Source: Crossaster papposus
Lineage: Eukaryota; Echinodermata; Asteroidea; Velatida; Solasteridae
Assembly: GCA_037893245.1 (NCBI GenBank)
Contig: JBAIAA010000886.1
Span: 799,272-863,271, forward strand
DNA: 64,000 nt
Direction of reading: 5' to 3'
Both the position numbers and the translations under genes were made by a program. This document shows positions 1-64,000 of the stretch, piece by piece (positions within the stretch are counted from its first letter, which is position 1; each line of letters opens with the position of its first letter). The notes beneath the pieces were generated by a model. The model was given only the letters and a program-made list of their open reading frames with translations, did no database searches and was not told the DNA's origin.

Positions 1-1500
1 TGTGGTGAGAGGCGATGTAGGAGTAGAACCAGCCTGGACGTGGGACCAAACTATCGGGGACACTTTGGTGAGAGGCGTTATAAACGAGTTGGCATAGCCC
101 GGTGTCCAACTCGTAGTTAACGGAGCGGCACCATAGCTCGGTTGTGCACGCCCTGTGGCACAGCCCATGAGTCTCGGTGCGACGCACGCTGTGGTTGAAA
201 CCAACCAGCGAAACACCCACCAAGCCACACCGTCCTCGCGGGCAAGTCGCTACCGTATCGCCAAAGCAACTCAAGACAATCCCAATAAACACGCTGGCCG
301 TGAGAGCGGCATACGAACCGCCTCCTACGATGTCCATTGTTGGTAATAATGCGTACAGCAATTGCCATCCCGTTTTCACAACGGACTATACAGGCGCAGG
401 GCTACGGCATAGCAACAACAGACGCAAAGGCCAAGGAGACGCTAAGGGCGAGTCCGCCTACCACGTGATTTCCCGGCACTACAGCTATTGGAGGAAGTTT
501 CGATGATATAAATAGATTACACATGACAATGATCTGCACGAGCGGGCTCAATTACAAGCTAGTAAAGTTATCTTCAAAACAGCGTTTACATATCATGTAA
601 GTAAACGTTTTGGGCATCAATAATAATTGTATAAACCCCAAGACATAAACAAAGATGGTTTTAGTGGTTATTGTCATTTAGAAGATAATAGACTTGCCAA
701 AATAATTATGCAGTTATGAACTCTGTTTACTGTGTTAATGATACATAGGACGTGGTAAAACACAAGATGAGCTCTTGGACAGGTTCGCCCTGTGGCGGAC
801 TCACCCCACGGTGGTGGGCGATATTGTCCCATACAATTAATATGCCTATTCTTTATTTAAGCATGCTAAATATACATATTTAAATGTGAAATTAACATAT
901 TTAGAGAGATAGCCACCTTGCAAAACTAACACTCTCTCCCACGCTAAGATGTTATATGAAACCAGAATACTTTGATAATGTTGGACTTTACAATCACTAA
1001 CTAAACTGTTGATTAAACAAAGATTACCCTCAAATATTAAAAAAATCACAAGTTGTGGTTTACAACTATTCAGTTTATAGCATTTTCTTTTATTATTCAA
1101 CAGTTTAATGAGACAAAACTGTTGCTCAGAAATCACAAGTTGTGGTTCATAACCATTTGGTTTACTTATATTTATTTATTTTAACAGACTGAACCTTTGA
1201 TAATTATTATAATAGTTTGTGCCTTGTGTTTTATTAATTTTAATAAACTCCATCAGCCAATTGTTGGTGAATTGTTGGTAAATTTGGTAGTTGGGTAAGC
1301 AAAAAAGTTGACAACGTAGTTAGTCATGTTAGCTGGGCAAATATTGCCGAACTATTTGGTTTTATTTTTTTCCTTGATCCAACCACGAATTGTTGGGTAG
1401 CAAGTAAAGTAGCAATCTCAACAGACGGGCATTGCGGCAAGATGTTATCAAATCGTTGGGAATGAATTATCTTCGTGCGCACGTGCCACCACTCCGGGAT
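1..1500. other. No gene recognised
   Basis: Short overlapping open frames occur on both strands in the first 500 bases, but none shows a recognisable motif, a splice-site pattern or a composition that would favour one frame. The rest is AT-rich non-coding sequence. Confidence 0.5.
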
Positions 1501-1513
1501 GTGTTATTGGTAC

Positions 1514-1705
1514 AAATTAGGGTGACGTCGTGATGACGTCAGCGGGTGTCACGTGACGTCACATTAAAGGTGTAGTTTTTAGGACCCTCTATCTTTGGAA
1601 GTACAGCTCCGATTAGGGTGAAACTTGGTATGCAAGTATTCCAGGATAGACGAAAATTAAGGTGACGTCATTTGGTGCCATGTTACGTCACATTTAAGGT
1701 TCAGT
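1514..1705. repeat. Diverged direct repeat rich in TGACGTCA words
   Basis: Two diverged copies of a ~55-bp block (1514-1575 and 1653-1705) each begin with a GGTGACGTC-type word and end with CACATT(T)AAGG. Several CRE-like TGACGTCA/TTACGTCA palindromes fall inside. The block could be part of an old transposon end or a cluster of CREB/ATF-type sites. No gene start is visible beside it. Confidence 0.4.
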
Positions 1706-2610
1706 TTTCCCCCCCATAGGATTTGTACATGTTTTTTTCAACCATTACACGTTGGCACTTTGGTATATCCGATCGACTTCACACCCTTACCGTATAGACC
1801 ACCACCCACATATTGAACGTTATTTCAGCGAGCCGAATTACAAGTTCGACTGGAGACTAGCAGCCAAAACCTCGGTTGTTTGCTCCTCACTCCACTGATT
1901 CACTTTTTTACATGCCTCAAAGTGGCGGTAATAAGCATTTCAAAGAACCTTACCACTGTATCGGTCGGGGGTAATTGTGGGCCTGCGAGGCTCACCACTA
2001 TGAGGTTTACCGCACTCCTCATTACCCACCAACCCCGACTCTCTCTTAAGTGGCCATGGGCCCACTCCAGGCGAGTCCACCTCACCAACAACCTCGTTGG
2101 ACTTCCCCACAGTAGGACGAGTTGCGAAACTCAGTAACTCACTGTAAATCTCGCTCATTGTCAGCACAGTCATCCTCATGGTTCTTGAAGGGATTGGCAC
2201 AAGCACTATACGCATGGGAATAGACCTCACAGGTGTATTCTCGGAATGCCTGGCTCGCTCTGAAACCAAATCAGGCGACGTGCCAACACTGGAACGCTCC
2301 CGTGCCTTCAATGAGGCATATATACCCTGAGGTATCCTCCGGCAAATTGGAGCACAGGTGAGCACATGCAAATTCAGTCATAATTATTGTGTTGACTTTG
2401 TGATACGAATCATGGTGTTGCAACTTTGCTTTGCCCACAGACCATATAGCGAATAGCAAAATATCACAAGAGGGCGCTGCTGCCCAAAGGCAACTGAAGT
2501 TACCTGAAGCACTCGGTAATGTCATCGGACATCAGAGAAGCTATTATGAGACCTCGTTTGTCAACAACATACCAGGTTAATAGATGGGGGAAAGAAATAT
2601 ATGGACAATA
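1706..2610. other. No gene recognised
   Basis: A 143-codon open frame runs on the minus strand from 2371 to 1940. It has no recognisable domain and is overlapped by a plus-strand frame, so it is not called as a gene. Confidence 0.4.
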
Positions 2611-2613
2611 AGT

Positions 2614-2790
2614 CAGTTTGGTATTCCAACTGCACATGTGCACATGAAGAATTGACTATTTTTCTTTTGAGATAAACATGTTATCGTATGCGTGCAAAAG
2701 CATAGCGGGTAGCAACACATGTACAGATATCGCTGTCCAAATGTTGTTGAAACTCAAGAACAGTGTTTTCAGGTGTTATTTGTTCAAACA
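2614..2790 (+). repeat. Dispersed repeat, copy 1 (partner at 8813-9007)
   Basis: This segment starts with CAGTTTGGTATTCCAACTGC and ends near CAGGTGTTATTTGTTC. It matches 8813-9007 in the same orientation with moderate divergence. No coding capacity or inverted ends are visible, so it is probably a fragment of an interspersed element. Confidence 0.6.
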
Positions 2791-2796
2791 AAAGAT

Positions 2797-3003
2797 TTAA
2801 CCAGTTTGCGCCGGGATTATTTTAACATCACCGAGCCAAGGCGCGGGATCATTTTTAACAAAACTCGATCCGAGGCGGGTTTAAGCCGATAGTACCGGGA
2901 AGCACACCTACGCATTCCTGGCTCGTGACGTGTTTATGCGTCAACCATTTTAAATCTGAGGAAAACTCTGCGTGTATATACATGTCATCCGGCGCAAACT
3001 TGT
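2797..3003 (+). mobile_element. MITE family 2, copy a
   Basis: A ~200-bp non-coding element has inverted ends: CCAGTTTGCGCCGG at the left and CCGGCGCAAACT at the right. A second copy lies at 51651-51829 with the same ends and internal order (ATTATTTTAACATCACCGAG, then a CATTTT-AATCTG-GG-AAA stretch). No transposase is encoded, so it is called as a MITE. A family-1 MITE begins within a few bases of its right end. Confidence 0.7.
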
Positions 3004-3005
3004 CG

Positions 3006-3362
3006 GGTAGGATACACCATTTGCAGATATCAAAACAATTTACTGCTAAATTGTAAGGGAAATATCTTTATTTGAAAGTAAATATTGATGGTAGGCATCC
3101 AGCAAAATGATTGCGCTAGATATCCTGTAATTGTTTTTAAAAAAAATGAATTTTAGAAAACAAAATTGCGATTCAAAACAAGAACAACATAAGAACTGCC
3201 CGACGCCGGCTGAAAACAATCGCACTTGTTCTTGCTTTTCTCAGCATCCATGGGTGTAAAACTTCGGACAGGTCAGTTAAACGATATTTACTATAAAATA
3301 CAACCCACCAAATCCACCCATTCATGATAATTCAAGCAATTACCAATGATGTATCCTATACT
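3006..3362 (+). mobile_element. MITE family 1, copy a
   Basis: The left end is GGTAGGATACACCATTTGCA and the right end is the inverted AATGATGTATCCTATAC. The inside holds the family landmarks AAATATCTT, GATTGCGCTAGATATCCTGT and CCACCAAATCCACCCATTCA. Six copies occur in this window in both orientations, including a copy inside gene D's intron. Some copies are bordered by TTAA, which would fit a piggyBac-type target, but this is inference from few ends. Confidence 0.8.
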
Positions 3363-3513
3363 TTTAACACACATGCGCAGTTTATATACCGAACGGCCTT
3401 AATGACCTATTGTTTTATTGGCGCGTAGCCACACCCTATAAATAACCCTATACAATTACTTAAATGTTTTAATTGTATTAGGAGTTATTATACGGACTCA
3501 AAAAATGACTGAC

Positions 3514-4321
3514 TGCATGTATTATTACGCCCCTTCCCAATAAACACGACGATACCCTACCCGGCCACCTGGCCGAAGGGGCGTGCATTCGTATCTTTGG
3601 AAATGAATAGATATAATGGATAACCAAAACGATATTGTTGAACTCATCTGCCCTCCCACCCCTGGTTCCGGCGTGGAAATGGACCAAGACCTGATGCTTT
3701 TCAGCGACGATGAAATTCCTTGTGGACAACGGCAGCCTGCCCCTCCACCCGGTCGAAGAAACAAAGCTCATCATGCTCAAACCTCAAGCCAGAGACATAA
3801 TCGGCCGCGCCAAGCCAGAGGTCGTCCGCCTGGCCGGCCAGATAAATCGGGTCCGGAGACAGGCAAGCACGTTAGAAGAAAGTCTCAGTCGTGGTGAAGT
3901 TGGCCCAGAGTTAGAAAAAACACCCCCACCCTTCCTTTGGGTATCTCCTGCTCACCAGAGATGATCATCTCATGGAATAACAAAGTAGCGGAGTGCTCCT
4001 TGGAATTGGGCCAAATAACTCTGAGACGATACAAATCAGAGCTCTCATTAGTTTAGACTCGGCTGGCAAAAGCAAACACGGCGGGATTAAGCTTGATAGA
4101 AGCTGAGCTACACGACAGGGTGGAGAGAGGGCGAGCCCAACCAGTTATACAAATTATCGTCGACTCTGCTGAACAGAAGATGGGCATCTACCTAAAAGTC
4201 TGACACAAAAACACAAAGCCCAGCGTTACACGTCCCTTAAGTTGAATTTCCATCCCATGTGAACCAGAATCTTAAATAAAATGTGACCTGCATGTGTGAT
4301 TACGCCCCTTCTCAATAAACA
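3514..4321 (+). repeat. 33-bp direct repeats bracketing a small ORF region
   Basis: A 33-bp sequence around TACGCCCCTT and CAATAAACA occurs at 3514-3546 and again at 4289-4321, with a few mismatches, in the same orientation and 775 bp apart. The interval carries a broken coding region (3616-4203). The layout could be a small duplicated block or a retro-element with short terminal repeats. There are no reverse transcriptase motifs. Confidence 0.6.
3616..4203 (+). pseudogene. Unrecognised ~195-codon coding relic
   Basis: Three successive open segments read in order on the plus strand. The first starts at ATG 3616 (acidic, with DLMLFSDDEI). The second is in the next frame, about 3710-3960 (with the text AKPEVVRLAGQINRVRRQAS, basic and helical). 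The third returns to the first frame from ATG 3961 to TGA 4203, interrupted by one TAG. So the region carries two frameshifts and one stop. No intron sites are needed. The predicted protein is charged and helix-rich and has no motif I can name. Its position between 33-bp direct repeats suggests a mobile or retrocopied origin. Reading frames could also reflect sequencing indels. Confidence 0.4.
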
Positions 4322-5534
4322 AAATTTATTTTTTATTTTTGAAATATATTAACGTATAACTTATCGATAAATTAATCTGTATTGTAAATGTTACAATTCA
4401 TGAAACGAAATTATATTGCTTTTCAAGTACAAAATTTAATTCAGAGTTGGCTAAAAACGTTAAATTCAATAAACGTTTTGTTGTACATGTCGGTGTAGTG
4501 TAAACTGTTCTCATGTGAAGGTAAAAGCAAATTAGTTTCATGTCCCAGCACGCATGTTTTTTGCTACTGCATCAAAACGAAAATTGACCAAAAAACCTAA
4601 ATCGTTTCTACATTAGCCCCTTTCTCGTGAATATAATTATCTTTAACAGTGCCAGCATATTATTATAATTCTTTTTAGGTTAAAGAAAACATTGTTTCTT
4701 ATCTTATTTGGCCTAACAATTTAAGAATTTTTACAAACATTTAGATAATCAATTTTGACCCACTCTGCAAAAATGAGTCTGATATGTTAAAAATGTTAAA
4801 ATTGTTACAGTTGGTCAGAAAAAGCAGAAAATAAGCTTTCATTTGATTATGGCACAACTCTGTAGTGTAATGCATTTGGTCTTCTGTTGTATTCAAAATG
4901 TCTTTACAAAAAATTAGGATTTACAATTGTAGTGCTTCATCAGATGCTATGGTAAGAGAATGAAACAAACCTGTATTAAATTAAGTTTAGGAATCAACAC
5001 TATTTTCAGAACTGATCGATTGAAAAGATTTAGGTGTTGGAGAAACCAAAATGCCTTAAAACAAAAATATTATTTGCTGAAAGAAAAATCATCTTCGAGA
5101 CGATAAACAGCCCTTTACGTAAAAATGTATTTTGGAACATCGGACTAATTTTTTCAAAGCGGGTCACAAATTGGTTTTTGCCCACTTGCCTTGGTAAACA
5201 AAATATTACTGTTTCATTAAAGACAAAACTGACCATTTTTTTTTAACTGTGAAAAGTTGTTGTAAAAGCTTAAAATAAATGATTTAGCACCGAAATAACT
5301 TGAAAATTACATGTTCATTGATGTAACCCTAACTGAAATACATTGATAACTTGGAAAGGAGAATAATAAATACATTGAAAAATGTAATGAAGAACCAGAA
5401 TGTTAAGCTTGTTGTGGTTTCCTTGTGAATATTAAATTTTATGATAATTATTCAAATGAGTTGTAGGTTCATCTGATTTTTTTAAATATTATTTCATAAT
5501 CTAAACTTTAAATATTAGTTCCGATAAGTTTTTT
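4322..5534. other. AT-rich intergenic DNA
   Basis: AT-rich sequence without recognisable coding or repeat structure. Open frames on both strands at 5030-5246 mirror each other and have no motif. Confidence 0.5.
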
Positions 5535-5539
5535 TCAAA

Positions 5540-5625
5540 GAGGCCACTGGCCTGGTGGTCTAGCTTGCTGACGCCAGGCCCGTGGATCCCTGGTTCCAAT
5601 CCTGGCCCGGGAACAACATCGGAGA
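5540..5625 (+). repeat. tRNA-like SINE head or tRNA relic
   Basis: The stretch contains a B-box-like GGTTCCAATCC at about 5592-5602. Upstream is an A-box-like TGGTCTAGC with GCCAGG-type pairing segments. This is how tRNA-derived SINEs begin. The cloverleaf is poor, so it is called as a SINE-like relic and not a working tRNA gene. The 3' extent is undefined. Confidence 0.45.
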
Positions 5626-6958
5626 ATATTTCTTCAGTGCAGTGGTAAAAGTTTATAGAACAGTAGCATAGTTGAGACTTGAACCGCGTACTTCTAGCAT
5701 AGCAGTCCTACTCTTTTGCAATATGCAATGGCACTTTCTTAAAAAAACTATCCGTTTTTTGTAATTAAAAACCGTAGATTGTTTGTACTAAAAATCTGAC
5801 CAGAGCTGGAATTATTTAGAGAAGGTAAGGGTTACTACCCATGGCAATATTTATTAAATCTTGGTGTCCGTGACTGGGAGGTTTTTATTTGAGAAATCGG
5901 AAGCTGAAGATGTTTGGAGTAGGGAGGACAGACTTGGGGACTTTGATCTTGCTGGGTTTATAGAGAGGACTGGGAGATTATGGGTCTTGAGAGATTGGTG
6001 GACCTCTGGATTTGGGAACTGTTACTTGACTCAAGGTCTGGATTGGATATTGCAGAGCTGTTTTAAAGTTCTAACCAAATCAGTCTAAACTGGGCTAGTT
6101 GATATTTGCCTTCTCCATTTTTGATGATTGACGTGCTGGTTTGACTATCTTCTGAAGACAGTCTAATAGTTCTTAGTATTAAGGTCTAGATACAACCTAC
6201 ATGTAGTTGAACAGCCTTTCTTACTCGACTGTGTTACGTCTGCTGTCAGTAGGTTTTTGTGGATTTTCATTCGCATGTTGTTCCTCTTTTGTCAAGGCAT
6301 GTATACTTTTTAATACAATGAAGTTTTGTCAGTTTCTCAAGAATTGGACAGTAGAATTTCACAAGTATATTTTGAATAGAAAATAAGAATTTATACGCAT
6401 CAATGCTGCTCGAATAACTCAAGTAAAAGCCGGTTTATAATTTACGCGAATTTGGCGTCACAAAGTATTCACTGCAAAAATTTGTCATAGATGAAATGTA
6501 TTCAATTTCTGCAAAATCGCAGTGTGAAAGCTTGTCCTGACGTCAAAAATCCACGTCTACATCTTAATAATACAAACTCAGCTGAAACTGACAAAACTAA
6601 CATGTGAATTTCAAAACGGCCCATCTGTTGACGTATTTTTGAGTGCATACAATTTGATAAATTAAAGTGAAATTGACACAAAATTATTCTAATCAGACAA
6701 ATCTTTTCTGTATTCGATGAATCTATGTAGTTCAATTTATTAAATACCTTTATAAAACAACAAATCAGCCAAATTGCATTAATTACAGTTATTTTGAAAT
6801 TTTGCTTGCATTTTTTTTAATTGGCTAAAATTTGATATTTAAGAAAAATATAAAATGTAAGGAAAACGAAACTTGCAATAATTTTGTTTTTAAAAATCAT
6901 ATTGCCTAAATTTTGCCTAATTTTAGTAATGGTTTAACCCTCTGTTGATTTTAAAAAC
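5626..6958. other. No gene recognised
   Basis: Mostly AT-rich DNA. A 75-codon open frame at 5861-6088 has no motif or splice context. Confidence 0.45.
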
Positions 6959-7306
6959 AGGATACACCGTTTGCAGATATCAAACAAATGTACTACCGAA
7001 TTATTAGGAAATATCTTACTTATTTGAAAGTAATTAATGATTGTTCCCATCCGACAAAAAGATTGCGCTAGATATCCTGTAATTTTATTTGTTTAAATCA
7101 CGATTGCCGGACGGCGATCTCGGAGAAAAAAACAAGGGCAACATAAGTTCCACTGCCTGACGGCGGTTGAAAACAAATGCTGTTTTTCTTGATTTTCTCA
7201 GCATCCATGATTGTAAAACTTCGGACAGACCACAACAAAATACAATCCCCCAAATCCACTCATTCATGATAATTCAAGCAAATGCCACTGGTGTATCATA
7301 CCTTTA
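6959..7306 (+). mobile_element. MITE family 1, copy b
   Basis: The left end reads GGATACACCGTTTGCAGATA and the right end TGGTGTATCATACCTTTAA, giving ~15-bp inverted ends. Internal landmarks match the other family-1 copies, including GATTGCGCTAGATATCCTGT. Open frames inside it on either strand are by-products of the element. Confidence 0.85.
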
Positions 7307-9690
7307 AGGCAATGAGTTAAAATGCACCTTATTATCCGATATCAGCATATTATTAAAATGAATAAAACTGTAAATGGAGCCAAATTCAGAATTAAGGTCA
7401 AATTAAGGTCCCTTAAGGAAATGGGTCACATGTCGTTTTGTAGTGGTGCTGAAAATCACTCAAAAATATATATTTCTCATCAAAAATCTGCTGAGATACT
7501 TTAGGTATATAATTAAAGAGTTGATCAAGTAAATACTACATTAATCTCAATTTGCAAAACATTTTAGACCTTTACGTTGTTTTGGCCTGTACGCCGATAA
7601 GACAATAGCAACATGCGACTCATTTCTCTTGATCGGGCCACAATTGTGAACATAATGTTTTAGTCCCAACCATGAAATTATGTTCAGCTTAGTCACCTCA
7701 TTTCATAAGAGAAACAACATAAAAGGTTTTACACGTATTTGTTTTACATAAACAATTTTCATTGTGGCTATTCTCAGCTGTGTACAAAAAACTGGTTCCT
7801 GACCCATTCATTTGAATGTGGACACAAAACCAGCTTCTACCACCATCTGTGAAGCCAGCAATTCAAAAAGGCCCACAACAATTTCAAATTGTCATTTAAA
7901 AGCGGGGAAAAAAACTAAAATCTCTATACAAAAATTATTAAATTTATGGTACAGTAGTAATGATGCCAAGATGAGATTTAATAATCACAGTTTACATCAT
8001 CTTTATACTTTTCTTGTACTAACTCTTTCTGTGCCCAAGGTTGCCCAAGATCTACATGTACTTTATGTACCCCAAAGGTGCCACAATGACCCAACTCTAA
8101 ACGTAATGCAACTACAACAAATGTTCTATTCAACCATTTTGTACATGTATTTGGGTTCTTCTTGGCGTGGGCACTGAAAGATTTGGGTCCTTAGCCCGGC
8201 ACTGGTACATTTTGGTAGTTATTTAGGTTCTTGGCACTGAAAGAGTTAATTAATTAACAAATGTTATTGCGATTAGGCAACAGACCGGATAGTATAATGG
8301 CGCCCTCTGTGGCTGCTGGATGACTATCATGGATTTATGCTACGACTTTGTCGAACAGCTCCCTCTGTGGTAATGCGTGGAAAGGCGACATCATCAAGTC
8401 ACATGACTGGCTGGCTTGATGTTCCCAACACCCAGGAGAAAGACAAAAGTGCAAACAAAACTAAAACTGTGTTTTAGAACTGGACTTGCCAACAAAATAT
8501 GTAATTGGGGTCAGTGTCATCCTAACATGTAGTTGCGTATCTCTCAAAGTAAAATTGACACATCTACACAATTAAATTTTCAGATGAAGGAAAATTGTGT
8601 GGCTATATTAATCAACAGTACATTTTGTCTGGAATATTTATTGCAAATGTCAAATTTATCTCCAGAGGTCTTAAAACATTTGTTATGGCTGACCTCAAGG
8701 TTGTTGCCTCATGGCTATGACTAGGAATACCACACATGTCTATGGAAAGTGGATTAAGCCACTTCCATAAACGCAAATGTGTTACTGCCAGCTACAGCTC
8801 AATTATAAAAGCCAGTTCGGTATTCCAACTGCGCATGTGCACAAGAAGATTTCACAATTTTTTATTCGATAAAAACATTTCATTGTATGCAAGCAAAAGC
8901 ATAACACTAGCGAAAGATTTTCACTGTCGAAAAGGTTTTTGACAAATGTTACTTCAGTACCGTAGTGTTTTCAGGTGTCTTTTGTGTCCAAACCTTTGTT
9001 CGAACAAAAGTTGTCGTCTTTTCGATTGGATTTATCTTCCGTGTTTGTCCTAAGAGAAAATCATTGAATCTTGTTGTGCACATATGCAGTTGCATTAGTG
9101 AACTGGCTTATTTAGCGCAGTGTAGGCTTTTGAGATGGGACTCACGGTCACTCACCATTCGATTCGATTGGTGTCATGAAGGTGCCTGGTGTCTCCAGGA
9201 TTCTAGACCACAGCTGCCATTCCATGAGCTGCCACTCCTCCCTCGTCCCCCAGAGTTTTGATGCGGGCAGAATATTGGCTCCTGTTACTATTTGAATAGG
9301 CAAAGAGCTTCTGTCAAAATTATTAAGGCAAAGCAGGTACAATCAAAGTAATAGTACAAGTCAAACCTGATATCTTGTGTGACTTGCGTTTTGACGCTAT
9401 TACTGCTTCGTCAATTATGGAGATGCATCCACACAGACTACATCAATAACCTCTGAGCAACACTGTGTGTTTCCGACTATAGAGAGGGGGGGAAACATAA
9501 GAACAAAAATTACATCTGCTAATATAGGCTCCTGACTGTACCTCTATTCCAACCACGTGCCTGTCGTAGTTCTGTTTTAGACAAGTAAAGGTCCCACTGT
9601 ACTTGGCAGGTTGTAAGGTTTTATGCCTAATTAACAAAACATTAGGTGCACCTTTGTGGAGACTAACCGAAAAGAACGGTCATATTCTTG
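7307..9690. other. Intergenic DNA with one dispersed repeat
   Basis: The second copy of the 2614-2790 repeat lies at 8813-9007. Elsewhere there are only short open frames without motifs and words of the type GGCGCCCTCTGTGG near 8300. Confidence 0.45.
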
Positions 9691-10460
9691 AGATGCGTGA
9701 AATCTACACTGGATTGGTCAGGTTTCTGGAGCAAGTAACAACAGAGGAGAAGATTTTGCATTTGGTCATGTTGGGTATTTTGACGAGTCTCTCATAGAAA
9801 AAGACGAAGTGTAGGAGTATCTTTCAAGCCCTGACTTCCCTCTCTCTCTTCTTCAACACACTCATCACTCTTCTTCAACTCTTTAAATGTGTTATGGCAG
9901 ACTACCTTCCAGGTGGAAAATCCTACAATGTCAAAGATGACATAGACTTTAAACAAGCTTCAGCATCAGCTCCCAAACATAAGCTTCCTAAAAGAGTATT
10001 TGGATACCTTGATTATTTAATACATAAACGCCCAAATTCTACAGCAATAGCAAATGAAACACAGGTCATGTATGTTTTTAATAAAACTGCTGCATTTGTA
10101 GACTCAAAAGGCGATTCAGAGTTGGAAGATTTGGTAAAAACGGTTAGAAACGAGGCAAGGAAAACATAAGTTACAGCTAAAAAACGAAGTCAAGAAATAA
10201 TGAGATACTGGGGAAAAAAGCAAGAAGAAAAATCAAAGGCTATGGTGGAAAGTAGGCTTAGGATGCTGGCAAAAAAAGAACAGCTGACTAATAAAATTGT
10301 CCAATTTGTATTTTGGTTTCAATTTTTATTTTGTGCATAATTAGAATGCCAGGATATGAACGATCTTCAAGAGGAAAACGTCCGCCTTCTTGAGGAGGTT
10401 ATTTCTCTGGAGTCTGGAAGAGAAAGTGAAATCGTTGGAAGCAGCAAGTGCCCATTGCCA
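9690..10460 (+). pseudogene. Relic of an unnamed multicopy metazoan protein
   Basis: The longest clean stretch is an open frame from ATG 9894 to 10169 (91 residues, starting MADYLPGGKSYN and containing FGYLDYLIHKRPNSTAIANE). Upstream, 9740-9850 reads on in related frames (GYFDESLIEKDEV, a TAG stop, then EYLSSPDFPL). Downstream, 10170-10450 holds a lysine/glutamate-rich coiled-coil-like part broken by stops. From memory, the VMADYLP...RPN(S/A)T...N(E/K) layout matches an uncharacterised, highly multicopy protein of marine invertebrates often associated with transposon-rich DNA. No enzymatic role is known to me. In-frame stops and frame changes make this copy non-functional as it stands. Confidence 0.55.
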
Positions 10461-11554
10461 GTGTAAGCTACAAAGTGTACATGTTGTATTTGTTAATGTA
10501 CTACTCCAGGCTTTAGTTTTAGGTCATGTTGTTCGTTTTTATAGCCTTTTTGTTTGGGGATGGGGTGGGGGATTCCACACAGTCGGCATGACGTCACCGG
10601 GCCTTGTTTTATGTCTTTGATTGGGTCCAGAGGGGGTGATAACTAACAGCCACCACTAACCAAAGGGGAATAAATAGCAACGAATAGCTACTTTCTCAGT
10701 GACATAATTCCAGGCTCTAAATACAAAAGAGTAAAAAGCTCTTTTTCCTAAGGAGTACTGGTACACGAGACTCCAGTTTTTGTTTATTTTCGTTTAGTTA
10801 TAAGTTTATTTAAACAATAACAACCTTTAAGTTTTAGAGTCTAATTTGACCTTGTTGTTTTTTATGTTTTATTACCCCCCCCCCCCCCCCCCCCCATTGG
10901 CAAGTCATGCAGAATCGAGTTTTTCTCGAGTTCGAAACCTGCTTTGTCTTTCACTGGCTGCATCTGACGAGAACAGTGAAATTGGATAATTGTCCAATTA
11001 TTAGACAAATTAAGAATGCTTCGGCCGGCCTTTTCCTTCTTTTAATTTCATATATTACTCTAATCTTAACAACATCCACATAAACAGTAGATTCTCCTAG
11101 TTGACAAACTTATTTAGTCTTTTTCACAATTATCTAATTTACTATTCAGAATGACCGTTCTTGAAGAAATAGTTAAAGGACTTTACGGCATCGATGACAA
11201 CTACAACTTGTCTATCAAGGAGTACCGGTACCTCCATTATTTCGCAAAAGTGTTGCACAATCGCCTCCGAAAAACATGAGAAAAACCTCAATCTGAGAAA
11301 CGTCACTGCAGTAACACTTCTCAGATTCAAATTTTGGGGGATAAAAAGTGATATCTTTTTCCATAACCGCAGTACTTCGAAGTGAACAGTTTCAAAAAAT
11401 GCATTATACTATCCAAAGCTGCCGTAAGTTTTTATTTCCATTAATTTTTGAAGTAATTGCCAAGTGTTTCCGAAAAACAGCTAATGATGGTATCGTCCTG
11501 TGGGCTGCTGCAAGGATGCACACACACACCATACACTCCACATGTTTTTATCAG
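10461..11554. other. Intergenic DNA with a poly-C tract
   Basis: A run of about 20 C lies at 10876-10895. No coding exon is evident. Confidence 0.45.
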
Positions 11555-11895
11555 AAACGAAATCTGTCCATTGTGCATGATGGATTTCGATGATGCAGTA
11601 CTTGATGCTCTGCTGGATACGACTATCTCTCTGAAAAACAAACAAGTTGATGCTTTGACGTTGGCTGAGAAAAAACACGTTTTTGCAGTCCTGCCCACTG
11701 GGTTTGGTAAGAGTCTTATCTACGGTTTCTTCCCCGTCATAGTGGACAAGGTATAAGCTGTCATCAGTACAAAAACAGATTTCCCGTTTATTGTTCTCAA
11801 CAACCAGATCATGCATGCACCATTGTTAAGCATCCCAATGTGTAAACATGAATTTAATTGTTATAGGCCTATATTTTATGACGGTATATGCTTTG

Positions 11896-11929
<34 letters not shown>

Positions 11930-12606
11930 ATAGTGATATTGGTACTATACGAACCAGCCTCACCGAAGCGCCAGTGTGTTGCCTTACGGCTACACGCACT
12001 TCAGAGATGCAGAAGAAGATCTGTGGATTACTGGGGATAAACCTGCAGGATTTCACCTACACGACAGTCGTGCCAAACAGGTTAGTGTCATTAGTGTTTT
12101 CAGGTCTATTGATTGTGATTCGTAAGAGACTATGTTTAATCAATAACAATCTGATACTCAAATCAACTTGTTTCAATGTTTGCAGGGAAAACATATACAT
12201 AGATTGGAGGATCGAAGGTAAATCTACCCCCATGTGTCTAGATTGGTACATCGACAAGGAGAAGATACATACCCCAAAACGCATTATGTATTGCAGGTAG
12301 GCCCTACATGCTTCTATTTTTACATAGTTACGAGGCTAACTTTTCACCTAACTAAAGCAGATTTTATTTTCAGTGACCCTGCTATATAGACCTAACGTAC
12401 AAAATAAAGTAGACAATCTTGGTCAAGATCGTCTAGTGCGGCGACTACAACAAGTGTGGTACAAGCAGAAATATGCACCACTTCCACGCTATACGCCAAT
12501 TAGTGTTGTTAATGGTAACTTGTGGATGTCCTCACAAACCTATTTCCCCAAAAGAGTCGGAATGGAAAACAACCTTCACACCTCAGAAGTTGACCAAAAG
12601 ATGTGA
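11555..12606 (+). pseudogene. RecQ-like DNA helicase fragment (several exons)
   Basis: Exon one runs from about 11555 to 11750 (donor AAG|GTATAA). It reads LKNKQVDALT, then the Walker A motif AVLPTGFGKSL, helicase motif I of the RecQ family. Exon two, about 11934-12080, follows a poly-C tract and carries CCLTATRTSEM, corresponding to the conserved LTATA(T) motif III. It ends in VVPNR. Exon three, 12186-12296, joins in phase and gives NRENIYID and TPKRIMYCR, like motif IV. The exon after 12373 has a stop in the phase set by exon three. The DEAH box (motif II) and the C-terminal helicase motifs V-VI are absent, so this is a partial and probably dead copy. RecQ helicases unwind DNA during repair. 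Such copies are common in transposon-rich invertebrate genomes. Confidence 0.65.
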
Positions 12607-13302
12607 TTTTGTTTTTATAATTCGATGCAAAGTTTCAACGTGTTAGATCTAACAGGAAATACATCACCATACATGTACATACAAAAGGACCGACCAACGA
12701 GAAGGGGTCAGTGTACAATTATAAACAATAATAGTACATGTACTTTAAAACTGCAGGAATCAGCAGCACCAGCTCGATTTATACGGTAGTCGTCGTCGAA
12801 CGGGTCGGCGTGAGCAACATGTTTGCCAATGAGAGAGAGCTTGTGTTGAGATAAGAGACTCCAGCAGAGGCGGTGTGGCAGCATTTTTGGGATTGTTCAG
12901 TGTGTTGTGACGAGGATTGTTATTGGTGTGATATAGTTTTTTAATTAATTATTTACCCTTTATCTATACAGTTAAATGACTGGGTTTTTTCAAAGTTATT
13001 ACGAGTTCAAATTTTTGTTATTCTACTGCACACATTGTTGTAGATATTAATATTATTACTGATATTACATAAATATTTTTTTCCTGGACTAACTACATCC
13101 CTCTCTCATTTCCAACATCTCAACAAAATCAAAGTTCAATTAGGTGTTCCCAACACGATCTGGCTCTATTTTTTTAGAAAACGACAGTCATGTTTAATGT
13201 ATGCAAACTTTTAGATTTAAGTTTTGTCTGATCTCATCGAGTATGCCTATATAAAAATGTTAAGTGTGACTGGTTTTTAACCTTTTTAAAACTTTTTTTC
13301 AG
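12607..13302. other. No gene recognised
   Basis: AT-rich spacer upstream of the next coding region. There is no clear promoter. Confidence 0.45.
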
Positions 13303-14310
13303 GGTGAACTCAACCGAGACGGGGAAGCCAATCACGACTTCGCATACACCGGGGTCGTGCAGTTTGGCATGAAAATGTCTATGGCATCCTACAGCCAGTT
13401 CATTGCTGGTGTCCGCGCGGAAGACGTCCTGCACTCTGTAGTTCACTTAGGTATGAACATTTCAGACCCTGGAGGGCGGGTCACCCTAAACCCAGAGCTG
13501 AGAAGAAGGGGAGGCAGGTTTTTTTTCCCGCTGAGCGATAGACGTGGCATGAGTGCCACGTTCACTGTTTGTAATCTGGGCGGACTTCTCGATGCTATGA
13601 CGACACGATTTCAGTTGGGCAACATTGCGCAGATGAGGGGTTACCATCCAGTCAACATGCACGCCAGGTCCGTGGAGCTTCGGGAAAGGAAGCAGCGAGG
13701 TCATTTCCTGGCGTCCTAAGTGACCCACCCGACAAAGGCCTACAAAGCATTGCATGAATGTTTTGCAATGTGGACCAGTTCGACTAGGGGCATCCTCCAG
13801 TATCTGACGGTTTGCCCTCACCTGTTCAGAATAGAGTTGCTCCTCAAGGACGCCATCGCGGTCGACAATTTTCCGGGCGGCGAGTTCATCAATTGGATGA
13901 TAGAGACGGCAAGGCGTTCCTTGATTTTGTTGTTGACGGGGGCACCCTCCGCCTGCTATACCACCCGCTGAAGGCAGCACTTGGTGGTACCATCGGCAAT
14001 TCTCCTAATCTGTTGCCTCCTACGCCAACATTGGAGCACGTTGGCCACCAAGAGCTCGCTCAGGGCGCAGCGCAATCGGCAGTCCAAGCTGCGAGACATC
14101 TACTCATTCGGCCGCAGGCAGTCCAGTGGTTTTTGGAAAATCTCAACGAAACCTGCCTGCCCTGCTTGCAACCGGGCCCCCAAGAACTGAAAGTGCCGTG
14201 GATGAACTTTCTGCTGCACTTGATTTGCTGCTGGCGGTCACTGGTGGGACTCCATTTACACTTATTTGACGGTAACAACCAGCGGTTGCACCAGGTCTGC
14301 GGTGGGCGAT
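13303..14310 (+). pseudogene. Unrecognised protein-coding region, 5' part
   Basis: A strong acceptor (CTTTTTTTCAG) at 13302 opens a frame that reads GELNRDGEANHDFAYTGV and stays open to a TAA at 13717-13719. It then continues in the same frame (VTHPTKAYKALHECFAMW) to about 13917. A GT donor at 13451 could end the exon early in phase 1. After 13900 coding-like text moves to another frame (AFLDFVVDGGTLRLLYHPLK), and later still to a third (SAVDELSAALDLLLAVTGG). GC content and codon-like structure exceed the surroundings. I do not recognise the family. One stop plus frame changes suggests a decayed gene, or several exons whose splice sites I could not fix. An open frame on the minus strand here (13980-13486) is taken as a mirror of this one. 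Confidence 0.4.
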
Positions 14311-14399
14311 GTGGAGGTTTGTTTCCTTTTTGGTGCTTATATCTGTATGTAACCTTCTGTGTTATATTGGGTATCCGGTCGAGTTATTAATGGACCGAT

Positions 14400-15521
14400 C
14401 CGGCCTGTCAATCACTACGCGCGCATTGACCAATAAGATTACGAGTTTTGTTCAGGTACCTTAGCAACGGTTGCTACAGGCGTGGTCCGCCATTAGCTCG
14501 GTCAAACTATCACATGTGGTTAGAAACGTGTACACAAACAAATGGCTTCGGTACGAAAAAGGGCCGTATTTGTCAATCAAAATGCGGCTGTATGGAGTTT
14601 ACAAAATTGTCAAAAATATGCATGAAATGGTCATGAAATATGTAAATAACACGCTGGTACTCGGATTATGACATCATTTTTTCCCCGTTAAATACCAAAA
14701 CAAACCTCGAAAATGAGAATTATCGTTGAACTCGTGTGACGTGAACGGCGGGAATGTCAAGAACTTAAGATAAACAAGGTCAAGGACAGTGCAGTCTAAG
14801 GTAGGTATAGGATAGGGGCCTTTGTAGAGTTAATAGTAATAATCTACATGTATAGCAGTCTATTAATTAGGCTATGGTTTAATCCTGTTGTGACAAAATA
14901 CGCGATTTATTCCAGTACCGGTAGTACTGTGACTTACCAAGCAACACCGTCCATACAAATTGACATGCATGCATGCTTCATTTCTCCCAACTGCAACTTA
15001 ACCATCCTCCATGTACTGTTCATACCGTTCCTTAAAATAATGGTCATCCTTTTAGTTCGCCCGCTAGCTTACTGAGTGACTGATAGTAATTTTGTCCTCG
15101 CCTAAAGTTTAAATCAACATTTTCGTTGTACGTGTTCTACGCCTAGCCTAGCGTACATGTACGTTCGTGCAACTTGACCGAGGTAATGGCGTCGCCATGC
15201 CGTTGCTAAGGTGGGCGGGGCTTATGGTCAAATCCGGATCGGTCCATTGTTTTGTATTATCTCCACAATATTTACATAAAAATTACATCTAACATATTCG
15301 TAAATTTGTTATACATTTGTTTAACTTTTTTCAACCGTTTAGTCTAGCTTTTGTCTACGCTCTTTTCTTCTTTTCGTCACCCGTCTTGGTTGTTAGGTAG
15401 GGATTAATTGCTAAACACTCATACAAATTCAAAATACTTTTTTGATTTTGCTCTTTGTGGTTATGCAGGTTTTGCAGATGCTGCAGCATAGCCATGCCAT
15501 TAAGGGCTATCCAGCCATGCC
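14400..15521. other. Spacer between the two unrecognised coding regions
   Basis: Contains GGTCCATT/CCGGATC words and short open frames only. No recognisable motif. Confidence 0.4.
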
Positions 15522-16366
15522 GTGTTTGCAGCAATGGTCGCCGCCTCAAAAATGGATCCAATGGCCCTTCTCCGGTTCATGTTGAAGGAGTACAGCATAA
15601 CCGCCTGGCCTAGGATGCTGCCCGGTTTCTCCCGAAACAACCCTCTGCGTTTCTGTTTGTTAATTGATAACGACGCGGAGAGGCGGTTAATTCGCGCAAA
15701 GGCAGCTATTGCTGAATGTCAGACAACGGCAATTAACTGCCCTTGCACCAAGACGGTTTTGCCCTTGGACCCGATCACATCTCCTCAGGTGCATCGACGA
15801 TGATGTGGTTGCTGGTCGCCCTTCGACCAACCGCGACCATATGGACATCTTCGGGGTGTTGATCCTTGTAACTCACAGGGAGCGGGTGAGACGAAACAAG
15901 CCGCCCCGCTGGCATCCCCGGTTCAATTGGCGTGATTATTCACAAAACCTGCGTGAGTACATGTTGACACATATTCAATTGCCCCCTGACCCTGTTATTG
16001 CTTTCCCCGATCCATTTTTTATTATTTCTTTTAATGTATTTTTTCATGTCCCCCCCCCCCCCTCAAGAAATCAACGTGCACAAAATTTGCAGCGTTATGA
16101 GAGACGACCAGCTCTTGCAGGATTGGGACTTGGTTGTAGGGGAGTTCCCTTTTTTTCTTCAGTGGCAGGTACCAACGGACGTGCCTCGCTGCATTGTGGA
16201 ACTGCGGGACAGACTGCATCAGGAAGGTGAAGATGACATCGAGCTCCCACCGGATGTCGTGGAGGCCGATGAAGAGGAAGAAGACGAGGACACGATTGAT
16301 GATTTTCCGCAGCCAGTGGAGGATGTCCCCCCCCCCCCCCCCCCATACGGCGCAGACGAGGTCTAG
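15522..16366 (+). pseudogene. Unrecognised protein-coding region, 3' part
   Basis: Open text at about 15522-15803 (MALLRFMLKEYSITAWPRM) is followed, in another frame, by PPRWHPRFNWRDYSQNLREY around 15900. The clearest exon follows a poly-C/CTCAAG acceptor at about 16065. It reads INVHKICSVMRDDQLLQDWD and ends with an acidic tail (DEEEEDED) and a short proline run before a TAG at 16364-16366. It probably belongs to the same transcription unit as 13303-14310, but the joins cannot be settled by eye. The proline run is encoded by a poly-C tract, which is prone to length errors. Confidence 0.35.
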
Positions 16367-16749
16367 GCGCCTTCTTGCACGAACTTGGCCAAGTGAATGA
16401 CGGCAACGGCCAACAGCGACCAAGGCGAGGGACGGATGTTACTCACAAGTGATGAAACCCGGCCGGCCCCTCCCCCCTAAAAACAACTAATCCTGGTAAC
16501 CTATACTTTAACGAAAACTTGAAATTCTCGTTTACAACACGGCAAATTAAACAAACGGGTCGACCAACTGCTTTCCCTTCAAGTTTCCGATGATAAAATG
16601 TACATCCCTTTAATAATGTGAATCCCCCTAAAAAAAAAACAGTATTAAAATAATATTGCCAGTTGAAAATTTCGAACACTGGTTAGATTTACCTGTAAAC
16701 CCTGTCTTTTAAAAACATAGTCTGTAACAAGCAGATCTCGAAGATTTTA

Positions 16750-16874
16750 AGTTATGCTTCCCCCATAATAACCTCGGCAAACTAACACAATCTTTGAGAA
16801 GCAACGGGTGGCGTTCACGGGCGTTTACAATCATGATAGATACATGTTTATTGATACCTTGTTTATTGCTAATC
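16750..16874 (+). promoter_or_regulatory. Upstream region of homeobox gene A, shared with gene C
   Basis: The block with ATAATAACCTCGGCAAAC, then GAAGCAACGGGTGGCGTT, just before gene A's start recurs at 21705-21790 upstream of gene C (ATAATAACCACGGCAAACAC, GAAACAACGGGTGGCGTT). Conservation between two tandem genes with little other flank similarity suggests shared promoter or 5' leader sequence. No TATA box is apparent. Confidence 0.55.
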
Positions 16875-19800
16875 ATGTCTTCTCAAAAATGCGACGAAGG
16901 TACGTGTGCTTCCGTTTTTTTGAATCAGAATCATCCTGTAATGTCGATCCTTATTTCAAGGAAACAATTTGACGCTCTGTCTTTCTTTTAACATGTTGGA
17001 AAACTTATTACTTGTGCATTTCATTACAGGCGCCGGTCCATCCGGGCTGGGCCAGCGCGGGGACGATGGAAGTCCCCGTCGGACGTGCAGATTCCGGGCC
17101 GAGACGGCTGAAATTTTAGATGCCGCCTGGGTCAGCCACGACAACCGATACCCGTCGGTGGATGCGGAGATAAAGGCATTGGCGGCTGCCACCTGCATTT
17201 GCGAAAAAATTGTCAGGGTGAGTATTCTTCTCATTCTCTTCGTTCAACTATTAACGGTACATCGTTTTGTTGGCGAATTTTTAAATCATTTACCAGGGGT
17301 TTCCCTTAACTTTTTTTTTCAGTGGCCCGCCGGGCTACCTAATTAGAGTTTTCAGTCGCCCGCAAGCATTTTCAGTGGCCACGTGTGCATTTGCCATATC
17401 TGTGTTTTCCACCGAGGTTACGCAACGCCAACTGCATTGTCCGACCTTCCGGGCCGCGAAAGCGCGCCGCGCGTTCGGGAAAATTGCGGCACGGCACGGC
17501 ACTTTACAGCCCACTGCTTGTTGTAATCGCTGATCTTGCGGGAAGATTTAATTTGCATCCGCCACAAAAGCTATCAAAACTAAACCTCACCTGTGACAAC
17601 AAAACTGGCGGAGTTATTGTAAAAGCATATTAAATGTTTAAGGTTGAAAACTTTTTGGGGAAAAAACCGGAGAATGTTGGCCTAAATCTTTCACACGATT
17701 AACGCCGAGCTGACCAACACACCACACAAGCGTAAACTGAATGCAGGAAACATGCCGCGGTAGAACATTTTGTAGAAACACGCTGCATCGCTCAAGAAGG
17801 ACAAGCGTTACTACCTCGAAAGAAATACATTAACAGAAAATAAAAAAATAGGAAAGGGCGACCATGATCTGATAATTAACCTGCAGGATATGACTTTCTT
17901 CATTGACGTTTGTTTGCCGGGCATTTTTACATCTTACGATGTCAAATTCGACCATTTCGCGTAACGGAAAAATACATGCATGTCGGCCATGGACTGGTTT
18001 CGGTCCTTAACTTTGTCCATTGAAGCGTGCGGCGGAAACCAATCCTAGAATGCGCCTGCATTATGAATGCATTGCATGGGGCGAGCACATGGCTTTTTGG
18101 CACCATCACCGTTTTTACGTACGCTTGCGGTAGTACACGTATGTATGTGTGCCGCGCTAGTCTTGGTGCAAGACGTTCTTGTTCAGTTAGTAAAACCATA
18201 AAACCATAGGACCTATGCACTCAACACTATACGCGTCGCGACTATTCCACCAATAGAGGGCGTATTCTGGAAGCCGCGAATCTGTCAAGAAGATAGACCG
18301 AGCCGATGTGGGTGGTTATCTGGAGGTTTCCCAACAGCGCCCTCTATTGTTTGATAGTCGCGATAGTTGCGTGAAAATGAACAACAACGTCTTGCACCAA
18401 GACTAGTGCCGCCCAGGCCATGTGCGCCAATGTATGCGCTAGCTATAGCAAGCCGGCCATAAACATCGCGAATCTGTATATATACAGGAATGACACGATC
18501 ATATCTCTGCACTGTTGTGTAAAGGTACTGCTGTACATGTACATAATTATGTACATGTACTGGTAAACAGTTGATCTGGGAAATCACATGTAATGTATTT
18601 AATATTTTAACTCGCCGGCCGGACGACCGAGGGAAGTTTTTGAGTCGTCCGTGGCTGTTTTGGGTCGCATTTGGCGAGCGGGCGACCGCTAAGGGGAAAC
18701 CCTGATTTACTACCGAATTGTTTGGATTAACGCTAATTTAATATTACGCTAGTAACTGTTATAAAACAACAGCTGCCCCTCGATCGTTTTGTTTATTCGA
18801 CCGGGCGTTAGAGTCATTTGCAGGTACGTGCGGGCGGTTAGGGAGTACCGGTCATGTTTCCCGAGATCTGAATGTGGTCAAATGAATAATTAAAATAAAA
18901 CGATTGAATTTTTTGTCCATTTTTTTTATATATAAACTACAACCGCCCGCCCCGCCCGCCCGCCCGCCGTTATTCCTTCCTCCATGCTACAGTCAAACCT
19001 GCCATTGCGGCCACCTTGATACAGCGGCCACCTGGCTTAACTGGCCACCTTTGCTTGGTCCCAGTTTGATTCTTGCATAAACATACCATAACCATTTCTG
19101 CTAATGCGGCCACTGCGTAACGCGGCCAGTGGCCAACCCATAATAGCCCACAGCAAATAACATGTGTACAATTACATTGCCGTGAAACCTGTGTACTCCG
19201 GCCGCAGAAATGAAGTGCGCCCTCTGTTGACTTTGAAATCTCCCCTGTTGTTTGGTTCCTGGACTTCATACATGTACATGTATGGGTGTGTGTACATGTG
19301 TACGTCTTGCTATAGTGGCCACGAAAACCGGCACCGTCGATGGCCGCTATATCAAGGTTTGACTGTAGTTACAACTTTTGCTTTCAATTCAAACTGAAAT
19401 TTTAGTTTCGGGAGTGTCGAATTATTTACCGAGACATCCGTGCGTGGTGACAAATGTGACATCTCCAATTTCTTAACCGCCTCCTTTTTTTTTGCTGCCC
19501 TTCCCGTAATGTTCCAAATCGACGATGTCGTGGCTAAAATTTCTAAAATTGTTTGGTGGGTGGGTGGGTGGGTGGCTGGCTGGCTGGCTGTTAATACAAC
19601 CCACAACCAAATGCAGTTGAAACACAGACAGATCCTAAACCAGCTTTAGGTACATTCAAACTGTTTGTAGATACAATCTACATCCAGCCCGCCCGCCCGC
19701 CGCGTCGGTAGATCGGATTAGTACTGTTGTACAACAGCAGCTTTACCTGCTGCTGCTGTTTACGCATACAATATTTTATCCGTTTTTTGTTTTTTCAATT

Positions 19801-19973
19801 GCCTTCCTCAGAATTGGTTCTCCAACCGGCGTTTTCGTCAAAAGAGAAAGGAGCAGGTTGGGCCGCCGCCCATAACTAACCCACCGCCGACGCCGTCTAC
19901 AAGCAGCCGGGACGTTGGAACGCAGACTTCTGTCTTCGACCGCCTGCAGCCGCCCCTTGCCCGCCGGGAGTAG
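16875..19973 (+). CDS. Homeobox gene A, divergent, 124 residues, three exons
   Basis: Exons are 16875-16899 (ATG, donor GTACGT), 17030-17217 (acceptor CATTACAG, donor GTGAGT) and 19812-19973 (acceptor CTTCCTCAG, stop TAG). Phases match (1, then 0) and the total is 375 nt. Residues ~26-84 form a homeodomain. Helix 1 holds TAEILDAAW, helix 2 YPSVDAEIKALAAAT, and helix 3 in exon 3 NWFSNRRFRQKRK with the invariant W, F, N and R. The intron falls between positions equivalent to 46 and 47, the usual PRD-class site. The spacing from helix 1 Leu16 to Trp48 is 35, three more than canonical, as in TALE homeodomains. The tail is proline-rich and ends in DVGTQTSV. It is likely a nuclear DNA-binding regulator; target and class are uncertain. 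Intron 2 (2.6 kb) carries a foldback element and a pogo-type MITE. Confidence 0.75.
18128..18460. mobile_element. Foldback element in gene A intron 2
   Basis: Arms around CTAGTCTTGGTGCAAGACGT (18150-18182) and its inverse ACGTCTTGCACCAAGACTAG (18386-18405) enclose two inverted copies of a CGCGACTAT...TAGAGGGCG sequence. The whole ~300 bp can fold back on itself. No coding capacity. Confidence 0.65.
18990..19365 (+). mobile_element. Pogo/Tigger-like MITE
   Basis: The ends CAGTCAAACCT and AGGTTTGACTG are perfectly inverted and flanked by TA on each side, the target duplication of Tc1/mariner-pogo elements. The inside contains repeated GCGGCCAC words and no transposase. It sits in gene A's second intron. 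Confidence 0.8.
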
Positions 19974-20313
19974 GGACCGTCGACCCCGCCGGCCATTTTT
20001 TAAATAGTTTATGACAAGTCTTGTGTAGACCCCGGCGGCCGGCCGGTCATCCTTGGACCGCCTGCAGCCGCCCTGTGAAGCCGTCCATTTGTTAATTTGT
20101 TTTAAAAGTTTTTATTGGTTCAATGTTACCCAACACCTTTACTCAGCTATTTAGCACTTTTCCCCCAATTAAACCTTTTTTTAAAAAGCATACTCCTGGC
20201 CAGTAACATGGACGCGAATCCCAATTTTACTCCCACCTTCTTTATTCATTTTTTTTTTAAATGACAGTTATTAAATTAAGATTACAATTTGTTTCAAATA
20301 CTTTTTCATTTAA

Positions 20314-20680
20314 AGGTAGTATACACCATTGGTAATTTGTTTAATTATCAGGAATGGGTGGATTTGGGGGGTTGTATTTTATAGTAAATATCGTTTAATT
20401 GACCTGTCCGAAATTTTACATTCATGGATGCCGAGAAAAGCATGAAAAACAGCGTTTGTTTTCCACCGGCGTCGAGCAGTTATTCTTATGTTATCTTTGT
20501 TTTTTCGAGCTCGCCGGACGGCGAGAATGCATTTTGGTTTATACAATTCAATTTTTGGGAACAATTACAGGATATGTAGGGCCCTCATTTTGCTGGATGC
20601 CTACAATCATTATTTACTTTTAAATAAGTAAGAATTTTTCCTAATAATTCGGTAGTAATTTTTTTTGAAATATTGTCCAC
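20314..20680 (-). mobile_element. MITE family 1, copy c (inverted)
   Basis: Begins AAAGGTAGTATACACCATTG and runs through the reverse complement of the family landmarks (GGTGGATTTGGGGGGTTGTA, ACAGGATATGTAGGGC, AATAATTCGGTAGTAAT). The distal end is degraded. Confidence 0.8.
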
Positions 20681-20689
20681 ATACATTTT

Positions 20690-20890
20690 GTAACTTCAAA
20701 CCTAAATAATACAAAAGAAGAAAATATGAGACAAATGAGTCGTGCGTCCTTATTACTGTCGCGGCCGTTTTAAGATTTTTTGGTTTAATAATACCCCCAC
20801 AAAGAATAATAACAATCCTGGTGTTTAATTAGTACTTCGACGATGGCGGCGGTTTAAATGTTATTCATCCCCGCTGTGTAATTAATGCCC
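20690..20890 (+). repeat. Conserved 3' flank of a homeobox unit (after A)
   Basis: Landmarks in order: AATACAAAAGAAGAAAATATG, GAGTCGTGCGTC, CCCCCACAAAGAATAATAACA and GTTTAAATGTTAT. The same series recurs at 23320-23500 (after C), 27270-27435 (after D) and 30310-30475. This marks the trailing part of the ancestral tandem unit and may include the polyadenylation region. Confidence 0.7.
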
Positions 20891-21362
20891 TTTCTTGCCG
20901 TACCACTATCGAGCTATTGTCGATCGTCGTATACTAAAGCATATGCGTGCGAGTTGCAAGTCAGTATCTCGGACTTTATTTCCCTTTAAAAAAGTATTAT
21001 TTTATTAAAATATAATATTTAAAACATTTTTATCATACTGTCTTGCTTTTGTCAATATTGTTGATGGTTTTTTTTTAAACCGGCCGTGTATAATACAATT
21101 ACTAGTTTAAATTTCCTTTTTTTCAAATAAACCGCCGATTAAATACGAACGCGGAACAACAACAACGTCGACACAATGAAAAAGGATCTCGATGTAACCA
21201 TTGAGTCGCCATAACCTAGTAACCAATGCCGACATATTAATAGACACCTTAATAGATACTGTGTGTATGTAAAATAAGTTACATTCATCGGCGAATTGTT
21301 CAGCTTTACCACCTGTTGACGCAAACCAAATTTTATCAATTGTTTTTCATGACCTTCCTCAG

Positions 21363-21485
21363 ACTTGGTTCACGAACAGAAACAGACGGTCCCGTCGGGG
21401 ACAGGAGAATCGAGCGCCTGGTGCGGCCGCGCCGGAAACCGAGGCACGCCAGCATGCGGATGTTGGGACCCAGACTTCGGTGTAG
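21363..21485 (+). pseudogene. Homeobox unit B: orphan third exon
   Basis: An acceptor (GACCTTCCTCAG) identical in style to those of A, C and D opens a 41-codon frame ending in TAG. It starts with TWFTNRNRRSRRGQEN, homeodomain helix 3 with W48, F49 and N51 kept but Arg53 replaced by Asn. It ends in DVGTQTSV, the same tail as gene A. The intron sequence before it (CAGCTTTACC, CTGTTGACGCAAAC) matches the other copies, and the sequence after it has the shared 3' UTR words CGACCTGTTCAAACGGAATC. No helix 1-2 exon is present between 19974 and 21362, so this is a truncated tandem copy. It could still be used by alternative splicing to gene A's second exon, since the splice phase (0) matches. Confidence 0.65.
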
Positions 21486-21699
21486 GACCGCCTATGTACA
21501 TCACATTTCCCGCCCATAAGAGACGAACGACTTTCTTGACGTATTATTGGCGCTACTGTCAATGCGGAATCGCGACCTGTTCAAACGGAATCCGGACCAA
21601 GTCGCTCCATGTTTGTAACATAATTTTACTGGGTTCAAAAAGACCTTATTTGTCGTCTTGGTGCGGGTTTAGTTTGAATTGGTCGCCGTGTTAATGCTT

Positions 21700-22078
21700 G
21701 TGCTTCACCTATAATAACCACGGCAAACACAATTTGTGAGAAACAACGGGTGGCGTTTACAATAACGACAGGGTCAGGTTTTAGTGATACCTTGTCGAGA
21801 CGTGGTGCCGCCTCTAGACGTATATACGAATTCGCTCGTACCCAAACAAAATTGTGTAAACATTATTTCAGTCAATCACCTTAGACAGATCCCTGCCCAC
21901 GGGTACGTACGGGTACCCGTATGCCGGAGCAGGGCGTACGTAGATGTATAGAATGTGCGTGCACTCAGTTACTGCAAACTCGTACGTGCAACTCAACTTC
22001 ACTTCGATACTTTCAATTCAGCCGGACAACACTTCTTCATCCAACACGCCAAAACATATAAAAATTGATACCTCCAGC
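21700..22078 (+). promoter_or_regulatory. Upstream region of homeobox gene C
   Basis: Shares GAAACAACGGGTGGCGTT and its neighbours with the region before gene A. A further word, GAGCAGGGCGTACGTAGA (about 21926-21943), recurs at 46524-46540 ahead of the distant relic at 46704. These are candidate shared control elements. No TATA box is obvious. Confidence 0.5.
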
Positions 22079-22786
22079 ATGTCGGGTATGTTTCCTTTCT
22101 TTTTGGATAACCTGAATCTTCCTTTGATGGTCATTACTTCTTTGAAAGACTTTGATGTGTTTTTTTTCATGAAATGTTTTGCTTTTTGCTTTTTCCATTC
22201 AATGAGTGTCCGGATTATCAGACGCTTCGGGTCATGTTGAGCGTAACCCACCTGTCGCCGGGTTCGGCCAGCAACCGCCCCGGCGTACAACCAGGAACCT
22301 GACCAGGCTCACATCTGACCATTTGATGGTTTTGCACGATTGGTATGAACAGTGCTGTTACCCTTGCTACGACGATCGTCTAACCTTGGCAGCTATTACC
22401 GGTCTGACCGAAGACTGCGTCAGGGTGAGTTTTATTATTTTTCATTTTTTCCCGAAAAGCGTTCCTTTAACCACCCCAAAAAGTGATATGTAATAACATA
22501 ATAATAATTGTTTATGTTATATATATATAAAATCTACATGCATCGGTAGAGCGACGTGTGCAGCTTTACCTGTTGACCCTACCCTTTACCTGTTGACGCA
22601 AACAATATTTAATTAATTGTTTAACATTACCTTCCTCAGACTTGGTTTAAAAACCGAAGGTTTCGGCAACGAAATACACCTGCACAGGAGGCTGAAGCTA
22701 CACCGTCCGTAGACACCTCCACACGGCGGGATGTCGCCTGCCAGACTTCGGCGGTGGAGTTCTGGCTGCCTTCAAGAACGACCTAA
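22079..22786 (+). CDS. Homeobox gene C, PRD-like K50 type, 123 residues
   Basis: Exons are 22079-22085 (ATG TCG G, donor GTATGT), 22207-22424 (donor GTGAGT) and 22640-22786 (acceptor CTTCCTCAG, stop TAA). Coding length is 372 nt with matching phases. The homeodomain spans residues 30-89 with canonical 60-residue spacing: Leu16 and Tyr20 in helix 1, YP at 25-26, LTLAAITGLTEDCVR in helices 2-3, then TWFKNRRFRQR. Lys50 is the base-recognition residue of Otx/Gsc/Pitx-type PRD proteins, and the intron at 46/47 is the PRD-class position. The tail contains RRDVACQTSAVEFW, shared with D. There is no paired domain and almost no other sequence, so the protein is little more than a homeodomain. It is probably a nuclear transcription factor. 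It is the best preserved member of the cluster. Class assignment beyond 'PRD-like' is not safe without a tree. Confidence 0.85.
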
Positions 22787-23320
22787 AGATGCGACCCTAA
22801 CCCACCTCATCTATACCGTGACCTGTTCCAACTGAATCTTGAATTAGTAACACCATGTTTTTAACTTTTTTTTCTTTTCTTTTCCTTCTAATTACAACCC
22901 AAATACCAAACTAAACAATTTTTCGACTTCGTGAGGGTTTCGTTGGAGCAGGTCATATTATTTATCCCATATTTATATTTTTTTTAAACTCTTAAAAGTT
23001 CGTTATATATTTTTTTTTTTTTGGTCATCCGTTCTTTTGCTAATCTAAATCTAATGAACACCCCCCTCCATTTTTGTAAGTTTTCTTTGTGTTTTTTTTA
23101 AAGTTATAAGTGTGTACCGGGGGGTATTTATTTAGTGTGATTCAAATTATGTACATATCACTTGATACAAAATCAATAATATCCCACCACCACCCCCCCC
23201 CCCCCCCCCCCCCCCCTTTCATATTTTTATATTTATCTTTTTATTATTTTTTCATTTTGCTTTCTTAGTATTTATAAATATTTAATTATTTGTTTTTACT
23301 TGTATACCAGTCTTTTTAAG
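22787..23320 (+). other. 3' UTR and flank of gene C, with poly-C
   Basis: Words such as GTGACCTGTTCCAACTGAAT and GGTTTCGTTGGAGCAGGTCA are repeated after gene D (26566-26710), so the 3' UTR is conserved between copies. A long C run lies at about 23191-23216. Confidence 0.6.
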
Positions 23321-23500
23321 AAATATAAGATAATACGAGACAAATGATTCATGAGTCGTGTGTCGTTAACATTATTTATGAAATTATTTAATGTACCCGT
23401 TTCGGAATTTATTTTCTTCAAACGAGACTCCCACAAAGAACAATAACAATTCCAGATTTCTAATTATGGTTTAACATTTATACATTTAGTGTGAATGAAT
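23320..23500 (+). repeat. Conserved 3' flank of a homeobox unit (after C)
   Basis: Same ordered landmarks as 20690-20890: GAGTCGTGTGTCGTTA, TACCCGTTTCG, CCCACAAAGAACAATAACAAT and CTAATTATGGTTTAA. The copy after D is closer to this one than to the copy after A. Confidence 0.7.
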
Positions 23501-24320
23501 GCCGTTTTTGGCCGTCTTCTTAGTTGTCAACTATTTGTGTCCTAAAAAAGATACGCATAAGTGAGACCGGACCTTTATGTAGCTAGCTTTGCAATAGTTT
23601 TTGTGGCTTCTCGAAAATCAAACAATGTTGAAAGAGTGATTGGACCTTGACCAATAATGGCGCCCTCTTGGGCTTTAAATCCAACCGTCTGGTGGTCGTG
23701 TCCCCAAACGTTTGAAGCGAGGGGGTCTAACTGATGTACCGACCGACTAACTTTCCTGTTATTTTACGTATCATTTTACGAACCCTGTACCCACGAACCT
23801 AGCTGAATAGTCGTGGAGGAATAGTGCAGTCATCCAAAAGCAGTGGTTCAGGTTGGGACTAATTTGGAAATCACGGCGATGAGTTTTTCAGTACTCGTCT
23901 TCACTGCCACCTGGTGTCTCCACCGTGGTTTTCTTGTTAATTGTCTCTCTTGTGTCAATATTTTGGTGATTTTTGGTGTGATTCGTCTGGTGGTGTGGGC
24001 GACCGAATACAGCACCCGTGCAGTTCAGTTCCGGTCGTGTCCCCCATTCCCCGTTTACGTACGCAAACTTTTTGTAATCTTGTCTGTTAACATTTTATCC
24101 ATGACATAGAAATATCAATATAATCACATGGACTGTATCAATCATTACATTGTGCATAATTTGCGGCATATGTCACCATATAATATAACGACAATATTAA
24201 TGAATCGTGTGACTATTAAATTGGAGGATTTTGAACTGATGCGCAGCGTTGTAACCAAAATTTGTTATAGGGTCAGAGAATATTCATCGCCACAATAATT
24301 AATTGAAACATATGATATTT
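23501..24320. other. Spacer between homeobox units C and D
   Basis: No recognisable exon. An 88-codon open frame at 23843-24109 is hydrophobic but has no supporting signal. Confidence 0.4.
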
Positions 24321-24329
24321 TACTGCTTT

Positions 24330-25437
24330 ACAATTACAGAGCTTTGTGAAATCAACCGGCAAGATGTCATCAAAGGCCCATCCTCAAATGAACTGCGCTC
24401 TCCGGTTCAACCCGGAACGACCTGTGTTTCAATTTCGGAAAGGCATGGAAGAGTTACACAGCCATTTGATTGTACACAGACACACCAAGCCTGCAAACGT
24501 GACACAAGGCGACATGACACGACCCCATTCAAAACCACTTTTGTGTCAATTCCGCTTGGTTTAATTCAAAATTAAACAGTGGCAGGACCATCGACTGGTG
24601 CATTCAGCCGTTACGCTTTTTTGTTTCAGATCGTATTGCTTTTAAAGAGTTTCGGGCCTTTACAAACATTGCTGTCAATGAATTTCTTACTCTTTTGTGC
24701 AATAATTTGTACCTGCAGATCCCATAGGATTGCCGATTATTGCGTTTCACAGCTGATGATGAGTAAAACAACTCGATTTACGAACACCTTTGGAACAATC
24801 TGCTGGAAAGCCTCCAGGATGATATGGTCAAGTACAAGAACCCATCAGATATTCAGGTGTGTCATGTAAATTATTGTATTGAACACTTTAACTGCTGCCA
24901 TTGTCGGCGGTTAACGTGTAAAAACCCTCTATCGATATGGACCGACAATCGCTGGGACTCTACCCTTGAAGGCCATTGCCGCGACAAGTCTATCTATGAT
25001 GCTTGGCGCAACAACAGCAGCCAGCTAAAACTGGTAAGAAAACCATTTACGTCTTTGATGTCTTTGGAGCTCTTATACATAGCTCTAACCTGCAGGATGT
25101 CATCGAAGGCCAATCCTCAGCTGAACTGACCTGTCTGATACCATCCGGAACGACCTGTGTTTCAATTTTTGAAATGCATGGAAGAGCTACACAGCCATGG
25201 GATTGTACACCGAGACAACAAGCCTGCAAATGTGCTGCTGGGTTAGGTCAAGTGTTTAGTTCTTATCTCGTATGTTTCCCAACACACCCCAACAAAAATA
25301 CTAATGACATCACATGACTTGACACGAGACAACTCGTCACGAGATGATCAAGATTACACAAGGCGACATGACCCGACCCAATGTTTCAGATCGTTTTGAT
25401 TTTAAAGAGTTTCGGGCCTTTACAAACATTGTCGGGT
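24330..25437 (+). pseudogene. Two tandem fragments of a protein kinase
   Basis: Block 1 (about 24346-24680) and block 2 (about 25090-25437) share the same order of sequences. The second carries MEELHSHGIVHRD, then NKPANVLL, which is the protein-kinase catalytic loop HRDxKxxN. The first reads HSHLIVHRHTKPAN and has lost the catalytic Asp. Both have stops or frame breaks soon after. Upstream text in both is similar (SSKA-PQ-N, then PERPVFQF). Each block ends with a shared TTTCAGATCGT...TTTACAAACATT sequence, which in block 2 runs straight into homeobox unit D's first splice donor. No ATP-binding lobe or DFG motif is seen, so neither can be an active kinase. Between the blocks, 24690-25080 has open text (SIWTDNRWDSTLEGHC) that I do not recognise. 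Confidence 0.6.
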
Positions 25438-26421
25438 ATGTTTCCTTCTTTTTTTACAACCTGAATCATCCTTTAATGATCATTATTTCTTTGAAAGACT
25501 TTGATGTTTTGTTTTTCCAGTGTCCGGATCATCTGCTGGTGTGGACCATAAACCAGTCGCCGGGTACGGCCAGCGGCCGTCCCGGTGTACTATCAGGACC
25601 AGGCTCAACGCCGACCAATTTTCTATTCTGGACTGTTCGTTTGTTGAGTGTCTAGTAAATACCCATCTTTTGAAGAGCGTCTGGAATTAGCAGCTTTAAC
25701 CGGCCTCAGCAAAGACTGTGTTAGGGTGAGTTTTATTAGTTTTCATTGTTATTTTTTTGCAGAAAAGCGTTTGTTTGACCACACCAAAAATGGATATATA
25801 ATAATATAATTCTCATTGTTTATGTTCAACTATTAAAGGTAGGATACATCATTTTTTGGCAGACATTTCGAATTATTTACCGGTACTACCGAATTATTTG
25901 GAAAAATCTTACTCATCTGAAAGTAAACAATTATTGTAGGCATCCAGCAAAATAATTGCGCTAGATATTCTTTAATTATCTTGAACAATGTAATTTTCAA
26001 ACAAAAATTTCTTGACTAACATAAGAATAACTGCTCGTACCAGGTTGAGTAGAAACGCTGTTTTTCGCCCTTTTCTCCGCATCCATGATTTTAAAACATT
26101 GGACATGTCAGTGAAACGAATTAACAACAATGATGAAATGATATTTGACCATTGAGGCGGAATTATAAATATATATATATAAAATCTACATCCATCGGTA
26201 GAGCGAAGTGTACAGCTTTACCTGTTGACGCAAACAATATTTTATCAAATGTTTACCATTACCTTCCTCAGACTTGGTTCAAGAACCGAAGGTTTCGGCA
26301 ACGCCGAAATACACCTGCACAGGAGGCTCAAGCTTCACCGTCCGTGGACACCTCGACACGGCGGGATGTCGCCTCCCAGACTTCGGCGGTCGAGTTCTGG
26401 CTGCTTCCAAGAATGATATAA
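25429..26421 (+). pseudogene. Homeobox unit D, broken copy closest to gene C
   Basis: Exon positions mirror gene C: 25429-25435 (TTG TCG G where C has ATG TCG G), 25521-25725 (donor GTGAGT) and 26272-26421 (acceptor CTTCCTCAG, stop at 26419-26421). Exon 2 reads RTRLNADQFSILDCSFVEC, then five extra bases shift the frame, after which KYPSFEERLELAALTGLSKD and CVR follow. Exon 3 begins TWFKNRRFRQRRNTPAQE and keeps RRDVASQTSAVEFW. So helix 3 is intact, with Lys50, but the start codon is gone and the homeodomain is out of frame. Intron 2 contains MITE family 1 copy d. The upstream region is replaced by the kinase-derived block, whose frame could read through into exon 2 until the frameshift. It could be a pseudogene or, if the five bases are an error, a chimeric gene. 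Confidence 0.75.
25837..26135 (+). mobile_element. MITE family 1, copy d, inside unit D intron 2
   Basis: Left end AAAGGTAGGATACATCATTT preceded by TT, with landmarks AATTGCGCTAGATATTC and ACATAAGAATAACTGCTCG. The right end is degraded around 26130. Gene C's intron lacks it, so it was inserted after the C/D split. Confidence 0.75.
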
Positions 26422-26439
26422 AGATGCGACGTCACCTCA

Positions 26440-26549
26440 CCTCACAGGAGGGTCAATCGTCACGGTCCGTGGACACCTTGACACGGCGGGATGCCGCTAC
26501 ACAGACTTCGGCGGTCGAGTACTGGCTGGTTTCCCGACTGCAATAGATA
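26440..26549 (+). pseudogene. Partial tandem duplicate of unit D third exon
   Basis: Immediately after D's stop, the second half of exon 3 is repeated with changes: CACAGGAG, then SVDTLTRRDAATQTSAVEYW, ending at a TAG. It lacks helix 3. Gene A shows a similar trace, since its last-exon word GACCGCCTGCAGCCGCCC recurs about 100 bp downstream near 20059. Confidence 0.65.
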
Positions 26550-27269
26550 CGACGTCACCTCACCTACCCTGACCTGTTCCAACTGAATCTGGACGAAGTC
26601 ACACAATGTTTTTAACAATTTTTATTCATTTTGTTTCCTTCTAATAACAACCATAATCCAAAACTACAAAATTTGTCGACTTCGTGCGGGTTTCGTTGGA
26701 GCAGGTCACATTATTTATCCCATATTTATTTTCTAAAAAACTCTTGCTTTGTGTTATGTTCGTTTTATTTTTATTTTATTTTTTTCATTCATTCTTTTGA
26801 TAATCTAACTCAAACAACAATCAATGAACATTCTCCCCCCCCCCTTTGTAAGTTTTCCTTGTTTTCTTTTTTGATTTAGAAGTGTCTATTTATTGTGTGC
26901 ACACATACGTGCAGAAGCACGGTACAGCCGTTCACGAGCTTTGTCCACCGAGGATGACAGCTTCACGTGCGTGTGCCATGTTTCGGCCAAATATTACCCA
27001 CAACGCGGGGCCTGTGAGTCCGGTCGGTCGGGTTAGAAAATGCGAGCTTTTACCATTACTGATCGTGCGTATAAGTGCTAGTCGAATATTGTTTCCTTTG
27101 TTCAAATTGATATTTTGTGCGTGATTCAAATTATGTATACAACTTGTTAAAAAAAATCAATAAAATCCCCCCCCTTTTAATTTTTTCTTTTTGTTAATTT
27201 GTTTTGTTCGCTTTTCATTGTTTATAAATATTTAATTTGTTTTTAATTGTATACCAGTTGTTGGGTTAA

Positions 27270-27435
27270 TACAATAAAAGAAAATAGGAGAAAAATGAGT
27301 CGTGTGTCGTTATTATTATCAAACGTACCCGTTTCGAAATATTTTCTTTTAACTAGACCCCCACAAAGAAGAATAACAATTCCTGATTTTCTAATTATGG
27401 TTTAAATGTTATACATTTAGTTTTAATGAATGCTG
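27270..27435 (+). repeat. Conserved 3' flank of a homeobox unit (after D)
   Basis: Contains AATACAATAAAAGAAAATAG, GAGTCGTGTGTCGTTATTAT, CCCCCACAAAGAAGAATAACA and CTAATTATGGTTTAAATG. This is the same series as after A and C. The AATAAAA could be a polyadenylation signal. A second copy at 30310-30475 comes from the 3-kb duplication. A MITE family 1 fragment follows at 27490-27560. Confidence 0.7.
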
Positions 27436-27830
27436 TTTCTGGCCCTCTTCTTTGGTGTCAACTGTTTTTGTCTTTAAAAAGATAGGCAAACAATTCTTGA
27501 TCGCCGTCCGGCTATCGCGAAAAACCAACATAAGAATAACTGCTCGAAACCGTTGCGGAACAAATGAACCATTCCCACGGGCTCACGATCACCTTTCCAT
27601 ACAGCACATGGAAAGGTGTAATGATAACCAGCGATTATATTACTTGGTTAATTGGTATATTTGTTTATGTAACTATGTTCACAGACCATAATCTAACCCC
27701 CTCCCTCCACAAGATCAATTTGGGCAATCTTGCTTAAGGCTATTGTTTGTTATTGCAGGTTGTTTACGACCGACCCCACGCTAAACCCCAACTGGCAACA
27801 CAACGCACGTGGTCACCGGTAGCAACTTCA

Positions 27831-28066
27831 TATATATATATACCAAACTGGGATCTCTTTAGTCTTACCACTTGTACTACGAGACTTCGATAAAGCAACA
27901 TCTCCGTAACGTTAGACGTACATCACACTTACTCTCCGCAATTCCTCTCTTCCCTCACTTGTACTACGAGACTTCGGTAACGCAACATCTCCGTAACGTA
28001 AGACGTACATCACACTTACTCTCCGCAATTCATCTCCTCCCTATTCTCCGCACCGGATAATCGACG
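27831..28066 (+). promoter_or_regulatory. TATA-like promoter and leader exon, copy 1
   Basis: A TATATATATATA run at 27831-27842 is followed after ~25-30 bp by a possible start region (TTTAGTCTTACC). An 87-bp unit beginning CTTGTACTACGAGACTTCG is repeated head to tail at 27871 and 27958. A strong donor (CGACG|GTAAGT) follows at 28067. There is no ATG, so this is taken as a 5' untranslated exon of the gene F copy. The only candidate acceptor nearby (CTTTCTTTCTTTCAG) is at 28387-28401. Confidence 0.6.
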
Positions 28067-28403
28067 GTAAGTCCCCCTTAAAAGATTCTTTTCAAAATAA
28101 AGTCGTTGTTTTGGCACTCGGTGTAGTTCTGATGCAAATTCGGTAGCCTAGGAAAAGTAGAACACCGTGGTATAAAAAAAAAATATATATATAAAAAAAT
28201 TATTTAAAAACCGTACAATCATTAGTTTACAGTAACCGGTTGTTAAAACAATTGATGCGCTTGTTCTTCAGCACTTTGAAACTAACGTCAAAAAAGAAAA
28301 AAATAATTCAACAGCTGAACATTTAATAATCAACATCGGTAATATTTATAATCAACTTATCAAGTGTCAACTGCAGTTTTGTTTTTCTTTCTTTCTTTCA
28401 GAC

Positions 28404-28512
28404 ATGCAATGGCCAGAAGGAGACCAGCTGGCAGGGTCACCCGACCAACCCAGGCCGAGCTGTAATACACCGGCTAAACCAACCAAGAGCGGCGTCCAAT
28501 ACACCGATACCG
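28404..28512 (+). pseudogene. Gene F copy 1, truncated
   Basis: ATG 28404 follows an acceptor CTTTCTTTCAG and reads MQWPEGDQLAGSPDQPRP to a possible donor after ACCG at 28512. The next recognisable gene F exon in copy 1 (acceptor near 29849) is cut by the duplication boundary after ...QRRLETTLQ. The downstream exons needed to complete the protein exist only after copy 2. Promoter and leader exon are intact, so transcripts may still be made. Confidence 0.6.
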
Positions 28513-29034
28513 GTAAAGTCAAGCCTCCGTTTTTTTTCAGAACCACACAAACAAAACGTCATTGCGTATTGTGCAGAAACAATTTGTAAACGACTCGGTA
28601 CACCTTTTCACAAAGGTGTTTTTCCTTCTGACAAACAACGGAAAAACAACAACTCATCTCACGGGTTTTCAGATGCATGCTGCCCGCTCATAAGAACTAT
28701 AATAATATCACGTCGGCACTTTTGTTAATTAATTTCAGTTGCTGTTGGTGTATTTATGATTTCTTCAAACAAATTTACATTTATCTATTAAAACCAAAAA
28801 ATGCAAACGACGGCCCACTTTTCAGTTAGCAACAGATAATGTCATAAAAAGACAATAAGCCTAAATATTTAGGGAGCGTAGCACACAAAAACATAAGCTC
28901 GCATTTTCTATACGTGCATTATGTACCCTAACCCACACACACAGGCTCCGCGTTGTGGGTGATTGTCGGCCTAAACACGGCACACGTTATAAACGCTCGT
29001 GAAGCCGTCATTCTCGGTGATCAAAGGGTGCATG

Positions 29035-29235
29035 CAGATACCGACGGATCAGTTCAATGATATAGAAACGCTCGTGTTTGTGTCTTTGTGTATTTTAAAA
29101 AAAATGCATCGCAGCAGGCATTCAGCTACATCTTTCGAGGCATCGTACGTGCAATCGCGGTATCCGAGTCTGGAAGAACGTTTGCGATTGGCCGATTCGA
29201 CCGGCCTGGACGAGGAAGTGACAAGTATATACTAA
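29035..29235 (+). pseudogene. Homeodomain helix 1-2 relic, copy 1
   Basis: Text PTDQFNDIE (helix 1, with Gln12 and Phe13) and ASYVQSRYPSLEERLRLADS with TGLDEEV (helices 1-2) matches the A/C/D homeodomain pattern, including YP at 25-26. The two parts are separated by about 70 bp. A GT-AG donor after helix 2 is not convincing, since the site reads GTGACAAGTATA. No helix 3 exon follows in the usual place. It lies within an intron of the gene F copy. Its better match to D-like consensus than to A suggests origin from the same cluster. Confidence 0.6.
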
Positions 29236-29566
29236 AAATGCTAGCAATCTGTGGCACCATACCCAAAAAAAATATATATTTCGGTACCAAAACGAATGCC
29301 TAAAGCCCCACAAAATACCAACGTAAAGTTACCTGTACAGTAAACTGCCGTTACCCGGACCGCGGAAGATATGTTTACGCTCTAACGAATCCCCCCCCCC
29401 CCCCCCCCCCGCCATATTAGGAAACAATGAACAAAACAGTGTTTGTTTATTTATGTGATTGTTTAATAAATAATGTCATTTTAATTTTTGCGGGCCAAAT
29501 TTTTTTGGGTGGGGAGGGGGAATGGGAGGGGGGTGTTGTTTAAGACGTTAAGGCAATTTTGATAAT

Positions 29567-29809
29567 TTGTATAAACTAATCAAGAAAAATATTTTAGAGA
29601 TTAATGATTTGTTTTTACGGCACTATACAAATTCCTACAAAGTTAAAGTTGTTATGCAAATTACAAGAGGTTCGTATTATCGATTATTAAAAAGGGGATA
29701 TTCGGACGATACATTTCAACTCGTAATGTCGCCCAAAGTTAATTTAAAAGGCAATTTGGATACAACGACTGTCCCCCCACATGCAGTCATCCAGGCACCA
29801 AAAACATGA
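29567..29809 (+). other. Duplicated 80-codon open frame of unknown nature
   Basis: An intact open frame with the text QITRGSYYRLLKRGYSDDTF ends in TGA at 29809 and is repeated, intact and identical in translation, at 32642-32884. It lies between the homeodomain relic and gene F exon a. It has no splice signals I trust and no known motif. Since the copies are nearly identical overall, intactness in both is weak evidence for coding. Confidence 0.3.
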
Positions 29810-30870
29810 CAAAAAACCGATGTGTTCGGCATTTCTGTTTATATCCATACAGTTTACGACCAACGAATAAAAAACAAGTTAACAAGACGGCTCCAAAAAC
29901 AGCGAAGATTGGAGACCACGCTGCAAATAATTATTGTGTGCACACATACGTGCAGAAGCACGGTACAGCCGTTCACGAGCTTTGTCCACCGAGGATGACA
30001 GCTTCACGTGCGTGTGCCGTGTTTCGGCCAAATATTACCCACAACGCGGGGCCTGTGAGTCCGGTCGGTCGGGTTAGAAAATGCGAGCTTTTACCATTAC
30101 TGATCGTGCGTATAAGTGCTAGTCGAATATTGTTTCCTTTGTTCAAATTGATATTTTGTGCGTGATTCAAATTATGTATACAACTTGTTAAAAAAATCAA
30201 TAAAATCCCCCCCCCCCCCTTTCAAATTTTTCTTTTTGTTAATTTGTTTTGTTCGCTTTTCATTGTTTATATTTAATTTGTTTTTAATTGTATACCAGTT
30301 GTTGGGTTAATACAATAAAAGAAAATAGGAGAAAAATGAGTCGTGTGTCGTTATTATTATCAAACGTACCCGTTTCGAAATATTTTCTTTTAACTAGACC
30401 CCCACAAAGAAGAATAACAATTCCTGATTTTCTAATTATGGTTTAAATGTTATACATTTAGTTTTAATGAATGCTGTTTCTGGCCCTCTTCTTTGGTGTC
30501 AACTGTTTTTGTCTTTAAAAAGATAGGCAAACAATTCTTGATCGCCGTCCGGCTATCGCGAAAAACCAACATAAGAATAACTGCTCGAAACCGTTGCGGA
30601 ACAAATGAACCATTCCCACGGGCTCACGATCACCTTTCCATACAGCACATGGAAAGGTGTAATGATAACCAGCGATTATATTACTTGGTTAATTGGTATA
30701 TTTGTTTATGTAACTATGTTCACAGACCATAATCTAACCCCCTCCCTCCACAAGATCAATTTGGGCAATCTTGCTTAAGGCTATTGTTTGTTATCGCAGG
30801 TTGTTTACGACCGACCCCACGCTAAACCCCAACTGGCAACACAACGCACGTGATCACCGGTAGCAACTTC

Positions 30871-31109
30871 ATATATATATATATACCAAACTGGGATCTC
30901 TTTAGTCTTATCACTTGTACTACGAGACTTCGATAAAGCAACATCTCCGTAACGTTAGACGTACATCACACTTACTCTCCGCAATTCCTCTCTTCCCTCA
31001 CTTGTACTACGAGACTTCGGTAACGCAACATCTCCGTAACGTAAGACGTACATCACACTTACTCTCCGCAATTCATCTCCTCCCTATTCTCCGCACCGGA
31101 TAATCGACG
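30871..31109 (+). promoter_or_regulatory. TATA-like promoter and leader exon of gene F
   Basis: Copy 2 of the element at 27831. The TA run spans 30871-30886, slightly longer than in copy 1. The 87-bp leader repeats begin at 30914 and 31001. The donor CGACG|GTAAGT is at 31110. Confidence 0.6.
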
Positions 31110-31482
31110 GTAAGTCCCCCTTAAAAGATTCTTTTCAAAATAACTCATCTTTAAAAAACCAAAAATAATTTTCAAAACAAAGTCGTTGTTTTGGCACTCG
31201 GTGTAGTTCTGATGCAAATTCGGTAGCCTAGGAAAAGTAGAACACCGTGGTATAAAAAAATATATATATATAAAAAAATTATTTAAAAACCGTACAATCA
31301 TTAGTTTACAGTAACCGGTTGTTAAAACAATTGATGCGCTTGTTCTTCAGCACTTTGAAACTAACGTCAAAAAAGAAAAAAATAATTCAACAGCTGAACA
31401 TTTAATAATCAACATCGGTAATATTTATAATCAACTTATCAAGTGTCAACTGCAGTTTTGTTTTTCTTTCTTTCTTTCAGAC

Positions 31483-34400
31483 ATGCAAATGCCAGAAGGA
31501 GACCAGCTTGCAGGGTCACCCGACCAACCCAGGCCGAGCTGTAATACACCGGCTAAACCGACCAAGAGCGGCGTCCAATACACCGATACCGGTAAAGTCA
31601 AGCCCCCGGTTCTTTTCAGAACCACACAAACAAAACGTCATTGCGTATTGTGCAGAAACAATTTGTAAACGACTCGGTACACCTTTTCACAAAGGTGTTT
31701 TTCCTTCTGACAAACAACGGAAAAACAACAACTCATCTCACGGGTTTTCAGATGCATGCTGCCCGCTCATAAGAACTATAATAATATCACGTCGGCACTT
31801 TTGTTAATTAATTTCAGTTGCTGTTGGTGTATTTATGATTTCTTCAAACAAATTTACATTTATCTATTAAAACCAAAAAATGCAAACGACGGCCCACTTT
31901 TCAGTTAGCAACAGATAATGTCATAAAAAGACAATAAGCCTAAATATTTAGGGAGCGTAGCACACAAAAACATAAGCTCGCATTTTCTATACGTGCATTA
32001 TGTACCCTAACCCACACACACAGGCTCCGCGTTGTGGGTGATTGTTGGCCTAAACACGGCACACGTTATAAACGCTCGTGAAGCCGTCATTCTCGGTGAT
32101 CAAAGGGTGCATGCAGATACCGACGGATCAGTTCAATGATATAGAAACGCTCGTGTTTGTGTCTTTGTGTATTTTTAAAAAATGCATCGCAGCAGGCGTT
32201 CAGCTACATCTTTCGAGGCATCGTACGTGCAATCGCGGTATCCGAGTCTGGAAGAACGTTTGCGATTGGCCGATTCGACCGGCCTGGACGAGGAAGTGAC
32301 AAGTATATACTAAAAATGCTAGCAATCTGTGGCACCATACCCAACAAAAATATATATTTCGGTACCAAAACGAATGCCTAAAGCCCCACAAAATACCAAC
32401 GTAAAGTTACCTGTACAGTAAACTGCCGTTGCCCGGACCGCGGAAGATATGTTTACGCTCTAACGAATCCCCCCCCCCCCCCCCCATATTAAGAAACAAT
32501 GAACAAAACAGTGTTTGTTTATTTATGTGATTGTTTAATAAATAAGGATGTCATTTTAATTTTTGCGGGCCAAATTTTTTTGGGTGGGGAGGGGGAATGG
32601 GAGGGGGGTGTTGTTTAAGACGTTAAGGCAATTTTGATAATTTGTATAAACTAATCAAGAAAAATATTTTAGAGATTAATGATTTGTTTTTACGGCACTA
32701 TACAAATTCCTACAAAGTTAAAGTTGTTATGCAAATTACAAGAGGTTCGTATTATCGATTATTAAAAAGGGGATATTCGGACGATACATTTCAACTCGTA
32801 ATGTCGCCCAAAGTTAATTTAAAAGGCAATTTGGATACAACGACTGTCCCCCCACATGCAGTCATCCAGGCACCAAAAACATGACAAAAAACCGATGTGT
32901 TCGGCATTTCTGTTTATATCCATACAGTTTACGACCAACGAATAAAAAACAAGTTAACAAGACGGCTCCAAAAACAGCGAAGATTGGAGACCACACTGCA
33001 AATAATGAGATCAACCAGCCCACAAAGGGAAAAAATTGGTAAGTCAATTATCAATATGTTAAAAAGGCACAAACACGGGTTAGGATGGTGCCAACGAAAA
33101 AAGATCCTCAAATCCCACCCCCATTTTCCCCCAAAAGATACAACTGTATAACAATAAATAACAAATATATACAGGCGAGAAAGAGTCCCCGCGGGCTAGG
33201 GACCCAACCCCGCCGAGAAACTTACTCCAGACCTTCGACCGGAACGCGGCGCCATCCATCCCGACCAGGAACATGCACGGACCCGCCTGCCCAAAGCGGG
33301 CAAAAACAGGTAAGTCAATTATCAACATCATAAAAACTAACAAACAAGAAGTTTGTTCAGATGCAAGTTTTGCAGGACAATTTTAAAATTAAAAATCTTG
33401 CGAATTTAATTTTAAGGCCCTTTACACGAACGGACGCCAAAATCAAAACCTAACCGCTGCGAAATCGGGTTATGATGGTGCCAACGAAAAAAAAATAGCA
33501 TCAGATCCCCCAAGCCCCATTTTCACCCAAAAGGTACAACTGTATAAAACAATATAACAAATATATATACAGGCTTGAAAGAGGCCCCGCGACCGAGGGA
33601 GCCAACCCCGCATAGAGACGTAATACGCCAGACCCGGGACGAGACCTTCGACCGGAACGCGGCGCCATCCATCCCGACTCTTGACGTTCCGGGACCCGCA
33701 TGCTCAAAGCGGGCAAATACAGGTAAGTCAATTCTCAATATCAAAAAAAGGCACAAACAAAACGTTAGTTGAGATGCAAGTTTGGCACGACAAATTTCTG
33801 AATTAAAAATTCGGTAATTTATTAAATGGCTATTTACATGAACGCACGCCAAAATAAAAACCTAACCCCTGTTAAATCAGGTTACGAAGGTGTTAAGGAA
33901 AAAAGAGCCTCAAATTTCCTCCACCCCCCTTTTCACCATAAAGGTAAAACTATTTAAAAATATATAACAAATAATATATACGCCGAGAGACGTAATAATC
34001 CAGACCCGGGACGAGACCGTAAACCGGGACGCGCAAGCCATCACAACCCGGGACATTACAGGACCCGCATACCCAAAGCTGGAAAAAAATGGTAAGTCAA
34101 TTATCAACATTCTTGCAATTAAAAAATAAAAATAAATCTTTTTTAATGCAATTTTGGATCGAAAAAATTAAAAATAACAACATTGTTAATTTATTTTATG
34201 GCACCATACACGAACGCACGCTAAAATCAAAACCTAAACCCCGTTAACTAGGGGTTATGATGGTGCCAACGAAAAACAAAAATCAAATACCCCCATTCCC
34301 CTTTTCCCCCCAAAAGGTAGAACTGTATAACAAATATATAACAAATATACAGGACAGAAAGATGAACCGCGGCAGAGAGACCCAACAAAACAGCCGAGGA

Positions 34401-35406
34401 ACTTACCAATGACCCGGGACAACGCAATCTACGTAGACGTTGATCAGTCGGAGTCGGAGTCGGAGTCCGCAGATAGCGACGATGCAGCCAGTAATCACCA
34501 AGATGTCGGTGCATGGGTTCAAAACTACCCAACCCGTAAGTGATGCAAACATTTCAAAGACTAAACAAAATATGATGCGTCTTAAAGCAACAAGGCCCGC
34601 CAATGTTCGGATGCAAAATGTTCCCGGTGGTCAAGCGTGAAGAAGTTGTCAAATAAAGTGGCGGTTAACCCCCCCCCCAAAAACAAAATTAAATAAGTAA
34701 AAAAAAAAAAAGAACATGAGGCGTATTCGTATGAGCTATTATGTGAATCTTATTTAATTTTTAAGCCAGGGAAAATTTGAAATAGAACAATTTAAAACGT
34801 CGCGTGTCCTCATTTGCTAATTTGTACCCTTGTCCTCATTTGCTAATTTGTACCCAAACATTCATATTTGTAGTTAGTTTAGATTAAAAAATAAGGTAAT
34901 TTAAATGTATGGTTAAACCTGAAACCTTTTTTTTTTTTTAATTTCCAGTACTTAAATTAACAGTTATTTGTTGGTGTTATTTTGTTTTTGTTTTTTAAGT
35001 TTCTAATTAATTTTTTCTTCTTGTTTATCTTTTTTTGTGTGTGTGTGGTGTAGGCACCGGCCTTAACTTGACTGACAAAATTGTCAGCCGGCGCCAGGTC
35101 TTGTTATCTGAGTTCCCAACCATCTCCTCCAGCGCTCCTGACGGTTTTACACTACCACCCCGGAAGCGGGATTCAGAATCAGCTATGGATAGTACAGACG
35201 AACTTCATCATGATCAAATGGAAGACGATGATAAATTGGACACCGTCGTCCAGGAGATAGGGGGGTGGTCAAGGCCACTCCTCTTACGCCTGGAGCGACG
35301 GGTCAAACAGGCAATCCGGGAAACAACCAACTTGACAAGGGGCAACGCCCATGAGTGCCCCTTTCCGAATTGCTCGCCCGGACGGCCTCTTTGCAAATGT
35401 TTATAA
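31483..35406 (+). CDS. Gene F: novel multi-exon gene with tandemly duplicated exons
   Basis: Proposed coding exons: 31483-31591, a 32928-33038, b 33175-33309, c 33573-33722, e 34353-34535 and f 35054-35406. Every internal junction is phase 1, donors are GTAAG(T/G) or GTAAAG, and acceptors end in ACAG or TAG. The total is 1041 nt, exactly 346 codons plus stop. Exon a is basic (LTRRLQKQRRLETTLQ). Exons b and c are homologous repeats (TFDRNAAPSIPT, GPA-C-KRA). Exon e starts like them, then becomes acidic (SESESESADSDDAAS). Exon f has KLDTVVQEIGG and RLERRVKQAIRETTN, then HECP, the start of a C2H2-like finger lost to a one-base shift (see gene G). It has no recognised family or function. A fourth unit, d (33981-34091), keeps the frame and donor but has lost its acceptor. 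The protein looks largely disordered and may be nuclear. Confidence 0.6.
32116..32315 (+). pseudogene. Homeodomain helix 1-2 relic, copy 2
   Basis: Same as 29035-29235, but the T/A run between the two helix parts is one base shorter. The frame joining PTDQFNDIE to the YPSLEERL part therefore differs between copies. This shows that the spacer is not under reading-frame constraint. It lies within gene F's first coding intron. Confidence 0.6.
33076..34540 (+). repeat. ~390-bp tandem exon-intron repeat of gene F
   Basis: Four units each contain an intron tail (GGTGCCAACGAAAAA, CCTCAAAT, ACAACTGTATAACA, ATATACAG), an exon (b, c, d or e) and an intron head (GGTAAGTCAATT(A/C)TCAA). Exon starts b and c are 398 bp apart, and c and e are two units (780 bp) apart. 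In unit d about 40 bp around the acceptor are deleted. Symmetric phase 1-1 exons let such duplication extend the protein without frame change. Confidence 0.8.
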
Positions 35407-35634
35407 CCATATGCGAAGGGTGCATCGCACAACTACATGTATGTCGCAGGCCAAAAGAAACATAACAAAAAGAAGGCATACTGACATCGTTGTGCGGAGT
35501 ACTTTTCGCATAAGGGTTGGAAAAAGTTTGAAAGGCACTTTCCCTGGCGATTTGTAGATATTAATTAAATTACATGTATTCAAAGGTATATATGCAGCGT
35601 AATGTATTACGTGTATTTTTATTTCGGTCTACAG
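35407..35634 (+). other. Former C-terminal part of gene F in a shifted frame
   Basis: In the adjacent frame the text LFANVYNHMRRVH continues past the stop, supplying the two histidines of the C2H2-like finger, to a TAG at 35555-35557. An extra C near 35389 separates it from the cysteines. This is either a real truncation or a one-base sequence error. Confidence 0.6.
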
Positions 35635-35773
35635 AGGGCGCCCTATAAATTACTCAGACGGCAGGCCGTGCCAGGCAGGAGATCTAGAGACGGCGCTCAA
35701 AACAAAAATGATGTGCAAAATCCAGGACTTGTGCCTAGCTCCCTACCCAAGGTTTGGAATGTGGCCTGCCAAG
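35635..35773 (+). other. Possible unassigned exon
   Basis: An acceptor (TTTCGGTCTACAG) and a donor (CAAG|GTAAGA) bound a 139-nt open segment reading RAPYKLLRRQAVPGRRSRDG. It begins with an AGGGCGCC word that is a common repeat motif in this window. It could be a further exon of gene F's unit or chance. Confidence 0.25.
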
Positions 35774-37115
35774 GTAAGACCGTTGATACCTTTTAGCGGA
35801 GATATTGTTTGCTGGTGATACTATATTAATAAGTTATTAATTAATATTAGACCAAGTGAAAACCCCTTTTCCAGTCAGTGTTTTGAAGTCTTGAAGTCAA
35901 TGAGAAGAAAATTTTCAAAGTGAACCAATACCAATGCAATTAGTACCACTGGAAAGAGCTTGAAAACGTCTACACAGTGGTACCAAAATTATTGAGAGGT
36001 GATCATCCTTTTCTAAACAAAAAAGAGAGGAGGGAGGGAGGTATTTTTTATTTTAATTTTTTTTTTTTGTGTCAGAAAAGCAAAGACATTGTATGTAAAT
36101 ATTATATTTTTTGAATTTTGAGTTGTCTGAAACAATAACAAAACATTGACTTGTGCACGTTTTTTGCCATTGTTGCCCTATGTGGCGCACGGGTTGGCGT
36201 ATCATCTTCAACGGGCGGAGAATGGTCTATAAACCCGAAAAATATGAACTGGGGCCGTTCTCCGTCTTTTTAAACTGATTTTTTTATATTAAAAACAAAT
36301 AAAATAAAAAATGTCGGTCGGGCCTAAATAGAGAGGCGGGCGGGGATGATCACCAACTAATTTTTTTTAATTGGCCTAATATTGAAAATCGCAATATATT
36401 GTTGACGATATATCATGGATGAAGAAATCGATATCGCCTAAGCTTACTGAAGACCGTTCTTGGCCATAATTATAATTATGTGAATAATATTTGTGAATAA
36501 TATTTGTGAATAATATTTGTGAAAAGGTCAGGTGTCAGTTGTCAGTTAATATTTCATGACAATAACCATGGTTTGTTCTAACCATGTTCAAATTCCCCAC
36601 CACAATGGCTGTATCATATTTTACTCTTGAACATCCGGTTTGTAACGGAAGTAAAGGTCAAATATTGGTCATATTTGTGTAAGTATTTGACGATAATTAA
36701 CTATCTGTATAATGGTGCAAAGATTGAAATTTTTGCTGTTGTGGTTCTAGAGATATGATTTATTGAACTATTAAACTGATTTAATGTCACTTCGTACATG
36801 CCGATAGAGGGCGCTCGAATATTTTATGACCTCAACGGTAACATTTTTCAAAAGTTCGTTCCGGCCAGAGACTAATCGTTGAATGCAAGTTCATCATGAC
36901 CAGAGTGAATTTTTGTATTAATAGTATTATTGGTATTATAGCGAGAATGGGTAATCTTTATTTTAACTATAATAGATATATATACCAGACTCACATTTTC
37001 CATTTCATTCGCAGATTGTACGTGTTTGGAAGGAAAGTGTTGGGGCGGTATTCTTCCCAGAGCTGGATCACGTGATAAAGATACAAAATAAATACATAAC
37101 ACCACTCCCAGCATC
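35774..37115. other. Intergenic DNA with a short tandem repeat
   Basis: A 15-bp unit TGTGAATAATATTTG is repeated about three times at 36480-36523. No coding exon is evident. Confidence 0.5.
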
Positions 37116-37116
37116 G

Positions 37117-37782
37117 ATGCCTGCTAACACAAAAAGGAGAAAACTTACTGCATTCAAGCAAGCCCTGCAAAGCCGACCGCCTCCACCAGCAGCAGCATCA
37201 CCGCCTCCACCAGCATCACCGCCTTCACCAGCGCCAGCACCAGCATCACCGCCTTCACCAGCGCCAGCACCAGCATCACCGCCTCGACCTCGACCAGCAT
37301 CACCGCCTCGACCAGCATCACCGCCTCGACCAGCATCACCGCCTCGACCAGCATCACCGCCTCGACCAGCATCACCGCCTCCACCAGCATCACCGCCTCC
37401 ACCAGCACCAGCATCACCGCCTCCACCAGCATCACCGCCTCCACCAGCAGCGCCTCCACCAGCACCACCATCACCTCCACCGTGCTCCTCCTCAACAATG
37501 TCGGAAAACGAAGCTGAATTTTCAGCTGAGTTTTCCGACATGTTGAGGAAGTCGCTTAAGAACAAGCGATTTGGAAGGAAACGGGGGGGGGGGGCCTTCT
37601 CAAGTAGTGAATCTGTAATTAGCTGGTTGACACAGAGAGTGTCAACCAGACAAAATATAAAATGTATAACCTGTAATATGAACCTGGTTGGGCCTTTCTC
37701 TGTCAAAGCCCACTTTTACAAATTTCATTTTAAATCGAATCGATCTAATTACAGGCATTTCAAAGGTTTTAAATTTTATTGA
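37117..37782 (+). CDS. Proline-rich repeat protein with a C-terminal C2H2-like finger
   Basis: The first ATG in the frame is at 37117; the frame is open from about 37072 and a fair acceptor (CATTTCATTCGCAG) precedes it at 37015. It encodes 221 residues. A short basic start (TKRRKLTAFKQAL) is followed by ~110 residues of PPxPASP repeats on an imperfect 18-bp period (CGACCAGCATCACCGCCT). Then comes a Ser/Glu region (MSENEAEFSAEFSDMLRKSL) and a finger with Cys183, Cys186, His199 and His204 (C-x2-C-x12-H-x4-H). A poly-G run encodes GGG near 37587. It could be a nuclear or nucleic-acid-binding protein, but one finger is weak evidence. Open frames on the minus strand are mirrors of the repeat. The finger spacing resembles that in genes F and G, so a distant relation is possible. 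Confidence 0.55.
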   Translation: MPANTKRRKLTAFKQALQSRPPPPAAASPPPPASPPSPAPAPASPPSPAPAPASPPRPRPASPPRPASPPRPASPPRPASPPRPASPPPPASPPPPAPASPPPPASPPPPAAPPPAPPSPPPCSSSTMSENEAEFSAEFSDMLRKSLKNKRFGRKRGGGAFSSSESVISWLTQRVSTRQNIKCITCNMNLVGPFSVKAHFYKFHFKSNRSNYRHFKGFKFY

Positions 37783-38330
37783 TTAGAATTATCCAAGCTG
37801 TCGATGCACGTTAATGCATGATTTAAAAAACATTGTAATTTACTTTATATTTTCGGGTCCGACTTGTCTTCGTATCAGAAACTGAAAACACTTCAAATCA
37901 CGAATTGCAAAGGAAATGTTTGTTTTTATTACAGCTTTGTTTGTATGACCATTAAAGGGAATTACAAAATCGACACACTGGCCGAGATTGCTTTATTTTT
38001 TAGTATTATCATACCCTTTCACTGATTATACACAACTCTGCCCAATAGCTACTGTGAAATTTTGGGGGTCCTGGCATCAGTCCTATTAAAAATCCCATTT
38101 TCAGTGGGTTTTGGGCCAAACGGCGAATGTTAGCACCTCCATATTTGATTAGGTTAGAATCCAACGGGGTGGAAACAGTTAAGGTGCAGATAAGTAGCAT
38201 GCAGAGGGCTAAACTAACGATAACCGTTGAGAACACCTACAGAACCACATACAATTATTACTCCTTAAATTCTCTTGCAAACATTTATTCAAACAAAACG
38301 TCCATGGTCCGCAACAAAAGGACAGAATGT
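37783..38330. other. No gene recognised
   Basis: AT-rich sequence with short open frames on both strands only. Confidence 0.45.
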
Positions 38331-39260
38331 AGTCTCTGCAACATAAATAACCAAATTTGCTATTCGCAAGTGGTATCCGCAACAGTAGAAACAAGTGTAA
38401 ATATAACATAATTTATTACACCAAAAATATTGGTATCTATATCAACTTAAGCCGATTTACTTTATCACACACGTCGATTATTCCTTAAAGATAAAAATGT
38501 GTTTTCAAAAATAGCATGATTATTCTTACAACTGAAGAAGAGTAAGCCGAGTTTAAAAAATAACCTATCGATTTATCAGGGAATTTTTATATCACGATGG
38601 GTTTGTTTAAAATTACACAACTTCAGCTATATAGTACTTACATGATTAAGAATTATCCAATTTACCTGACAAATTACTTGATTTTTACAAATATTGGTAT
38701 CCAAAATAAGTTGTTATCCGCAACAGTTAAAGTAACTCTGGTATCGGCAACAGCATAACACGTGTATGTAAATACAAACTATATTACACCAACATTATTG
38801 GCATCCAAAACAAATTTGTATCCGCAAAGGTCAAAATAACTCTAATTGGTAGCAGCAACAGCATACAAAACTGGTGTCCACAACAGTGCGAACAAGTATC
38901 TACCAAATAAAATTTAAATTTTACCAAAATTATTGGTATGCACAAGTTGGTATCTGCATTAGCATACAAAACTGTATAAACAAGTATAAACTAATACAAA
39001 ACAAGTAAAAACTAATACAACTTACATGGTATCCAAAATAAGTTATCCGCAACAGTCAAAGTAACTTTGATATCCCCAATATAGTGGATTTTTATAAGGC
39101 TATTATATTACACAAAATACTGGTATCCAAAACAAGTTTGTATCCGCAAGAGTAAAAACAACCCTAATTGGTAGCTGCACAGCATATAAAACTGGTGTAC
39201 GCAAAAGTACAAACAAGTATAAATATAACATAATTTATTACACCAACACTTTCGTAAGTT
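38331..39260 (+). repeat. Degenerate tandem repeat array
   Basis: Phrases such as TATTACACCAA, TTGGTATCCAAAA, AAGTTTGTATCCGCAA and CTAATTGGTAGC recur in the same order several times. The clearest long match is 38777-38900 with 39110-39230, about 335 bp apart. Divergence is high, so this is an old satellite. Confidence 0.6.
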
Positions 39261-39289
39261 TTAACCCTAGTTTTAGATACAACTGCAAT

Positions 39290-39373
39290 TGGAAATTTGG
39301 TTTGGTCCAAAAAGTAAAATCCAATTTTCTGCTAGCAGAAATTTGGAAATTTGGTTTGGTCCAAAAAGTAAAA
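39290..39373 (+). repeat. Short direct repeat at the LINE 5' boundary
   Basis: GAAATTTGGTTTGGTCCAAA with AAGTAAAA occurs at 39290-39318 and again at 39345-39373, just before the LINE sequence begins. It may have arisen when the element was inserted. Confidence 0.5.
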
Positions 39374-40535
39374 ACCCATTTTATTCTCCATCTACACCTC
39401 ACCACTGGGAGACTTGGTAAAGCGATATGGACTTCGTTACCATCTGTATGCGGATGATACGCAGCTTTACCTATCGTTCAAACCTTCAACGAATGCTACT
39501 GCCACCTGTTTGAATAAAATTGAACAGTGTGTTGCTGGGATTCAAGAGTGGATGGTGCTAAACAGACTTAAGCTCAACGGGGATAAGACGGAATTTCTAC
39601 TTATTGGCACCCGCCAACAGCGTGCCAAAGTTCATCAGCCAAGGATTAACTTACCTAACTGTACTATTATGCCCAGGGATCAGGCTCGCAACCTCGGAGT
39701 CATCTTTGATTCATCACTGGGTTATAGTGCACACATCACCAAGGTTTGTAAAGCTGCGTACCATCAGCTGTACAATATAAGACTGAGCAGAAAGCATCTC
39801 ACTGATGAAGCAGCAGCAACTGCAATGCACGCATTCGTCTCCTCCCGCTTAGATTCGTGCAATGCTTTGCTGCACGGACTTCCACAGTGCGCTCTATCTC
39901 ACCTTCAGCGAATACAGAACATGGCTGCGAGGATCCTTACTGGTACAAGACGCAGAGACCACATCACTCCAGTTTTGAGATGTTTACATTGGCTGCCTGT
40001 TGCTCGTAGGATTCAGTACAAACTGATTCTAATAATTTACAAAGCTTGCCGGAAACTTGCCCTTCGATACTTAACTGATTTGCTGTTGCCATACACTCCT
40101 GCCCGGTCGCTTAGGTCGTCATCTGACACAAATCTCCTCCGGGTCCCTGCAGTCAAACTAAAATCAGCAGGAGAAAGGGCTTTTTGTAGGGTGGCGCCAC
40201 AACTATGGAATAAGTTACCTACGGACCTACGGAAATTGAACTCCCTGACTGTTTTTAAATCGCGTCTAAAAACTTATCTCTTTAGTGAAGAATATAATTA
40301 GTTTTTAGTGTAAATATATTTAAATTTTTGACTGTGTTTATGTAAATGGACCTTTTGTAACTTTTGTCTTTTTAGTGTGTAGCTTTGTTTTTTTTTACCT
40401 TTTATTGTTTAATCGTTTACTTTATCTTTTCTTGTTAGGTTTTTAAAACTTTTTTATTGTGCAGCGCCTTTGAGCAATTTTTTGGATACATGGCGCTATA
40501 TAAATGCAGTTATTATTATTATTATTATTAAGGGA
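39374..40535 (+). mobile_element. 5'-truncated CR1/L2-like LINE
   Basis: An open frame to 40301 encodes the end of a non-LTR reverse transcriptase. It begins within [16 protein letters not shown], followed by the catalytic YADDTQLY (motif C), thumb text [13 protein letters not shown] and [10 protein letters not shown], and the C-terminal region [14 protein letters not shown] ... [11 protein letters not shown]. It lacks the endonuclease and most of the polymerase, as expected of a 5'-truncated insertion. The 3' UTR ends GGCGCTATATAAATGCAG followed by (TTA)n at about 40508-40530, the typical CR1/L2-type tail. The remaining frame has no stop, so the insertion is fairly recent. It cannot transpose by itself. 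Confidence 0.9.
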
Positions 40536-40536
40536 A

Positions 40537-40727
40537 CGGGTTCTGGCGGAGACGCAGAGTAGGGGGTTTTGGTGGAGGGTTTTGGTGGAGGCGCGGAGTT
40601 GCGGATGCGAGGTGGAGACAGCAATATACTGTTTGTAATAGAGGGCGCTCGTGGCATCAAGCATGTGCGTGCGGTAGTCATGTGCGTGCAGTAATCATTA
40701 GCTGAATGGAACATGAGCAAGGGGGTT
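40537..40727 (-). repeat. Inverted copy of the 146-bp repeat
   Basis: Reverse complement of the unit found at 40871-41371, with an internal duplication of a GGGTTTTGGTGGAGG phrase. Together with that array it forms a hairpin-capable structure around a ~140-bp centre. Confidence 0.8.
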
Positions 40728-40870
40728 TTCGAGCCCTCTCGGGGTTGCGTACACTCGCGCTAAGAATTAACATTGTGCAAATTAACGAAGACCACGGCTG
40801 CCGAGCGGAGCGAGGTGCCGTGGCCCGTGCTATCTAACCGAGTTGAAAACAGAAAAAGGAAAATATTAGT

Positions 40871-41371
40871 GACTACCGCACGCACATGCTTGATGCCACG
40901 AGCGCCCTCTATTACAAACAGTATATTGCTGTCTCCACCTCGCATCCGCAACTCCGCGCCTCCACCAAAACCCCCTTGCTCATGTTCCATTCAGCTAATG
41001 ATTACTGCACGCACATGACTACCGCACGCACATGCTTGATGCCACGAGCGCCCTCTATTACAAACAGTATATTGCTGTCTCCACCTCGCATCCGCAACTC
41101 CGCGCCTCCACCAAAACCCCCTTGCTCATGTTCCATTCAGCTAATGATTACTGCACGCACATGACTACCGCACGCACATGCTTGATGCCACGAGCGCCCT
41201 CTATTACAAACAGTATATTGCTGTCTCCACCTCGCATCCGCAACTCCGCGCCTCCACCAAAACCCCCTTGCTCATGTTCCATTCAGCTAATGATTACTGC
41301 ACGCACATGACTACCGCACGCACATGCTTGATGCCACGAGCGCCCTCTATTACAAACAGTATATTGCTGTC
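40871..41371 (+). repeat. 146-bp tandem repeat, about 3.4 units
   Basis: Units start at 40871, 41017, 41163 and 41309 (GACTACCGCACGCACATG...), with practically no divergence. Each includes GAGCGCCCTCTATTACAAAC and CCGCGCCTCCACCAAAACCC. Open frames through it exist only because the unit lacks stops in some frames and 146 is not a multiple of three. Confidence 0.92.
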
Positions 41372-41429
41372 CGAAAATGCAGAGATAAAAAGGAATTATT
41401 TCGATTGTAAATGTTTTCAAAAGCCCTAA

Positions 41430-41725
41430 AGAAAGATTTGTAGATATACAGTTAGTTTAGATTAAAAAATAAGGTAATTTAAATGTATGGTTATTTTTAT
41501 TTAACCTGAAACCTTTTTTTTTTTTTTTTAATTTCCAGTACTTAAATTAACAGTTATTTGTTGGTGTTATTTTGTTTTTGTTTTTTAAGTTTCTAATTAG
41601 AGGTGTGTTTTCTTAAAAAAAAAAAATTGTTAGCTTCAAAGATATTTCAGTTAAATTTGGTTAATTTGGTGACGGTTTTCTTGTAATAATTTTAAATAAT
41701 AAGGAAAGGTTAATAACTGTTTTTG
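41430..41725 (+). repeat. Exon-deleted relic of the gene F/G family
   Basis: The left part (GTTAGTTTAGATTAAAAAATA ... GTTTTTTAAGTTTCTAATTA) matches gene F's intron before exon f (34873-35010). The right part (AGAGGTGTGTTTTC, TTTGGTGACGG) matches the sequence after gene G's last exon (58226-58330). The join is at CTAATTA/TTAATTA, so exon f was deleted here, apparently at a microhomology. Confidence 0.65.
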
Positions 41726-44175
41726 GGTGGGGGGGGGGGGGGGGGGGGGGGGGGGAATTTTACAACTGATAGTTTAAAACTGAAATTTTATTTAAATTTA
41801 TCTTAGATTTAGTGATTAGTACAATAGAATAAAAAAAGAAGTTCGAAAGCAAAAAATTGGTCTGTACATAAACAATTATCATCAAAATCTTGTAAAAAGT
41901 AAATAAATAAACGAGTCAACACCCAAAAACATAATTAAAAAAAAATAAAATAGAAAAGAAATGCACACTTTTTTTGCTATTTAAATGTGTTATTCAGATA
42001 TCTTAAATACAGGCAAATTATCTGCAAACAGAAGGGCAAACAAAAAAATAACTTGTATCTACAATTAAAAAGGGCAAACTTGCGTTTAAACGTTTGAAAG
42101 AAATTTAAAAAAAAAAGGGTCGCAAGTTTAACAAGAGAGGAAAGGCGCCCTCCCTTGCTCACGGAGAAAGGACAGGAATATACGCAACCTTAACCATGTT
42201 AACTTGGAAAAGGATGGTGTACGTATAAAAGTATAGCACAGGGCCGGGCCAGAATTAGAAAATTGTCGTCTTACAAAGGGCGCCATCAATACCCGTACCT
42301 ATAAAGTGCGAGTTAGAAATCACATGGAAAAAAACCCGCAAGGGTTCAATCGAATATACAATCGATCGTAGCGTAGCAGAAGAGGGTACACAAAAGTATA
42401 CATCAGCCCTAACTACCCCCCCCCCCCCCCCCCACAACACACACACAAAAACACATATATGTAAGAGAAGAACCACAAATAATAAATCAATAAAATTGAC
42501 AATAACAAAAACTTGCAATTAATAAAACTGATTGCCTGATATTAAGAGTAAATATGGTGGACAAAATTATAAGTTTTTCAACGAACGACGTCACGTAGGA
42601 TATTTCAATCTCGTCTTATATATCAAGGGTCTCCCCGATTGCCCAAAGTGAAAAAAGGTAGAAACCGATCGACATTTAAAAAGAACACCCCCCCCCCCCC
42701 CCCCCCTTGCACAAGTAAAGGTGTGAAAGTTAACTCTGTATACTTTATAGATATTTTACAAAATGTATATGTACAGCATTTTGTTAGGAGTGCCATCCCC
42801 TGTTAAGTAGTGCACCTGGACCTAATCTAACCTAGCCTTTTTAACAAGCGCCAGCCTATTTCTTTTGTCCATGCGACTTGTGAGTTTAGTCAGTGAGCAG
42901 CCTGGCAGCAGAGAGTTAAGACTATCGTTTATGGACCAAGAGAATGCCTTTAATTTCGGGAATTTCTGCTCAAACAATTGGTGAGTTTGATTTTCAAGTT
43001 TATTTATATTGTTAGGATGTCTCTAGATCTCCGATGTCTCTAGATCTCCACTGTCTAAATAGTTAAGAATATTTTTCGATTAGTTCTATATTTAGACAAT
43101 TCTTGAGAAAGTTCTGCTGAGATTGACGAGCTAAGTTACAATATTTTGTCTTTACCATTTTCCTTGTCTAGATCTTAATGGTTGATATTTTCGTGTGTAC
43201 TACTACATGTAGTACTAAGGAGTCTAAATTTTGTTTCACTTGAGCGATATTTATAAAGTGTTTGTGCTAAGAAATTGGTTCTCTTTGCATAATTTTTTTC
43301 AGACTGGGCTGTTTTAATGTAGACCGTGAACTAATAAATAAACCGGCCAACAGCGACATTAAAAAACCGTGTGCTGATTTTCCCAGTATAGTTAAGTGTA
43401 CATTTTCTGCTCACATCCTGCACACGTTAAAAGTCTACCAGGCACCATGGTACACGGGCTCTTAAATCACATCGGGATACAATTAAAAGCCCGATTGGCG
43501 TGCTACGTCTACACACAAACATGTGTTTGATATGTTTCTCGAGGGCACTATCCTCCTAGTCAAACTTTCAATCAAGGCCACGTAATTATCATTATCGGCG
43601 TGTGTGGTAGTACCATGGAGGAATAACTGCACGTGCATAGAGCAATTGTTTGTATTATTTCTGTATTGAGAAACTACATGTAATTTTTTTTGATAGAGAG
43701 AAAAAAGTCCCCTAGTACTATAGACCCCAGAGCTATGTTGTCATAAATTATGTAAGGTCTCAATAAAGCACTCTTCAGGTGAAATTTAATATGTATTGAT
43801 CTCACAATTTAGTTTCAATGAAAACTAACCCTAACCCTACATCCTCCTTTTAAAGCAAAAGAGGGCGCCATTATTGGCTATATTTGCTATTTACAATAAT
43901 GATCGGAGAATCAGGGAAAAAACAAGGATGTGACATTGATAAAAAAGGGATACAAATCAAGGGTGTAGAGTAAAAAAATAAAGCCACCATCAAAGGTGAA
44001 CAGCACCTTCAGTTTGGGAAAAGCTGATTTATTTCTTTATCAATTTCCAATTTTTTTCTTCAAATACTGCCCCCGAATTTAGTTTGTCCATATTTCGTTT
44101 GCAATGTAGTCAAGCAAGCTAGGCTAGTTTCGTGACCCGATTCCTCGATTCCACAACAGGTGTCATACTACATAA
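41726..44175. other. Gene-poor stretch with homopolymers
   Basis: Poly-G at about 41728-41755 and poly-C at about 42418-42433 and 42689-42706. A small direct repeat GATGTCTCTAGATCTCC occurs near 43017 and 43034. No coding exon was recognised. Confidence 0.5.
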
Positions 44176-44282
44176 AACATGCCAGACCACTCGCAAGAGG
44201 ATGTGAAGGTGGGGGGCAAGTATGGTGGCCTGAAGGGGATTCAGGAATATTAAGTCACTATTTTCAAAACAGTTTCATAGGG

Positions 44283-44335
44283 TTGGTGATACAGCGCTAT
44301 ATGACCGCACATTATTATTATTAATATTACACTTT
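44283..44335 (+). repeat. LINE 3'-tail fragment
   Basis: CAGCGCTATATGACCGCACA followed by TTATTATTATTAA resembles the CR1/L2-type end seen at 40490-40530. A similar fragment in the opposite orientation is at 45285-45345 (AATAATAATAAACATTTATA, then AAGC). Confidence 0.5.
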
Positions 44336-44387
44336 CAAAACAAAGAGTTAAATGTTGTATTTTGTTGTTTTATTTTGTCTCATACAG

Positions 44388-44537
44388 GCCGTACACCATC
44401 TAAAAGAGCATGATGCCGACAATGTAGCCCAGCTCATGAGCCATGACCCATCAACACAGCGGTTATATTATGTGGCCATGCAAGGCATGAAAGAAACAAT
44501 GTCTGCATGGCAAGCCATTTCTGACATCATGACTCTG
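44388..44537 (+). pseudogene. Crypton-like tyrosine recombinase, C-terminal exon
   Basis: Bounded by acceptor TTTGTCTCATACAG and donor CTG|GTAATT, phase 0 on both sides, 50 codons. It reads VAQLMSHDPSTQRLYYVAMQ. The layout H-D/x-P-S-T-x(3-5)-Y is the C-terminal catalytic part of a tyrosine recombinase, with the nucleophile Tyr in LYYV. In a working gene this exon should follow the arginine exon at 46255-46409, whose end is also phase 0. Here it lies 1.9 kb upstream, so the order is permuted, or it belongs to another, partial copy. Crypton enzymes cut and rejoin DNA through a tyrosine link. Confidence 0.6.
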
Positions 44538-45571
44538 GTAATTATTTAATGTTAGTGAATTAAAATATCTTAACCCTAACATCCTAGACAGTCGTGCAGG
44601 AACAAATAAACTACATAAAATACTACACAATTTTCTCACACTTTCACGTGACTGCAACATGTGCATATTTAGTGTACATCTTACAATGACCACTCACCAG
44701 AGGATGTGAAGGTGGGGGAAAGTATGGTGGCCTGAAAGGAATTCAGGAATATTAAGTCACTATTTTCAAAACAGTTTCATGACTTGCCACAAAGTCGTAA
44801 ATATTGACGTCAACGTTGACTAAATTATTCCTTGATATCAGGAGGAAAAATCAAGATACATGTATGCAAATAAATGTGATGCCTGCTGGGCGAGGTTTGT
44901 TCACAAACCTGAGAAATTTACTTTGTATACGGTGCCAGTACTATTGAATTGTAGCTCTATGGTTATCCTATATATACACAGGTCCAAAATGAGTGTCCCT
45001 GTAATACATAGTATGACATGTACAGGTTTTTGCTAGATCGAAGTGATTTTGAGTTGATACAGTACTACATAAGATGTCTGTTTTGTGTTTTTATCACTCT
45101 TGCTGTTTAGGTTTGCCCGGCTATTTTAAAACATTTTCATTCAAATTTACCAACCTAGATTCGAAGCACATCAGGAATTTCAGGTTGAGAGCTTAGCAAG
45201 AGCTGCAGTCTCTGACCAACCCAAGTAAGTTACATTTTGGGGCTGCATGGCCAATACCCATAGATCATCAAATTACTACTACTAATAATAATAAACATTT
45301 ATAAAGCTCTCTTACACATGGTATCACAGCGCTTAACAGCGATGATTACAGAAAAACAGTCAGATATAGTGAAGTGATAACAATTAACGAATAAACAAAA
45401 AGGCTTTGAGAGTTTTTGAACCCTTCAAGTGACTGTAGTGAGTAGTGACTAGTCAAATAGCCTCGTATTGTTTTTTACAGAAAAACCATACATGGTGTAC
45501 ATGTACATTTTATACTGTATATTATTATTATCATGTGATCTTAACCAAGTGATGGTGTAACCGTCTTTCAG

Positions 45572-46409
45572 GAACCCAGCTTACAATGGAGACCACAGCT
45601 AGGCTGCGAAATCTACTCATAGAAGATCTCCTCCTGACACAGGCGCCTCAAGAATGCGTCATCGAGAACGCCACACTTGGCGAATTTCGGCAGAGGAAGA
45701 ATCATACTCTACCAAGGACCTTTGAGGAGATTACATCTTTTCAGGTGAAACTCTTTGTGAAAGTTGACTGAGAGCACAATGACTTTACCATAAATTTAAA
45801 TTCATAAATTCATTAGTACCAAACATTATCATTTAGTCACAGCACAGTTCCTGGTGAACTAATACAAACTAATTTGAAGAGGGTGGGGTTTACCCCAATT
45901 GGGTGATTTGACACAAAATAAATTTGTTGTAGGTTGCCAAGCATAAGACGGCAAGGGCTGGGCCGGCGGTAATATTTTGCCATCAGGAAACAAGAGAGTA
46001 CTATGTCCAGTATGGCCGGCCAGTATCCAGGTGTAATGGTGAGCAAATAGGTCAAAGTTCTTTACAGGATTTCTGTTCCATGTATTTTGTCTATCTGTAG
46101 CACCACACATGTACCTTGCATTAAAGAGACGTGCCGGTACATTGTAGTCATAAGTTGGAGAAATGACAAAAAGTAGATATTCTTTGATTCGAAGGTACAT
46201 GTATAATTTATGTTTACATACTTATTACAGGTACATGTATTTAAATTTGTTTAGGAGTTGACATCCTCTTGGATTCCAGTCCGCTGTTTTTAACAACCAA
46301 CGGCCGAGCAGTGACAAAAGTGGCCCAACATGTGCAAGCCACTTGGAGGTCAATGGATTTGCCTGGGGCAATAAATCCCACAATCATAAGGAAAACCATG
46401 GCAACAAAG
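45572..46409 (+). pseudogene. Crypton-like tyrosine recombinase, core exons
   Basis: Three exon-like segments: 45572-45744 (METTARLRNLLIEDLLLTQA, ending FEEITSFQ), 45933-46030 (VAKHKTARAGPAVIF, like the HKT segment of Crypton recombinases) and 46255-46409 (LLDSSPLFLTTNGRAVTKVA, then INPTIIRKTMATK). The IIRKT arginine matches the second half of the recombinase active site. The phase between the second and third segments does not match, and the Tyr exon lies upstream at 44388. This is therefore a rearranged relic. Family assignment rests on pattern memory of PT-x-IRK and SH-x(3-4)-T-x(3-5)-Y. Confidence 0.55.
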
Positions 46410-46490
46410 GTACAGTTGTTTCGAATGTATAATTTATGTTCACATACTTAGTACAGGTACAAATTTGTTTAGGAGTTGACATCCTCTCAC
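46185..46490 (+). repeat. Partial tandem duplication of the recombinase intron-exon junction
   Basis: ATAATTTATGTT(T/C)ACATACTTA, then TTTGTTTAGGAGTTGACATC and CTCT, occurs at about 46202-46272 and again at 46430-46487, either side of the arginine exon. Confidence 0.7.
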
Positions 46491-46703
46491 CCAAAACAAA
46501 TAGAAACCTCAGCAGGCAGGAGCAGGCGTACGTAGACGGAGAAGATGTGTTTAGTCGCTTACTGAAGCATTAGATGTGCGATACAACTTTGTTTGGAAGT
46601 CACTAACGCGCATGCATGAATGCGTCTGTACGTGCAGCATAAACTTCAGTTCGAAAGTTAAAATTCAGGAGCACAACACACAATTGTTAGCGTCCACAAA
46701 ATA

Positions 46704-46984
46704 ATGTCGTGTACTGATGAATTCAATGCAGGTATGCTGCCTTCTTTTCTACAACCGGAATCATCCTTTAATGATCATTACTTCTTGCAAAGACTACGAT
46801 GTTGTTTTTCTTAAAATGTTTAAACTTATTCCTTTTCCTTTTATGCAGTGGCTGCTCCGTCGGGTGTGCCGACCGTGACGGGAAGCCAAGTCCCGATCGT
46901 CAACTGCAACTGACCGTCAAAGCGCATCAGGAGCGCTATCCAAGGCGAACAACGCGTCAAACTTGGAGGCATTTCAACAACTAA
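46704..46984 (+). pseudogene. Distant, decayed homeobox unit
   Basis: Exon 1 (46704-46731, MSCTDEFNA, donor GTATGC) is followed by a 117-bp intron that clearly matches intron 1 of genes C and D: CTTTCTTTT/CTTCTTTTCTACAACC, GAATCATCCTTTAATGATCA, TTACTTC and AAAGACT. The acceptor (CCTTTTATGCAG) opens exon 2, which starts VAAPSGVP, like gene A's GAGPSG. It hits a TGA in phase. In another frame, PDRQLQLTVKAHQERYP resembles homeodomain helix 1 with Leu16 and the YP turn, then ends within about 15 codons. The upstream word CAGGCGTACGTAGA is shared with gene C. The intron match is the firm evidence. The homeodomain text is weaker. It lies 20 kb from the main cluster. Confidence 0.55.
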
Positions 46985-47550
46985 AATTGTATTCCGCTAT
47001 GTAACAGCCTCATCAGATTACAAACACAGGTTTTAACTGTGGAAACCAGTGCCTCTGCAAGCTTCAATGTGTCAGTAAATGACCAAGTAAATGACCAAGT
47101 ACAGTAGATATTTGCTGAAAGTTCTGTAAAACATATGTACCTAAATCGGCCATGTCTTGTTGCATTAAAATGTCTTCTTCAGAAAAATCACTCATTTAAG
47201 TTGTATTTAACCTTTGGAAAGTTCCAAGCATCTTTTTAAATCTTTACTGCATAAGAATGATTTGGTACATGTACCAACTGAAGGGGCTTACTGTACATTG
47301 CAATTCAAAGTTAACCTGGGAATGAGAGTGGTAAACAAATAATTGAGCCTTTTCACACAAGTGGAAAATTGTTTTTCCACCTGTTCAGAGTTTTTAAAAA
47401 TGTACCATTCCATTTGCAGTGCCAACTTTGAATTACAATGGACTATACATGCTCGACATAAACTTGACAATGTTCAAAATTAGGATGCCTTTCTGGAACT
47501 TTGTATTTGTATGAATATAATTATTTTACAATCAATAATTAAATTTAAAG
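46985..47550. other. No gene recognised
   Basis: AT-rich spacer. Only short open frames without motifs. Confidence 0.45.
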
Positions 47551-47551
47551 G

Positions 47552-47857
47552 TAGGATACACCATTTGCTGATATATCCAAAAAAAAATACTACCAAATTA
47601 TTAGGAAATATCTTACTAATTTGAAAGTAAATCATTAGTCCAGGCATCTAGCAAAATGATTGCACTCTATATCCTGTAATTGTTCTGAAAAATCACGATC
47701 ACCAAATAAATAAAACCAAGAACTGCCCGATACCGGTTAAAAACAAATGCTGTTTTCTTGGGTTTTTTCCCCAACATCCATGATTGTAAAACTTTGGACA
47801 GGTCATTTAAATGATATTTACTATAAAACACAACCCCCCAAATCCAGACATTTAAAC
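47552..47857 (+). mobile_element. MITE family 1, copy e
   Basis: Left end AAAGGTAGGATACACCATTT after TTT, with internal landmarks AATTATTAGGAAATATCTTA and AACCCCCCAAATCCA. The right inverted end is missing, so it is truncated. Confidence 0.8.
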
Positions 47858-47907
47858 CCTTTAGATTTAAATGTCAACACTTTTAAATTAAGCACAATAT
47901 GTGTGTG

Positions 47908-48320
47908 ACATATGTGACCCACCACGCCAAAACCATGCGGAAGTCGGCAAATGCCATTTCGAGATACGGCATTGTGCACAATTTTTTTCTTTCTTTTTTT
48001 CATAAATCGTTAGTTAAAACTCTAATTTATAGGCTGTTCATGTTTAAACCTTTTTTCAAAATCCCCGAAAGTGATGATATCGGCCTTCTCCTGATTTTTG
48101 CTCAATAATATATGATAACAATGAACGACTTTAGTGCTCGTTTTCTCAAAAGCATCCCTTGACACTTCCTAACTTCAAAAAGATGTAACTTCAAAAGTAT
48201 ACCACCTATTTGAGTCCACTATAGCTTATTTTAAAGCTTAAAACGCTAGCAATCCAATGGTATAAAAATCATATGAAAAAATTGACTTCAGCCTGGTTTT
48301 GGGGTGGTGGATCACATATT
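47908..48320 (+). mobile_element. MITE family 3, copy a
   Basis: Ends ACATATGTGACCCACCACGC (left) and GGGGTGGTGGATCACATAT (right) are inverted over ~28 bp. A second member with ATATGTGACC ends lies at 52249-52699. No coding capacity. Confidence 0.75.
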
Positions 48321-48321
48321 A

Positions 48322-48500
48322 CAAAACAAATATTTACTATTTTATCTTGTGGTGTAGTAAACCAGCCTCCGGAGGTTATGAAGCATATATTATTATTTTT
48401 TTTCCGAGGCGAAGCCCAGGAGGAAAATGAAATGCCCCGTGGATCACCTCCGGAGGCTGCCTGTAGTTTTACTACACCACTAAAAGCAGTAAATATTTAT
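48322..48500. mobile_element. Foldback element next to MITE 3a
   Basis: The left arm (AATATTTACTATTTTATC, GTGGTGTAGTAAA, GCCTCCGGAGGT) and right arm (ACCTCCGGAGGC, TTTTACTACACCAC, GCAGTAAATATT) are inverted over ~50 bp around a short core. It directly abuts the right end of MITE 3a. Confidence 0.75.
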
Positions 48501-49420
48501 TTGTATGTTATATACAATGCCTGAATAAATCCACATTATTGGATTCTTTCTTTTATTGTCCCAAGATTTGAACTTAACAGAATAACATTTACCAATCCGA
48601 TAATTTATTTTAATTTTTTTCTAATTTTAAAAGTCATAACTGGTGGCGATGATAAGATTCCATTCAAGTGTTGTATAAAACAAATGAGGTTTCCCATATT
48701 CTTGTAGAATGAAACACTGTCTGTCACCTTATACAAATTGTCTTAACATTCCACTACACTACCATAATTTTGTTTTAACTAATTACTAGATTTACAGAGT
48801 TGTAGTCAGGTACTTTCTGATTATTTTGTTTACTACTAAACATTGAGCCTTTTACTGCGAACAAAGTGAGACAAACATTGAACAAGTACTGATGCACTGT
48901 CTCCGTCAGCTAGGAATTCTCTCCCAGCTAACACCCTGAAGTGAGGCCAGTCCAGGGAGCCAGTGCACACTGTCTACACACGTCATAACCCAACCATTTA
49001 ACCATTTACCCCGTCGTAGTCCCCTTCCCTTAATATAGGTTTAATCAAATTAAATTGTTATACCTTCAACTTAGATACTGTATTTTTATTGGTCTCCAAC
49101 GATCGTGTTCCAGTCAATAAAAACGCTGTCTGTAAGGGCACTGAGCCGTGAACCCAAAACAGAGGAATAACAAAACAATTGTTGACTGCTGTGATTTGGG
49201 ATGACGTTTTGAACACTCTCTGGGGTTAAAAACATATCCCACACTACAACAGTCGATAACTTAACTATTGTCACCACTTTAGAAATCTAATCACTAATCA
49301 CCCTTAAAAAAAAGGGGGGGGGGGGGGGTTAACGACATGCCACTCCGCAAGTACTTTTAAAGAAACCATATTTTCCATTGTCATATTTTTAAAATTTATT
49401 TTTGTAGTTAACTGCCAAAC
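48501..49420. other. No gene recognised
   Basis: AT-rich DNA with a poly-G run at about 49314-49328. Confidence 0.45.
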
Positions 49421-49429
49421 CAGATGAAC

Positions 49430-50690
49430 TGCCAGACTTCACAGTGTGTGAAGATTTCTGGCACTGTCCCAGATCTTTGTTTGCTGTCAGTTCAAGGGTG
49501 TTGATGAGGTTTATCATGAAGCTGTCGCTGCACTTTAATTACAATAGTGGCTGGAGTGAAGGCATTGTGATTAGATGGTGCAGACCGTTGGCTTCTTGGT
49601 GCGATTGTGATAACGTCCAATATCATGTGATTCAGTTACAGGTAAATTGGGACTTGGTTCCGGTGGTTGATGGCATGTTATGCAACGTCGCAGACATTCA
49701 TTTGTTGCATGTCATGAAACCATCATTGATCTCCAATTACAAAGGTGGCTGAAGAGAAGGCGTTGTAATTGAATGGTGCAGACCTCCATAGGCTTCTTGG
49801 CGCGATTGTGACAGTGTGCAGGGAGCATTGTCAGAGGTTTACAGTTCATGACTTGGTTCCGGGAATCGATGGCACTGTCACAGATATTTGTTTGTTGTCA
49901 GTTCATGGGCGTTGATAAAGTTATCATGAAGCCGTCACTGCACTCTAATTACAAAGGTGGCTAGAGAGAAGGCGTTGTGATTGAATGGTGCAGACCTCTA
50001 TCGGCTTCCTATTGTGCAGAAAGCATTGTCAGAGGTTTACAGTTGAGACTCGGTAAATCGATGGCATGTGACGCGCTGTCGCAGATCTTCATCTGTTGCA
50101 GCGTTCGTAGATGTTGGCGAGGTTCCTGAAGCCATCACTGTTCTCCAATTACAAAGGTGGCTGACGTGAAGGCATTGTGATGGGACAATGCAGACCTCCA
50201 TAGGCTTCCTATTGTGCAGAAAGCAATGTCAGAGGTTTACAGTTGAGACTCGGTAGATCGATGGCATGTGACGCAGTGTCGCAGATCTTCATCCGTTGTC
50301 GAGTTCGTAGATGTTGGCGAGGTTCCTGAAGCCATCACTGCTCTCCAATTACAAAGGTGGCTGACGTGAAGGCATTGTCATGGGACAATGTAGACCCCTG
50401 TCAGCTTCCTATTGTGCAGAAAGCATTGTCATAGGTTTACAGTTGAGACTCGGTACATGTAGATCGATGGCATGTGACGCAGTGTCGCAGATCTTCATTC
50501 GTTGCCGAGTTGGTAGATGTTGACGAGGTTCCTGAAGCCATCACTGCTCTTCAATTACAAAGGTGGTTGACGTGAAGGCATTGTGATTGAATGGTGCAGA
50601 CCTCTGTCAGCTTCTAGGTGTAGTTGTGATAACTACCAGTATCACGCGATTCATGCGAGTTGGTATTAGACCCCGGCAAAATCAGTTGTA
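49430..50690 (+). repeat. ~200-bp satellite, about six units
   Basis: ATTGTGCAGAAAGCA recurs at 50011, 50211 and 50411, exactly 200 bp apart. Each unit also contains AATTACAAAGGTGGCTGA, GAAGGC(A/G)TTGTGAT and CGATGGCATGTGACGC. Earlier units from 49430 are more diverged. Open frames here have no conserved protein. Confidence 0.85.
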
Positions 50691-51650
50691 AAAAGTGTTC
50701 ATAAATTACTTCTTGCAGCAATGCATTTTGAAGAACTTCCACAAGTACTGTAGACTGACGTCACACGTTTTAGAAAGTCAGTATTCTTAATTTTCTGCTG
50801 TGTGATGGTTGATGTCAGAATGACTTCATGGATCACAGGTTTCGTTTTGAAGCTGGATGGAAACAGATCATCTGGATTTACTACTGGGTTTAGAGATGTT
50901 GGTTAAAGCAATGTTGCCAAGACACTGCAGATGCCGTCATGATAACCGCTGCAGTCATCCAAGGCTTCCTGCTGCTGCTGGATTGAGTGAGCTGTGAATG
51001 CTGAGCTGTCTCACCGCTAGATTGGCTACAGTTAAAGTAGACAGATGGCAATGTGAGAAGCACTTGCCGATGTCTGCGTCTTACAGGCGCGGTTCTAAAA
51101 GTACATGCTGGAAAATACGTATGCTGGAAAATACGTGTACTGGATCTGCAAAAGTTGGAAGTTGATGTCACGTGCAAAGGGTCTAGCACTAGCACCCCTA
51201 AAATATTGCCTCTGGAACCGCACCTGGCGTCTTACCAGATGACAGTCATAATCTTAAGAAGTTCCGGGTGTAGAGAACTCCCACATCCCCACTCCTCAAT
51301 GGACTCTTGATGATTTACTGGTTCCAAGTAGCTACTGCCTTCCACGGTTCATGGACCATCCAGCCTGACAGAGGCTATCGTGTGTTGGCTTTAGAAATCA
51401 AGTCCTTCCTGCTCAAGTCACTCTGCATCATTAGGAAGAGCCATTTAACTTCCCAATAGTGTCTGGATAACAACCTCCAAGTTGATCCAAGTTGTCTTCA
51501 ATTGAACATTTTTCTAGACTTTCATTCTGCAAGCCATGAATGTGCATTCACATGTGCAGTCATCTCTCTGAGAAGCAGGGCTTGTTTAGCAGTAACCACA
51601 ATTTATGTTTGTTTAATTTATATAATTAGACTTTGGAAAATATGGTTCCT
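50691..51650. other. No gene recognised
   Basis: Two overlapping open frames at 50890-51310 on opposite strands have no motif. Confidence 0.45.
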
Positions 51651-51829
51651 TTAACCAGTTCGCACCGGGATTATTTTAACATCACCGAGCCGAGGGGCGG
51701 GATTATTTTTAACGAAACTTGATCCTAACAGACATTTCTGGCCTTGCTCATGGCGAGTTTATGCGTCATCCATTTTGAATCTGGGGAAATCTTTGCGTTT
51801 ATATACGTCATCCGGCGCGAACTGGGTAA
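51651..51829 (+). mobile_element. MITE family 2, copy b
   Basis: Ends CCAGTTCGCACCGGGATTA and CCGGCGCGAACTGG are inverted. The order matches copy a at 2797-3003. Confidence 0.75.
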
Positions 51830-52248
51830 AGGCTATTAAACATGTACATTCATTACACTTTAATATTATTATATACCGGTAACTGATATACAGATCTTTG
51901 TCATTTAATTGGTGGAACTCGTACCATGTGACATTCATTATTGTTCCCATTCACATCAGGTTAATGAGATTTACTATTCAACAGTTATAATCATCCTTGT
52001 TCCTATGGTTAACAGTTGACCCTCACCACAAAACCTGGGGAGAAGGTTGTGACCCGATTAATGCTGGGCTGTTTTCCAAATCCCACCTTCATCTCCATCT
52101 TTGGCTTCACTCATGCAGTTTGGCAATGGTAATGGAGCAGGAGACGAAGCCCAAGCTGGGGTTTGGAAAATGGCTTTGCTTGTTGACAACATACAATAAT
52201 GACAGCGGGTGGGGACATCAACATAATGAGCCAACAATAACGGATCTA
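51830..52248. other. No gene recognised
   Basis: Open frames on both strands without motifs. Confidence 0.4.
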
Positions 52249-52699
52249 ACATATGTGACCGGCTCTGCAATAAAGGGTATTAAGTCGCGCTGTGCATTAT
52301 CATGTAATGGCCTACTCAAAGTTGAGAGGGTAAACATTTCATCAAAATGTGATTTACATTTTTTGTTATGAATGACATCTTTAATACCTACAGTTTCAGG
52401 TTTCATTCAAATGTTGATTTTGAAGAATAAAGTAGAACAAAAATACAATTTTATGTGCATCGTTCTATTGTACAACAATAGAGTCGGCTTTTTCAAAGCC
52501 TGTTTTCTCAGTTGTGTAATTTAAACTCCAAGGAAGTAATCAGTATGTAAACATGTCATATGTCCAGAACGGGAGGGGCTATGGAGCTCTTTTATATACC
52601 AAATGAAAGCTTACGCTGTGGGCTTTCCAACCATGTATATAACTCAATTTCACTGTTTTGTGACATAATACCCATTATTGTGGAGTGGGTCACATATAT
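52249..52699 (+). mobile_element. MITE family 3, copy b
   Basis: Starts ACATATGTGACCGGCTCTGC and ends GTGGAGTGGGTCACATATAT. The inside differs from copy a, so it may be a related subfamily. Confidence 0.6.
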
Positions 52700-52727
52700 C
52701 AGTTACAACAGATATTGAGTGGTCTTA

Positions 52728-53085
52728 GAGATACACCATTGGTTATTGCTTGAATTATCATGAATGGTTAGATTAGGGGTGTTTAATTTACCGGTACCTG
52801 TCCAAAGTTTTACAATCATAGATGCCGAGAAAAGCACAAAAAACATCGTTTGTTTTCAACCGATGTTGAGCAGTTATTCTTATGTTATCTTTGTTTTTTT
52901 CCCGATCGTACGATGGTGATCGCGAATTTTTCTTTATAAAATTAAATTTTTCAGAATAATTACAGGATATGTAGGGCAATCATTTATCTGGATGCCTAGA
53001 ATCATTATTTACTTTCAAATGAGTAAGATATTTCTTAATAATTCGGTAGTAAATATTTTTAATATGCAAATGGTGTATCCTACCT
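52728..53085 (-). mobile_element. MITE family 1, copy f (inverted)
   Basis: Starts AGATACACCATTGGTTATTG and ends TGGTGTATCCTACCTTTATA. Internal text is the reverse complement of the family landmarks (ACAGGATATGTAGGGC, AATAATTCGGTAGTAAAT). Confidence 0.85.
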
Positions 53086-53559
53086 TTATATTCAATTGTG
53101 AAATAAGAGGAATAGTATCGCTCGTTAAAATCTAGTGATGGGAGAAATTGGAGATTTCAAAATTTGGTTTTCCTTTTGTTCTTTTTTCAAACCGAATACT
53201 GATTAATTGATTTTACTGAAAGTTGCAATCCAGCTCACAATCATGTCAACAAAAGGTGAAGAGCAAGGTGCCTTTTGTGCTTAAAATGCAACAAGACATG
53301 TCCTGACAAACTAGCATAACAACATGTACACTCGTGCACTGGTATTTGGAAAGATTTGGAGATCGAGTTCAAAACAAATTAGGTTACCTTTAAACCATTT
53401 TCTGTAAATGCACAAAAAGGAAAATAGACGCCTGTTTGTTGGAAATCTATTGATGCAGTGCACTGGGTTTCAACAAAAAGTTCATTTGGCTGGAATAATC
53501 AAGAGATAATAATTCTTACAAAGGAACTTTGTAAGATGTTCTCATTGTAAGAAGAGGCA

Positions 53560-55210
53560 GAGGTTATTTTATGCGAGGCTGATGGAGAGTGGGTCAAACT
53601 AACTATCAACCAGAAGAGATATCCAGTCCACAACATCAAAGTGCCTTCTATGATCAGTGTTTGATGATGACACTGATGACGAAGACGTTGAAGACATTAA
53701 TTACATCTTGTACCCGAAGACTTCCATTCAAAGGTTGATTTGCTTTGAACGATAAGGGTATAGAGTGTTTCTTACTTATTGTAGACAATGGCGGGGTATC
53801 AAATGACTTTTCAAGAGCAAAAAATGCTGCAAAAATGGGAAAATTCTCCTCAAAGGCGAATGATGGAATTTCCTTTATTATAAAGTAGCTATTACAGTGC
53901 TTCCCACACAACAGGCTAGCATGTAGTTGTTGGATACAGATGGCTCAAACTGGCTCAAACCAAAGATGCAAACTTTCTAAACTGTATTAATAGTCCAATA
54001 ATTTGTGGGAAGGGGGAAGTTTTAGATAATGTTAGTACGACACCGCTTCATATCAGTCTAGGTCTTGGCAAACAAGTACCGGTAATCGATATAATTGAGG
54101 GTACAGTTGATAAACCTGATGTAGAGGTGAAGGAATCTCGGGTCATTTTCTGTAATGAAGTAAGGATGCTATATTTGAGGGAAGATGCTCTGGAGGAAGA
54201 CAAGAGGTGGCTGGAGGAGGAAAATATACTTATTGAGAATGACAAGCATCAGAAGGAAGAAAGAATTAGGGTAATAACTGAAGGTAACCCAGAGCATTTT
54301 GAGGGGGTGAAAAATAGACTTGTATGTAATACTAACTTAGCTAGGGATTCCAGAAAACAAGTTCAAGAGCTGCCGAAAAATGTAAAGGAAATTGATGATG
54401 AAATAAGGAAGGCAAGGAAATTGATGCAAATGAGAAGCTACAGCAGGAAGTTCAGAAGAAGCAGGTGAAGTTACGGGGCCTTTTAGGAAAAGGTTTGACA
54501 AAATTATCCAAGAATTAAGGTCAAAGAGAGCAGCATATCATAGTGGCGCATTCGTTGGTTGAGATGTCCACAAAGTTTTTCAGGCCGCAAACATAGGGAA
54601 ATTTGCAAACGTTTTTGAACTGTTGACAATAGATGAGAATAGTTTCAGTTCCACAGCCTAAAGGTTAAAATGACAGTACTTCTTCGTAAATATAGGATGT
54701 GCTATGTGTTTTACACTGCTAATCGCCCTTTATGTAAGCACGAGGTTTAATTACTAGTTCTCCGTTGCTGCAGTTTCGGGTGCTGGTTTCCAGTGAACTT
54801 TCCATTGGAAAACCTGAAACGCAAGTTTCATTTGTTGACCGAAGAAGTTCCTCGACAAGCGAGACGGCTCTTGAAAACAGGAATGTTCACTGAACAAGCG
54901 TCAGAAAGCATCCACCCATATGTTAATAGGCTTAAGAAGATGTACTGATCTGTTCAGAATATTCCTCAAAGGCAGCAGTTAAAAAGAGACATAGGAAGTT
55001 TTGTTTTTCCGGTGGAAAGAAAATAAATCTGAAGATCTCTTCTCATTGGTCCACCTTCATTAATACTGTTTTGTTGTTTGGTTTTTACTTTTTTGTAGAT
55101 CAAGATGAGCAGAAAATGGGGAAAAAAGACGACGATCCACCCACCCCAAGAAAGGTGCAAAGAAAGCGGCCCCGGCAATCGAGGAGCTAACCGGCGACAG
55201 CAAGTAAACC
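53560..55210 (+). pseudogene. Relic of a large transposon-associated protein
   Basis: Scattered coding-like segments read in order on the plus strand. They are: a DDDTDDEDVEDINYILYP segment near 53670; DNVSTTPLHISLGLG near 54030; a long open coiled-coil stretch at 54127-54468 (EEDKRWLEEENILIENDKHQ); YHSGAFVG near 54545; NFPLENLKRKFHLLTEEVPR with GMFTEQASESIHPYVNRL near 54800-54940; and a lysine-rich exon at 55104-55207 ending KKAAPAIEELTGDSK. The STPLHI-LGLG, coiled coil, YHSGAFVGN and FSEQ-ESIH order matches, from memory, an unnamed multicopy protein of cnidarians and other invertebrates thought to derive from transposons. Many stops and frameshifts show that it is dead. A partial second copy is at 58626-58940. 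Confidence 0.5.
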
Positions 55211-55369
55211 ACAACTAAAAAGAAACTGCAAATTGCATTTTGCTGGATGTTAATTGAGGTAATAATTTAACAGACCTTTTAATCCAATTAGTTGTACCCA
55301 TTGTAATTGTTTATGTTCGTTCTTGTTACTATTGGTGTCCATTCATCGACAAATATTCGCAAAAGATTG

Positions 55370-55535
55370 TGAATTCTTGTCTCCGTTTTCAGTGTGTAAT
55401 GTGTACTGTTTCAACGGAGGTACGGTAAACAGAGCAATCGGCTGTTAAAGTAGTTTCTTAGCCCCCCCCCCCCCCCCCTCCCCTAACCTTGGGTGTTCAA
55501 TAACTATAAGTATTATTGTAAATAATAAATACAGC
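55370..55535 (+). repeat. Dispersed repeat, three copies in this window
   Basis: The block GTGTGTAATGTGTACTGTTT, ACGGAGGTACGGTAAACAGA and CAATCGGCTGTTAAAGTAGT occurs here, at 58410-58560 and at 58967-59035. The first two also share a poly-C tract and CCTAACCTTGGG(T/C)GTTCAA. Confidence 0.8.
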
Positions 55536-56690
55536 AGCAACATGTAAGAGACATGCTTAATCCTCGTCAACACGTGACGGATCATGGTTTGTCAATGTAT
55601 GTTAATGCTCGTCGCAGTGTACCAAGAGTTTAATACTATTTTTTGTTTGCCTTTGAAGTTGCGTCGGTCGGTCAGTTGGTCGAAAGAAAATGTGAAAAGG
55701 AAAATCATTGCAGTTCCACCTGATTTGATAGCTAAAATTAATGATGAGAAGTGTGTATTATCTCCCGTTTGAGTTTATCATGAGTTGATATCACTGCATA
55801 CAAATAATCAATGTTTGATTTAAATAACAAAAATATACATTCAACCAAGTAAATCATGTGATCATTTCTTCCGCCTCCCTTTTTACAAATATGTTATCAT
55901 TATGGACATCCCTACATGTATGTGAGGAATGGAACATGATTTTACTACATGTACTGTAGTTGTGGGTTTTTTAAAAAGTAGAACGAGACAAAAATGATGC
56001 AAACCAAAGTGAAGTGTACAGAGGAAGTCACCAAACATGGAGGGTTGTGGACAACGGCGGAAAGAGTTGAGGAGATAAACTGCATCACCAGAATGCATCT
56101 GCCAGTTCGTCCATCGGACCCATCCTTCCTGGCCAAGCCAAGCCGACATCTTTCGCAAGTTATTTATTATTTTTGTTGTCCAACACATTTTCATTGATAC
56201 CTTGTGTTGATTTTGCCTTATTATCGTCACATTGATTTTTTTTTTCGTTGATCGTTTATTCTGTGCCGAAAAAGCCTGTGTATTTGCTGTTTTCCTTCAA
56301 TTTGTATTCATCATTTTTAGTTGGTTTTGTATTTTCCATCAAATACAGAAACGAAGTTACGAAGATGTGGAGTCGGAGTTTCCATTACTGATGAACCTGA
56401 TAAGAAATTAACTCATTCTGTTGGAAGCACTTTAGAAAAAGGTACATGTACAGTACGGTACAACAGGATTTTTAACTCGGGTCATTTCATCCCAAAGTCA
56501 ACTTGTACTCGAGTTGTTTTTGTACCAATACGCCTCTGTACTGATCGGGAAGAGAAAGCCCAGCCCCATGTACATATTTACAGAAATTATATGGTGATGA
56601 CATACTGTCTGTTTCTTACATAGTTGGTTAGTTGGAAACTGCTAGCATTGCTGTATGTAAGGTAGTTTCACCTAATGTACAAGTTTTTCT
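55536..56690 (+). pseudogene. Weak coding relics
   Basis: At 55994-56160 an open stretch reads MMQTKVKCTEEVTKHGGLWT and TAERVEEI. This resembles the later part of the protein family seen at 9690-10460, where a helical region precedes G-LW-(S/T). Other short open frames at 55584 and 56321 have no support. No complete gene can be built. Confidence 0.3.
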
Positions 56691-57211
56691 AAATAATGAA
56701 AAAAGAGGTTGTTTTTTTCATTAATAACCCGAGGTGTTCTTTGGCTTCAAAAGAAAGGATAAAAGATTGCATTGCCTCCTTCCTGGCCAACTCCTGTGAC
56801 AGAAGGGGAGGCAGGAAACTCAGGAATGCGAAGTTAGTGGACAGTTGAACTGACAAGCAACTTCTGGTGTCGGCAGGGTTTCCATCCAGTACAGATGATG
56901 TTGTCATTATCCTTGAAACAAAGAAGACCAAGCTTCCAGATCTGTACATTTTCGATGGTTTTGCAACAGGGTTTCATAATCTGAGTGACACCAGACCCCG
57001 AGATCCCACTTGGGAATACGGCGGGTACTGACAGATATCCTGGGCGCCCGGCCGGTATCGGGATTTCGTCAGAAAGAAGAAAAAGAAAACGAAAAAGAGA
57101 GCCACTCTGGGAGAGTCCATAGGAATAGGGGGTTGCACATGGGGGACGATGTTACGTAATTGGGGGTTAATAAAAGAGCCAGGTCGGACCAAAGTGATCC
57201 ACTTCGTCAAA
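56691..57211. other. No gene recognised
   Basis: Short open frames on the minus strand only. CTCAGGAATGCG and similar words have no recognised meaning. Confidence 0.4.
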
Positions 57212-58221
57212 ATGTCCAAGCGACAATGGAAGACAGAAAGGCCCCTCCAACATCTGAGCCTGTGTGGCGTGCGATTTGAGGGAGCACCCCAACTAACGTT
57301 GCATCACTGGACCTGCCACAGATGGCAGGAATGGCTGCGGGAGGCGGCGAGGCGGCGAGGCGGCGATGAGAGCCACTGTGCCCGACGACAGGCTCCGTAC
57401 TAGGGCAGAACTATGGTACGGGGAAGCCGTGTCCGACATTTCGGACGCATCGGACGAGGCCGAAGATACCGCCCCAGTAGCAACGTGCGGGGTCCGGCCA
57501 ACCCAGGCTGTGCAGGCAATTTGCAGGACCCGGCCCGGGGGCAAAACAGTCCATGTTTTGCAACGCCTGTGGGAAGATATAAGGCCCGACCTTATGACAT
57601 CCGCATCCTCTAGTTCGTCGACCGCTCCGTCTTCCAGTACGTCGCCGGGGTTGTCGACCACTGCACTGGCCCAAGCGATGGAGATCCGGTTGGACATTAC
57701 CGTGCTGAGGGGAGAAGTAGAGCTGAAAGAACAAGTGCGGCTTTACACACAACCGTTCGAGTTTGAACGATCGGTCCCCATTGGACAATGTACACGACGT
57801 TGGTTGTAGGTGTAGGCACCAGTCTGACTGAACAAATTGTCAGCCAGCGCCAGGCCCTGCTTTCGGAATTTCCGATTATGTCGTCCGCTCATGACGGTTT
57901 CGCCTTACCAACCCGGCAGCAAGATTCAGACTCGGCTTCGGAAACTGGGGATACAGAAGTACAAGAACAAATGGATGAAGACGAGAAATTGGACTCCGTC
58001 GTCCAGGATATAGGGGGTGGTCAAGGCCACTCCTTATACGCCTGGAACGACGGGTGACACAGGCGATCAGGGCAACCACAAACGTCACAAGGGGCAACGC
58101 CCATGAATGCCCCCAATGCTCGCCAGGGAGGCTGTTCGCCAACGTTTACAACCACATGCGAAAGGTGCATCACACAACGATGTCCCAGGCCCAAAAAAAA
58201 TTGATAAAGAAATTGTTTTAG
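57212..58221 (+). pseudogene. Gene G: paralogue of gene F with a complete C2H2-like finger
   Basis: Segment 1 (ATG 57212 to a stop at 57403) starts MSKRQWKTERPLQHLSLCGV and has C-G-V-x-F ... H-x4-H-like text. Segment 2 (57366-57809, another frame) is acidic then Ser-rich (VSDISDASDEAEDTAP). Segment 3, from about 57788/57816, is homologous to gene F exon f: GTSLTEQIVSQRQALLSEFP, then EDEKLDSVVQDIGG. Here a run of five G replaces F's six, shifting the frame. In the next frame it continues WSRPLLIRLERRV and NAHECPQCSPGRLFANVYNH, MRKVH, and ends at TAG 58221. The finger is C-x2-C-x11-H-x4-H. F and G each have one frameshift at different places, so the ancestral protein was intact. No known family is recognised. 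A gene F intron-type sequence follows at 58347-58405. Confidence 0.5.
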
Positions 58222-58479
58222 ATTTTAATTAGAGGTATGTTTTGTTTTAAAGAAATACAGTGTTAGCTGCATAGAGTTTTTAGGTAATTTAGGTTATTTT
58301 GGTGACGGGTTTATTCAAATTAGTTTTAAAAGGAAATGATTAAACTAACCAACGGAAAAAAACCACCTCAAATCCCCCACCCCCCTTTTCCCCCAAAAGG
58401 TACAACTGTATAACTGTACCGTTTCAACGGAGGTACGGTGAACAGAGCAATCGGCTGTTAAAGTAGTTTCTTAGCCCAG

Positions 58480-58521
<42 letters not shown>

Positions 58522-58625
58522 TCTCTCTCCCCTAACCTTGGGCGTTCAATAACTATAAGTATTATTGTAAATCAGAGCCTACCTACAGGGGGGGGGGGGG
58601 GGGGAGAAGAAGACAGTTGTTGGAA
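58222..58625 (+). repeat. Gene F/G family flank plus homopolymers
   Basis: The sequence AATTAGAGGTATGTTTTG ... TTTGGTGACGG matches 41600-41680. CCTCAAATCCC ... AAAGGTACAACTGTATAAC matches the introns of gene F. A very long C run with (CT)n lies at 58478-58530 and a G run at 58589-58603. Confidence 0.65.
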
Positions 58626-58940
58626 TATACTTATTGAGAATGAAAAGCATTAGAAGGAAGAAAGAATTAGGGTAATAAATGAAGGTAACCCAGAGCATTT
58701 TGAGAGGGTGAACAATAGACTGTAATACTAACTTACAATGTAGCTAGGGGTTCTAGAAAACAAGTTGAAGAGCTGCCGATAAATGTAAAGGAAATTGATG
58801 AAGAAATAAGGAAGAAAAGGAAGAAAATTGATGCAAATGAGAAGCTACAGCAGGAAGTTCAGGTGAAGTTACGGGGCCTTTTAGGAAAAGGTTTGACAAA
58901 ATTATCCAAGAATTAAGGTTAAAGAGAGCAGCATATCAAA
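58626..58940 (+). pseudogene. Second copy of the 54.2-kb coiled-coil relic
   Basis: Matches 54220-54540 with about one difference per 10-15 bases and several small gaps, including loss of the GAAGAAGCAG stretch. It shares AACCCAGAGCATTTTGAG and AGAAGCTACAGCAGGAAGTT. It has frame breaks of its own. Confidence 0.75.
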
Positions 58941-59101
58941 ATTGTTAATTCTTGTCTGTTTTCAGTGTGTAATGTGTACTGTTTAAACGGAGGAACGGTA
59001 AGCAGAGCAATCGGCTGTTAAAGTAGTTTCTTTTTATTTTAACAAGGCTCCTGGTAAAACTCTGTAAGGACCAAAAACAGCCGCAAACAATATATAAGTA
59101 C

Positions 59102-59404
59102 TTGCTCAGTGTCAAACAATTTGGCAAGTACCTCCAAATGAACCCTGATGCGGCCAAGAGTATGAAGATGACAAAGATCAACCAGTCTATGGCTCTGGTT
59201 GAGCACTTCATGCAGTGCCTCCGGCCGAGCATAATAGAAAGGATGAACTTCAACAAGTCACAAATAATAGGTGTGTTGATCAGCTCAATAAGTGAACACG
59301 AGGATTGCGCGGCGATTAAGGTGAAATACCATAATTCCTGCTACAAGGACGACAACCGCTACCTGAATAAAATACGAACAGAAAACAAGAGTGATGCATC
59401 CTAA
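59102..59404 (+). other. 100-codon open frame, unrecognised
   Basis: The frame opens before 59102, includes MKMTKINQSMALVEHFMQCL and VKYHNSCYKDDNRYLNK, and ends in TAA at 59402-59404. The text near its end (Y-H-x-S/A-C-Y) is reminiscent of Cys/His-containing segments in transposon-linked proteins, but I cannot assign it. Possibly the first exon of the relic at 59940-61480. Confidence 0.35.
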
Positions 59405-59916
59405 TCGGAGGCATTTGAGGTGTTCTGCGGGACAGTTAAAACTCGCATAATAGCCAACAAAGAAATAATCAGACAAAAAAAACTGAACGTTCATCAAGCA
59501 AATCAAAGCCACCCATAATCTGAAGAAACGATTGATGAAAAGATTCCATCAGCGAGACTTCAGGGAGACACCTGGATGGGACATTGTCAGATGAAATCTT
59601 TGGAAAGCAATTCTGCTGATAGTTTTGTTTTTTTGAAGGGTCAATCCGGTAAAATACAGTATCTAGTGTATTGCTTCTAAATGCATCACTGTGTATTTCA
59701 GTGAAAGCTGAATAAGATCACTGGTACATCATTTACAAAGACCGTGCTTAAAATCGTGATTCATTTGTTCCTTTGACCAGGCATGTGAAATTTCCTCTTT
59801 CCAGCTGATTTCCTCAGCTTAATATCCTTTTTTTTTCTGGCCTATTTACTCACATGTATGCCTACTTGACAATACTGTTCAACTTATATTATATGGTGCA
59901 TTCAAATTATGTCTTT

Positions 59917-61478
59917 AAATAGAAAAGTGAAACCGACTACAAATCCACATTGATGGAGAAGGAGGGCATGGTCAGAACTGTCCAGTGGTTTGACATTAAG
60001 GCGATCAAGATCGACACGATTGTGACAGACCGGCATAAGCAGATTACTAAATACATACGAGAGGGCATGTTACCAAAGGTAAAAATAGCCTTTTTTGCCT
60101 TTCAGTTAATAGAGGTCATCTTGGCAAGGGAAGCACCAAGTGAAAGTGACCTCGTAGCCACCCTCGCAGCATTTTTCATGGAGAAATCTGGATCAAAATA
60201 CTAGTAAGTAAATAGATTATGAAAAACAAGGAATCATTAAAATAAAATTACAGGAAGAGTTTCAATTAAAATTTAGGAGAATTAAAGCAACTAAAACAAT
60301 CCTCTTTAACATCCTTTCTTTTTCAAAATAGGTAGGTGGAGATCTTTTTCAAATTATATTTATGAATCCTGAAAGAGGGAATATTTTCCCGAGATGACCG
60401 AGTATGCTCTTTCTTATTCTTAAAAAAAATGTTAAAAAATTTAAAAAAATGTTTGTAAAACTAATTTCGTAGGATACGGTCATAATTATGAAAAATGGAA
60501 TTGGTAAATGAATACATTTTCTTCTGTTAATGTGTTTATTTTTAAAGTCATTAATTTGTTTTCGTCTGCTTTTCTCAACAGGGAGCCAAGTGGGGATCAT
60601 CTACGAAGCTTGCGATCCAAATATGCAACTTCATGGAGTGCAAATCGCTCGACAAAACCGACCTACTTGGAATGTTTGAGGCAACCGACTCGTATGAAAA
60701 TATAAGTCTCGTCTTTATCCCATTGAAGGAACAGGTAATGGATCTACAACGCAAATCTATGATAACTATTGGCAAGGAAGTCAAAATTTGTCGCCGTTTT
60801 TGGGGGGCGACTATGAATTCGACAAAAGTAATAGGACACGTCATGGGACTCCACGCAGCCTTTCCCTGCCTTAGGGGAATACAGTGGGCCACATGATGAC
60901 AGTGCTTGAAGTGGCAGGTAACACCAATGATTAAGGATAGGGATGAGTACGTGGCAAACCCACAGTGGTACAAAAACCTGGAACCTGATGACATTGTGGA
61001 GGATCTTGCTCAAAACAGAAGTGATCCAAGAAATGGTGGTAATACCAAGGCCAATGGGCATAGCCATATCTCAATTTCAAATGAGACGATTTTGCCTATT
61101 CTGTATAACCTATCACACATTGCTCCATCCATTTTACATTTAATGTAGGGTTGGTAGTTCGTTATTATAAATGCTTAGAAGAGATATATATGCAAACAGA
61201 AAGACAGGGGCAATCTAAATGAGGAGGATGAGGGCTTGTACAATGAGTGGTTAGAAGCTTCAGGGGAGGCAAAGGCTGTGACTGTACAGAAGCACGAGGA
61301 AAAGTTGCTGGTTGCATTGACTGCGGTCAACCCAAGAGTGAAATACAGAGGCTCCAATGGACTAGCTTTTCACCTCAAGATACTACTAGAGATATTATCC
61401 ATGCATGGAGTTGCGCATCCCTCCAAGGATGTCTGTCGCAGAGCAATCTCTTTAGACCCTTTACTGTCAGGGGTCTAG
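59917..61478 (+). pseudogene. Transposase-like relic, several exon-like segments
   Basis: At 59930-60079 the text VQWFDIKAIKIDTIVTDRHK followed by QITKYIREGMLPK resembles the DDE core of a MULE-like or related transposase. In that pattern a catalytic Asp sits in (V/I)TDRH before a helical I-KY-RE segment. It has a donor (AAG|GTAAAA). A segment at 60589-60735 (acceptor CTTTTCTCAACAG, donor CAG|GTAATG) reads AKWGSSTKLAIQICNFMECK. Others at 60906-61148 (VANPQWYKNLEPDDIVEDLA) and 61218-61478 (VTVQKHEEKLLVALTAVNPR) are open but unassigned. No complete DDE triad can be traced. This is best read as remains of one or two DNA transposons. Confidence 0.4.
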
Positions 61479-61653
61479 GTCTTCCTAAATGTGGAGAAAT
61501 ATCACAAGAATATAACAAGGTGGGAACAATCCTACGGGAGAAAGGAACAAAAGTGGTGTTTGGATGCCATATTCAAGATTCACCAAGATGCAACTTTGTT
61601 TTCCTTCAAAGGAACAACCATCACCTGAAACCCCAGGATTTACAAAACCCACC

Positions 61654-62050
61654 AGGTACCGGCGCCCAGTCACTTCTACAGTGAACGCGCCCCTATCAGT
61701 ATCTCCACCCACCATCAGGTACCGGCGCCCAGTCACTTCTACAGTGAACGCGCCCCCATCAGTATCTCCACCCACCATCAGGTACCGGCGCCCAGTCACT
61801 TCTACAGTGAACGCGCCCCCATCAGTATCTCCACCCACCATCAGGTACCGGCGCCCAGTCACTTCTACAGTGAACGCGCCCCCATCAGTATCTCCACCCA
61901 CCATCAGGTACCGGCGCCCAGTCACTTCTAGAGTGAACGCGCCCCCATCAGTATCTCCACCCACCATCAGGTACCGGCGCCCAGTCATTTCTACAGTGAA
62001 CGCGCCCCCATCAGTATCTCCACCCACCATCAGGTACCGGCGCCCCCATC
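61654..62050 (+). repeat. 63-bp minisatellite, six units
   Basis: The unit starts GGTACCGGCGCCCAGTCACT and includes ACGCGCCCCCATCAGTATCT. Because 63 is divisible by three, both strands have long open frames. On the plus strand this gives RYRRPVTSTVNAPPSVSPPT. Units differ at only a few bases. No gene context supports translation. Confidence 0.92.
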
Positions 62051-62359
62051 AGTAGCCCATGCGCACTCGGCGATGCACAGCAACAACGCGCACGTGGACT
62101 GAGGTAACTGCTTGGCGAAGTAAAATTTTAAGCTTGCCTTACGTGCCGGTATAAAATCGTATACCAATACCGACCAGCATCACAACTCAAAAAGCAAACG
62201 GAGAAAGCACATGCATCAGGACCAGCAAAGGGTACATGTATGTAGTTCGCACTTGTTGTAACGGCGGTAATTTTTGTTTAAACATTTCAATTTCTTATTT
62301 GGTAGAATAACATTTTTTAATCCTATTTTTTTAAATCTTTTTTTTATCAGATCGCCAGA
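62051..62359. other. Spacer before the 12-residue-repeat gene
   Basis: No exon recognised. The pyrimidine-rich end (TTTTTTTATCAG at 62339-62350) can serve as an acceptor. Confidence 0.45.
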
Positions 62360-63866
62360 ATGAATACCCCCACGTCTATCTCGCTCGACACAGATTTCGT
62401 CGATTTTTCGATAACATCGTTCTTGGTATGTATTTAAAAAAAATAACGCATTGGTTTTTGTATAAAAACAGTTTTTGCAAACAATTCGTAAAAAAAACTT
62501 TTTTTCTTGTACACAAACTAGGAACGCCCGACTCTCCAGAATCGGTTTCCCCGTATGGAGACGACGAAGATGTCGAGTCAAACGACACAATCGTGGATGA
62601 ACTGTCAACATCATCCAAATCCATTGACGGTGAAAAGAAATTTGACTACGAAGAACTGGAAGCTATCACTTGGCAAGAAGTTTGTATCCATGGTGACGAC
62701 GACAAGGCTTATGACTCGGAATGTATTCGTACATTTTGAACTTTGATTTTGACAATGGGGATATGCCACCGCTAGTGGATCAAAAAGACGCACCACCACC
62801 ATCCCCGGTAGTGGATCGAGAAGACGCACCACCACCATCACCGATAGTGGATCGAGAAGACGCACCACCACCATCACCGATAGTGGATCGAGAAGATGCA
62901 CCACCACCATCACCGATAGTAGATCGAGAAGACGCACCACCACCATCACCGATAGTAGATCGAGAAGACGCACCACCACCATCACCACCATCACCAATAG
63001 TGGATCGAGAAGACGCACCACCACCATCACCGATAGTAGATCGAGAAGACGCACCACCACCATCACCGATAGTAGATCGAGAAGACGCACCACCACCATC
63101 ACCACCATCACCGATAGTGGATCGAGAAGACGCACCACCACCATCACCAATAGTGGATCGAGAAGACGCACCACCACCATCACCGATAGTGGATCGAGAA
63201 GACGCACCACCACCATCACCGATAGTAGATCGAGAAGACGCACCACCACCATCACCACCATCACCAATAGTGGATCGAGAAGACGCACCACCACCAATAG
63301 TAGATCGAGAAGACGCACCACCACCATCACCACCATCACCAATAGTGGATCGAGAAGACGCACCACCACCATCACCAATAGTGGATCGAGAAGACGCACC
63401 ACCACCATCACCAATAGTGGATCGAGAAGACGCACCACCACCATCACCGATAGTGGATCGAGAAGACGCACCACCACCATCACCGATAGTAGATCGAGAA
63501 GACGCACCACCACCATCACCACCATCACCAATAGTGGATCGAGAAGACGCACCACCACCATCACCGATAGTGGATCGAGAAGACGCACCACCACCATCAC
63601 CGATAGTAGATCGAGAAGACGCACCACCACCATCACCGATAGTAGATCGAAAAGACGCACCACCACCGGTAGAGAAAATGGAAGACGCACCAATAGAGGT
63701 CGGAGACATAGACACACCACCATCGGTAGAAGACATGGAAGACGCACCAATAGAGGATGGCAATGGTGAGACGATTTTCAAATGGGCTTCGGTAACAGAT
63801 ATGTTAGATGAAGTAAATTGGCTATTATATCAAAGTTCACAAGAATGCATACATGTGTACATTTAA
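62360..63866 (+). CDS. Disordered protein gene with ~24 twelve-residue repeats
   Basis: Exon 1: ATG 62360 to 62425, MNTPTSISLDTDFVDFSITS then FL, donor GTATGT. Exon 2 begins after CACAAACTAG at 62522. Its acidic frame reads GTPDSPESVSPYGDDEDVES and later FDYEELEAITWQEV, ending at TGA 62737. The repeat region, in a further frame (ATG 62721), has ~24 units of 36 bp, PIVDREDAPPPS, sometimes with an extra PPS. It ends FKWASVTDMLDEVNWLLYQS then a TAA at 63864-63866. The exon 1 splice phase does not lead into the acidic frame, and the acidic frame does not lead into the repeats. Two one-base shifts are therefore needed, unless unseen splicing or sequence errors intervene. The gene may be broken. 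The protein, if made, is acidic and proline-rich with no known domain. Minus-strand frames are mirrors. Confidence 0.45.
62762..63670 (+). repeat. 36-bp minisatellite (GATCGAGAAGACGCACCACC)
   Basis: Around 24 units, mostly 36 bp, some 45 bp through an extra CCATCACCA. One unit is shortened to 30 bp. Units differ mainly at GATAGT(G/A)GA and CC(G/A)ATAGT. All variation is in multiples of three, which keeps one frame open. This may reflect either coding selection or the GAC/CACCAC unit structure. Confidence 0.9.
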
Positions 63867-64000
63867 ATGTTGTAGCACTTTTTTGTTAAAGTATGGTGAT
63901 ATGAGTAATATAACCACAGATTTCAATATGTCAAGCCTCATCAGCAATGGTAGATACTTGTGTAGATTTTAGCCAACCAATAATGTCCAACGAATTACAT
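63867..64000. other. Window end, no feature
   Basis: Short 3' flank of the repeat ORF. No polyadenylation signal is certain. Confidence 0.5.

Follow-up and report, generated by a model that had tools for sequence, protein, structure and literature searches.

The 64-kb stretch of DNA analysed here (the window) contains a cluster of small homeobox genes and gene remnants (Table 1). Genes A and C are both three-exon homeobox genes, encoding 124 and 123 amino acids, respectively. Each has a phase 1 first intron (A 16899/17030; C 22085/22207) and a phase 0 second intron after homeodomain residue 46 (A 17217/19812; C 22424/22640). The initial annotation had proposed third exons for A, B, C and D together with a set of splice junctions; all of these are present with GT-AG ends, and the common intron point at homeodomain 46/47 is exact in A and C. 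Both junctions predicted in its model of gene C fit the sequence, with exon 1 corrected to 22079-22085. The helix 1-2 exons or relics that it listed for A, C, D, E and F are all among the top-scoring pieces of the scan described below, but D is frameshifted and has lost its ATG, and the E and F exons lack a consensus donor. B, D, E and F are broken or incomplete. The block upstream of both A and C, in which 105 of 131 ungapped columns are identical in a local alignment, is a putative promoter. Exon 2 of gene A has 100% matches at C886:380241, C886:515987 and C1260:293354, C886 being the window's own contig, and a tail closely similar to that of D2 terminates the intact gene L024 at C886:400.2 kb. 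No helix 1-2 exon for B lies within the window, and the window gave no hits in tRNA and Rfam scans. The window's reverse transcriptase ORF has at least 6906 matches; among the 120 listed, the two that carry an organism name are from fish, which says little about the taxon.

Table 1. Homeobox exons, relics and associated features in the window.
Feature	Position	Strand	Remarks
Upstream block common to A and C	16752..16862; C copy 21698-21795	+	Self-BLAST 73% over 112 columns
Gene A exon 1	16875..16899	+	ATG, phase 1
Gene A exon 2	17030..17217	+	N-arm, helices 1-2; 2-residue loop insertion relative to C
Gene A exon 3	19812..19973	+	Helix 3 (residue 50 = Ser), DVGTQTS tail, stop
B, lone exon 3	21363..21485	+	Residue 50 = Thr; TAG stop earlier than in sister copies
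Gene C exon 1	22079..22085	+	ATGTCGG, phase 1 (protein starts MSVSG...)
Gene C exon 2	22207..22424	+	N-arm, helices 1-2; variable exon
Gene C intron 2	22425..22639	+	Near-identical among several copies on different contigs
Gene C exon 3	22640..22786	+	Helix 3 (residue 50 = Lys), DVACQTS tail, stop
D exon-1 relic	25429..25435	+	TTGTCGG; ATG lost where upstream repeat joins
D exon 2	25521..25725	+	Frameshift between helix 1 and helix 2
D exon 3	26272..26421	+	Open; 91% DNA identity to C
D2, partial extra exon 3	26438..26546	+	DAATQTS tail
Tandem duplication unit E	26887..29931	+	3 kb; 97.3% identity to F
E exon	29104..29232	+	Helix 1-2 relic, alpha (first-homeobox) type; Pfam Homeodomain E 1.3e-5 for the ORF alone
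Tandem duplication unit F	29928..33006	+	3 kb; copy of unit E
F exon	32182..32310	+	Copy of E exon

The spliced models of A and C match the Pfam Homeodomain family with E-values of 2.3e-8 and 4.4e-13, as the initial annotation had anticipated for C, and D (with X at the frameshift) reaches 1.9e-13. Residues W48, F49, N51 and R53 are present in A and C. A six-frame scan of the window, run with an HMM of 39 homeodomains and covering 2736 pieces, placed cluster exons in all of the first eight ranks: exon 2 of C, F, E, D and A, and exon 3 of C, A and D. Next came a piece at 10170-10337 (E 0.15), which is taken as a chance match, and then exon 3 of B (E 0.56). The top score was 31.1 bits; 30 windows simulated with a first-order Markov model reached no more than 11.4 bits. 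The scan and the simulations rule out chance matches as the source of the homeodomain signal.

The genome examined comprises 1.02 Gb in 1841 contigs. Of the 29 C-type loci modelled, 27 keep an open reading frame and encode 14 distinct proteins between them, GT-AG is kept at the 46/47 intron in all 29, and WFKNRR is kept in every one of the 27 intact proteins. A typical C-type member has three exons and 114-124 amino acids: a single homeodomain follows a brief N-terminal start, and the short tail behind it carries a conserved D-V-x-x-Q-T motif (D-A in one copy). The proposal of a lineage-specific expansion of near-bare homeodomain proteins of about 120 residues is thus borne out genome-wide, on a larger scale than the window shows. 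Thirteen of the C-type loci are consecutive units about 1,353 bp apart on the window's own contig, and the 11 units compared differ at only 4 of 1353 positions, a uniformity that could come from recombination alone. Modules in the order A-B-C occur on C886 at 380, 516 and 816 kb and on C1260 at 293-288 kb.

The phase 0 intron at 46/47, found in A, C and all 29 C-type loci, agrees in position with nt 139 in PMC1779571, which in excerpt reports this intron in 31 of 33 Nematostella PRD homeoboxes. With class HMMs built from reference homeodomains, PRD is the top class for C53 (PRD 55.8 vs LIM 49.9), C959, both alpha rows, C1126b and, narrowly, gene C (PRD 44.6, SIX 43.0); gene A is ambiguous (TALE 28.8, SIX 27.6, PRD 26.8), and the top class for beta245 is LIM. 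Among single-homeodomain PDB chains, PBX/Exd ranks first for gene A. A SIX or TALE origin, to which the near-SIX score of C and the PBX/Exd match of A might point, is disfavoured by the less diverged members and the 46/47 intron. The same class scores of less diverged members, together with the intron, support the PRD class, at which the initial annotation had hinted; the tree of these homeodomains is without resolution. A search of the same genome with an alpha homeodomain, aimed at the closest ordinary PRD parent, gave 109 matches, which beyond the family were only a mixture of homeobox genes. In searches of 5.8 billion proteins, limited by shared words and length, no relatives were found for C at E<=0.001 (3 candidates) or for the four-row alignment A1 at E<=1 (908 candidates).

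It is conceivable, though doubtful, that the family belongs, as a strongly diverged branch, to the pmar1/hbox12/micro1-phb PRD genes of echinoderms. Both are from Echinodermata, to which the Hox content of the genome also points, and the echinoid hbox12/pmar1/micro1 and asteroid/ophiuroid phb genes are likewise PRD-type, copy-rich and fast-evolving, while pmar1/phb genes expand in tandem and act early (PMC5370098, PMC11310086, PMC8505446, all in excerpt). However, a single intron divides the P. lividus genes into two exons according to the excerpt of PMC5370098, against three exons here, and the excerpts mention no two-homeobox members. The excerpt of PMC5370098 also describes conserved coding and divergent noncoding sequence; the contrast is the reverse here, with the limit that the published pattern lies between urchin species and the present one between copies.

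This reverse contrast is centred on exon 2, which encodes the N-arm and helices 1-2. Exon 2 diverges more than intron 2 in 36 of 36 copy pairs, 28 of them at p<0.01, the pairs being non-independent and three copies with a longer or unalignable intron 2 being left out. Among the C886-like copies, exon 2 is diverse, while there is hardly any variation in intron 2 or exon 3. For example, intron 2 of C shows 0-5 differences over 203-219 sites among the copies on C886, C927, C1260 and C567, and 28 differences over 205 sites from C245_370; its RNA fold has a z of -2.30. In a wider set, the diversity of exon 3 (0.066) is close to that of intron 1 (0.069). For the deep pair C/D, exon 2 has a dN of 0.30 and a dS of 0.61, with dN > dS in 1.85% of 2000 bootstraps, so both copies of exon 2 were under coding constraint for a long time; their introns differ at 32 of 279 sites (about 0.125 corrected). 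We suggest that copies would exchange sequence by conversion. Plain positive selection on helices 1-2, in place of conversion of the gene's remainder, seems unlikely to us: exon 2 changes in close C-type pairs are indeed mostly replacements (e.g., S 0-1 vs N 3-4), and the two coding differences seen among the 11 array units compared are replacements too, but synonymous sites of exon 2 have also changed far more than the introns, which protein-level selection alone does not yield. Conversion is known in the eutherian ETCHbox genes (TPRX, LEUTX, ARGFX and DPRX), which, as excerpted in PMC8208926, are divergent PRD genes with tandem arrays and loss; in the same excerpt, however, the homeobox side of TPRX is the most converted, whereas in the present family homogenisation is weakest in the helix 1-2 exon.

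The same replacement-rich close pairs would also fit an array that is mostly dead repeat, in which a spreading tandem repeat would have carried homeobox genes along, homogenised by recombination and with no present function. The near-identical 1,353-bp units, the broken copies within the window and elsewhere (L027, L039 and 2 of 5 B-type internal exons) and, on C311, a further series of homeobox exons in truncated form point the same way. We nevertheless regard this as quite improbable, given the open frames at 27 of 29 modelled loci, the GT-AG ends kept at all 29, the dN below dS in C/D exon 2, and a tail motif that is preserved between A and B through 4 synonymous and 0 replacement changes in 7 codons. 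An intronless copy at C344 further speaks against it by carrying spliced exons. This copy has two homeodomain stretches, and its fused internal exon is joined at the 46/47 junctions to an E-like exon before it and a B-like exon after it; germ-line splicing of such two-homeobox-type transcripts is therefore probable.

Two remnants of the window match the intronless copy: B is 93.8% identical in DNA to its terminal part over 323 columns, and the E exon is 96% identical to it at 29169-29221. Judged by sequence, B is the terminal exon of a two-homeobox type gene and E belongs to the same type; the initial annotation had overlooked both this and the two-homeobox members themselves. Sister copies of B lie at C886:421470, 561339 and 720750, and for three B-type genes a first-homeobox exon was not found within 3.0-5.6 kb upstream. 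Elsewhere, fused exons of the form "helix 3 + next helix 1-2" occur with four different linkers (C1126; C513; C245/C711/C959; C886/C927/C1260). C1126 holds a complete in-frame double-homeobox gene with an ATG, four exons, GT-AG ends throughout and 186 amino acids; it shows two Pfam homeodomain stretches, and its intron copies are identical at 224 of 227 sites. Its HD1 and HD2 exons are 88% identical to each other, which indicates a local doubling. At C245, three exons of a two-homeobox gene are present, and both of its helix 3s carry Arg instead of Asn51; exon 1 of this gene was looked for and not found. C191 represents the unjoined form of the C513 exon, and about 2 kb from that exon on are 95% identical between them.

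These genes invite comparison with the mammalian DUX genes (DUXA/B/C, Duxbl, DUX4; PRD class), for whose structure the excerpts of PMC3141429 and PMC2211742 served as sources. C1126 likewise has two homeoboxes in one open gene, and C1126 and C245 have an intron at the same position inside each homeobox; A and C of the window carry one homeobox each, unlike DUX genes. In DUX, intron 3 parts the helix-3 exon of HD1 from the first exon of HD2, whereas C1126, C513, C245 and the B-type copies have one fused exon in its place. Moreover, most members of the present family have a single homeobox, its doublings appear to be local and to have recurred, and the phylum is another. Orthology of the two-homeobox members with DUX through an ancient double-homeobox gene is extremely improbable: in the PDB, A, C and the alignment do match two-homeobox chains of DUX4 best, but that rank arises from summing two domains, single DUX4 domains give 16-22 bits for A and C (below Pitx2), the HD1/HD2 identity and the fused exon speak for local doubling and against a DUX-type gene, respectively, and DUX4 falls outside the family in a tree that is without resolution and contains one DUX4 row.

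Leidenroth and Hewitt (2010) are said to have proposed that DUX was born by a deletion joining two tandem sDUX genes. The joined exon that this model predicts is present in C1126 and C513; the model concerns mammals, and the present case is an echinoderm with several linkers. We propose, at about even odds, that new two-homeobox genes keep arising at the present time in an echinoderm through DUX-type deletion between tandem copies, and that selection keeps the helix 1-2 exon diverse against conversion. Neighbouring copies would have been joined in frame more than once: no fewer than three fusions that differ in their linkers appear to be independent, one of them complete (C1126) and one with its single-homeobox counterpart still in place (C191/C513), within an array system that has macrosatellite-like units and an intronless copy. 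If true, this would be a close parallel to the DUX/D4Z4 situation in another phylum. Among the literature matches listed there was no report of an echinoderm double-homeobox gene, which is not proof of absence. Such genes stand here at several steps of formation, which opens the proposed DUX origin to testing in living sequence.

Taken together, the window is likely to be one stretch of a large, recently amplified PRD-class family, probably shaped by conversion and in-frame fusions and encoding putative DNA-binding regulators. The proteins are candidate regulators of the germline or early embryo. As they have no room for a large effector domain, they would most likely occupy or compete for PRD-type sites, or pair via the tail motif; array copy number would set dose, and the diversity of exon 2 and of residue 50 (S in A, T in B, K in C) would tune binding. 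The tail motif resembles the anchor for LC8 (DYNLL), whose client motif is given as [D/S]-K-x-[T/V/I]-Q-[T/V]-[D/E] in the excerpt of PMC3078936: D(-4), Q0 and T(+1) are present and position -1 is T, C or S, with no Lys(-3) and no acidic +2.

Homeobox genes are as a rule single-copy and slow-evolving, whereas the present family has been amplified into arrays and evolves fastest within a part of the homeodomain itself. Why PRD genes of distant phyla repeatedly turn into array genes is a question that the family raises. The same genome also holds an 11-gene Hox cluster, without Hox6 and with Hox4 and Hox11/13a-c present (families assigned by eye).

The homeobox genes and relics of the window, which forms the terminal part of contig C886 (799272-863271 of 863271), are collected in the table. 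The initial annotation had read A and C as genes for homeodomain proteins of about 120 residues that share an intron point between homeodomain residues 46 and 47, and this reading holds: both spliced products have that length and match the Pfam Homeodomain model, and a phase-0 intron separates residues 46 and 47 in each. In a six-frame scan of the window (2736 pieces), exons of the cluster fill the eight best scores, and the top piece reaches 31.1 bits, compared with a maximum of 11.4 among 30 windows simulated with a first-order Markov model rather than by exact shuffling. The ninth-ranked piece (10170-10337, E 0.15) is taken as a chance match, and exon 3 of B ranks tenth (E 0.56). At residue 50, A carries S, B carries T, and C and D both carry K.

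Homeobox genes, exons and relics within the window
Feature	Position	Description	Pfam Homeodomain E
Gene A	16875-16899, 17030-17217, 19812-19973	spliced product 124 residues	2.3e-8
B	21363-21485	solitary third exon	
Gene C	22079-22085, 22207-22424, 22640-22786	spliced product 123 residues	4.4e-13
D	25429-26421	start codon gone at repeat junction; frameshift between helices 1 and 2	
D2		additional partial third exon	
E and F		3-kb duplicates with 97% identity; one helix 1-2 relic apiece	

Searching the 1.02-Gb assembly (1841 contigs) with C gave 122 matches, with ordinary homeobox genes and separate exons counted in. Three-exon, single-homeobox loci like C (C-type) were modelled in 29 cases, all with both introns GT-AG; 27 are open and encode 14 distinct proteins, and two (L027, L039) are stopped. 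A thirtieth locus, L043 on C1126, could not be mapped as a single gene and is handled apart. Thirteen consecutive C-type units form a tandem array at C886:383.9-400.4 kb with a step of ~1,353 bp. In the base-by-base comparison of 11 units, which omitted the last unit (L024, with a different tail), 4 of 1353 positions differ, two of them coding and both replacements. Exon 2 of A type (N-terminal arm and helices 1-2) has 11 matches of at least 81 bits, and A-B-C modules stand at 380, 516 and 816 kb of C886 (the last in the window) and at 293-288 kb of C1260. Because several matches are paired equally on two contigs, both haplotypes seem to be partly present, and the counts may be too high per haplotype.

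Other members were also seen. L045 (C162:2333501-2335100) is D-like, with two helix 1-2 exon copies, an exon 3 and an altered helix 3 (TWLKNKRF). A series of 16 weak matches to a two-homeobox query, spaced 3.4-5.0 kb (G000:C311:173600-243512, L097), is probably a further array of homeobox relics; the single match inspected is a truncated helix 1-2 exon of the second-homeobox (beta) type; its 5' part is replaced and its donor keeps the usual frame (AAATGLGVECMR|VSLSNF).

Several loci carry a fused exon, in which helix 3 of one homeobox is followed by helices 1-2 of the next. L043 begins with an ATG and comprises exon 1, exon 2, a fused exon and a terminal exon, separated by three introns, all GT-AG; its 186-residue product has two homeodomain stretches with N51 in each. 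The two copies of intron 2 in L043 agree at 224 of 227 sites, and its two helix 1-2 parts match at 118 of 134 aligned sites. C245, C711 and C959 also have a fused exon, preceded by exon 2 of the first homeodomain in C245 and C959 and followed by the last exon in C245 and C711; no last exon lies in the stretch of C959 examined. The C245 gene has Arg for Asn51 in both homeodomains, and the search for its exon 1 found none. C513 carries a fused exon, with neither a first-homeodomain exon 2 nor a last exon within the 7.1 kb examined; C191 has the unfused form of this exon with its own acceptor, and ~1.9 kb onward are 95.4% identical. B-type genes, ending in a B-like exon, have fused internal exons at 420, 561 and 720 kb of C886 and on C927 and C1260 (a stop in two of the five), with no first-homeodomain exon in the 3.0-5.6 kb upstream of the three copies checked. 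Because the fused exons have four differing linkers, we infer that at least three joins were independent. For the mammalian double-homeobox DUX genes, a deletion fusing two tandem single-homeobox genes, and so giving a fused exon, was proposed by Leidenroth and Hewitt (PMC3004920), who found no double-homeobox DUX gene beyond placental mammals. Three linked Nematostella homeoboxes are flagged by Ryan et al. (PMC1779571) as a tentative DUX-like locus, not a demonstrated one.

The 46/47 intron point is the PRD one, although the same study also describes bilaterian homeobox introns as labile (PMC1779571). With class HMMs, PRD comes out ahead for the slower members, though not for A or beta245, and the tree gives the family no firm placement; the top PDB rank is DUX4, reached by summing two domains. 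As described in PMC5370098, pmar1/hbox12/micro1 differ from the present family in exon count and in the contrast between coding and noncoding sequence.

An intronless frame of 145 codons at C344:791287-791721, with two homeodomain stretches and a C197 counterpart whose protein is 99% alike, bears on splicing. Its three pieces, joined at residues 46/47, are 53 nt with 96% identity to window E (29169-29221), 164 nt with 97% identity to the exon at C886:720072, and 346 nt with 97% identity to the exon at C886:720750 plus its 3' side (93.8% to window B plus its 3' side). The frame directly precedes a stretch that by eye resembles LINE-type reverse transcriptase. We read it from its sequence as a putative processed copy, which would imply germ-line transcription and indicates that transcripts of the family may be spliced.

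The copies diverge most in exon 2. The comparison of C with D gives 62/201 differing sites in exon 2 and 32/279 in the introns (Fisher 2e-7), with a peak at 22216-22408 (59/175 sites) reached in 0 of 1000 permutations; dS is 0.61 and dN 0.30 in exon 2, and dS is 0.19 in exon 3. Nucleotide diversity of exon 2, intron 1, intron 2 and exon 3 is 0.116, 0.069, 0.015 and 0.066 among nine distinct C-type sequences, and 0.073, 0.065, 0.005 and 0.012 among seven C886-like ones, the uniformity of exon 3 applying to C886-like copies only. Exon 2 exceeds intron 2 in all 36 pairs of the nine (28 at p<0.01; the pairs are not independent). That test omits C53_1657 and C959_303, in which intron 2 is long, as well as C245_370, where it differs from that of C at 28/205 sites. 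C886_426 and C1260_91 differ at 1/339 intron sites and 20/218 sites of exon 2. Conversion would homogenise the remaining gene, with older variants kept in, or imported into, exon 2, where selection may favour difference; this is favoured because synonymous and replacement change are both raised in exon 2. Most pairs show no homogenisation of intron 1, and intron 2 may itself be under constraint; its RNA fold is mildly stable (z -2.30).

Helix 3 and a tail motif, DVxxQTS, are conserved. Between A and B, the seven codons of the motif show four synonymous and zero replacement changes, whereas helix 3 has replacement differences. The motif fits the LC8 anchor in part (PMC3078936). As the weakest step, the proteins may be small DNA-binding regulators of the germ line or early embryo.

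A putative Hox cluster of this genome lies on C431. Its homeoboxes, in order, are those which we take, by eye and from family signatures, to be Hox1, 2, 3, 4, 5, 7, 8, 9/10, 11/13a, b and c, plus Evx. Within this series 11/13b is inverted. Three Hox11/13 genes are likely an ambulacrarian trait, and Hox4 loss is confirmed for echinoids and holothuroids only, according to PMC4066700. We therefore place the animal, with moderate confidence, among the echinoderms, towards the asteroids or crinoids.

Elsewhere in the window, two related multi-exon genes with frame breaks (33176-35403 and 57309-58219) have a common last exon (LTDKIVSRRQ.../LTEQIVSQRQ...) that by eye ends in C2H2-like zinc-finger sequence; the former has tandem similar small exons at 33.1-34.4 kb (~72% alike), and the B-type copy at C927:81 kb has a similar-looking piece on its upstream side. 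A short repeat, perhaps a MITE, with ends near GGTAGTATACACCATTGG, has copies at 20391-20657 and 25884-26119 (self-BLAST) and at ~52700-53100 (by eye). Open reading frames include a non-LTR reverse transcriptase at 39372-40298 (Pfam RVT_1 E 3.6e-7), a DUF1280 match at 60555-60893 (E 2.6e-6) and a long frame at 62715-63866 with repeats of ~12-residue units (PPPSPIVDREDA).
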